A stretch of DNA of 64,000 nucleotides from Halichondria panicea (Eukaryota; Porifera; Demospongiae; Suberitida; Halichondriidae): contig NC_087382.1 in assembly GCF_963675165.1 (NCBI RefSeq), positions 4,813,963-4,877,962 on the forward strand, written 5' to 3'. How positions within the stretch are numbered: the stretch's first letter is position 1; each line of letters opens with the position of its first letter. This document shows positions 1-64,000 of this stretch, in pieces. Position numbers and translations under genes: made by a program. Under the pieces are notes generated by a model that saw only the letters and a program-made list of their open reading frames with translations, had not been told where the DNA came from and made no database searches.

Positions 1-90
1 GATAATGTAACCGTAGCTACGTGCTATCCAGTACATGCAGTGTGTTGATAGCTAGCTCTAGATTCTATTCTTCAGGCTTGTCATCAAGGC

Positions 91-138
91 CAGGGGGGTG
101 CTCAAGCCCCCAAAGCCCCCCACTGGATCCGCCCCTGA
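91..138. mobile_element. End of a hAT-like MITE (partial)
   Basis: A G-run and C-run segment ends in ggatccgcccctg, the reverse complement of the CAGGGGCGGATCC-type terminus common in animal hAT elements. A related element with the CAGGGGCGTAGG terminus lies at 25341-25738. The other end is not identifiable here. Only a terminus is visible, so the assignment is tentative. Confidence 0.3.
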
Positions 139-3100
139 TACTTACCACAATATCATGTATTCAATACTTTATATGGTAATGTAGTGAATGTGCGTAACCC
201 ACCATACAATCCAAGACTGACTGCACTTGCACAATTTCGTGGGCAATCCTCTAAATGGCCAATCAATACCTGTCGTACGCACCACCCTCCACCACAAAGA
301 GAAACTATCCCTCCAACAGTTGCTATTGATTCAAGACAGGCCGTGCCCATACCCAATGAACTACGTTATACAACATACGAATACACACCACCATGCATAT
401 CGCCCCTTATATGGTAATGAGGTACATGTGCATCCTTCTCAATTCATCCCAAGGCCGACACAATACCTTTACAATTTCAAGGGCAGTCCTCTGAATGGCC
501 AGTCAATACATCTCAAACCTCTCCAATACAAAATAAGACTATCCCTCCAGCAGTAACTATTGATATGAATCTGGCATGCACTATATCTACTAGCTCAATA
601 CAAAGCAGTGACTTTTCTAGTCCACAAGACGATTTTGGCAAATCAGAAGAAGGTGGTCTAAGTTTTCCTGGTTGTGTACTACCTACTACTCCGCTGTACA
701 ATGATTCATCAGAAACATATAGTCCGGCAGCCAAAAGGTTGCGCTTAACTGATTGTTTGGAACAACCTAGTCTATCTCAGTCAGCTGTTAGCTGTACTTC
801 TACTCCAAGCATCCCTGTTCAAATAGAATCCAAACAGCAATTAATACTATCTGAGAAATATTTTAAATCAGTGCCATGAGAAACTCTACCCAATTAGGTC
901 ACAATGGTCCAACTTTGGTCTAGCTCTTGACCTACCACCGTCGACTATTAATCAAATTTCAAAGGACCATAAATCTTGTGAAGATTGTTTCTATGAAACA
1001 CTCGACAGACTATTTAAAAGTAGAGAGTTAACATGGAGTAAGATTATTGAAGCTTTGAGGAAACCTACAATTCAACAGAACAATCTAGCAACGGAGATAG
1101 AGTCAGCAATTATAGCAATGGATTTGCCTACGCCCGCACCTGTAAGTTTGGTCGGGAATCTCTCGTTAGAAAAGCTTTGTCGTCTTCCGGTGGATAAAGT
1201 TTGGTATCAGCTTGGTCTCTGGTTGGGTGTTGAAGAATACAGATTGATTGACATAAAAACGCACAATGAGAACATAGAGTTAATATTTGAAGCTTTCTTG
1301 GAGTTTCTTTATGATTCTACTGATTACAGACGTTTATGTGAGTCGTTTACTGATGTTCAAAAAGAACAAGCTCAGAGACTGCTTGAAAGTGAAACGTATA
1401 ATGACTTTATTATACTATTCCCCCAAGATAAACGAATTGATGCGAGAAAAATAGTTGACATTTCAAAAGCATTATTTCCGCGACTATTGACTGCTCTTAT
1501 TAAAGTGGGAAAGAGAGACGTGGCAGAGAATATTTGCTCAAAGAAAGGTATGAAAATTGTATATGCTCATCATAATGATACCAAATTGATCAAATTTTAT
1601 TCTTGTGCGGGTGTATTGCTGACTGATCTCACTGACAGTCCACCACCTCCTGAGTATGTAGTGATGTATGCTGACTACCTGAAGAGCAAGTACAGAGAGA
1701 TGTCTACCCTACCAGATCCTGACTGGCCCCCAAGCATAGCTACCAAAGAGCACTATACTAATCTGGCACTAATTCAAAAAGAAAGGAATTATTTACAAAC
1801 TGAAGACGATATAAATAATGTTTCTAAAGATTATGCACATGGAAATATTGATAGTATCATTGCCAAAAAGGCGAGCATTGATCTTGAAGAAGCATTTTAT
1901 CCTATTATTAATCCTAAGACTAATGAAAGTCGATTAACAATTTTAATGGATGGTGCTCCAGGGGTTGGGAAAACTACTATCACCAGGAAGGTGTGTATAT
2001 ATCGACTGGGCAAATGGTAATGTCCTTCCAGAGTATGAACTTGTGATTTTAGTTCCTCTTAGGGAGCTCAAGATTTTACAGAAATGTAACAAACAATTGC
2101 ATTTGTCCGATATCTTGCCCTCCGATAGCAAAGAAATCAGAAGAAATGTTATAAAACACATGATGCAAGTATCTGGTGCTGACATTTTGATAATTTTTGA
2201 TGGTTTCGATGAACCTCTCAGGAAAGGAATTCTCTCCAACAATCTCTTGTCCTAGACATAGCAAGAGGTGATAAGCTTCATCGTTGCTCTGTGATGATTA
2301 CCTCTCGTCCTTATGCTTCCCAGCCTTTGAGGAGTTTATCTACAGTCAATCGTCATATCGAAGTATTAGGATTTACTGAAGAGCAAATACAAGACTGTGT
2401 TTGTACAAACATTTCTGGGAAAGAAGGAGATAAATTGATCAGAAAACTGAAACAGCGACTAGACATTGGGTCACTTTGTTACATTCCCCTGAATTGTAGG
2501 ATTTTGTTGTTTGTCTATGAAAGAGAAAATTTTAGTCTCCCATCTACAGTAACTGAACTGTACGAGATTTTCCTTCTACACACAATTAAACGATTCGCTC
2601 AAAAGGTTACATTAGATGAAAATGTATCCCGTAAGATACTTGCAGCAAAAAATCTGAATCAAATTCCTAGCATTATTACAGTGCAACTGAACATTCTCTC
2701 AAAAAAAGCTTTAGAAGGAATTAAACATAGTAAATTAGTGTTTGATGACAGCAGTCTACATGATTATGTATCTCTTGGCCTCTTAAACTCACTCCACTGC
2801 TTTACAACTACTGGTGAGGCTGCTTTCTTTCAGTTTCTCCACCTAACCATTCAAGAATTTCTTGCTGCGAGGTATGTAGCTTCGGATGCCATGACTGATG
2901 AAGAACGAAAACATTTCCTAAGATCAAACATCGAGAATGAAACGTACAGAATGACCTTGCTATTCTTAGCGGGCCTAACTGGATTCAGTTTCTTAAGCTC
3001 AGGTGACTCTTTACTGCAACATCAAAGTACATTTCTGTCAGGGTCAAGTGAAAAAGAACGGACTTTGTTTTTGGCTCAAGTTATTTACGAAAGTAGGCAC

Positions 3101-5187
3101 TCTTCGGAATATGTTTTGTCTCATCTCAATGGAAGCCTGGATATGTCCGGTTATCCTCTTACCAAATTTGATTGTCTTGTTCTTTCACATCTTATATCTA
3201 ATACGCCACGAGATTTTGTCTGGGAGTTCATTGACTTAAGTAACTGTGGTATCACCAGTTACTCATTGTTGTTAAAAACAAACCATTCCAAACATGAAAT
3301 ACCTGGTATCGCTGTCACGAAAAGTTGACATTTTTTTATAAAAGGAAAAAAAAGTTTGAAAAATTTAATGGTAGAATTCCAATTGCATCAGTAGTAAACC
3401 TTCTGTCCAGTTCCAAAGATTCACCTCTCGAAGAACTAACACTACCAGTTGTGGAGTTTAAGAAAAAGTGTCAAGAAATGGTGCAACTGTTTCAAGCCTT
3501 AGGCAATCACAAGTTACTGCAAACATTTGAAATTTGTCATCCAAAAACTGCGTCTAGAGGTCGTATTCTGTCAATAGCAAGTAAAGAAGAGCTTGTTCTG
3601 CAAAAACAGTTAACTGTTTGCTTAAAATCTTTAATGCAGCTGTTGAATTGTGCTTCCGTAAAAATTGAAAAGCTTGAAATTCATGATGTTGTGGCATTTC
3701 AGGATTGCTCTACTTGTGGTAGTTCAGGTGAAAATACTGTGAAGAGCCTGTGTGAGTTCCTGGGAAAATGTAAGAATATAGAATACGTAAGCTTCCATGG
3801 ATGTTACTTAAAAGGGAAAGCAATGCGATCTATTCTATCATCCTTATCTAAAAGTTGAAGTGTAAGCAGCATTCGTATTCTGAATAACGACTCTGAGATA
3901 TGTGATAGTGAGTTAGTTGAAATGCTCGAGCATTTGCCAAGAAAATGTACATTTATATTTTCAAGTAAGAAAGTCGACATTGCGTTTAAAGCCAATGAAC
4001 ATGATCTCGAAGTATCATGCACAAATTCTTGTCATGGTCTTAAAGGTTATAAAACATTCCTCACTAATATCAAGTGTGTATTTCCACAACGATTCACTGG
4101 CCTTAGTATTGAATTTGATCACACTGATAAGACAGTTTTAGAGTATCTCTCACACAATCCAAATCTGAAAATGATTACGCTATCCCTTCATAGTTTACCA
4201 CAAGACAAAGTTGTGATTAAGACAGAAAATTCAAAATTAATGATACTTAAACTATGCAAATCTCTGACATCAATAAAAATAAAAGGTTATTTTGTTCAGG
4301 ATTATAGTGACATTCTTGAACTTGTAGCCGAAGGTGTACGACAAAATAACACTTTATTGTGTATGGAGATAATAGTAGAGTATAAATACGACAGTCACAG
4401 TCAGACCGTTACTGGACTAATCACGTTACTAAACTCTTTGAAATCTACTCTTGTACAAAAGTTGTGCTTTGAAAATATTTTTTTCGATACTGAATGTACC
4501 GAAGCATTAATGGAACTGCTGAGACATAACAAGCATCTTACTGATTTAGTAATAACAAGATGTTACTTGACTGATGTTAGTCATACACTAAAATCTATAA
4601 TACTATTTTGCCAAACTCTTCAAATGAAATCTCTGACAGTACTAAACATTAATAGCAACAACCTTGGAACAGATGGTACTGTGGCATTACTAGATTTCCT
4701 TCGTCTCAATCCACAACTCACTGTGTTGAAAGCATTCGATTGTGATCTGACTGGTGATCTATTCACTGACACTCACTATTGGGAAACCTCTTCCTTGAAA
4801 GAACTGATTATAAATTGTAACTATGGCATTAGCATTGAAGGGTGGACTAATCTGTTTCAAAGTCTTAGGCAGAACACATCACTGATTAAATTAAACTTCT
4901 GTTGTTTAAGAGATGGAAACATTGATGAGGAGGTGTTGAGTGAAATGATAATTTCAAATAAATCTATTCAATATCTTACAATTGATGATTATCCCAATGA
5001 CAGTCAACATGACAAGTCACTAGCAAGAGCACTTGTTCAGAACCTCACTCTCAAAGAAATTACGTATGGAAGTGGGGTTGACAGAGATGCTGTGTATGAC
5101 CTCAAGAGAGAAATACAAAAACTAAAAAGAGACAAGAACGTCACAATATCTCCTGAATGGAATCTAAAGATACGAGCGAAACACTAA
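139..5187 (+). pseudogene. NLR-type receptor (Death - NACHT - LRR), multiply disrupted
   Basis: This is a relic of an intracellular innate immune sensor. After the 5' repeats and an S/T-rich stretch (565-879) comes a Death-fold domain at about 881-1060 (LYPIRSQWSNFGLALDLP, then a TWSKIIEAL helix). A NACHT ATPase follows, with Walker A GAPGVGKTT (about 1955-1981), Walker B ILIIFDGFDE (about 2187-2216), MITSRPYAS (about 2294) and the NACHT-associated FLHLTIQEFLAARY (about 2833-2874). Leucine-rich repeats fill about 3922-5100 (LTVLNINSNNLG type). Breaks: a 1-base shift near 875, a 4-base insertion-like shift near 1999-2004 just after Walker A, a shift near 2215-2237 after Walker B, a shift near 3325, and an in-frame TGA at 3856-3858 with coding sense on both sides. 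The 5' end is unknown. Large NLR families are known in demosponges. A live gene with assembly errors is possible, but five breaks favour decay. Confidence 0.85.
166..560 (+). repeat. Diverged tandem duplication of about 239 bp in the 5' part of the NLR relic
   Basis: Two units share tatggtaatg (172 and 410) and a caattt...ggcaatcctctaaatgg / ggcagtcctctgaatgg core (232 and 472). They translate as QFRGQSSKWPINT and QFQGQSSEWPVNT, each followed by TIPP(T/A)V(A/T)ID. The spacing is 238 bp at one end and 240 bp at the other. The second unit therefore has indels, and its first half reads in another frame (LYGNEVHVHPSQF). The second copy runs in frame into the serine- and threonine-rich stretch at 565. 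I do not recognise the peptide. Confidence 0.5.
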
Positions 5188-5289
5188 TTATTACATGAAC
5201 ATTAACTATCATCTAATCATTACAGAAAGCAAAAAATGTAGTCACTCAAAATAATAATAATATTATATGTCTTTCATTTCAGTTTTGTT

Positions 5290-8200
5290 TTAGTCTTTAT
5301 CATCATCACTTACATCTTCAACAACAAACGGAGAACGTTGCCTCAGGCTTCTCTCTCCCAGCTGGTGGAGGGCATCTACCAGTGGAGTGGTCACTACCCG
5401 AACTCGTCCACTCTCAAACTGTCTAACCCACGCCACAAGCAACCGCAGGGGGGTGATGTCACTAGAGTGGCCAGCAACCTGAGAAGAAGAACAGAGACAG
5501 ACGATGGCAGACTCTTTGCTTGAACACAAATGTAAACGTATCAGACTTCAATTTTCAAGTTACGACAAGACAATACGACAGCATCACGTATTTTATTGTT
5601 GATGAAATGTATGACAGTAATGCTTCTTATTGCTGAGAAACAAGATTCACATAATAAAGTAAGAGAATCATTACAACTATTATTCTTGCACTTACTGATT
5701 GTATTTCCCACAGGCCCAAGAACTCCTCGACGATGCTAGCCAGAAGAAGAAGCTGGAAGAATGAAGTAGAAACAGTATAGTGTATAAGACACACAGTGTA
5801 CGATTATAATGTTGTTTACTTCAGATTGCATCGTATATAGCGGGTAATTTTAGAGGGAGAATTTTTTGCAGATGAAAATTTCAACCATGAAAAATAATTG
5901 AAAATCCGTTAATTGCCGGCAAGCAAAATGGCCAATTCACGAACATTTAGACCCTACACAATTACTCGCTATACAGTATAATTGTGGTTATTAACAGACG
6001 ATCTTTACCAATTATCATGTACTTGATATTTATGTATTATGTTAACAAATTTCACAAATACATTGTATATACACACTCTTATTAAGAATAACAATATTCC
6101 ACAGCTAAGTAGCTCCAGTGTTATCCAGTATAGTACGCAGTTTTATGACTCACCTGCTCACTTTCCCAATCAGAACTGGCAACTTCTACCAGACCAGACT
6201 CGGCCACGTTTACCACACCCTCTCCCTGTACAGTGACGACATCGAGGCTTCTTATGCCCCTCCCCCACATCATCACAAATCGGATAAGAGCGACAATTAG
6301 TCGTCGCAGTTGGTTAGGTTCTCTTGTCTCCACCCATCCACTGATAGCATCTCTCAGCGTAATCCCTGCATACATGTGTGTACTGTATGGTACAAAACAA
6401 CCATACAAGAGCACTTTTGTATGGCTCTACTTGTAACGGCATGCATGCTATCAAGAGTATATAATAGAGAAGAGAGTATCGAACGTAGGCATACTGTATA
6501 TCAGATGTATGCGAAGAGTAATGTGACTTCCTGTATCTGTCACAAGCTTGGAATTTGCACACTGACCAATCCAAGTGTGGGTGATGTCATCTATCAAGAA
6601 AGTAGATTACATCACCCACGCTTGGATTGGTCAGTGTGCAAATTCCAAGCTTGTGACAGATACAGGAAGTCACGTTACTCTCCGCATACATCTGATACAC
6701 AGTATGCCTACGTTCGATACTCTCTCTCTATCATAAACTCTTGATATAAGGTATTGTATAAGCATGATTCAGATCCATAATTATATAATGCATGTGTGAA
6801 GATTCTCTTAACTGAAGTATACTAGTACTAGGACAGCCACTGCCTGGCACTCACCGCTACCTGTTCCTCTGATGACGATGATAACAAACCAGTAAAGGAG
6901 TACTGATTGCAGAGAGACAGGCACACGAGCTGATGGAGTAGGGAACACCAACTGAGAACAATGGCTTGTTGCAGGCAATAACTGTAAATGAACACGCAAA
7001 AATATTTTAAAAGGTGTGCAAAGAATTGTGGTAATAATGCAGTCACTATAGATGCAAGGAAAGGTCACACAATAAGCCGGCGATTGAGGTTCCCAGTAGA
7101 CATACAAGTTACGACATAATCATGATTCATGGGTAAAAGTGATCTCCAAAGCCACTTGGTAATAAGAAAACTCAGATATACAGTTAGCTTCAATTATTAG
7201 CTACCGTCGACATGCGCGCCACCATCTTTCGTTATCGAGAACAAAATAACTTGGGCTAATAATACGTTACACTTACAGGCACTGCACTGACCTGGCCTGT
7301 GGTTGGATCATGCAATGGCTCTGCAAACACTTGCACACAAGAGGCCATCTCCTCCGGTTGAGGTGGTTTATGAGAGGGGACGTAACAATTCGGTTGACCT
7401 TCACTGGTTGGAGGTGGCCTTGGACGATGGTAGACCATATCCTGTTAGGAGGGAGAAGGAGAAAGTAAACATAGAAGGGAGAACTTACATACGAAAGGAA
7501 GCATTTTACATGTAACATGTAGCAAAGTACTATAGACACATAAACTAAATGTAAGTATGACTAATCAATAATTGTCACTTACTGATTTGGAAGTAAATGG
7601 GTCAGACTCTTGAGTTGGCCTAGTCCAGGACTTATCCTCAGACACTGAATCGTTACTACTGTTTGTACTTTGCTCCGGATCTCTCAGAGCACCACCTCCA
7701 TCACCAGATTGTGGGGCTCTCGTACGGTGTCTTCTGTTGTCGTTTGGTCGCTTGAACTTGACCTCAGAGCCTGTACTCTCATGGCCATCGGCATCCCTCT
7801 TGGACTCAGAATCATCAGAATTCGGCAATGGCTCCTCTTCACTTTGCGTAGCTGTTAGCCTTCTTCTATGTTGTCGACGCCTTTTATTCTTTCGAGAAGC
7901 TGCTTGAGTGTTTCCCAAATCGAGTTTTTGTTGATGAACTAATTGCTTGTCTGTGTCATGGGGTCTCCGTGTGACATCCTCGTTAGGTGGTTGCGTAGGG
8001 AAAGGGTTTTTCCCTTCATTTTTCTTCTGATTGCGGTTCTTGATTGCATTTCTTTTGTTGCGAGAACGACATCTCTTTCTGGGTGCTTGAGATGGAGTTT
8101 GATGTTTAGTTTTCGTCCTTTTCTTTCTATGGTTCTGATTACGAGCTGAGTCTTTCGTCTTAGCGGTACTGTCCTTAGACGGGAGATCATGTGATGTCTG

Positions 8201-11200
8201 TGGGGTTTGTGGATCTTCAGTTTGATCAGATGTGATGTCACTGGATTTGTCAGTCTTAGAGGTGGTAGTAGACGGGTAGCTAGGAGTGTCTGTTGTCGAG
8301 GTGTCCTGTTCCGATGAAGGATTGCTCGAGTTTCCCTGCTCATTAGGAGGACAGCCAGCACCGGCAGAGAAGCTTTGAGTGCTAGGAGGATCATGTGAGA
8401 TGGTTGGCTCGTTTAAATGCTCAGTTTCTGCTGGGTTATCATCGGCATTGCCAGAACTTTCGCTCAAATTGTCGTCTGTGAAAGTAAATAAGGTGTTCAA
8501 TCATTTCCACAGTAAAATACACACTGACACAATAGCATAAATTGGACTAATTTCGTGCAACAAGTTGTTGTGAATGAACTGACACTTACTTGTAGCTGAG
8601 TCTTGCTGCTTATTCCACACACAGTCAGTAGGGTCAATGGGCTCCGTAGGAAGGTCTGCATGGAGGTCATTGGGCTCAGTAGGGGGGTTTGCAGGGAGGT
8701 CATTGGGCTCGGTAGGGGGGTCTGCAGAGAAGTCAATGGGCTCGGTAGGGGGGTCTGCAGAGAAGTCAATGGGCTCGGTAGGGGGGTCTGCAGAGAAGTC
8801 AATGGGCTCGGTAGGGGGGTCTGCAGAGAAGTCAATGGGCTCGGTAGGGGGGTCTGCAGGGAGCTCGGTAGGATGGCACTCTGAGTCTGTAGGAGGGCCA
8901 CCAGACTCAGTAGGAAAGTTCTCAGGGTCCTCAGGGAGGTCGACAGAATTGGTCGAAGATTCATTCTGCTTCGCATCCGTAGCCTTGGACTCTCGTTTAT
9001 CGTCAAGCTGCTCCTTAAAGGAGATGAACTGCTGCTTCAGCCGCACTTTAGTGGTCCTTTCGTTGTTTATCTCCTGTGATATACAGAACATATGATTATA
9101 GAACCACCAAATTGAAAGACACTAGCCTACATTGAGAAGATCGCTCTTCGAGGTTTTTTTATTGTCTCCTTTAAACTTGACAGTCTTAGAAATGGACATG
9201 TGCACGATCTGGCTAGGAGCCTCCCGGTCGACTATCATCACTTTTACTGGCATTTTCTCGACAATTGTGATCTCAACATCATCTGAAATGATACATACAC
9301 GTAAGAATACAGTTTAAAATATAAGACAGTTTCATCTTCACCAGAGATGAGCGATGACGGTCTTTGAAGGTCTGTGACGACTTTAAAGCCTAGTATATTT
9401 TGCTCTGTATATTGCAAAAAGTGATAATGAGCAGAAAAAAAGATACTTATTATTATACTATAGCAATAGTATAACTTTTATTCTACATAATTATATAATT
9501 TGTACATACCTTGAAATTGTTTTTTTCTTCCGTCATCGTCTAACAAATCTGCACAATTATAGGAGAGTAAATAGCAATAGCGACAGTGTTTACTCATTAC
9601 CTTCAGTTTCAGTTTGTGGGTTGCACAATCCAGAGCTGTTGTTGAGAGTGTTAGTCACCCCACGGCACTCCTCTTGGACTACAAAGAGGAACAGTCATAC
9701 CTTGTGACATGTCAATGGTTGTATATATGATGGGGTTTGACATAATTATAACAACAAGCGGTTGGTTCAGTGTCTATTAGAGATCTTTAATATTAGTACT
9801 CACCCTTTTTAGTGCTAAAGAGTGCTACCATAATTATTGTATATACCACTGCACTCTACAAGCACTGTTTATCTGTGGTCTACTATGTAACAATTCTACA
9901 CATGTACTATAAAGGTATGGTGGTATGGTGGTGGTATTCCGCAAAACTGGCCTGTATAATTAAAGCTCAACCAGCTGCATGTGTTCAATAAAGAAGTGGT
10001 TGCAGAATTAACCTGGCATGTGACTTTGTGGAGGGCTATGAAATCAGTGGGGACCCCTTAGCAACACATTTAATGTATGGATAGTGGAGGTCATGCCTAC
10101 ATGTTTGTAGGGCAGAGGACATACTGTTCAATGTGCTACCAGATACAATAATTAATGTACATGCACACCATAAGAATGAATGATATGTTGGAAAGTGCAA
10201 ACATAATCATTTAAGCACACTCATAAACAACCCTATTCACTGCATAGGAGTGTGTTGTAATTGAATTTACTTTATTGAATTAGTACACGAGACTCACTAT
10301 CTGTAGAAGTGATCTCTCTTATGTCACTCTCTCCAGCATGCCGCTTCTCTGAATAACATAAAACAACAAAAATTAAATTTGCAGCTGCACGCAGTCGGAC
10401 ATATAATCAGTGTGTGGTATCTACGTACATGTATCTAGCTATGTATACTGGCTAGCTCATTGAATACCTTGAAACAAACGATATTCATAAATATGGTCCA
10501 TTGGTGGGTATGCATGCATGTATGATTACACTTGTATACAGTCTAATAATTATACACTTTCTGCTGTTTGAGGAACCCCAGCTACCCTCTACTCACTAAT
10601 GAGAGTTGGGTCCATCAGAATGGCTGTATGTGTGGCCACCAGTAAAGGGGATTCTTTACTTCCAATAACAATGTTTTCTGGACCCACATCTTCCTCGTCA
10701 GTTGCTTGAACGGGAACCAAATGGTAACTAGATGTAAAATACACAAAATATAGGAAGTTGTCACCATGCCATGATTACAGTTTTGTGGAACCACAGTGAA
10801 AATTGGTGTCCATGTGAATGTTGTTTTAGGTGGTCTGTTAAAATCAATTGTGCATAGCCTGGGACAGTAATGTCGGGAGCCTGGTAGGTAGAGTGGGGCT
10901 AGGGTCTGGGGTCACTGTGTACACACACATGCAGCAAGAAAAATGGTATGCCAGGTACAGCTAGACTATATGCTATAGCAGCATGCTCAAAGATCAAAGG
11001 AGTTAAAGACACAGCCACAACCACACAGCGCCACCTCACAACTTTTACAAATCTACGACCAAGTTATAACAAGATTGTGGCTGGCTCTAGCATAACAGAA
11101 CATTATTATGCCTGAGATATACTGATTATCATAGAGTTAGCTAAATTATAGAGCCTTTGTTGTTGCTTTTGATGTGTAGTAACAATGCAGCTACAGAAGC

Positions 11201-11432
11201 GTAGCTACAGAAGTGTAGCAAAAACAAGTTATATAATTATTAGCTCACCTTTTACCACACTGTCTTCTCCGCCTTCTCTTCAATAATTGATCTGCAATAG
11301 CATATAAGAAATATAGGACATAAAATCAATGAATTAAAAACATGATGAAATACATAGCATGAAGCTAGCCACACAATATGGGATCATGTGGTCTAGCTAT
11401 CACTCACTGCAGTGGCTCTGAGTAGATCCCAT
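5290..11432 (-). CDS. Gene A: large charged protein of an unrecognised family (A/C subtype), 15 exons
   Basis: Spliced CDS on the minus strand; every junction I checked keeps frame. Exons: 11408-11432, 11249-11291, 10597-10727, 10298-10348, 9601-9678, 9510-9548, 9342-9404, 9131-9282, 8590-9073, 7583-8475, 7277-7441, 6855-6951, 6154-6365, 5696-5752, 5290-5478. The start MGSTQSHC fits an N-myristoylation signal and is followed by a basic KRRRRRQ patch. Exon 8 encodes a conserved segment ([19 protein letters not shown]). Exon 9 has a coiled-coil-like charged start and then 11-residue [11 protein letters not shown] repeats. Exon 10 is long, disordered and rich in K/R/S/D. Exons 11-15 form the helical C-terminal region shared with B, C and D (VEEFLGLWE, then [11 protein letters not shown]), ending in acidic DVSDDDKD. 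I do not recognise the family and infer no function. Nearest paralogue: gene C. Confidence 0.75.
5830..5979. mobile_element. Short MITE in gene A intron 14 region
   Basis: The imperfect inverted ends cgtatatagcgggtaatttt and acaattactcgctatacagta flank an AT-rich core. The same termini bound the element at 41651-41855, so this is a dispersed non-autonomous family. It lies in the intron between gene A exons 13 and 14. Confidence 0.5.
6449..6746. mobile_element. Palindromic MITE with TA target duplication
   Basis: Two arms of about 140 bp are near-perfect reverse complements. The left arm starts tcaagagtatataatagaga and the right arm ends in ctcttga. Both arms contain the segment ttggaatttgcacactgacc or its complement. 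A TA flanks each end (6449-6450 and 6745-6746), as expected for Tc1/mariner-type insertion. The element lies in a gene A intron. Apparent open frames on both strands here are an effect of the symmetry. Confidence 0.7.
8637..8872 (-). repeat. 33-bp coding minisatellite in gene A exon 9
   Basis: About seven 33-bp units keep frame and encode the 11-residue repeat (S/P)ADPPTEP(I/N)D(F/L). The central four units are almost identical, so the array probably varies in copy number. The homologous exon of gene B carries a different repeat (48 bp); gene C has no clean array. Confidence 0.85.
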
Positions 11433-13017
11433 TGCTTCAGGCTGCAAACTTAAGTGTGAAGTAGAAGTCTAGAATCCTCAAACTTTAGTGCTAAATATAT
11501 AACAGTTTAATCAATTATGTCTGCGGTGGCCTAATAATGGATGTGGTAGGTGTGGTATACAATTATAGATTAGATCTACATACCTTAGACCTCACACAAC
11601 CAGGAAACAAGAAAATAGCTGAGCCGTGTACTGTAGAAATGTGGATTGGCAGCCTAGGGCCAATGCTATAAATCAGGGACAGTTCTGGGGAATGGGGCTA
11701 CTATATAACTGTTAATATAATTATATTGGTACTAATTACTTATAACCTAACATACACACTAGTTTCACACGCGCGCACGTAGTGCAGACACCACACATAT
11801 AAATCTACTGAGAGAACCAGCTTATCATTGTCTGTGCGCATGGGAAATTGATAACACAAACTGCAACCATAGCAACAGTGACGACATTGACAGCCACGAT
11901 AAAAATAGAGCTGTTCATCTCAATTAACAGTAGTGAGACAGTACAAGAGACTACATTCTGAGTAAAGCTGTCAATTCCAGTGGGATTATAAGAAGGGTTG
12001 ACAAACATGTATATGTACTAGTTAGGACATAACTGAAACACTAGTCATGCACCCACTATACAGACAGACAAACTTCTTGTTGCCTGAATTGCCAGTAAAA
12101 TTTAATGGTATTCATTCAATCTGTATGTGGCGCTTATACTTGATTCATGTTGTATCAACATTCATCAACATACTGCATACATACCTCTATATAGGAGGCA
12201 TACTTTACTACATGTATTGGGAACATTGCACATGCATTAACTATTAATGTTGTCACACTATATTGTGCCATGGACGGATATAAAAATTCTAAATCTAAAT
12301 AATTTAAAAGGTATGCTGGCAGTCGTCACTATTGTGAATACCTGCAAGCTCTTCCAGACCATAAAGTAAACTTTCACTTCCTAAAATGAAATTCTCAAAA
12401 CAAAAACACCCGCTGAGATAAATGTAAACTACACTGTGTGAGTAGAACACAAGCTCATCATAATTATGTTGATCGCAAATAGTGTATTTCAACATGCAAA
12501 GCAAGATAAATATTGTATGAAGTGAAAGCCATGGATTGTCAATGACTTATTAGGAGTAACAATGAAAGCACTAACTTCAAAGTATCTACAAGACCACACA
12601 TTCCAACACAACACACCTGTGGTGGTTTTAGGTATTTGCCAGGGATCAACACACCAGGGTATACTACTACAGTACCTATACGTACATGTAGTGGCCACCA
12701 GAATAGCTTTTGATATGGTAGATATGTTGTCACTATAATAATAATAATATACTTGTATGGTTGTTGGTGAAGGTAACAATTGAAATTACCAAGGATACAA
12801 AAATAGGGTAAATAAAAGAGTGCCAAAAATAATTATTGTATAAAGATATTCAATTTGCTAAAACTAATATAACGGGTTCTTCACATAATTATAAACTACC
12901 TAGGGCTTAACTTGAACAGTTTTTTAACCGTTATTCATAAAATATACACTTTGTCTAAAAGCTACATACAAGAAAATAGTTACTACATAATTATATGTAC
13001 GCCACCGTATATGTCCG
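11433..13017. other. Intergenic region between genes A and B
   Basis: This AT-rich stretch contains the 5' flank of gene A, the decayed PMS2 exon at 11896-11992 and the 3' flank of gene B. The short open frames here show no recognisable domain or paired splice sites. I see no other gene. Confidence 0.5.
11896..11992 (-). pseudogene. Decayed copy of a PMS2 C-terminal exon
   Basis: The minus strand resembles the PMS2 exon near 52135-52245. The block agctgtcaattccagtggga (plus strand, about 11969-11988) differs from PMS2 agctgtcaattccagcggga at one base. Matches to attctcgtgta and ttcatctcaa follow in the same order. The copy has stops in the PMS2 frame and is not translatable as PMS2. It lies about 460 bp upstream of the gene A start, much as PMS2 itself lies upstream of gene D. 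I infer it is a duplication remnant. Confidence 0.55.
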
Positions 13018-16000
13018 CTAATGTGTTCTTAGCTTTAGGAGTGCTTCTCCCAGTAGAGCTGTCTCTACACCTTGACCACTGCTCTCTACACCACGAAACC
13101 AGCTCACAAACAATTGGAGAGAACTGATTGCAGCAGAACCGGATCCCTGGGATAGAGAGAAACATGTCTTAGGTTGAGTGTGTATATATATAGTGGGGAG
13201 GCGGAGTTACAGACTATTAATTGAGACATAATCACATGCAACTAGTATCATATTGCAGTTTGGACAGTTGTACTTACTGGATATCTTCGCTCCCAGAGGT
13301 CAAGGAACTCCTCAACAAGTCTGACCAGCAATCCAAGCTGTACAAATACACACAACACGCATGCAGAGTCAGTTATTCAGTCAATTGATTCCGCTAAACA
13401 TATCCTAACTACACACAGGCACTTTCATATGTGAGGGTATGTATATGGGTACATAGCCTCGATTCCAAGCCGCTGAGAAAGGCGGCCTGGTATACACTGT
13501 TTACGCATGCGCCAGAATTACCAAGAATCTTGGTAATCGTAAATTGCAGTATATTTATCAGTATTCTTATTCCGCATTAGTTTGTAAAACATTGATATCC
13601 GTTTCATTTATAATGATGTCATTGAAAAAAGAAATCTAGTCCAAGTTGTGTAATGGCTGCTACCTTCTCTTCTGCTCTTGTGTACGCGTTATCCTGTGTT
13701 GGAATACCAGGTCTAGTCTTGAAAGACAAGCAGTTGGAGGCGTTGAAGTGTCTGTACGCTGGTGTTTATGTGGGTACCGTACCGACCGGCTATGGCAAGT
13801 CCCAGAGCAAGTCCATCTGCTTTCCAGACACTCCCTTTCTTGATTGATGTGAAGCTTGACAGGACCAGTGCACCTCTCTCTGAAAGAAGTGTTGTGATGG
13901 TGATTTCTCCTCTTGTTTCTCTGAGTGAATGAAGCCATCTTCAAAGTGTCGGTGTGTCTGTTCGACGTTCAGTGCCATTCTCTCTGGAAGGAAGTATTGT
14001 TGTGACATTTGCCGAAAATTGGTCACAGAGTACTACATGGTATCTGATCCGAGAACTGTGTGGCCTGAATGTGTTTACAATCCGAGGGACTTGTGTGTAT
14101 CCGATCCGAGGGACTTGTTGCTTGAGTGTGTATCCGGACTTGTTGCTTGAGTGTGTATTAATGGATAGTGCTTTCAATGGTAATCTATTGTGTAAATCAA
14201 TAAGTAGTCCTCACATTATGTTACGTCACAACCACTGTACTTATCCACATTTATTTTTTACCCACAGGTTTAACTAATTAAATTTTCTTATGAGATTAAC
14301 TTGTCGCCTGAGTGTGTATCCGATCCAAGCCTCAAGTTAATGAATAAATCTACAGAGCTGATGTTTTACTTAGCTGTCTCTGTCTACAGTATATGCAGAG
14401 AGGTAGCCTCTTCTTTTTCTTTTTTCTGTTCTTTATCACAATAAGATAAAATACTGTTTTAACGTTCAATGAGATAAATACGGTAAATAATAAATTAATT
14501 GTCCACCCACGCGCAAACAGTAAATACCAGGCCCACTATTCAAGGGGCTGGAGTCGAGGCTAATGGGTACATAACTATGTATACTGTACATCGTCACAGT
14601 CAATTAAACTTAGTCTTGTGCATGACTATTAGTATAAGAATGATGTGTATAATTATGTCTTAATTAGCTATAATGATTAACTCACAGTTATTGCTGTTTG
14701 ATGACTGTTGAGAGGAACTAGATGAGACTCTGGGATACTAATAGCTCTAGGTACATCGATTGTGATTGACTCCAAGGTGGTTAGTCCGTGTTGTTTCTGA
14801 CGCAAGAACTGTATGATGTCGACGATCACTTGGCACAGCTCCTTGGCACCGTCATCCAACGTCACAAAGTCACAAATTTCCTGACGAAGAAGGACTCCTG
14901 CAAATCAACCATTACAGAGTATCAAACAATAATAAAGACAGACAGGCATGAACAGTTTACAGCCTAGAGGCATAATTATGTAATCATGGAAACATATGTT
15001 TGTGTATATACACGCAGTATCAAAATAGAAGACATATAATTACTATAATTATTGTACTGCACCCACTCATTCTCATACCACCAAAACTTAAAAGATTACC
15101 TATATTGTACATTCCATCACATGTACATTACGTACAGTGGAACCCTCCTGATGAATAAACTACAAACTGTGCTATAAAGGCTATATATATAATATAGGCA
15201 CCTACAAGGTCCCAAATAAAAAGTGTGTATGTACAAAACACCCCTCAACAAATTAAAGCCCACCGCTCTGTATAACGGTAGAAAAGATGTTCCTTTTGGT
15301 CATCCTATATGCAGGTCCCCTTCTATAGTGAAACTCTATTGCTTTGCTTTAAGGTGTGCAATTTTACAAAACCTTAATTATCCCCTAATTAATGTGTCCA
15401 CTCTAAAAGAGTTCCCTCACCATTGCCTCGTCTGCCATGAACATTGAAGAAGCACTGCCGTGGCCTACAATTAGTAGCTTCCATTAAAGGTCCACTCTAC
15501 AACAAAACATGTGGAAACAATAATAGATATCATTTCACACATGATAAAAGCGTGCACTTACTTGACCAGTGCTTGGGTCACTAGCTAACACCACAGCTCC
15601 AGGGCTAGGGGCTAATTCGTTCCCAGCATCAGAACCAGATAATGCCATGAACAGTGTTGGACCGTTATAATGATTCGACGGTGGGCGAATATAGTGGAAC
15701 GGATGTGCAGTGTTCATTTCATGACATCTGCGGCGTCTCCAATGTGAGTACACAACCAATTCCTAAGTGAAAAAACAAAAGCTACATTAATTAACAGAGG
15801 AAATTACATTATGGAAGCACGTGTGTGCACTGGGTTGGAGCAACAAACACGATGTAGCTAGGTATACACTCACTGATGAAGAGTGTGATCCTGTTACTTG
15901 AGTTGGAGCAGCAAACTGTTCAGCCTCTACATCTGTTGGCTCTGGGGGACGAACCTTGTGACAGTCCGGAAGAGGTTCATCTTTTGATTTGTTTTTTTGT

Positions 16001-19000
16001 CCTTGACTGACATTTTCTTCTGGCGGACGTGGATGATGAAACCTGGTCAGCAGATGTGGGGGATCTGAAATCTGGCCTGGAGCACTGCACTCTAATCGAG
16101 CTGTGTTAGTTTCCAGTGGGCGTCCTGAGCAAAGCTGAGTGTGATTGCTGCCAGCGAAAATGCCACAATTAGTTTGTCTTGATATGCAAACAGGTGCCAA
16201 ACTCGCTCCAGAAGCCACTAATGATTCATTCTTAGTTTTAGTTTTCTTCTTTTTCTTGTTGTCCTTCCTAACATTGAGGTCTTCAGGAGGCCGAACCAAT
16301 TGTGATGTAGTAGCAGGTACCATTAATGCTCTACATTCCTGTCGTGCTTCGTCCAAAGTGTCTTGCTGATTTGCATGCTGGAGTACGGTTTTACTCTTTC
16401 TTCCAGTCAAACTGAAGTATTCAGGAGGCCGGACCAATTGTGATGCATTAGCAGGTGCTTTATCTATTCGTGGAGCTTCAACTGGCGCAGGTTCGGGTGG
16501 ACGAACTTGGTGTGGTGAAACAAGACTGCCTGGGGAGCTTGATAGTGCTGCTCCATTTAACAAAGAGTGAAAGCTATTGTCAAGTTTTGGTTCAATTTCT
16601 AGTGAAGAAGAACTGGCCGATGGACTGACTGGTAAATGAAAAGGTTTCAATTTCACTTCTGAGGTATCACTTTCGTAATCATCAGCACCACTGTCATCAG
16701 TTTTGATAATATTTTTGTCATCGCTGGGTTGCTTGTGTTCGGCTATGCTACGGGTAGAAGTATCGGAATTGTTGTAGTCAAGAGCCACGTCACCACCACG
16801 CACTGTACCGGTTTTTTTTCTCTTTTTCGGTTGCCTACTTCGAGGTTTTGTCGCAGGAATGAGTGCGTTGTTGCCCTTGGAAGACGTTTTGGCTTCTTCA
16901 ACAGTCACAGCCTGCTTCTGCTGTTGAAGTTTGTTCCCTACTTTTCTTTTCTGGGGTGTCTGTAGTTAAAATAACGTATTCATAAATATCAAGTGTGGTG
17001 AAAGAGGTTAAAATATCATTAACGTTAGAAGGAGGAACAGTTAGTGCGTATTAATAGAATAATAGACCCCTGGTGACCAAGTACGTACACACAACAAAGT
17101 GTATGCTTGTGTGGTGGATACAGGATTGTATAACTTGTACACCTTTTTTATTTTCGCAGAACAAGTAGAGATGAACGATATATATATAAGTACATTTTCA
17201 CATAATTATGTCCCGAGTTTATTTACTAGTACGTATTAACTTACAGTGATGTCATGTGACTGTTTCTCGGAGGTTTCTTCGTTATCACTAGACGCTTCGT
17301 CGGTGGAGTTATCCTCATACGAACTATGATTGTCTTTATTTCTCTCATCATCATCCCTTCCTCCACTACCACCACACCCACTGGCACTTGCACCATCTCC
17401 ATTCGATGATGATGATGATGATGACGACGATGTGTTTTTACTGGAAGAGTTAGATCCTGTTTGAGAAGAGGACCCATTGTCAGATTTACCACCAGTAGTG
17501 GTGTCTTTGCTCCCATTGTTATTTTTGCATTTCACTATTGTAGGGTTAGGTGTCTGTTTATATTGTGTTTGCTCGACAGATTGCTGAGATTTTCTAACAG
17601 TCCGATTGTTTCCTTGTTTTGCTGCCAGTTTAGTGGGTGGCTGAGCTTTCTTAAAAGTTGGTTCTATGGCTTTTGAACTTCCATGAGCTTCTCTCGATTG
17701 AGCAATATGTTTTGGTTTTAAGGCATTATCAGGCTGCCTGTTCACTCTAGTGATAGGGAAGAGTTTCGTTTTTCTTATCGCATCTTCAGACTCTGGCAGT
17801 ACTTTACTTTCAGTACGAGGAAGACTTGTTGTCTGAGCTGTAAGATGTTATTGAGCTCCATAACAACAAATCCATTCACTCAAATCTTAACACACATCAA
17901 TGCTATATATGTACGATGCATAATAATTAGACCTCATTAAGAATCATTGAGGCAGCATATTATTTACTCTCTGCTTACTAGCATAATGGAGTCGAGTTTC
18001 CTCCCTCACATGTCCTACACCCACAGGTTTTTGAGAAGGATGATTATCTACCAGCTCAATTGTGGGCTTCTTTTCTTGCAGTTGTGACTTTTCGTCCAAC
18101 AGAGTAGGTGCCTGATCATCACACTGCTCGGTGTGCAGTTGAACAGTGGGCGGGTCTGCAACTGTAATCAAATACTCCATGACCAATTAGAACGACAAGA
18201 AGGTCCATTAATAATCATCAAAAGGGTCCTAAAGCTGTATATACTTACTTGCATCGAGCTTCTCTTCAACTTGTCCTTCACTTTCAGAAGGAGAGTAACC
18301 TGTCAGCTCATGCTCAATTCTGGGCTCTGTTTCTATTGTCTGCTGCTTTGTGGGTAGTTGTTGTTTTCCATTCAATAGTGGACCATCAGGGAGCTCGATG
18401 GGCAGTTGAGAAGATGGCTGATCTGTAAGGTAATCAAATTATTCCACGTAAGTGAGCTCTATAGCAACAACAACATTAGCTATTGAAAGCCTCAAAGTAA
18501 AGCAACACAAACTTTAAGACATTTCTGTCCTCTTACTATCATGGAGCTGAGCATCCTTCTCCCTCACTTCAATTTCAGAAGGAGGATCATCTGCCAGTTT
18601 GTTTTTGGGGTTCTTTTCTTTTGCCAGTTGCAGTTGTGATTTACCGTCCAGCAGAATATGTTCCTGATCATCAGACTGCTCTGAGTGCAGTTGAACATGT
18701 TGCTGGTCTGCAATGTACATATATACATTGTGTTATTAAGCTCTATTATACATACGTAGTAACTAACAAAACGAACAATGCACTGCTAGCTAAAATATTA
18801 TTAGAAGAATCATTTCATGGCAATCACAGCTTAATGGGTTAATAATCGATATAGCAATTGTGCTTACTTGCATGGAGGTGAACATGCTTCTCATTCACTT
18901 GTCCTCCCCTTTCAACAGAACAATGATTAGTTAGCTCAATTATGGGCTCTGTTTCTTCTGTCTGCTGCGTTGAGAGTGTTTGGGGTTTTCTGTTCAGCAG

Positions 19001-19945
19001 AAGTAGTGAAGGTTGATCTGCAAATTAGTTCATATTAGTGAGCTCTATATACCAACAGTTCATGTATACACAACATAATATATTTTTATATGAGGTATAG
19101 TTTATGGTCAATGATGTAACATCCAAAAGTTTTTCGTTGTTTTGAAGCCGTCTTCTTGTCTTTTTCTGTCAACTGGTGTCTCTCACAGCTCTCCAGCTCG
19201 CACAAATTCAATTTCTGTTGCTACGCACCAAACCTAGCCTTTTATAACCACGCCTCGCGCATGCGCAATGAAGTCCAAGTTAGATAGATCACACCCACTC
19301 GTAGAATATGCGTCTTAGTAACCACCTTGGTTACGGTTAGATTCCCTTGGCTTTGCCTCGGGCTAACCGCAACCGCGGAGGTTACGTAGATGTATATTCT
19401 TAGGTGTAGTCTATCCTATACATGGTATCAGGAGTGTATGAAGAGGAGTATGCGACTTCCACGCACATTCCATTCTATATCTCGGACTGAATCCGTCACT
19501 AACACTTGTAGTTGTGTAAACTGTTACCCCCCATAAATGTGGGCTGGAGGTACAAACCACAGCAGACCATAATTATGTACGTGTATGCTGATATCGTTTT
19601 TAACTAATTAACCACTACACCTACGCACCTACTTAAGATGAGGTCTGATAGTGACATGGTATGACATACTTGTACGTAATATAGTTTACACTATACAACT
19701 GCTACAGTTGGATACTCCTCTTCATACACTCCGATGGTATAGAGTGTCCAAAGCTGGTAACGATATATACTTACCTGGATGGAGCTGTGTACGCTTCTCT
19801 TCCACATGTTCTTCAGTTTCATCATATGACAGTTCAATTCTGAGCTCTGTTTTTATTGTCTGCTGCTTTGTTGGTTGATGTTGTTTTTTGTTCAGCATAG
19901 AATCATTAAGGAGCTCGGTGTGCAGTTGAAAAGATGGCTCATCTG
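13018..19945 (-). CDS. Gene B, 3' half: D-type linker exons and C-terminal region
   Basis: Spliced coding exons, minus strand. C-terminal exons: 13018-13146 (ends LLKLRTH, stop), 13278-13337 (LGLLVRLVEEFLDLWERRYP), 14686-14897, 15421-15496, 15562-15762. The 212-nt exon 14686-14897 matches the 212-nt exon of gene A at 6154-6365. Exon 15874-16959 has five or more (V/P)RPPE motifs in a disordered basic region. Exon 17245-17837 is serine-rich with a GCGGSGGRDDDER block and an acidic end. Next come phase-1 modules of about 40-60 residues near 17960-18160, 18250-18420, 18530-18710, 18870-19020 and 19775-19945 (pattern DQPS...LL..K..L...QQT.KTEL.IEL). Gene D carries the same modules next to its kinase, but no kinase exon is found here. 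The 5' continuation is probably the A/C-type half at 20.7-28.5 kb. Alternatively this is a truncated gene. Function unknown. Confidence 0.6.
13445..14571. mobile_element. Gene-fragment-carrying TIR element with 9-bp target duplication
   Basis: The termini tagcctcgattcc (13454) and ggagtcgaggcta (ending 14562) are inverted. They are flanked by perfect 9-bp direct repeats, atgggtaca at 13445-13453 and 14563-14571. The homologous intron of gene D keeps the single uninterrupted site atgggtaca at 40474-40482, so insertion is directly shown. A 9-bp duplication fits Mutator-like elements (inference). The interior carries a RecQ-like helicase fragment. No transposase was seen. Confidence 0.75.
13653..13940 (+). 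pseudogene. RecQ-like (superfamily 2) helicase N-terminal fragment inside the TIR element
   Basis: A reading frame from ATG 13653 gives ALVYALSCVGIPGLVLKDKQ, then an EALKCLYAG helix and the Walker A motif PTGYGKS, as in RecQ-type helicases. The frame breaks after FPDTPFLD. The next block in another frame, SERSVVMVISPLVSL (about 13880-13925), corresponds to helicase motif Ia. Only the first part of the ATPase domain is present and it is disrupted. Similar fragments lie at about 20.23 kb and 22.88 kb. Confidence 0.6.
19416..19737. mobile_element. Inverted-repeat element between gene B modules
   Basis: The ends tggtatcaggagtgtatgaa (19419) and its complement ttcatacactccgatggtat (about 19720) bound this stretch, with gaggagtat and atactcctc continuing the inverted arms. 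No coding sense is seen in the core. It is probably a MITE; target duplications are not clear. Confidence 0.45.
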
Positions 19946-20094
19946 CAACGTAATTCCAGAATAATTATGTGCATGTGGAGCTCTATAGTAACAGTCCATG
20001 TACAACGTATATATATACACACCATTAGCTATGTACAGTAATTAATAGGATACATAATTATTACAAATAATGAACCGGCGAGATAGCTATTAAT

Positions 20095-20640
20095 TATGGG
20101 TAGCCTCATTCCCAGGTCGATTTCTCTACAGAATGGAAAGGAGAAAAACACGGCCAGGTGTCCATTGCATGGGAGTGACAACAGCGCATTCATGCTGCAG
20201 AATCTGGGGAATCCCCCTCATCTTTTCTATCTATGGTGAAGCAGCTTAGCTATGGCTTATGCCCTCTATTGCGTTGGTCAAGAGACTGCTTGCACACTAG
20301 TCTGAAGCAAGAAGAGGCTCTCACGTACCTCTACGATGGTTGTATGGTCGTGATGTATGAGCTTGGTTCTGTATAGGCTATAAAAAGTATTTATGCTTTC
20401 TATGGTGTTTCTAACCGCTGCTTGAAGACAAATGGGCCATGTATGATCATCGTAGAGAGCCTCATTCTTCTAGCTTTGTAGCTTTGGACTAGTGTACAAG
20501 CCTTCTTGGCCAATGCAATACAGGGCATAAGCCAAAGCTTTACGTATATTCCCCAGTAAACGGACTATAGCTAGTTTACCGGTAAAATTTATTATTACCC
20601 TGCTTCTATGTAACTGTTCAGCATATGTGCACTAACACCC
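20095..20640. mobile_element. Degenerate relative of the TIR/helicase element, with foldback arms
   Basis: The left boundary gtagcctcattcccaggtcg resembles the tagcctcgattcc terminus; a right terminus is not clear. The interior has a fragment at about 20235-20350 reading AMAYALYCVGQE and then, after a shift, KQEEALTYLYDG. An inverted relative follows at about 20440-20545. These match the N-terminal part of the helicase fragment at 13653. This fills the gap between the two halves of gene B. Confidence 0.5.
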
Positions 20641-20732
20641 GACACAAGGATTTTCGATCTAGTGAGAAAAAAATAGCCTGAGGCTAGCTGATGGGGCAAA
20701 GATCATCACATAATTAATGAACTGACTTGTAC

Positions 20733-28531
<7,799 letters not shown>

Positions 28532-30032
28532 CTGGGAACAATAGGTCAACATAATAATGGAGAAGATCGAGTAGTGGATGATGTTGAATGCCTCTTAGAG
28601 CTGCACAGCTCTACTGTACTATAGGAGTAATATTGGTACCAGGACTTCAGTGAGCAAGGTGCAGGTGCAGGTGCAGGTGCATGGACGATGAACAGACTCA
28701 CATTGTTATCTAAGTAAGTAATGATAGTAAGTAAATAACATGTATGGTTAAGAATCCTTCATTCGATGGCATCCCACTGATTTATTGTTTTGAGCATTCA
28801 AAAGTAGTAGTTTGATCAGCAGTACTTTAAGGGACAAACTTCAACATCTAGTCAAACATGTCTCCAAGGTACACACGTACGCAAAGTGGGCTGTCCAGCA
28901 CACATTCGTGTACATGAGTTTATACTTTCCATGCATTATTTGGTGTTTCCATTGAACCCAGCAGCCACTGATTCACTCGGATCTAAGAAACAAAGGCGCA
29001 ACAAAGTTTGCAGCTCTAAAGCAAGTACTCTTAGGAAAGAAGTGGAGACAACAAAATGTAGTAACATAACTGTTCGAGAGATTATCACGGCACTATAAGA
29101 CAGGTGTGTTGTCACTTTTTATTGGTACCATAATAATTACCGTATATCTTCTAATTTATCGGACAGCAAAAAATTGGAAATTGTCCGGGTATAATTGGAA
29201 CAGATCTTTATAGAGCATGCGAAGTGTTAGAACAAGCAAGCAGCTGCATGCGAACTAGCTAAGTTTAATAGAACAGGGTACGACTGAATAGTTGCACTAG
29301 CTATCTAAAACTAGCTAATCAAAGCTATCTAACTGCAGTACTGTAAGTCTTACTTGCCGTCTATGAATGATAACTCAAGGTATTGTCCGGATATTTAGAG
29401 CAAATGTAATATTAAAGCACTGGAGTGTCCGTTGTATTAGAACAACGAAAATTGCCCAAAAGAGTGTCCGGGGTAATTAGAAGTGTCCGATAAATTAGAA
29501 GATATACGGTACTTATACATTTGTAGGCTAAGGAGAAATTACTTGAAAAAACACTCCTGCATGAGTCCATTCCTGACAGCCACAAAGCAGTAAATTCTTT
29601 GTTTCACTGCACGCTTTATGTATGAATGTATACCTGCATGTAAATGCATGAGATATATTAATTTTATGACAAACAGGGAGAAAGAGGTACAACGAAGACT
29701 CTGAGAAGATTGTCTTGGTTACAAGATGCCTGCATTTTGCCGGTGAGTACCAATGGCATGTATATTACTGTTTAAGTTATGTTGTACAACTTTAAGAGAG
29801 AAATACGAAAACTAATAAACGTCACATCAAATAAAAACTAAAAATTCTGAAAGGCGTAAACGTGTTTACAGTGCAACCATTGCTCAACATTAGAACAAAT
29901 ATTCACCATCTCTAAATGAGCACAAAAGGACCAAACTCTTGAAAATAAACTATCAACTCTATAGTATTACAAAATGACACTCTATAATTAAAACAACCAG
30001 TTTTCTTAGTCACTATATAAATTTGTTCTTGT
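28532..30032. other. Intergenic region between genes B and C
   Basis: It holds a possible protein relic on the plus strand at about 28850-29098 (GTHVRKVGCPAHIRVHEF, then a basic region). This vaguely resembles zinc-finger segments of transposon-derived proteins and is unproven. It also holds the MITE at 29138-29511. The rest shows no coding sense. Any first exon of gene B upstream of 28531 would lie here. Confidence 0.4.
29138..29511. mobile_element. MITE with TACCGTATATC termini
   Basis: The inverted ends taccgtatatcttctaattt and aaattagaagatatacggta are near perfect. They continue as atcggaca/tgtccgat. Internal repeats of gtccggg.taatt are present and the core is non-coding. Confidence 0.7.
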
Positions 30033-31847
30033 TTAGGGATCGTCATCCTCACTTGCATCCTTGACAACGAACGGAGAACGTTGCCTTAGGCTCCTCTCCC
30101 CCAGCTGGTGGAGGGCATCTACCAGTGGAGAGGTCACGATCCTGACTCGTCGGTTTCTGAAATTTCTAACCCACACTACAAGCAGCCGCAGGGGGCTGAT
30201 GTCACTGGAGTAGTGGCCTACAATCTAAGGACAAAAATTAATAAACAATGGTAAACTTCCGCTTAATGAATTTATATTATTAAAGGCTTCAGTTTTCAAG
30301 TAACGATAAATGATAATGACAACATGGCGACCATTGATCTTATTGCGAGAAATAACTGACTTAGACTTCAGTTTTCAAGACAATATTATACGGTAACAAT
30401 CAACAATTTAGCTTATTGCTGAGAAAGTTATCTAAGCAACATTTACGACAGTAACAGCTATGAGAAACAACATCCACATAAACCGAACAATCATTAAGTT
30501 TTGCACTTACTGCTTGTATTCCCCACAGGCACAAGAACTCCTCGACGATGTTAGCCAGAAGAAGCAGCTGGAAGAGAATGCAGTGTATAAGTGTACTTGG
30601 ATTGTGACAGTTATCACATAGACATATTTTATGTATTGCGGTACATGTATACGCGTGTATAGAGACTGATCATGTGTTGTGATAATAATTGTATTGTTAG
30701 CTGTGGTTTTATTTTACTTCCTGATTACTTTGCGTAGGAATAATTTTAAGACATAATGTTGTGTAATAATTATGTCGTTCTAACACCAACAAGTAGCTCC
30801 CAGTGTTATAGCCCATTCCGTAGTGGTAGAATTTAATGCGTGATAACTGTTCAATTTTATGTGCTATCATAATTATATTATTGTATTACACAATTAATTC
30901 GAGGCTTGTAAAATCCCCATTGAAATAGTGGCATTTAATCGAGGAAATAAGTTTATCGCATAAATATAAATAATTATCGCATAACGTTCTCTTTGCCGAT
31001 GTTATCATTGCATTACACTCACCACTTCTAGCTGACTCTCCCAATCAGAACTGGCAACTTGTACCAGACCAGACTCAACCACGTTCACCACACCTTCTCC
31101 CTGTACAGTGACGGCATCGAGGCTTCTTATGCCCCTCCCCCACATCATCACAAATCGGATAAGAGCAGCAATTAGCCGTCGCAGTTGGTTAGGTTCTCTT
31201 GTCTCCACCCATCCAGTGATAGCATCTCTCAGCGTGATCCCTGCATGTGTGTGCATGATACAAAGCAACAATTAATAGCTAGTTTAGGCACTTTTGTATA
31301 TGGCTATACTCTGACAATTAAAAGCATGCCCAATGCTAGTAATTATATACTGTATAAGCATGATACAGATCCATAATTATGAGCAGGATTATGAAGTAAA
31401 GTATTTATACACTATAGTAAATGAAAGCACCACGGGTGCTGATGCCTCGGTGGAGATGCCAAAGCTACATAACATGCGAATAGCAGTCCACACAAGCATG
31501 CATGCAAACTCAAAGAGTGGGTAATGATCGACCGTGATTGTTTAAAAACGATCGATGCCAAAAGTTCAAGTCTAAAATTAATGGCTGCCGTCTCTTCTCA
31601 CTCTTGCAGCTACCAATAGCTAGCGTTCTAGTGCAGAGCTAACTACTAAGTAGAGTAGCAACATTCGGTAAAAAGTTTGGTTACGTGCTGTTCTGAAAAG
31701 GCTGCAATGGCATTCCAAGTAAGCAAAACTAGGCATAACTCGAGAACGAAGCATTATTTTGCAAATCCACGAATTAAAATCATGACAAGAAGCCTATAGA
31801 AACTCTTACTTGCACTTGATTCATCCTTGAGCAGCTGTAGCAGTCTA

Positions 31848-31884
<37 letters not shown>

Positions 31885-34800
31885 ACACACAAACACACTA
31901 CCGTATACCTCGCTTGCGCATGCGCACCGAGGCATAAATATACTGTACATTAAAAATAAATGCTTAGCGAGAGGTAACTATATATACTGCATTAAATCTT
32001 AGAAAATCTTTATATGTATGTCAGGCTTTAGGAATGTATGGTGGCCGAGAAGGTCATCCGCCTCGATCCGCTTGCCGCTTTACATGTACTATGCCGCCAC
32101 TATATCAATGCTGCGAGCGGTACAGCTTGACCGAATATTTACCTGCCCAAAAATATAGCAAGCGTTTTTCCTCCCTTAGTTGACATCATTTATTGCGAGC
32201 GGTAATAATCTTTTTACCTCAAAGTTAAATTTGCTAGGGTGTAAGCTACGCCCTCTTTAATAGGTACAGAGGTGATGTCGCCATTGTTTTCCTACTGAGA
32301 ATGCTCAGATAATTATAGTTAAATGAATGACTGCCTTCTTTAACTGTGCGCAGTCGAGGAGGCCGCTACCACCGGTAACAATCGAAAGTCTATGCTTCAA
32401 CTAAGAACGCACCTCCATCATGCAGCTATAAATACTTGTTTTATGATCAGTGGTTCCAAGAGGATCAAACTCACGTTCACAAACAGCATACTACTCTAGG
32501 GCTTAGAAAACATATGCATATTTCAACGCGGCAGCTCTTTTAACCCACGAGCTGATAAGTGAGGTAGGTACATTTAATGGCGGCATATAGTAATACGTAG
32601 GACAGCTAGCAAGCAGAGGCGGATGACCAGGCCAGTTAGGGTATACCACAGGAATGCCACGTTTCAGGAATGCGAAACTGGGTGTGGCTACTTTTTGTTA
32701 ACTTACCAACTGCATTGCATAAGAAGCTACGCACTAAAGTCTGCTAGTTGTGGCCAATTATGGCTTCATTAAAATTAGGCTTTGGTATGCCAAGGACTTG
32801 CACAATACGTATTAACTTTTAGCTTAAAGGAAGGGATTTTCCAATGGCATTCGAAATTTAGTACACTTATGGCAACATTATAAAGGCCAAACTCAACTCA
32901 AATAGACTTTACAGCTAGCTATAGTTGAGCTATATTATAACTAACTGGTAACCCTGAGTCTCAAAGACAAAGCCAACAACTACACTAAAGTCTGAGTTCG
33001 ACCTTCATAAAGTTGTCATAACCTTGTCATACTACAAAGTTTCATATACCATTGGATAAGCGTCTTGCTCCTCTCTATAAGAAAGGGATCTGAAGTGACA
33101 TAATTATTCTGACCAAAGCTTCGAATTGATTACTGATTTAAAGCATTCAGATCTCACTCTCTTCTCTCTAGTGAGTCTCACATCAACTCTACCTGTATTT
33201 TTTAACATCTTAAAATTGTACTTATACTTTAATTGCGCGTATATACGCATGTCTATTTGCGTTGAGTTCGGCCCCGGAAGTAATGTGGTCAATTATGGCT
33301 TCATTTATGCTTTATGAGTATGCCAGGGACTTCCACGTGGAAAATGCTAACTTTTATAGTTGGTTGGAGCTTATTAACTCTACAGAGCATAGATAGAAGC
33401 GCTTTTTAACAAGGAATCCAATGGTATGTGAAATTTTGAATTTCAGTGAAGCATGACAAGTTATGATAACTTTATGAAGGTTAAACTCAACACAAATAGA
33501 CTAGTATACTGGTGAAGTGGTTCTGGGTATGCATGTATATATATAGGAATTATGCGACGTACAGTACATATATACTTGATGGTACATTAAAAACACCGCT
33601 AATACAGTATTCACAATACTTACACTTGGTGGTATGCTATATGCAGTACTATAACAGTGCATGTAGCTAAGGGGCTTGCTACTACATGCATACTGCCAAT
33701 CACCACAACTCCTTCCTCTGATGACATTGATGCGAAACCAGTAAAGGGATGGCGGTTGTAGAGAGACAGGCACACACGAAGGAGGGGACACGAGCTGTGA
33801 ATAATGGTATTGAGTTATCAGTTATAAGGGGTGAAGAATCATGGTAGTTATTACATATGCTACTGAGGTGATCTCATAATTATAATATAAGTCTATATCT
33901 CATTCATGAATTTACATTTGAATTGGGTAAAAAAATTAACTCCACTTTAAAACGAATTCCTGGAGGCAAGACTGACATACTAAAATTTAGCCTCATATAC
34001 ATGGCCATCGACAAACCTTAATACTTATATAATTTCTCACAAATACGCTGACCTGGCTAGTGGTTGATGAATCATGCAATGGCTCTGCAAACACTTGCAC
34101 ACTAGAGGCCATCATCTCCTCTAGTCGAGGTGGTTCATGAGAGGAGACGTACAAATTTAGTTGTCCTTCATTAGTCAAAGGTAGTGGCCTTGGACGAGGG
34201 TAGACCATCTCCTGTGGAGAGGTGGGGTGAAGGAGAAATCAAAATAAAAGGAGGAAGGGGAGAAACAATTTCTACGTAAATAGATGTACATATATAATTA
34301 TGTATAGCCTCGAAATTATTGTACATAAGCTAGTGAGGTACTATAGGCACATAAACTAGAGAACACAATTATATGACAATTCACTTACTGTAGAAGTAGC
34401 CGGGTCAGTCTCTTGAGTTGGCCTAGTCCAGGACTTATCCTCAGACACTGAATCGCTGTCACATGACTGTGTACTTTGCTCTGGATCTCTCGGAGCACCA
34501 CCTCCATCACCAGATTGTGGGGCTCTCGTACGGTGTCGTTTGATGCTGTTTGGTCGCTTGGACTTGACCCTAGATCGTGTACTCTCGTAGCAATCTGTAG
34601 CATCCCTCTTGGACTCAGAATCATCAGAATTTGGCCATGACTCTTCACCTTTTGTAGCTGTTCCCCTTCTACGCCGTTGAAGCGGTTTTTTCTTTCGAGA
34701 AGCCAAATCGAGTGTTTGTTGATGTACTAATTGCTCGTCTGTGTCATAGGATGTGCATGTGACATCGTGGCTGGGTGGTTGCTTAGGGAAATGGTTTTTC

Positions 34801-37800
34801 CCTTCATTTTTCTTCAGATTCCGGTTCTTGATTGCATCTCTTTTGTTACGAGAACGACATGATCTCTTTCTGGGTGCTTGGGATGGAGTTTCCTGTTGAG
34901 TTTTCATTCTTTTCTTATGGTTCTGATTGAAATGTGAGTCTTTCGTCTTAGCGGTACTGTCCTTAGACGGAAGATCATGTGATGTTCGCAGGGTTTGTGA
35001 ATTTTCAGTTTGATCAGATGTAACGTCACTATGTTTGTCAGTCTTAGAGCTGGGAGTAGACTGGTAGCTAGGAGTGCCTGTTGTCGAGGTGTCCTGTGTG
35101 GATGAAGGGTCGCTCGAGTTTCCCTGCTCATTAGGACAGCCAGCACCGGCAGAAGAGCCTTGAGTGCTGGGAGGATCATGTGAGATGGTTGGCTCGTTTG
35201 AACTCTCAGTTTCTGCTGGAACATTATCGGCATTACCAGAACTTTTCCTCAAATTGTCCTCTGTGAGAAAACACAAAATAGAAAAAGTCTTAATATTTAA
35301 GAAACATACTGAATTTTCGGAAATTGGGAATATTGCGTACATGCGAGTAGTTTAGGAAGGAAATGATCGACACTTACTCGTATCAGAGTCCCCCAGTTTA
35401 TTCACACAGTCAGTACCGGAATCAGTGGACGTGAGACCAGGCTCTTTAGGGGAGTCAGTGGGTGGGGGGTCAGGCTCTGCAGGAGAGTTACCGGACTCGT
35501 TAGGAGGGCTCTCAAGCTCTTCAGGAGGGTTGACAGATTTGGCAGAAGGTTCATTCTGCTTCGCATCCGTAGTCTTAGGCTCTCGCTTATTGTCAAGCTG
35601 ATCCTTATAGAAGATCATCTGCTGTTTCAGCTGCATTTCAGTAGTCCCCTCGCTGTTCATCTCCTGTACAGTAGCAAACAGAACACGAGAGCAACAGCCA
35701 TGAATAAAGCACACAAAAAACAATAGCTTACATTGAGTATATCAGTCGTCAGGGTCTTCTTACCGTCCCCATTGAACTTAAAAGTCTTGGAGACTGCCAC
35801 AATCTGGCTAGGAGCAATCTGCGCGACTGTCACTATTCTCTTTAGCGTTACATCATAACCTGAACAAAGTGTAAGAATTAAATACACATGCGTACATGTG
35901 TAAGGCAGTTTTATCCTCACCAGATATGCCAGATGTTGGTCTTTGAATGCCTCTGACTTTGGAGTAGTCCAGAGTAGTATGCTCTGCAAAAGTGGTAAGT
36001 ATACGTACATAAAAGCATAATTATAACACTGTAGTGCTCGAAATATAATTATGTGGAGCATAACATTTCAAGGTTCTGTGCATTATGCGATTAACTTCGT
36101 GTTTTCACTGGTGGTACACTCGGATATGGACTCTCGGTTGCATAATACACTCCGCCTCATGCACCACGTTAACCTCGAGTCCATCCTCGGCACACAGATA
36201 TGCTTAATTAATCTTGGCTAAGTGCACGTGTTCTAGCAATCAATGGGAGCGTACAGGCCTCGACTAAACACCTATTAATTGTGTGATGTGATACAAAAGT
36301 ATGCGACATGATAGCCGCTAACACCGGGTATAAATAAGTGTATGGTATAGATTTGTTAATGTTTGTACACATCATTAAGTATGCACTGAAAGTCGTTGAT
36401 TGCATGTAACAACTCAACCATAATTATATAGTACATGTGTTCAATTAAGAAGTGGTAACGAGTTAGCCAGGCATGAACTTGTGGAGGGATATAGAGCGAC
36501 ATGTATGTATACATCATTTAGTGTATATATATGGATAGTTAAAATGATGCCATGGAAAAATGTCTTGTGTAACCCATTAGACAGAATTCATAACAATTAT
36601 GAACTAGAGCAATGAATTGCTAACCCTCGGCTGTTGACATGACTAAGTAGATAAAACTAGAAGAGTGTTCATGCAGTTATACAATAATAATAAAGAAGCA
36701 CAATTCTACTTTTAACAGAGACTGGTAAATGATCACTCCAGCTGCAAATAATTATGAATATACCTCGAATAAAAGTCGGGTGTAGAGCTAGCCAACGTGC
36801 AAGTTCAAGCTTCTTAGCTTTTGCTCGTTTTTATAAGCTTTAACATCGAAATCTGCCACTATTAAAACCAATAACTTGTTGTGTATAAAGGCAGTGATAT
36901 GGCATCTAGGCAAGCAGACTCACACATTACAAACAAACAAACCATAGGACTACTATACCTGTGGCCACCCACACGCCTCGGATAATGAATGAATATGATC
37001 TTGTGGAAAAGCTACACAATCATAGCGGAATGGAGTCTGTTGTAATGTTGTTTTTGTTAAATTAGTGAGGGTCGACTCACTCTCTGTAGAAGTAATCTCT
37101 CCTTCAAAGCCTGTGTCACTCTCTTCACGACCACCACGCATCTTCTCTGAATTATAAAAAAAACAATCCATGCAGTCATACACTTGTAAGTAATCAATGT
37201 GGCTAACTATAGTCTGCTGCTAACACAGGTACAAACACATACATGCTATGGAGACTTTGGGGTCCATTAACCATTAACTTGGCTGTACACTACAGAGGGT
37301 GGCCTGTTACAAAGTCCAAAACACATGCTATGGAGACTTTGGGGCTCATTGTAATACTATACGAAAGTACACAGCAAACACATGTATGGAGAGTTTGCAT
37401 GGGGATCATTGCACAAATTATGTATACATGCATGCATGCTATGAAACTTGGGGCTCATTGACTATATAATGAGCCGAAAGTCTCTATAGCAAACATATGC
37501 TGCTATAATTATATGGAGACTTGTACGGGGCTCATTGAACCAATGAATTTATATGTTTGCTATGGAGACTTTGGGGCTCAAAAATCTCTAAACATAGCTT
37601 GTGTTTGGACCCTCTATAATAACTGTGTAGGGTGATCACAATACAGCTAGGTGTTTCACTATATACTCACCATTAAGAGTTCCAGTGACGATGTTTAGGG
37701 AACTCACATCACCGTCAGTTACTTGAATACAATTAGCTGTCACCTTAAATGACGCTTCAGAAGTGGGGGGTGAGTACCTGATAAAAACCACAAATAGTCA

Positions 37801-38584
37801 TTATAGTTTTGAACAGTGAAAACTGGTGTACAGCACCTATATGGGATTGTGTAGTTTAAAAACAGCAGATGGTCTCTGTTAAAAACATTAGTCCAAGCTT
37901 TCAAGGCTCATTGAAAGCTTGGACAGTAAATAAGTCAGGTAAATTGATAGGAAGAGTTCATAATAAAGGAAGAGTATCGAGCTTACTATAATTATGAGTA
38001 CAGTAACACTGCATGTGTGGAAAGTAACGTGACATACACGTGAGCTTTAACAAACCTGTCTACAGGAATTGTCCGCATATTGCATGCGCAATACCTACTC
38101 TGCACCCATTTGTAGGACATACAAAGTGTTATCTTTTGTAACCTCAATCCTTGGTTAGGTTAGTTTTCCTGGCTAGTGTCTTAGGCTAGTTGTAATGTGG
38201 AGATTACATAGCTGCGCTTCTACGTGTAGGTGTAGTCTATCCTGTACAGGTACTATGACTAGCAGTGAGAGAGATCAAAGGGCGTAGGTATAGAAGAATA
38301 GTATTATAGTTCCCACGACCTGCACACACACTCACAACTCTTACAACTTGTTTCTGTAAGTTAACAAGATTGTGGCTGGCTCTGGCATAATTAACTGAAC
38401 ATAAATATGCCTCAAAAAGTTGAAACAATCACGGTGTGGTGTGGACAGCAGAACAATACACGTACACACCACTACAGCGCCACCAATAATACAAACCACT
38501 AGAGAAGGTCAAACCGAACAAGATAGCTATAGGTCTAATTACTCACTTTTTACCACCCTTCCTTCTCCCCTTTCTCTCTGCCAT
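30033..38584 (-). CDS. Gene C: paralogue of gene A
   Basis: Spliced CDS, minus strand. Exon 1 (38547-38584) starts MAERKGRRKGGK and is basic; a stop lies upstream in frame, supporting this ATG. Next come YSPPTSEASFKVTANCIQVT (about 37674-37778), EKMRGGREESDTGFEGEI (about 37085-37150), a segment matching gene A exon 7 (about 35930-35985), APSQIVAVSKTFKFNG (about 35732-35862), a coiled-coil-like acidic exon (about 35383-35665), a long K/R/S-rich disordered exon (about 34390-35260), and C-terminal exons near 34035-34213, 33700-33795, 31020-31243, 30510-30570 and 30033-30222. It ends VVKDASEDDDP. Exon order, phases and many sequences match gene A, so the two are recent paralogues. The exon 9 minisatellite of A is reduced here to irregular PPTDSPKEP-like text. 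Family and function unknown. Confidence 0.72.
31443..31934. mobile_element. Compact copy of the TGCCTCGGTG-terminus element
   Basis: The inverted ends tgcctcggtgg and gcgcaccgaggca bound an interior that matches 24591-25064. A short CA-rich tract precedes accgtatacctcgcttgcgc. It lies in a gene C intron and serves as the unexpanded reference for the copy at 24591. Confidence 0.65.
32052..32629. mobile_element. Element with GGTCATCCGCCTC inverted ends
   Basis: The ends ggtcatccgcctcgatccgc and aagcagaggcggatgacc are imperfect inverted repeats around 580 bp of non-coding DNA. Internal tgccgccactata and tggcggcatatagt also pair. It lies in a gene C intron. Confidence 0.5.
32748..33510. repeat. 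Diverged direct repeat in a gene C intron
   Basis: Two copies start gtgg(c/t)caattatggcttcatt (32748 and about 33281) and end aaactcaactcaaatagact / aaactcaacacaaatagact. A partial inverted copy lies near 32990. There is no coding sense. It is probably a degenerate mobile element. Confidence 0.45.
37243..37580. repeat. Irregular direct repeats in a gene C intron
   Basis: About six interspersed copies of a motif close to tatggagactttggggctca, at uneven spacing. Non-coding. Confidence 0.6.
37892..37925. repeat. Perfect short hairpin
   Basis: The 14-bp arms gtccaagctttcaa and ttgaaagcttggac are separated by ggctca. No terminator role is expected in a eukaryotic intron. Confidence 0.6.
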
Positions 38585-40071
38585 TGCTTCAGGTGACTCT
38601 TTATTTCAATAATGCTACACACAATCTGCTAAGACCTACCACTGTCTTTTGACATGCTGGGGGGTGTGTAGTTTTTTGACATGCTGGGGGTGTGTAGTTT
38701 ACCAATAAGGCACATGACAGGAAACACAATACATATTTAGTCGTCCATAGTTAACGGTAATCTAGAGTCAACGCTATTAATCCTGCAGTGTTTAATTGGT
38801 GTTTGATACATCAACCAGGTGCCTGAAGGGGGACATAAATAACCACATACCATGTGCGCACGCACACACACACACACACACAATCACATACCTCAACTTC
38901 CACTCCTTATCTCCCAGTTAAGCTGCAGTATCAATGTTAGCATGTCACACATACATTTATTCTCTATAATCATCATTGATTCTCTATAATCATCATTGAT
39001 TTGTCCTGTGGAAATGTATACTGACAAATACATGATGTACATGCACACACATAATATAATTATACTGTCTAGAGTCCACGACGGCATAATAAAAGAGAGA
39101 AAGTATCGAACAAATCGCTGCCTTGTATCAGTTCGGAAAGTAACGTGATTTCCTGTCTGAAACGCGTGATAAATTATGACAATTTGGTTATAGCATTATT
39201 GCTGCCTCGAGGCAAGTGGCGGATCCAGGCACTTTACTCCAGGCACTTTCCGGCATGGTACATCTGATGCAAGGTAATGCTTCGTTCAATACTCTCCCTT
39301 TTTATTGGACTTTTGCTATTATTTATGGATACAGTCTATATACCTATAACAAGCCAGCCATGGACATACAGCAAATTGTACATTCAAGGTTGGCTCATGA
39401 AACAATATTCACACAATATTCACAATTAACTTCTCCCATGAATTAAACACATGCACCTATACGTATGTAATTTGAAACTTCACTGTCAGGAGCCATTGAG
39501 AAGGGTATAGGGGTGAACACATTACATGGCATAATTATTACATAGACAGCTACGTAAATGTGTGAACAAAACATATTAGAGTGGTTTTCAATGACAGGTG
39601 TCAGCTCCAGTTGGGCAGAGTAGGATGTTGACTTATTTATAATATAAGACAACACCTGTGGTATAAGCAATCTCTAGGAGGCGGCAGCTAAATAGTATTC
39701 ATCCATTAAATAGTCTGTACTACTATATTTAGAGTTTCCAGGCCACAACAATGTCAATGTCTTAGGGCAACCATATCAGTGAATAGGTAAATTTAATCTG
39801 TTGTCTTACGTATTGCCAAGAATATGCACAAACAGGGCAAGTACAAAGAGTGCCAATGTACAAATTATACTAGCTGTACAGCTGGGATAGTCCATTTAAA
39901 TACAGTATACAAAACACATTCTTGCATGGTATGAACAACCTTAAGTACAACTTAATTGTCAGTTACAATAAAAAAAAACTATGCAGCGTATGGCTCATAA
40001 AAATACAACTACTTTACTGCTTGTAATAGCTACGTATACTGAACATATAATTACATCACCGTATATGTCTG
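38585..40071. other. Intergenic region between genes C and D
   Basis: It contains a local duplication (ttttgacatgctggggg, 38657 and 38676 area), a short CA tract (about 38862-38882) and a 20-bp tandem copy of ttctctataatcatcattga near 38960-39000. Small open frames show no domain. No gene was recognised. Confidence 0.5.
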
Positions 40072-43000
40072 CTAGTGTGTTCTCAGTAATTTTAGTAGTG
40101 CGTCTCCCAGTAGAGCTGCCTCTACATCTTGATCACTTTCTTCCACACCATGGAACCAGCTCACAAACCACCGGAGAGAACTGATCGCAACAGAACTGGA
40201 TCCCTGATATAGAGAGAGAAACGTGTCTAAGGTTGAGTGTGTATAGTGGGGAGGCAGAGTTACAGACTGAGACGTAATCACATGCAACTAGTATCATATT
40301 GCAGTTTGGACAGTTGTACTTACTGGATATCTTCGCTCCCAGAGGTCAAGGAACTCCTCAACAAGTCTAACCAGCAATTTAAGCTGTACAAATACACACA
40401 ACATGCAGAGTCAGTTATTCAATGATTCCGCTAATAACTTCATATAGGCACTTTCACATGTGAGGGTATGTACATGGGTACATAATTATGTATATACTGT
40501 ACATTGTTACAGTGAGCTGCATGACTATCACTTCATACTATGATGTGTATAATTGTCTTAATTAGCTATAATATGATTAACTCACAGTTATTGCTGTTTG
40601 ATGACTGTTGAGAGGAACTAGATGAGACTCTGGGATACTGACAACTCTAGGCACATCGATTGTGATTGACTCCACGGTTGTTAGTCCGTGTTGTTTCTGA
40701 CGCAAGAACTGTATGATGTCGACCATCACCTGGCACAGCTCCTTGGCACCGTCATCCAACGTCACAAAGTCACCAATGTATTGACAAAGAAGGACCCCTG
40801 CCATTACAATTATACAGAGTATCAAGATTAGCTAGGAGAGATAGACATGAACAGTTCACCGCCTGGAGGCATAATTAAATCATAATTATCATGGAAGGCA
40901 TTTGTGTGTACACATTGCATTATTAAATTATCATAATAGAAGACATACAATTAACTTTTGCTTTCCACAAAAGTGTGCTACGAAAACTTAAAACCTACCC
41001 TGAACACATTCCCATCACATGTACAGTACACTATAATGCACAAGGAACCCCTACTCATGCACGGCCATGCTATAAAGGCCAAGCATCCAGGTCTCAAATA
41101 AAAAGTTTGTGTGAACAAAACAACCCTTCAAAAACTGAAGGCCACCCAGTAATAACGGCCAAAAACTTGTTCCCCAATTATTATGTCCACTCTAAAGGAG
41201 TTCCCTCACCATTGCCTTCTCTGCCATGAACATTGAAGAAGCACTGACGTGGCCTGCAATTAGTAGCTTCCATTAAAGGTCCACTCTACAACAGAACATG
41301 TGGAAACAATAATAGATATCATTTCACACATGATAAAAGCGTGCACTTACTTGACCAGTGCTTGGGTCACTAGCTAACACCACAGCTCCAGGACTAGGGG
41401 CTAATTCGTTCTCAGCAGGACCAAGTAATGCCATGAACAGTGTTGGACCATTACAGTGATTCGATGGCGGGCGAATATAGTGGAACATATACGCAGTGTT
41501 CATTTCATGACATCTGTGGGTTCTCCGATGATTATGTGAGTACACAACCAATTCCTAAGTGAAAAAACAAATCGGGCGAAAGGTACATTAATTAGCAGAG
41601 GAAATTACATTATAAAAGCATTGTCACGCATAGCCTGCGATGGAAGCTACTACCGTATAGCGGGTAATTTTCGTGAGGTAAAATATTCGTTATTTTCGTG
41701 GGCAAGCTGATCTCCATGAAATTATAATGTAAGCGTGGCTTACCGGAACGTATGAATGCAGTGCAGGCAACGAGACTAAACGAAATTTTACTGACAAAAC
41801 CACCGTTTTCGAGTTGAATTTTTTTACCCCACGAAATTATACCTGTTATACGGTAATCACTGCATGGGTATATATGACACAAATATATAGCTAGGCACAA
41901 TGTATACACTCACTGATGAAGACCGGGATTTTGACTGGCCAACTTCTTGCATTGGAGCAAAAAACAATGGCCTTTCTTCCCCAACCGACTCCGCTTTTGA
42001 AAGTGAGCCCTCCACACTTTCAAGCTGCTGTGATGTCCTATCAGCGGAGCTAGAGTGTTCAGGGGGGTGAATATAATGAGGAGGGTTGAAACTAACTCCT
42101 CCATCAAAAGGTGTAGGTTGAACAGGCATCAATGTTTCAGCACTATCATGACTGCCCACTGAGATTTGAGGTGTTTTCAAAGTCGGACTGGTGGCTTTAC
42201 CATGGCACGGCTTCAATTTTACTTCTGAGGCATCACTTTCATATTCAGCAGCAAAATTGTCACCAACTGTGATGCTGGGTTGCTCGTATTTGGTTAGTTG
42301 TTCTATGCTAGGATTAGAAGCATCGGAATCGTTAGAGTCAAGAGCCACACCACCACCACGCACTGTACTCGGTTTTTTCCTCTTCCTTTGTTGCCAACTC
42401 TGAGTTTTTGTCACAGGGATAGGTGCGTGGTTGCCCTTGGATGCTTTATTAGCGGCTTCTTTAGCGACTATGGTGTTAGTTACAGCCTGCTTCTGCTGTT
42501 GATGTTTCTTGCGTGCTTGTTTTTTCTTGCATTGCTTGGGTCGCTGTAGTTGAAAAACAAAAGCCCAGTTATATAAATATGATAATGTACTAAAGTAGTG
42601 GAAGGAGCTAAACTTTAGGGGAGTAGCATAGAATAAGCTTCCTGTGAACGTGCATTCACATCAAGAGTATACACTCTTGTTGCTCATACAATACACGTGA
42701 CTTATACATACCTCTTTGATGTATACAGGGTTAAGGCTACCGAATGACTTGTAGACAGAGGACATACATTCATCCCTTTTAACTTGGTTGTGATAGGCTA
42801 ATACAACCTGTGATGAACAATACACATACACGTAAGCACATGCACACTGACACATTTAGTTGAATACTACCTGTATGTCAGCAGGGAAATCAATATCCAC
42901 ATCTTTGGAGGCTTCTTCGTTATCACTCGATTCCTCTTCAGCAGAACTTTCCTCACTTGAAATGATTCTGTGATTGTGTTTATTTCCCTCATCATCATCC

Positions 43001-46000
43001 TTTCCTCCGCTACCACCACACCCACTGGCACCTCCACAATTACCGTTCGATGATAATGATGATGATGATGACGATGTGTTTTTACTGGAAGAGTTAGATC
43101 TTGTTTGGGAAGAAGACCCATTGTCGCGTTTACCAGGAGTGGAGTTTTTGCTCCCATTGTTGTAGCACAGTATTCGAGGGTTTCCATTTTTACGGCTGGT
43201 ATTGGTTTTTATATGTGAAGAAGATTGTTTGTCTGTAGATTTTTCCAGGTCGACCCTTAGCCCGTAATCTTCCTCAGGGTGTTTCAGAGGTTGCTTAGAA
43301 CATACTTTCTTTCTTTGCTCTTTTCTACGCCTCGCACGATAGTTCTTTTCTATACTTACAGTTTCTTCACTGCCACAAGAAGCGTCTGCATTATACTCGA
43401 CTTCTAGAAGAGGAGATGAAGCTTCACCATTTTGCAGTGCTCTGCTCTTGTCAGTTGATTTTCGATTTATGGCTTTCTTGTCTTTTTTGTCTTTCTTTCT
43501 GGTGGCTAAGCGGTATGCTCGAAAACAACTACTGTCACTATTGGGTGATATTGATTGTTTCTCAACAGAAGCTATATTGTCAGGAGATTTTAGAGGTATC
43601 ACGTCACTTTTTATTTGTGATTTCATTGTAGGATTCTTTCGCCGTGAACATCTGGTAACAGTGCTGACTTTTGTCACACTCTTTTTGGTGTATTGTGTTT
43701 TTGGTTTCGGCTTGTTAGTAGCTTCTTCTTTTTGTACAGCTCGAAATTGTTTAGTAGGCATCTGTGTTTGCTCGACAGGTTTTCTAACAGTCCGATTGTT
43801 TCTTTGTTTTGTTGCCGGGTTAGTTGGTGGGGGAGATTTCTTAACAGTTGGCTTTATGGATTTTGAACTTCCACGAGCTTCTCTTGATCGAGCAAGGGCT
43901 TTTGGTTTTAAGACACAATCTGGCTGTTTCTTCTGGTTTGCCTTTGCACTGGAATGTTTTCGTTTTCTTGTCCCAATATTATTTTCTGCCAGTAATTTCT
44001 TTTGCGTTTTAGGCTGTTTAGGTGGTGGGGACTTTCCAGACCATTCTTTAGTGACTGTGTGTGTTTCTGCGGATTGTTCTGTTACACATTTCGGCTCTAG
44101 GGGAGATTGGCTCTCATGGTCTGACTCAGAAGTGAACTTTACGTCTTTACACGGCAGAGCAGCTAAATAGATAACACAAATAGAAAACATGAAAAAATAT
44201 ATATAGAGTTACATTGTACACTGAGCTCCATGCTGCACAGAAACAGATGAGCGCTGGTAGGACACACAAAACTCTCTGAGACACATTTTAACAGACAGAA
44301 GCATACCTTCATCTTCTCGTTCTTGTTTGTATTGGGCTGATGTGACCTGTATGAGCATACGATACATATAAATTATACACTAATACCAACATAATTATGC
44401 TGTAACAGCAATATGTGAAGTTTAGACAATACCAAAGTTTTTTTATCAAGTTAATAGTAGCTTCCTTTTAGGCTTGTTCACCTTTTCACTGACGGGAAGT
44501 TCCTTCTGTCTTGGCCCAATATCCTTTGCATCCAGTACTTCCTTTTGCTGGTCAGATGATTCACTAGTGACTGGTGACTGTATGTGTGTTTCTACCACTT
44601 GTCCTGTCACACCTTTCGGCCCTAGGAGCGATTGGCTCTCATGATCTGACTCAGAAGTGAGCTTTACGGGTTTAAACGGCAGAGCAGCTAGACAAATAGA
44701 AAACCACTGAGTTCCATGCGCAGCAACAGTTGGGCATTGGCTCCTACGACACAATATTGCAATACCCCACAAAACTTTCTACAGACACAGACAGGGGCAT
44801 ACCTTCATCTTCTTCAGCTTGTTCTTGTTTTTGTTGGGCTGATACGACCTGCGATGAACGATATACGTATATACACTGTAATCACACTGATACCGTGCAA
44901 CCGATACAACACATTTACAGTGAGCTTGATATAATAACAAAAGTTTTTCATCAATTTACTTCTTTTTTAGGCTTGTTCACCTTTGCACTGACGGGAAGTT
45001 CCCTCTTTCTTGGCCCAATATCCTTTGCATCAGACTTGGCCAGTACTTTCTTTTGCTCTGTAGGCTGGTCAGATGATACGCTGGTGACTTGTATGTGTGT
45101 ATCTGCCGCTTGTCCTGTCACACTTTTCGGCCCTAGGGGCTTATGGTCTGACTCAGAAGTAAGCTTTACCCGTTTACACGGCAGAGCAGCTAGACAAATA
45201 GAAAACCAGTGAGTTCCATGCGCAGCAACAGTTGGGCATTGGCTCATTAATGACACAATATTGCAATACCCACAAATCTTTTAAACAAAAACATTCGAAC
45301 AGACAGGGGCATACCTTCATCTTCATAGACCTGTATGAGGGATGTATACATTCATTGTAACCGATACAACAATTTAACAGTGAGTTTTATACAATACAAA
45401 CGTTATCATCAAGTGCTTCTTTTTTAGGCTAGCTTGTTTACCTTTGCACTGATGAGAAGTTCCCTCTTTTTTGGCCCAATATCCTTTGCTTTAACTGCAT
45501 CAGGCTTGGCCAGTACTTTCTTTTGCTCTGTAGGCTGGTCAGATGATTCTCTAGTGACTGGTGACTGTATGTGTGTATCTGCCGCTTGTCCTGTCACACT
45601 TTTCGGCCCTAGGAGCGATTGGCTCTCATGGTCTGACTCAGAAGTGAGCTTTACGCGTTTAAACGGCAGAGCAGCTAGACAAATAGAAAACTACTGAGTT
45701 CCATGCGCAGCAACAGTTGGGCATTGGCTCACAATATTGCAATACCCCACACAACTCTCTACAGACACAGACAGGGGCATACCTTCATCTTCTTCAGCTT
45801 GTTCTTGTTTTTGTTGGGCTGATACGACCTGCGATGAACGATATACGTATATACACTGTAATCACACTGATACTATATTATGCAACCGATACAACACATT
45901 TACAGTGAGCTTGATATAATAACTAAGTTGTTCATCAATTTAATAATAGCTTCTTTTTTAGGCTTGTTCACCTTTGCACTGACGAGACGTTCCCTCTTTC

Positions 46001-49000
46001 TTGGCCCAATATCCTTTACTTTAATTGCATCGGACTTGGCCAGTACTTTCTTTTGCTCTGTAGGCTGATTAGATGATTCACTGGTGACTGGTGACTGTAT
46101 ATGTGTATCTGCCGCTTGTCCTGTCACACTTTTCGGCCCTAGGGGCGATTGGCTCTCATGGTCTGACTCAGAAGTGAGCTTTACGCGTTTAAACGGCAGA
46201 GCAGCTAGACAAATAGAAAACCACTGAGTTCCATGCGCAGCAACAGTTGGGCATTGGCTCACAATATTGCAATACCCCACACAACTCTCTACAGATACAG
46301 ACAGGGGCATACCTTCATCTTCTTCAGCTTGTTTTTGTTTTTGTTGGGCTGATACGACCTGCGATGAACGATATGCGTATATACACTGTAATCATACTGA
46401 TACTATATTATGCAACCGATACAACACATTTACAGTGAGCTTGATATAATAACAAAGTTGTTCATCAATTTAATAATAGCTTCTTTTTAGGCTTGTTCAC
46501 CTTTGCACTGACGAGACGTTCCCTCTTTCTTGGCCCAATATCCTTTACTTTAATTGCATCGGACTTGGCCAGTACTTTCTTTTGCTCTGTAGGCTGATTA
46601 GATGATTCACTGGTGACTGGTGACTGTATATGTGCATCTGCCGCTTGTCCTGTCACACCTTTCGGCCCTAGGGGCGATTGGCTCTCATGGTCTGACTCAG
46701 AAGTGAGCTTTACGCGTTTAAACGGCAGAGCAGCTAGACAAATAGAAAATCACTGAATTCCACGCACAGCAACAGTTGGGCATTGGCTCATTAATAACAC
46801 AATATTGAAATACAAATCTTTTACAGAAACATTCGAACAGACAGGGACATACCTCCATCTTCTTGTTCTTGTTGGGCTAATACGACCTGTGATGAATGAT
46901 ACACTAACCAACTGATATAACAAATTCTATTTTAGCGAGTTATACATTGCTAAAGTGTGTTACAGAGTTACACTGTATGAGGCTTGTTTACCTTTGCACT
47001 GACTGGAAGTTCCCTCTTTCTTGGCCCAATATCCTTTGCTTTAATTGCATCGGACTCTGCCAGTACTTTCTTTTGCTCTGTAGGCTGCTTAGGAGGTTGT
47101 GACTTTCCAGACAATTCTCTGGTAACGGGTGACTGTATGTGTGTTTCTGCTGCTTGTCCTGTCAGCTCAACAGTTGGCTGATCTGCAGGGTGTTATTCAG
47201 CTGTATAAAACTTAAGTGTGTAAATAAAAAGTCATGCAATCCCTTCCGCGTTACCCTTTCATGTTATATTACATTTTCACATAGATTTTTTTTTTGTAAT
47301 AATTTGGTAAGGGTCGTCATGATATAAAACACATTATTGCATGAGAATCCTCGTTTTATGCAAACTCGCCCTCGTGCTTGTATACTTCATAAAACACTCG
47401 GTCTCAAGCTATTATATTCCACTGTCAAGGTAACAAGGTTGTTTATACGTACATTCCGTCATTTAGCCTCGAGGCATGATTTGGTAAAAGGGGTTGTCAT
47501 AAAAACATTCGGTATCGATTACAAATCCATTCACTCAACATGATCTTATAGGCTTCTAAAGCAAGCAAACAAACAATTGCTATCTAGCTTAGCTAGCTAC
47601 GTACTCACTTGAACAGAGGTGAGTATCTTTTTCTGCCACTTGTCCTTTCCCTTCAGAAGGAAGATCATCAGGGAGCGATGGTTGATCTGTAAGCCGGGTG
47701 GGTAATCAAATTAAGGAGCTCAGCAATATTCCATGTATACACAACGTATCCTTTTATATAGGAGGATCAACAAGTAGCTTATCGGTCAATGATCATTTAC
47801 ACGTAATATCATCCGGCCAACTGAATTATGCAACATAATAAATTGCTGTCTATACTTATAATTACTTGTACAGAGCTGAGTATCCACTTGTACTTCACTT
47901 TCAGAATCTGGTGGTTCAGTTGTGGGCTTGTTTTCTTTTGCCAATTGCAGTTCCAATTTTCCGTCCAGCAGAGTAGGTGCAGTGGGCGGGTCTGTAACTA
48001 CTGTAATCAAAGTATACAGATAAATAGTCCTGCATGAATGAAAGCACGCGGCTGATGCCTCAATGGAGGTGTCAAAGCTACCTATTAGCTATACACGCAT
48101 TTATATCATGTAATATTGCTGCATGCGGGCTGAATCTAGAATTATACTGAGAAACTCAAAGAGAGTGATGGGAAGTGATTGACCATGATTGTTGTTAAAA
48201 AGAATGAATGGTTGCATCGGTAGAGCCTTGCAGCTCTATTCTCATTCATGCAGCTACTATTATAGCTAGCGTTCTAGTGCAGAAATAACTGCTATATAAG
48301 TAGAGTAGCAACACTCATGGACAAGTTTTTCTACGCACTTTTCTGAAAAGGCTGCAATGGAGAACCAAGCAAATCCACGAAAACATGAGTAGATAGAAAC
48401 TTTTACTTGCACTTCATTGATATATAGCTGTAACACTCTACACAGCTAGACACACACATACAGAGACACACATGCAGACACACCGTATACCTCGCTTGCG
48501 CATGCGCACCGAGGCACAATGTAAACACACCAATAGGCCGATCAATAACACCATACTGTATACTTACTTGCATGGTGCTGAGTATGCTTTTCCTCCATTT
48601 GTTCTTCCCCTTCATAAGGAGGATCATCTGCCAGCTCAATGCTGAGCTCTGTTTTTATTGTCTGCTGCTTTATGAGTAGTTGCTGTTTTTCGGTTAGCAG
48701 CAGACTATCAGGGAGGTCGGTGTACAGTTGAAGAGATGGCTGATCTGTAAAGGCAAATTATTCCAGCTATATTGCACTGCATACACACACCGCACCATTA
48801 GCTATATTTTTACAAGAGTCGTTTCAAAAAGGGTAAAAAAAGCTGTAATTATGGCTCAATAAATATAAGTATAATATTGGGCCCCTCTCTTCCAACGTTG
48901 TTGTCTATATACTTACCTGCATGGAGGTGAGTATCCATATTTATGGCATTCAAAGTTGTTTGCTCTTGTAGTGGCTCCTCACTGTTGTAAGGATGGGGTG

Positions 49001-50983
49001 TAACTGAAGTGGACATCGACTTTATTTGAGCAACGCTGCAGCTTTCACTACCAAAAGAAGGCTCTAGGTTGATTCTGTCAGACTTGTTCGGATAGTCTTT
49101 GGCGTCTGGTCTAGCATCAGGGGCTGAATCAATGCAATGGATAGCAAAGTTAAACAGTTCAGTGAGGCCTGGCATCTTTTGTCTAACCGATATGATGAGA
49201 CTAGCTCGCCTTTCTGTCTCTGGAATAATTTCAGAACCATCCATACGACCACTAATGTCTGGCTGTGGAAAAGAGCCATTGTGCACGATAAGTAAAACTA
49301 GTCCAAAGGAGAACATATCGATTTTTGAAGAGAGATGAGAGACCTCTTCTTGTTTATCAGCATTTTGTGAGACTTGTGGGGGCATAAATGCTGGATTTCC
49401 AGGGAAATTTTTGCTTGAAGGGCCCAGATACTGTGCACATCCAAAGTCAGCTAGCTTAGCACTTGCACCGTCTTTCGAAAGCAAGATGTTAGTGGGGTTG
49501 ACATCTCCGTGAACAATTCCTCTGTCGTGGATATATTCTAAAGCTGATGCAATGTTTGACATGGTGTTCTGCTTGTTGAATGTTTGACCTGCAGCCAATA
49601 TATCGTCCAAGTTCCCGTGAAGCCTTTCCATCACTATATACTGGAAACGATAGTTTTCGTCCCATTTTTCATAGTGGGTGAAATATTGCACAACGCAGGG
49701 ATGGTGAATACCATTCAAGATATCGATTTCATCTTTAAAGCAAGAAGCTCGATAGTTCTTTTGTTTCCTTGTTTCAATGTGATGAAGCAGAGATGAATGG
49801 TACTTCTTTACTGCACATGGCTTGCCCTTATAGTCTCCAAGATAGACTGAGGCGTAACTGCCACTACCGAGTTTTTCGTGATCGATTGTCAAATCCACGG
49901 CCATGTTATCTGGCAGTGTACACGTATCCAAGGAACAATCTGCAAGTAAGGAGTGAAAATACTAACAATGTCATGTTATTCATGAACCTGGGGAAATTTA
50001 GAGATCAGATGATCATAATTATACAATCGTTATTTGATTGTATATTTACAACTGCATCTATATAGTCGTAATACCGTACCTCCTTCAACGGCAGAACGTT
50101 CACTGGCTGGGATAAATTCATCGTCTTCTGCAAGTTTACTGTATTGGCAGAATATTCATTATAGATAGCTGACTAAAATAATATTCAATTAGTGGGTAAA
50201 AAAATTAGTGGTCATGGGGGGAATGTGATTCGGGAAGTCCTTGGGGGGGACAGTCCCAGGGAAACTCCCAAACCTCTCAACCATGGGATACTAACACTAT
50301 TAAAAACTCATAAGCATATGTACCATTTCTTTGAAGCTGAAACTGCAGTGTAAGGAGGTGGCTTTTCTTCTGGGTAGTTCGGGCAGTTTCCTCCTGTGAA
50401 AATAATATCAGCTTATGTTTTATGGTGCGTAGTGAGTGCCACTTACTGCCTTTGGTCACAGTAGATTTGTATGATTCACTCTTAAGATACGATGTTTGTG
50501 CCGACGAGATACTGCATGTATAAAATTAATAGAGAGAGTGGAATCACATGCATGCACATTAGGAATATACTATAATTATATAGGTGTTCAGTTGCGACGA
50601 GTATGATACGTGAGGGACCACTCATAATTATAGTGACATATACCGATTATATTCTAGCTATCTCTCAACAATGTTTACTATAATTACATCTTCTGCATGG
50701 CTATAATGATTCAAGTTGGCGTATCTATTAAAATACCAAATGCACTTTGCAATAATGATGTCAAGACTGACTCTTTAGCTCATAATCATAGAATTTCACT
50801 GCCTAGATCATTATTATATGCAAGCACCAAGGAAGCATACTTCACTAGCTAGCTAGAACCTCACTTGAACTCCCCAGGCTGATCTTTGCTGGACTCAACA
50901 ATTTCCCAGCCATCATAATCATATGATTCGCTTGCATCCACAGCTCCAACCTGAGGCTGGGAAGAGGAACTGTTGTTTCCCAT
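40072..50983 (-). CDS. Gene D: N-myristoylated protein kinase fused to a long repeat-rich linker and the family C-terminal region
   Basis: Spliced CDS, minus strand, starting at ATG 50983. The N-terminus MGNNSSSSQPQ is a strong myristoylation signal. Short exons (about 50460-50515, 50335-50395, 50090-50150) encode a linker with a PPPY motif. Exon 48917-49939 is a complete kinase domain. It is followed by phase-1 modules (about 48565-48745, 47872-47998, 47618-47687), a tandem exon array (44.2-47.2 kb), a large basic/serine-rich exon with GASGCGGSGGKDDDE (about 42875-44163), an exon near 42711-42808, an exon with IHPPEHSS-type text (about 41915-42544), and C-terminal exons matching gene B (about 41348-41556, 41212-41290, 40588-40800, 40320-40384, 40072-40205). 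It ends LLKLLRTH. A membrane-tethered signalling scaffold is a plausible inference, no more. The kinase and the rest could be two genes. The kinase exon ends in phase 1 (HLHA, then G) exactly like the modules that follow, which favours one gene. Confidence 0.65.
41651..41855. mobile_element. MITE with TACCGTATAGCGGGTAATTT termini
   Basis: The ends taccgtatagcgggtaattt and aaattatacctgttatacggta are inverted. It is the same family as 5830-5979 and lies in a gene D intron. Gene B has no counterpart at the equivalent place. Confidence 0.65.
44170..47190 (-). repeat. Tandem two-exon array in gene D, period about 490-530 bp
   Basis: Each unit has a small exon (VVSAQQKQEQAEEDE type) and a larger one that starts A(L)P(F/C)KRVKLTSESD and runs to a basic end, GPRKRERLVSAKVNKPKK. 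The common point gcagcta recurs near 44159, 44684, 45185, 45671, 46201 and 46730. The edge unit near 46980-47185 lacks the first part. The units ending near 46201 and 46730 differ at only about ten positions by eye. The basic ends resemble bipartite nuclear localisation signals. Open frames on the plus strand are shadows. Confidence 0.8.
48056..48516. mobile_element. Third copy of the TGCCTCGGTG-terminus element
   Basis: The left end tgcctcaatggaggtg and right end cgcttgcgcatgcgcaccga bound an interior that matches 24591-25064 and 31443-31850. A short CA-rich tract precedes the right end. It lies in a gene D intron. Confidence 0.6.
48917..49939 (-). other. Kinase-domain exon of gene D (341 codons)
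   Basis: A single exon carries all kinase landmarks: glycine loop LGSGSYASVYLG, ATP lysine in CAVKKY, alpha-C glutamate in CFKDEIDIL, catalytic loop HGDVNPTNILL, metal site LADFGCAQYLG, GNPAFMPPQV at the APE position, KIDMFSFGLVLL and DARPDA. Departures from consensus are HRD to HGD, LKP to VNP and APE to PPQ. The catalytic Asp and Asn and the DFG remain, so activity is possible but may be altered. Overall it resembles Ser/Thr or dual-specificity kinases of the tyrosine-kinase-like group (inference). Confidence 0.85.
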
Positions 50984-51165
50984 GGTCAATGTGTCTAGGC
51001 TTTAAATTATAGCTTTATTTACTATTGATGTACTGAAAAAAGGCTAGCTTTATATATTGCACTGAAAATTAACCCAGCCCATCCCATTTTTGACAGGAAC
51101 TTCATTGAACCACATAAACACATACCGGTACACTGCACTGATACATTGATACACTGACTGACTAG

Positions 51166-52963
51166 CTATAGTGGGTCAATGTTCAGTCTGGATAGATCCA
51201 CAACATGTCTGAAGGTCGGGCGTCCGTGGGGACAGTTCTGGAGGGGAAAAAGGAACGATTTAGCGGATTCAGAGCAATATGGAATAATGATACACAATCA
51301 AAATACACACATTCCCCTTGTTAATTGTGTGGTGTCTGTGGAGTGGAGTGAGGCTAATACATACACACCCCCACCCCCACCTCTCTACACACTCACCCAT
51401 GGTTGCTCCATCTCTCCCATATGGTAAATAAGCTGCAGTATAAATTTTGGAATGGTAAAGACATTGCATGCAGTATGTTGAAAACAGCATTACCTTGCTC
51501 ATTTCAGATACTTTTAATGCAGTTCCAATCATAATAGATGTTCTGTGAAATGCAAAGGCATATATAAAACTTTTACTACTGCATGTACTCATTACCATGC
51601 ACCAACCTGCAAGCCCTTGAGGCAAAGTAAGCTCTCACTGCACTGGGCCTCACAATCTCTCCCTGCATGTACATGTACATGTATAGACAGATTGAGGACC
51701 ATACCAAGCGCTTTAATTTGAGTATAAAAAATCTGCAGTTGAGCATGCGCTTAAAATAAAGATACGTCTATAATCGAGTAAGCGAATAATCCAGTAATAG
51801 CAACCATTATTATAGTAACAACTATAATTAATTAGCTGCCCTTCTAAGAGGGCGGCTGATTCATGAGACTAATTAGCACTGTGTTGTCAGTGGTGATGTA
51901 CCTCTGAGACTCCACTATCTGAGAGCAAGAATACCAGCTCATCAATATCTGTGAAAATTGTATCCATTAAATTGCCATAATTATACCTATATAATCACTA
52001 TGCACCTTTGGGCCCTAGTGACCATTGGCCCCCATAGACTGGTTTAGAAGTGAGCTTTATCCTCTTACACGGTGAAGCTGTGGATGCAAGCATAATCACA
52101 TTCAGTATGGACACAACTAACAGTACTTCACCCATAACTGTACCATTGTGGTCAATCTCAAAGTGAAAGCCATTCATCTCAAACAGCGAGAGATTGTCAA
52201 TGACGACATTCTCGTGTACAGCTGTCAATTCCAGCGGGATTGGGCTGAACGGAAGGAAACAACAGTACATTGTTTTATCAGACTCTTGTTTACAAAGTAG
52301 TATATATACTGATACAGAGGAAGTTTATTTAGACAATTGGGACTCTGTAAACAGTGTCAAGAGTAGTACTCGGACAGTGTACATTGTAAATATAAACACT
52401 GCATATAATTTTGCTACACCTACACAATACATAGTGCAGCCTTGGGCACAATTCATAGTTCTGGTAGAAAGTTTGTTTGGTAGACAAATTGTCTGCAAAT
52501 AATTATAATTATGAACATATTAGGAATTAATTTCATTCTCATAATGGCCTGCCTGCCTGCCACTACCCGGATAAGTTACCTGATCAGCTTCTGGTGCTTT
52601 ATAACCATCTCTCTCTGAAGTCGCTCAAAGTTATACTTCTCATCAGTAGCATGCTAAAGAAAAGATATTATTATGCCTCGGGGCATATAATCATATAATT
52701 ATGCGATAAAGCTGCATGCAATATTATTGGTGGTACACGTACACATACAATGTAACAATGAATGAATACATTTGCCACTATATTGGTATGCAACAGGGGT
52801 CACTGTTCATACACACACTCTCATATACCTGGTCCACAATGAAGAGATCACTCCCGAGTCTGGTGATGATGAAACCAAGGTTGAACTGGGCAAGCAAAAG
52901 AATCCATTGATGTGGCATACATAATTCCAGGTGTGTGTGTGTGTGTGTGTGGGTGTGGTGTGT

Positions 52964-53024
<61 letters not shown>

Positions 53025-56000
53025 ATGTGTGTGCTAGCCACCACACTGTAGTAACATGTACCTGTCCACATACAATGTACATTGTATATTCATACATGCA
53101 TACACCATATTAGCCACGAACATTCTTAGTAAAACTTTCCCACAATACAGGCCACAATAAAGAAGCCCCTAAGGCCATATACATTAGGTACCCATGATAT
53201 TCACATATTCACTGTCCAGTAATATTATAGTTCCAATTGGCCACTGCCGCCACAACACCACTTGTACCCAAACACAATGTGTGGGGGGGGGGTAATAAAA
53301 TACTTACTTGTCCCAGCACTTTCATCTTCGAAAAATCACTTTTCCTGCATATAGTTTTAACAAATAGAAATGCCATGTACCCAACAAGGTACCTTCCTAA
53401 CTGTATTAAGGAACCTTCTTAGGAAAGTATTAAAAAAGGGAGAAAGCTAGTATCAGGAGTGTCATGCACTCCTGCTAGTATCAGTAGTGAAATATAACAG
53501 GCAAACACGCAAAGTTAGTCTGGCTGTGGTTGGAATCACAATTTTAAGCCAAGTATAAATTATGAACAACAGTGACATGCAGTTTATGTATTTAGTGGTC
53601 TATTATTGTACATGCTCTAATTGTCACCTTATCTCTTTCCTCAATTCATTTTCAGCGTCCTTGTTAGAAGATGGCGTGATCTTGGCTCGGAAACACCTCC
53701 CACCACCAACACTCTCACCGTCCCTCGATAACTGCGCCGCCTCCAGTCGCTTAGCAACCGCTCGGAGGTCAAAAGATACAGACTGTGTCAATGGTGGTTC
53801 GTATTGAGGTGACTTTAAATTATGTGGAGTGATAGTTTTAGCTTTGGATTTGGCAGCAGAATTCCTATTAATTATATTCGTGGGAGGAACTGTTGTACCG
53901 GATGAAGTGATTAGATTGAAACTGATAGCGTTTGTTTCAGCTCCTACTGTTTCCTTAACATTACAAGAGTTAATCATAATATTATCTTCGTGGCTTGATC
54001 CAACATTAGAAATGGGCTCCACCAAATCATCCACTACTGTAACAGGTGTGTCTATTCTCAAACTGTCAGTTTCAGTTTCGTGAACATCATTAATTCCAGC
54101 GGAGCCACTACTCAAAGTGGATATTTCGGAGGGACTTTTTGTTGAATCGGTAATCACATACTCGGTGTCCATAGCAACTGCTGGGTCACGTGTTTCCATC
54201 TCTTCTACAAAGATATGTGTTGATAAGATGGGGGACTCCCGGTCACTTAGTGATGAGTTAAGGTCGGGGGTTGGTCGGGTCACACCATAGTCAGATAGTT
54301 TGGCCTCTGAATAATTATAAGGGAAAATAAGACAATGCGTGGTGAAAACAAACTGATTTACAACGGATGTACAATACAGAGGAATGTAAGTCATATGACT
54401 GTGTACTATAATTATAATGATAGGTAATTTTGGGACAATCACTTTCAGCCAATTTGCAAGGTAGTAATTAGCTGCGCTAACGTTTTGATTGTGGTTGACT
54501 GGCTGTGTTATCAGCTCCATGGAGGAATCTACAGGGAAAAGACCAAATAAGTACATTTGAGAAGAGTAATTCAGTTGTCTGTAAATCAGACAAAAGAAAC
54601 ATCAGTCATGCATGCAGGATAATTAGAAGCTGCTGTAGCTGCATGTAGGAAATTGATATAGGAGTCATACTGCAAGAGTTTTACTTTATTATGGGTATTA
54701 TGGGGGAATGGGACACGTGGGACACAGGCTTTAAAAGTACTGAGCCTTTAAAGGCCAATTAATATTCACTACATACAATATTGCAATTGAGGCTATGTCA
54801 CAGTTCAAGAAGTTGGGCCAGTCCTGCAGTTGTACGAGCTTTCATTAACGTAGCATGAGCCATAAACTGTTGTCGTGCAGGAGTTCATGCAGTCATAATA
54901 AACTCATGAGCAGCTAGTGTACCGTTTGAGTGATCCTCGAGTAGAGGGTGTGTCCTTTGCCGATGATACTGCTGAGTCAGCAGTGTGGGCTGGGCTAGGG
55001 GTGTGGTCACTGGTGTCGTACACGCCTTGCATTGGCTCAAACAACTTCTTCAGTGTTACCTACACATTTTACGTCATATATTATTTACAGACTTGATTTT
55101 TATTGTGCCTTTCGTCATTACAAACAATATTCACAGCCTTAAGTACAACAGTTGATCCTCCTGTAATTGTAGTCATATTTGTGTGTGTATGTGACAAGTC
55201 ACATGTACAAATTGGCATACCCCTATTGTACAGAGAACTAATTGCAGTATTGTAAATAGCCCATACAGCAATTTCATTCAATTCTCTATTGTTATAACTG
55301 ACAACATGCTTGGCATAACTAAATGTCACGAGTTATTGCATGCATACCAAGTACATGTATGTAATATACTCACTTTAATCAACAGCAGGAGAGCCTTCTC
55401 TTGATGCAGCATCACCTTACGCTTGTCAGGGGTCACGTTGACATCAACATGCTCTGTGGATGAAGTTGAAACAAAAAATACAAACACATAATTATATAGT
55501 GTGAAGCAAAAAAGCAATGTTGTATGGATGTTTGGTAAAGATCATTAGCAGTAAAAGTAATTAATGCTATGTAATAATTGGTAAAGGGTCATTATAAAAA
55601 AAAGTTAAAAATAATTTGATACACACACAACTTTGAAGAACATGTACCTCGATCCTCATTTTGTGTGCAAGCAATGATGATCAACGATCAACACAAGCAC
55701 AAGAGTATGGAGCATGCGTATGAATGCACTAGCTAGCTCTCACCTCTAGGTGTGGCGATGCAGAGCACTATGAACGGGTACTGGTGTCTGTTGTAACAGT
55801 GGTACACCTCGTTCACCAGCTTGCTCAACTGAAGGGGGGGGGGGGCAAAGATTTTTAGATTGATGCAGACAACTTCAGTATAATTTTGAGCTGAGTCTTC
55901 TGCAAAGAAGCTGTTCTTTTAATTGTTTAACGATAGAGTACTAGCTTACCAATGCATGAGACTCTATATTAGCCTCCTTATAGATCATTACCTTGGAGTA

Positions 56001-59000
56001 ATCGCAGGGTCGGTTATTGAAGAAGAAAAACTGTCGATCTGTAGATCCACGTCCGTAGCCATGGTTACAACGAGACACATATCCACTGAGTCTGCAGACA
56101 AAATATATTAGCACTGAAGTGAAGACAAGTGTAATGATCATACCCATCAAACAATAATATAGTTCAGAAATTTGTGAACTAGAGAACATACAAACTGTAA
56201 ACTGGACAATTGGTTTTTTGTGCATTTAGAATTATAGACTACACAGATGTAATGCTTTAATTGCAGTTTTTCTCACTTGAATAGGTTAGTGTTCTCAATG
56301 GACTGAGCAGACTCTCCTTCTGCTGCTAGTACATCGTCATGTGAGCATGGGACAATCTCTACCAGCTGAGAGAACTGATACAGTGTGTGGGCGGAGGGAT
56401 GCACACAGTACTATAATTATGTGTACCGTACGTATTACTATTGTAACAATGTTTTGCGAGCGAAAAACCTTTGCAAAGGAGCCAAATCAGCAGAAATTTT
56501 TAAACTGTTATAAGATCGTGATGTCACACAAGTACCGGTATAATTTATGTGTTTGCTCTTTTATTTTTGCAAAGCCTTTAGCACAAGTTTGCATATGTTT
56601 GATGCTCGGAAACATTGTTAAGTATAGTAATCTGTAGAGTTTTAGTACACGTCAATATAAAGCAGAACTCAGTAAATCTTATAATTATAGCAATTAATAC
56701 CTGTTTGGCTCCGAATACGTCAGTGATGTTGTCTTTGAGGTTAGGATTACCACTGGTAGAGAGGACCACCTGCTTGCCACTGAGGTGCCAGAAGTAAGAT
56801 TTATAAACAAAAGTAGAACCTTTGTATATAATTATAGATACTATATTTTCATCAGTCTCTCACTATAAAAATATAATATGATTGTACGTAACCTGCTAAA
56901 ATGTGATCTTGTACATGTATAGGGACACTGCGTGGATGACTGCATGTGCTATTATAGTTATAGTAACGCTATGGTTACGTAACAGATGTACTGTGTACAC
57001 TAGGTTTGACTTGTAACTATAGCAGCACAAACAAACTGATCACCCTTTCTTGGTGAGGTTGTGGCATGTGATCTTCACTCCTGTGCTCACTACACAATAG
57101 CCCTGGAGCAACTGAACCATCTTCACAAAATCCTGTAGAAGATTGAATCTTATATTAGGCTACAGTATCAAGAAACAAACAGTTCAAGTACTCCTAAATG
57201 TGGACTGCCTGAAATATGAACATGCGCCTCTTGTACGAGTATGTTTTCCCAAGTCAATAAGAAGTGCAGCACATGCATATCCAGTTATGTAGAAGAAATC
57301 TGAACAATTATTAACGATATAATTTATGTAAACAAATATTCAATGGAATCTAAACACACACCGTAAAGATTCAACAAACAGAACAGAAACAACTTTATAT
57401 GGAAGCTAGCGCTGACTACATGTACAGTGTACGTGCATGTGTATACACTGTATGTACAGCTCGTGCATGTATGTGCAGGCTCACCTTCTTGATATTCCTG
57501 ATGAACTCTTTTCTACGCACTGGGAGAGAATGGAACAGGTTCTTCAGAGAGACAGTTGTACCAGCCTGTACAAATGAGAGGGAGGGAATCTTATCTGGAC
57601 CTTGACCATCACAGATCTATAAAACACACTTAGCAAATTTTTAATTAAGCATTTCAAAGCTTTTTGGAAGTTGTTGCATTAAGCTCTGTAGTCAATGTGT
57701 ATGGTCATTCAAAGGTTGCTATGGAACCACACCTCACTCAGAAAATAGATTCAGTCTCAATGATGCCAATGACAGTTTAGCTATAACATAAACTGCACCT
57801 GTCTTGCACAAGGTGTTTTTGACTTGATCTGCCCATGATTGTCATACTCCAACTTTGTGCCCACTTTAGCTGTCACATGACATGTAGTGATGCTCAAATC
57901 ACTGCAGGAAAATAACAATAAGAAACTATTTGCACAATTAAACGATTTCAACTTAACAAGGGTAGTATTGCACAAGCACGAATATTGCAAAAGGGAAGTT
58001 GGGGGGGGGGGGAGCCAGATGCCTTCTAGGAGGGTCTAGAAGCATGTCCCCCAGAACATTTCACTGTTTGAGACGGCATTTAATTTTTTTTTTTTTTAAT
58101 GGGATAATTTCATGGGTCCACAGTTTTGCATAGTGTTACATGCTGCCTCGGGCGCTCCGTTGTTACATTTTTGTGAACCAAAACAATTTTAATCTCTTTT
58201 AATCTCACCATGGAGAACACCCTAGCCCACTGAGAGCCTGACATTGCAATAAATACAAAGGAAGCTTGTACAGAGCTTGTACAAGGCTTGTACCTAAACG
58301 AGCTATATAAAGCTTGTACAATATGCTTGTAACTGAGCGAGCTAAAACTTGTACAAGGCTTGTACATAAACAATTAAGTTAAAAGCTTGGTTGAAACTGA
58401 GAGTAAACTAAAGGCTCGCAATTGCAGCTTGAACAATGCTTATAATTATAGTAAAACTGAATGTGGTTTTTACAAGCCCGCTTACATGTAGCTCGTATAT
58501 GTACAAACAGGTGTCTGTAGATAAACACACAACAATGTTGGATACCTCAGTGCACAGAGGGAGCTCAGTGCTTCCCCCCGGAATCCAAATGTTGCAACGC
58601 CCATTTCCAGGTCGGAGAAATCGGAGATCTTTGACGTGTGGTGTTTTAGAGCGAGAGCCTGGAAATTGTCATCTGTGACTCCACCTCCATTATCAATCAC
58701 CTCCACCAGCTCAGAGCCATGCTCCTTTAGCCGAACCTCTGTAGGGAAAGGTACGAAATAAATCACTACTTGGACAAGAACATTACCATTCGTACGTGTA
58801 CGTTGGCTCGTGAAGGTAATCTATAATTTTAGTGGCACCTTATTGAATGCTTTACCAACTAGTGTGTATGCATACCCAAAGCACGATATTTACACAGTGG
58901 TGATGCATGATGCATAATTACGTGACATTATAATAATTATAGTAAACACAGGTTGATACAAAAGGATGAACGAAAAATTTATTCAACGTTTAGCAAATTA

Positions 59001-59138
59001 TTTCATAATACCTATGGTTGTTGCTCCAGCATCCAAACTGTTTTCCACTAGTTCTTTAACTGCCACTGCGAGACTGAGCACCACTTGCCCAGAGCATATC
59101 CTATGCACAGTCCCTCTGTCAATAGCTCTCACAGACAT
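51166..59138 (-). CDS. PMS2: PMS2-like MutL mismatch-repair endonuclease
   Basis: Complete spliced gene, minus strand. Exon 1 (59012-59138) starts [20 protein letters not shown] and has the ATPase motif ENSLDAGA. Exon 2 (58546-58738) has DNGGGV, KHHTSKI and FGFRGEAL of the GHKL fold. Next come [24 protein letters not shown], the dimer-region exons, [15 protein letters not shown] and [20 protein letters not shown]. An acidic linker follows (about 53640-54310). C-terminal exons: [19 protein letters not shown] (about 52805-52888) with [10 protein letters not shown] in the next exon, together the [12 protein letters not shown] endonuclease motif, then [18 protein letters not shown], exon 52006-52077, [43 protein letters not shown] and [15 protein letters not shown] before the stop at 51166. 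It pairs with MLH1 as MutL-alpha and nicks DNA in mismatch repair. All key motifs are intact. Confidence 0.93.
52006..52077 (-). other. PMS2 exon whose relatives occur six times in gene D
   Basis: This 72-nt PMS2 exon encodes [20 protein letters not shown]. Gene D array exons encode PCKRVKLTSESDHESQSPLG after the same kind of acceptor, with about three quarters nucleotide identity by eye. In PMS2 the segment aligns with the normal family sequence before the [10 protein letters not shown] motif, so PMS2 is the likely source. Confidence 0.65.
52931..53034. repeat. (TG)n microsatellite in a PMS2 intron
   Basis: About 100 bp of TG repeat with a few interruptions (gggtgtgg), between the exons carrying the two halves of the endonuclease motif region and the upstream linker. 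Non-coding. Confidence 0.95.
58258..58450. repeat. Short interspersed GCTTGTAC repeats in PMS2 intron 2
   Basis: About eight copies of (g)cttgtac(a/c) occur in under 200 bp, some as agcttgtacaaggcttgtac. Non-coding; origin unclear. Confidence 0.55.
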
Positions 59139-59523
59139 TTATATACCATTTCACTGCTGCTTTCTCCTTGGCCTTCACATGGCCAGAGGTAAAGGTTTTT
59201 ACTCTAAAAAGTGTATTTTGATGTCATTCTAATCATCATCATCTCTTGCACGCAACAATGAATTTGCTAAGGCTTTGTTATGTCATGGGGAGGTGCTCGT
59301 GTTGCAAATTAGCTTAGTCAGCGGAGGAGTGAAAATAGAGACAGAGTCGAGTGAGTTCGAGTACGTGTAGTCAGTCAGCAAATTCATGGAGTTCTCGGAG
59401 TTCTCAAGATAGTTACGCATTAATTTTTTTACTACATTATTTATTCAGTCTCTCTAGCTAGAATAGTTACATCTATTTATTTATTCTAAGCAAGACCCTG
59501 TCGTCAAGGCCTGGCAGCTAGCT
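59139..59523. promoter_or_regulatory. Shared 5' region of PMS2 and the SLC4 gene
   Basis: The two start codons (PMS2 at 59138 minus, SLC4 at 59524 plus) point away from each other and are 385 bp apart. The interval must hold both 5' UTRs and core promoters unless an upstream non-coding SLC4 exon exists. No clear TATA box was assigned on either side. It contains the repeated word gagttc(g/t)(a/c)g around 59345-59405. Confidence 0.55.
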
Positions 59524-62500
59524 ATGGATGAGCACCTGTTTAGGTCCTCAGTGGTGGAAGACCAAGAGGCCCAGTCCATACCACAGTCACGACGGCTGGA
59601 CCCAGTCTTGTGCACTGACAAGACTATTCCTGAATTCGATGAACAAGATTATACGAGTGAGTGACGTACTCCCAGTGTGTGCGTGTGCGTGTGTGCGTGC
59701 GTCCGTGCGTGCGTGGGAGAGGTGTGACAAGCACTGCATGTTTATTAACTAGCTATGAATCTCACTGTAAGGCTCCGTCAATATTATGTCCTGTTAATGT
59801 TGACAACGTTAGTTTCCAAGGTACAGTAAAATTCATGCCCCCAATAATTATAATAAAGCAAAGGTATGGTGGGTATGGTGGCATTCTTATGCTAATGTTT
59901 GCCCTCTAGTGAATCCAGCTCAATGCATGTAATAACCTCACCACCATCACACCATTGTCACCCATATCCTCTTGTACTTCCTAGTACAGTGGTGGTCATG
60001 ACTACCTCCTACCTGGTGGTGTTACCCAGCACATTATTGAGGTATAGTTGACCTTTAGTGGTCTCTTTACTTGTCTCTAATGCACACTGTTAAATGTTAA
60101 CTACATTCCACTTTTAACTACAACTGTTCGTAGATTCATCTCCATTAATTTTAGTGCAAATACAAGTTGACAAGTATGTATATGCACGCAGTGAAACCTG
60201 TGCTATAGCGGGTCACCCTTGGCCAGACTAACAGTGACTAATAGAAGAGGTGGCCTGCTAACACAAATTGAAACACACACTAAAACAGGACTTGTGTGAC
60301 CACAATAGACACGTTCACACGGACCACTGTATGAGCTAAGGCTTTGGCTTTGTGACAATTATTGTTCCCAGTTGTTTCATGGATATTTTGGGCTATGAGC
60401 CAGCCAAAATAATAAAAGTAGGAAGTTAGCTGAGAGTGGCGGTTAGTGATGTCTCTTTGCTGTGGTGAAAAATGTAGTTATAGAATTCTTATGGAACAGT
60501 TTCTGGTGTGCATCTGTTGATCGCTTCACACTTAACCTTTAACCTCTTTCACTTCATAGCATAATCATACACCCAACTAAGTCACCATCTAAACTAAAGT
60601 ACAGTTTACAAAGGTTGGTTGTCTCATCTGTACAAACCACAACTTTACAGATATTGTGATCACCATTATGGATAACAGAGTATATTCTCCATTATCAATG
60701 GTGTCATGCAGCTGCTTATCACCTTAGCTATAATTAACAGCATGCTATCTATTCTCAGTAGAAAACTTCCCACACACCTATACCTGTTTAGTCTCCCTAT
60801 AGTCTAAAGGGCCCAGAGCTGCCCTCCCACTAGACTGATCATTATATTGATTTGATGACAGACTGAGTTGAGTTGTGAATACAGGCAATATCGTATAAGG
60901 ACAAGTAATACTGCAGTACATGCAGGCTAAGTACCTCAACACACTGTGTAGCAATGTGCAAGTATCTATAACAGTACATGCATGATAGGAGTTCATTATT
61001 TGATGATTGACTAATTGCTCAATTGCTCAGTTTCAGTTTCTAATATCCAATATTCATCTCTCACTCATATGACCGCGTGTGTAGTGGCTGTGAATACAAG
61101 TACATGTAGGCAGTAAGGACTGTTGTGTGTGCATCCTCTGCTCAGTGTATGAATAGCACTATAGTCTAGAGTCTGTTGCTATTAAACTCGTGGTCTCATA
61201 TCCTTTCTAACTGTACCCTCCAGTATACAAGTACATGTAGCTGCTCTCTGAGAAGGGTTGGGGGTGTACTTGTAACTGATGGGCTACCAGTAAGTGGCTG
61301 GCCTGTGTTTTCTGTATGGGGGTGTATTGAGTGCAATGGAGCTTATAATACGGACACATTTGTGGAATTAGGTTTTTGTGTGAAGTGGCCTTTGTTTTGA
61401 GAGGTTGTTTTGTACACCAACTCTTATTTGGGACGTGAGTGCCTGGCCTTTCTATCATAGTTGACTGTTCTTTCTGCACTACCTACACATGTACTTCCTG
61501 CAACCTTGTGTGGCTCTATGGTCAAGAGTAGTACTTCATCTGGCTTCATATTTTACATGTTGAGGAAGTCCTTGAAGGAATAGCCTGGGGAAGTGGGGAA
61601 GTGCATCATGTGTGAACATTTCTGCCTACAAAGTGGTAATAAATGTGTGCAGTCTATATGTACTATACTTCAGCTACTGTATGAGTGCAACACTATGAGG
61701 AAATGCCCTGTTTCTAAGGTGCCCTTGTACCAGTATTCATGTATGCATTATTCTGATGTTCTTGACAGTGTTCTTAGAGGTGGGTGCTTCCCAGTACTAC
61801 GTAAACTGATATTTCCTTAGAGCTATCCCATGAGCGTGTGTGGAATGTGCTTATGGGCTGATAGCTGAATACCTTAATTAGCAGCGAGTTTTACTCTTGA
61901 TTTTAGATTTTATTGTGGATATGAAATAGTCATATTTATGCGTATAGAGACTACTGCTCACTGTAAGTGTTGTGAAACCTGTCCTCTCTTATGACAGGTT
62001 ATAGGGCTGGCTACCAGTAGAAAGCCACCTGCTAGCTAACACATCATACTCCATTAAAGCCTATTGTGTATCATTTTATAACCTAGTTGGCTGTATTGTA
62101 GAGAGTGACCTGCTTATTGGGTGACTACAATGGTCAGGTTTCACACAAGCTACCCCAGACTGTCATAGGAGCAGCTGTTCCATGACATTCAAGCATTCCT
62201 GTGAGGGTGTAGTTAGACCTCTGCTGTGTCTAGGGTATTAATGTGCCAAGGAGCATCTAAGTGAGACATTCCTGGCTTTTCTTGTCAATTAGTTACAGTT
62301 CTAGCATTGCCTTCCTGACTAATTTATAGGAATTACTTACTTAGGTATATTTGCGAAGATTCATAAGTTGTCTGAAGCCTGAACATCATAACATTGTGCT
62401 CTGAATAATTATATCCATACATGTACTTATTTGTGAGCTTGACCAGTGGACTACATATGTGCACATTGTACCTAATAAGAGCTGCACTTGAGTCACTGTT

Positions 62501-63739
62501 AGTGTAGCAGAATATTTGATTGTAGTCTGGATTCAATCTCTAGCCTAATAACGAACTTTGCAAAAATATAATCACAGAACCTAAACTAGTACTAGTAATT
62601 ACACACGATCCTTGCCAGAACGCAATAGTTAGATCGCAAAGGGTCAATTTTTCTGCTGATTTGGCTCATTTGCAATGGTTTTTCACCAGCAAAATATTCT
62701 AGTAATACGGTATACTCATTACACTACATTGTAACTGTGCAATAGTATTAATCATATCCTCTCCTTCTTTTCTACCATTAGGTCACAGGAACGTGTACGT
62801 GACTGTTCATGTTCCGAGGAACAAGCACAAACACCACAAGAACCGCAGAAGGCACAATCGTAATGGTTCTCACGGTCACCATGTCGACCGTAGCCATAGC
62901 AATACCGATCATACCGACTATGACAGTACCGTGCAAGGTTCCCACGGCGATCCGCAAAGTTCCCTTGGCAACACGCCGAGTTACCGTGGAGATGTAAGAG
63001 ACGGCGAGGAACATCCTCTATACTCCCCACAAGAATCAGTTGGCTTTGAGACACACAAGCCACTCCACGGGACAGTCAGCGATGTGACTCATAACTCCAC
63101 TAGTAGGAGCAGTATTAATGGACGTCCACGTTATCACAAGTCTAATAGTGTGCCCCAGAGAACTGCTGACCTCACCATTCCTAAGATCGTGAGAGGTGAG
63201 GGTGACTACATGTATAACAGTACGTATGTGTGTGTCCCGAACTGTACTTAGTTGTTGTTTTTTAAGCCTGTAAAGAACGCTTGTAGCAGCGGACATGTAC
63301 ATACATATACTTCATTACTTGCTACTATAATACTGGGCCTCACTTAGAGCCAAGGCAATTAAGTACACGTAAAGGGAACAGGAGCTTTATATTGACCACT
63401 ATTGTATTATAATTATCGTGTGATCTTGCGTGACAAATACTTATATGGTTTGGATGTCGCTCAGTTAGATACTGTTTTTGCTTGTTGAATCTCTTTGATA
63501 ACAAAGGTTTCAGTTCATACCTTTGCATGAGTAATGCAGTCATGTTGTAAATAGCTTAATTATACACTTTACAATTTAACCCCTTTAGATCCAACAACTC
63601 CGTGTGACCCGTGTGACCGTGTCAAGTTCATCCTGGGAGCAGCTGATGATGTAGACACCACTGGCTGCCATGACCCCACTGTACACACTGTGTTCACTGA
63701 GCTGGAGGAGCTCAAGTATGATGAACATGACCATGGAAA
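59524..63739 (+). CDS. SLC4-family bicarbonate transporter, first three coding exons (partial)
   Basis: Exons: 59524-59656 (MDEHLFRSSVVEDQEAQ...FDEQDYT), 62782-63195 and 63589-63739, joined in frame. Exon 2 begins HRNVYVTVHVPRNKHKHHKN, the family's HR.(V/L)YV.V..P segment followed by a His/Arg-rich stretch. Exon 3 has RVKFILGAADD and VFTELEELKYDEHD, matching the start of the band-3 cytoplasmic domain (VQFILG, then LFTELDE). These features fit the Na+-coupled bicarbonate transporter branch rather than classical anion exchangers. The protein would be a plasma-membrane pH and bicarbonate regulator. The membrane domain lies beyond the window. The long His-rich insert after exon 2's start is more acidic and serine-rich than usual. 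Confidence 0.85.
59657..62781 (+). other. Intron 1 of the SLC4 gene
   Basis: A 3.1-kb intron with gtgagt donor and cattag acceptor. It holds TIR elements (61971-62145 and a diverged relative near 60190-60310) and otherwise AT-rich sequence without coding sense. Confidence 0.7.
61971..62145. mobile_element. MITE with TGTGAAACCTG termini
   Basis: The ends tgtgaaacctgtcc and ggtcaggtttcaca are inverted around 150 bp. Diverged relatives appear near 60190-60310 and at the end of the window (about 63850-63985). Confidence 0.6.
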
Positions 63740-64000
63740 GTAAGTATACCATATACCATAATAAAATTTGGACAGTTACGTATTGTAGAACTTAAGGGAG
63801 AAGGTGTAAATGCTTGTGCACTGTAGAAGACCTGAAACACACTCACAATTCAGTGACACTACCTATAACTGTCTGTAGTGGCTTGCTAACACAATGATTG
63901 AAATACATGCTCAGTGGAGACGTTGGACCTATTAACCTGGTTGTATTACAGAGGGTGACCTGCTTATACGGTTTCATCTTACACTTGAATCCCCATTGAA

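Follow-up and report, generated by a model that had tools for sequence, protein, structure and literature searches.

Templated insertions at rearrangement breakpoints (FoSTeS/MMBIR) place a short copy of nearby sequence at the junction of a duplication, and the chimeric genes produced by tandem duplication in Drosophila reportedly join two ends of one segment. Such chimeric genes have been described in Drosophila yakuba (Rogers et al. 2017, PMC5460883). The gain of domains by joining exons of adjacent genes was treated by Buljan et al. 2010 (PMC2926785).

Here we describe a locus of the sponge Halichondria panicea in which a gene, called D in this work, appears to have captured part of an exon of its neighbour PMS2. 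Like the FoSTeS/MMBIR insertions, the locus carries, where a duplication joins, a short stretch copied from close by; unlike them, the insert supplies an in-phase splice acceptor together with coding sequence and has been spread through an array. The locus resembles the Drosophila cases (PMC5460883) in that a tandem duplication breakpoint gives rise to a new exon combination, whereas in D a third sequence, that of PMS2, lies at the seam. With the cases of Buljan et al. (PMC2926785) it shares the neighbourhood of donor and recipient, the respected exon phase and the duplication accompanying the gain, but what D gained is about 24 codons of a folded domain instead of a domain, and it gained them at a tandem seam, six times. 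On its sequence, D would be a case of exon shuffling between adjacent genes, distinguished by an acceptor-carrying third sequence at the seam that was propagated with the array. No description of the capture of a PMS2 exon by a neighbouring gene was found among the matches listed in a literature search, which matched more papers.

Similarity between a PMS2 exon and exon starts of gene D

The window, i.e. the whole stretch of 64,000 nucleotides that was analysed, contains PMS2 and, on the same strand, gene D, which starts about 180 bp after the PMS2 stop codon (distance by reading). The features discussed are collected in Table 1.

Table 1. Positions of the PMS2 exon, the gene D exons and related sequences in the window
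Feature	Position	Strand	Evidence
Donor exon of the block, in PMS2 (part of the MutL C-terminal domain)	52006..52077	(-)	cag/.../gt boundaries; Pfam MutL_C; yeast PMS1 aligns across it
Exon 1 of the D model, with the ATG at 50983	50865..50983	(-)	gene model
Protein-kinase exon of D	48917..49939	(-)	Pfam Pkinase, E 2.2e-35
U1, the block-free unit of D, with the common exon tail and the ancestral acceptor	46992..47182	(-)	tail 87.5-91% identical to U2-U6; acceptor region homologous to paralogous exon
Short exon B of unit U1	46853..46886	(-)	gene model; homologous to the exon following U7 (starts about 42807)
D exon A, unit U2, PMS2 block at 5' end	46501..46733	(-)	77% over 70 nt, E 1e-10; gene model
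D exon A, unit U3, PMS2 block	45972..46204	(-)	blastn; gene model
D exon A, unit U4, PMS2 block	45442..45674	(-)	blastn; gene model
D exon A, unit U5, block 9 nt shorter, in frame	44981..45189	(-)	blastn; gene model; unit alignment
D exon A, unit U6, PMS2 block	44482..44687	(-)	blastn; gene model
Long D exon (unit U7), block at 5' end; right-hand end of the array	42871..44162	(-)	blastn; gene model; tail comparison
Further B exons	46313-46358, 45783-45828, 45315-45330, 44803-44848, 44307-44346	(-)	gene model
Outgroup: block-free paralogous copy of the long D exon	17245..17837	(-)	55% protein match; homologies of body and acceptor; ends by reading
Further fragment derived from PMS2, from the exon before the donor exon (52241-52173)	11914..11987	(-)	78.7% over 75 nt, E 1.6e-8; 0/1000 shuffles

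The edges of the PMS2 exon (52077-52006(-)) read cag/CTTCACCG at the 5' side and CCCAAAG/gtgcat at the 3' side, where the slash marks the splice site. Local alignment of 52000-52090 with 44080-46740(-) gave a score of 60 over 70 ungapped nucleotides. With 1000 dinucleotide shuffles as the null, the mean score was 18.5 (SD 2.4) and the maximum 31, i.e. none of the shuffles reached 60. In blastn comparisons within the window the exon matched six D exon starts, with E values between 1.0e-10 for the best and 0.001 for the weakest: 77.1% of 70 nt at 46725, 75.7% of 70 nt at 46196, 74.3% of 70 nt at 45666, 77.2% of 57 nt at 44666, 74.6% of 71 nt (gapped) at 44154, and 85.2% of 27 nt at 45181, where the match is shortened by a 9-nt deletion. 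The exons carrying these blocks begin at 46733, 46204, 45674, 45189, 44687 and 44162. The identical stretch is TAAAGCTCACTTCT (14 nt). The PMS2 region 51180-59140 was also divided into 354 overlapping 91-nt tiles, which were scored against D on both strands. A score of 60 was reached by a single tile, the one covering this exon; the two minus-strand tiles overlapping it scored 36 and 34, the best other tile scored 31, and no neighbouring PMS2 exon in the tiled region scored in D on either strand.

In both genes the acceptor is in phase 1 and the reading frames agree, while the D acceptor lies one codon upstream of the PMS2 position (CTGCTCTGCCG versus CTTCACCG). The first-pass annotation had claimed that the PMS2 exon and the six D exon starts share sequence, reading frame and acceptor position. 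Shared sequence and frame were borne out by these comparisons; as to the acceptor, the claim is right for the phase and nearly right for the place. A chance similarity might be suspected in a block as short as about 70 nt, but the shuffles already refute it and, with the best E value and the agreement in frame and phase, it retains practically no probability. By these sequence comparisons we consider the homology between the PMS2 donor exon and the D recipient exons to be significant.

A DNA search of the 131,455,214-base assembly with the D exon yielded 7 places at E ≤ 0.001, all in the window, which were the six D exons and PMS2 (E 2.9e-7). This search was of limited sensitivity (it overlooked a 79% match at 11.9 kb found by blastn), and its silence is weak evidence. 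The translated D exon as query had 7 hits at E ≤ 0.1, every one of them within D (unit U1 and the six units with the block), and a search with a PMS2 piece gave 4 places at E ≤ 1, all of them PMS2 exons. Viral contigs scanned with the D exon produced 18 pattern matches, none of which (0/18) encodes a relative.

Structure and coding state of gene D

The hand-made model of D comprises 21 exons with GT/AG introns and consistent phases, runs from the ATG at 50983 to 42871, and is open over 1516 codons with no stop. Judged by these properties D is a credible gene. It probably continues past 42871, because the exon ending there precedes another exon with a cag acceptor. The Pkinase domain encoded by D scores 122.8 bits against a Pfam cut-off of 31.7, and in the genome the kinase exon has its next-best match at 33% identity, with 118 of 712 candidates scored. 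Among solved chains the best match of the kinase was ULK3 (E 6.6e-19), and none was found at E ≤ 1e-25. Nine solved chains at 1e-14 are spread across ULK3, RAD53, TNNI3K, CDPK and PAK, and therefore no kinase subfamily is claimed for D.

The array contains seven copies of exon A, six with the PMS2-like block (U2-U7) and one without it (U1). Units U2-U7 start with tag/CTGCTCTGCCG, after which comes the block, ending in AAAGGTG (U2, U6), AAAAGTG (U3-U5) or AAATGTG (U7); it is followed by TGACAGGACAAG in U2-U6 and by TAACAGAACAAT in U7. Unit U1 starts with cag/ATCAGCCAACTGTTGAGC and continues with TGACAGGACAAGC.

Among U1-U6, exon A has indels of 6, 9 or 18 nt, whereas most indels of the two introns have lengths not divisible by 3; this tally omits a trimming artefact in the U1 rows ('1') and an aligner split of 11/2 caused by overlapping deletions in U5-U6. 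When U7 is aligned with U1, the tail contains gaps of 2, 7, 18 and 3 (the first two giving a net 9), and there are gaps of 1 and 4 at the block edge. Between PMS2 and the D blocks, dS was 0.41-0.64 and dN 0.21-0.35, values derived from only about 14-16 synonymous sites. The dN/dS ratios of the U1 tail were 0.32-0.41 in comparison with U2-U5, and comparisons involving U6 went up to 1.43. It is on the frame and the indel pattern, not on dN/dS, that exon A is taken to be coding; its splicing is predicted from the model.

The intron behind the exon A tails is 52-63% identical between U1 and U2-U6. For the intron that follows exon B, and thus precedes the block-bearing exons, the identity of U1 to the other units is 76-92%. 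Because this intron is about as conserved as the exons, exon conservation alone is no proof of selection.

Source of the shared block

The PMS2 segment lies within the conserved C-terminal domain, as the first-pass annotation had it; by Pfam this is the MutL C-terminal domain (MutL_C, E 1.3e-18), and yeast PMS1 chains align straight through it (PMS1 4e4w, E 6e-52, with a query containing one mistyped residue). The 5' intron of the exon divides an alanine codon (G/CT), and residue and phase are those of human Ala759. The human PMS2 residues that follow Ala759 would align with the segment found here, and the location of N775 in exon 14 agrees with this alignment. The first base of human PMS2 exon 14 is c.2276, within codon Ala759, as expressed in the name of a deletion (c.2276-?_2445+?del, p.Ala759Glyfs*8; PMC5586063); further passages used for this boundary are in PMC9843912. 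The start of intron 14 is named as c.2445+1 (PMC4521968), and p.N775S is placed in exon 14 (PMC3398144). With c.2276 being the second base of codon 759, the human intron divides the alanine codon after its first base. Since the human intron has the same alanine residue and phase, the exon start looks old in PMS2.

The alignment with yeast PMS1, the conserved residue and phase of the human intron, and the existence of D exons without the block (see below) support the direction from PMS2 to D. For the opposite transfer, in which D sequence would have overwritten the PMS2 exon, there is the adjacency of the genes and nothing else, and the same three observations speak against it, so that we hold it to be very improbable. 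Over 66 columns, 12 differences are fixed between PMS2 and all six D copies. A PMS2-like base has been kept at column 5 in U5 and U7, and another at column 12 in U5. These fixed differences and retained bases point to a single capture with amplification afterwards. The capture of PMS2 sequence by D, proposed in the first-pass annotation, is supported by the fixed differences as well as by the domain and yeast alignments.

Block-free exons and the seam

The tails of U1 and U7 are homologous (score 155 versus a shuffle maximum of 53). Outside the array, U7 has a homologue in the body of the paralogous exon near 17.8 kb (64 versus 52); compared with the PMS2 exon the same body scored 15, below the shuffle mean, i.e. 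no similarity was seen. The acceptor regions of U1 and the paralogue (~17837) are also homologous, with a score of 41 that was reached by 0/1000 shuffles (maximum 30). In contrast, the acceptor regions of U2-U7 scored 14-20 against the paralogue, values that 101 to 778 of 1000 shuffles also attained; against U1 they scored 14, the level of the shuffle mean (6/6 units in both comparisons). The block-free state is thus found twice, in U1 and in the paralogue. Because these two exons share the acceptor region and have no block, and the block-bearing units are without that region, the tail behind the block is, on this comparison, D's own older exon and not newly read intron. The first-pass annotation had the captured exon reading through its old donor site into a new tail. 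This is not supported, as the tail is homologous to U1 of D itself and likewise to the long D exon and its paralogue.

A GKSxPPK stretch is common to U1 and U7 and missing from U2-U6. As the tails of U1 and U7 are homologous and both keep this stretch, the original exon seems to survive at its two ends as U1 and as the 5' part of U7. There is also similarity between exon B of U1 and the exon after U7 (73 versus a shuffle maximum of 38). This similarity stops about 14 nt past the B donor, and in the intron beyond that point none was found between the exon B side of U1 and the region after U7. In the alignments of U1, U7, exon B and the paralogue, each block is preceded by the end of a copy and followed by the next copy, whose beginning is truncated. 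The seam, AAAGGTG/TGACAGG, joins the PMS2 exon and some 3 further nt to an internal point of a D exon that already existed; as to microhomology, the ambiguity at this joint is, by reading, 0-2 nt. The other joint lies within an intron that has no recognisable source. Multiplication of the captured sequence, also claimed earlier, stands in that the block is present in six units, but it was probably multiplied together with the duplicated unit at whose junction it lies, and not independently as a separate exon.

Intronisation of the exon A donor was considered as well. The alignment of U1 with U7 runs about 13 nt past the donor, but the start of the U2 intron is unlike the U7 exon (779/1000 shuffles were as good), and it is mentioned here only as a side observation.

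Intron flanks and origin of the array

Right-anchored and local alignments of the PMS2 intron with the D introns beside the block were no better than shuffles in 6/6 units, and the same was true of the downstream PMS2 flank. Intron homology was therefore dropped as proof of a DNA-level transfer, and since the flanking introns are unlike those of PMS2, the insert cannot be demonstrated to be a copy of genomic DNA. The GTG after the block end matches the PMS2 intron (gtg) and not the next exon, a weak sign, as it comprises three bases only. In a DNA search of limited sensitivity the 108 nt of intron before the block had five matches in the genome, all inside the array. The introns before U1 and U2 have a weak 22-nt similarity, which is out of register and was reached by 20/1000 shuffles.

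One way to bring the block into D would be exon shuffling in two steps, in which a copy of the PMS2 exon and its intron flanks entered a D intron by duplication, a deletion joined it to the next D exon, and the resulting exon was multiplied. Phase 1 at the acceptor in both genes fits this, and the joining of exons of adjacent genes is reported as a likely major route of domain gain in animals (PMC2926785). However, the expected intron similarity is absent on both sides. Its absence speaks against the classic form of intronic recombination, although divergence may have erased the flanks. By itself such shuffling also gives no account of why the block is at the tandem seam and absent from U1, and we regard it as unlikely.

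The second PMS2-derived fragment, at 11.9 kb, has frames that carry stops or do not match, and is non-coding. Its match starts about 4 nt inside the preceding PMS2 exon, and the D block likewise begins near an exon start. Thus PMS2 pieces have arrived in this cluster at least twice. Both pieces could have been copied from RNA, one PMS2 RNA piece being reverse-copied into D and another to 11.9 kb. This would agree with a shared stretch ending ≤3 nt from the exon edges, with the lack of a recognisable flanking intron, and with the near-exon start of the second fragment. Yet D contains one PMS2 exon only, its neighbours scoring nothing there, and the three bases after the exon are, for what they are worth, those of the PMS2 intron instead of the next exon. 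Copying through RNA appears to us improbable.

The explanation that we favour, with a probability of roughly 0.57, is that a tandem duplication received a PMS2-derived insert at its seam and that a truncated exon copy thereby obtained a new phase-1 acceptor. A D exon and part of the next exon would have been duplicated in tandem, with the duplicated copy beginning inside the exon, at TGACAGG, and so losing its own splice acceptor. The stretch at the seam would have derived its last 70-75 nt from the adjacent PMS2 exon, from the phase-1 exon start to about 3 nt past the old donor, and would have provided the truncated copy with an in-phase acceptor and about 24 new in-frame codons. Later, unequal exchange would have multiplied the unit together with its seam, leaving U2-U7 with the block behind the original U1 without it. 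Insertion and duplication may well have been one event, by template switching, and of the possible mechanisms we prefer template switching at the DNA level. The proximity of the two genes on the same strand, about 180 bp from stop to start, fits this as well.

A duplication with an insert at the seam explains the block-free first unit, the blocks in all later units and a tail that is older than the block. A similar pattern would also result from insertion into one copy followed by gene conversion. Other observations count against the favoured explanation, too: the flanking introns differ from those of PMS2, with only the 3 nt of GTG following the exon; the intron preceding the block finds matches in the array but, in that search, nowhere else; this intron is about as conserved as the exons; and there is the out-of-register similarity between the introns before U1 and U2. 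The 11.9-kb fragment, which is also exon-derived and starts near an exon start, could hint at RNA copying.

Discussion

The copies of the block encode KRVKL in 4/6 cases (U2-U5), KPVKL in U6 and KDVKF in U7. KRVKL is given as the core of the nuclear localisation signal of human c-Myc, PAAKRVKLD (PMC2817886). By analogy, our guess is that the kinase tail of D, whose composition suggests disorder, may carry a repeated nuclear-import or binding motif. An RKRE cluster belonging to the unit itself, and present also in U1, could serve equally well. Taken as a whole, the scenario would be that one rearrangement duplicated part of an exon of the kinase gene and copied a piece of PMS2 to the seam, restoring an acceptor and creating an instantly spliceable, self-similar unit, and that the array then grew, so that a fragment of a folded repair-protein domain became, in a disordered tail of the kinase, a repeated motif of KRVKL type serving nuclear import or interaction. 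This larger scenario, function included, we put forward tentatively, as a possibility against which the odds still stand.

Donor, recipient, the block-free paralogue, the block-free U1 and six block-bearing copies all lie within 64 kb, so that the origin of a new stretch of protein can be followed step by step. The locus suggests a specific route by which partial-exon duplications, which normally cannot be spliced, may be rescued: the seam itself carries a borrowed in-phase acceptor. If this proves true, with RNA and a second species, the usability of partial exon duplicates would become a directly testable question.

Duplicated segments and a second PMS2 fragment

A long, broken segmental duplication links 5300-21546 with 30043-48765 of the window in many collinear blocks of roughly 69-90% identity. 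Paralogues of the 3' exons of D, the protein kinase gene adjoining the DNA-repair gene PMS2, lie at 17.2-21.6 kb as part of this duplication, and no second kinase exon of D was found by tblastn within the window.

A second PMS2-derived fragment was detected near 11.9 kb (listed below with the other features), and it matches PMS2 exon 52241-52173, which directly precedes the captured exon, with 78.7% identity over 75 nt. The matching frame is not open, and no clear counterpart was seen in the 30-44 kb half of the window. A genome-wide DNA search with the same PMS2 exon as query overlooked this match, indicating that the sensitivity of the search was limited.

Additional features of the window
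Feature	Position	Strand	Basis or note
NLR-like gene	845-5187	+	Death-domain match (E 7.1e-8); NACHT and NLRC4_HD2 matches, both under their curated cut-offs
Second PMS2-derived fragment	11987-11914, perhaps to 11850	-	similarity to PMS2 exon 52241-52173
In-frame tandem repeat	8633-8866	in (-) ORF	
In-frame tandem repeat	20788-21024	in (-) ORF	SPLTEPMDPPVWFDMY-like
Long GT/AC dinucleotide tracts	25040-25350 and 25680-26190		several hundred bases apiece, multiple frames open

The ORFs of the predicted NLR-like gene shift frame near 1.95-2.25 kb and again further on, and the gene has introns or frame breaks. The two tandem repeats are additional to the D array.

Donor sites in the D array

The donor of U1, the first exon A unit and free of the PMS2 block, is AAAG|GTAAAC at 46992/46991; the corresponding place in the long block-bearing exon U7, near 43930, is coding (AAAGGCAAACC). 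No such similarity to U7 coding sequence was found at the intron start of the block-bearing unit U2. Like the U1 donor, that of B, the short exon following exon A in units U1-U6, falls within a stretch for which the exon next to U7 on its 3' side has coding sequence. At the U1 and B donors, former exon sequence may have been turned into intron.
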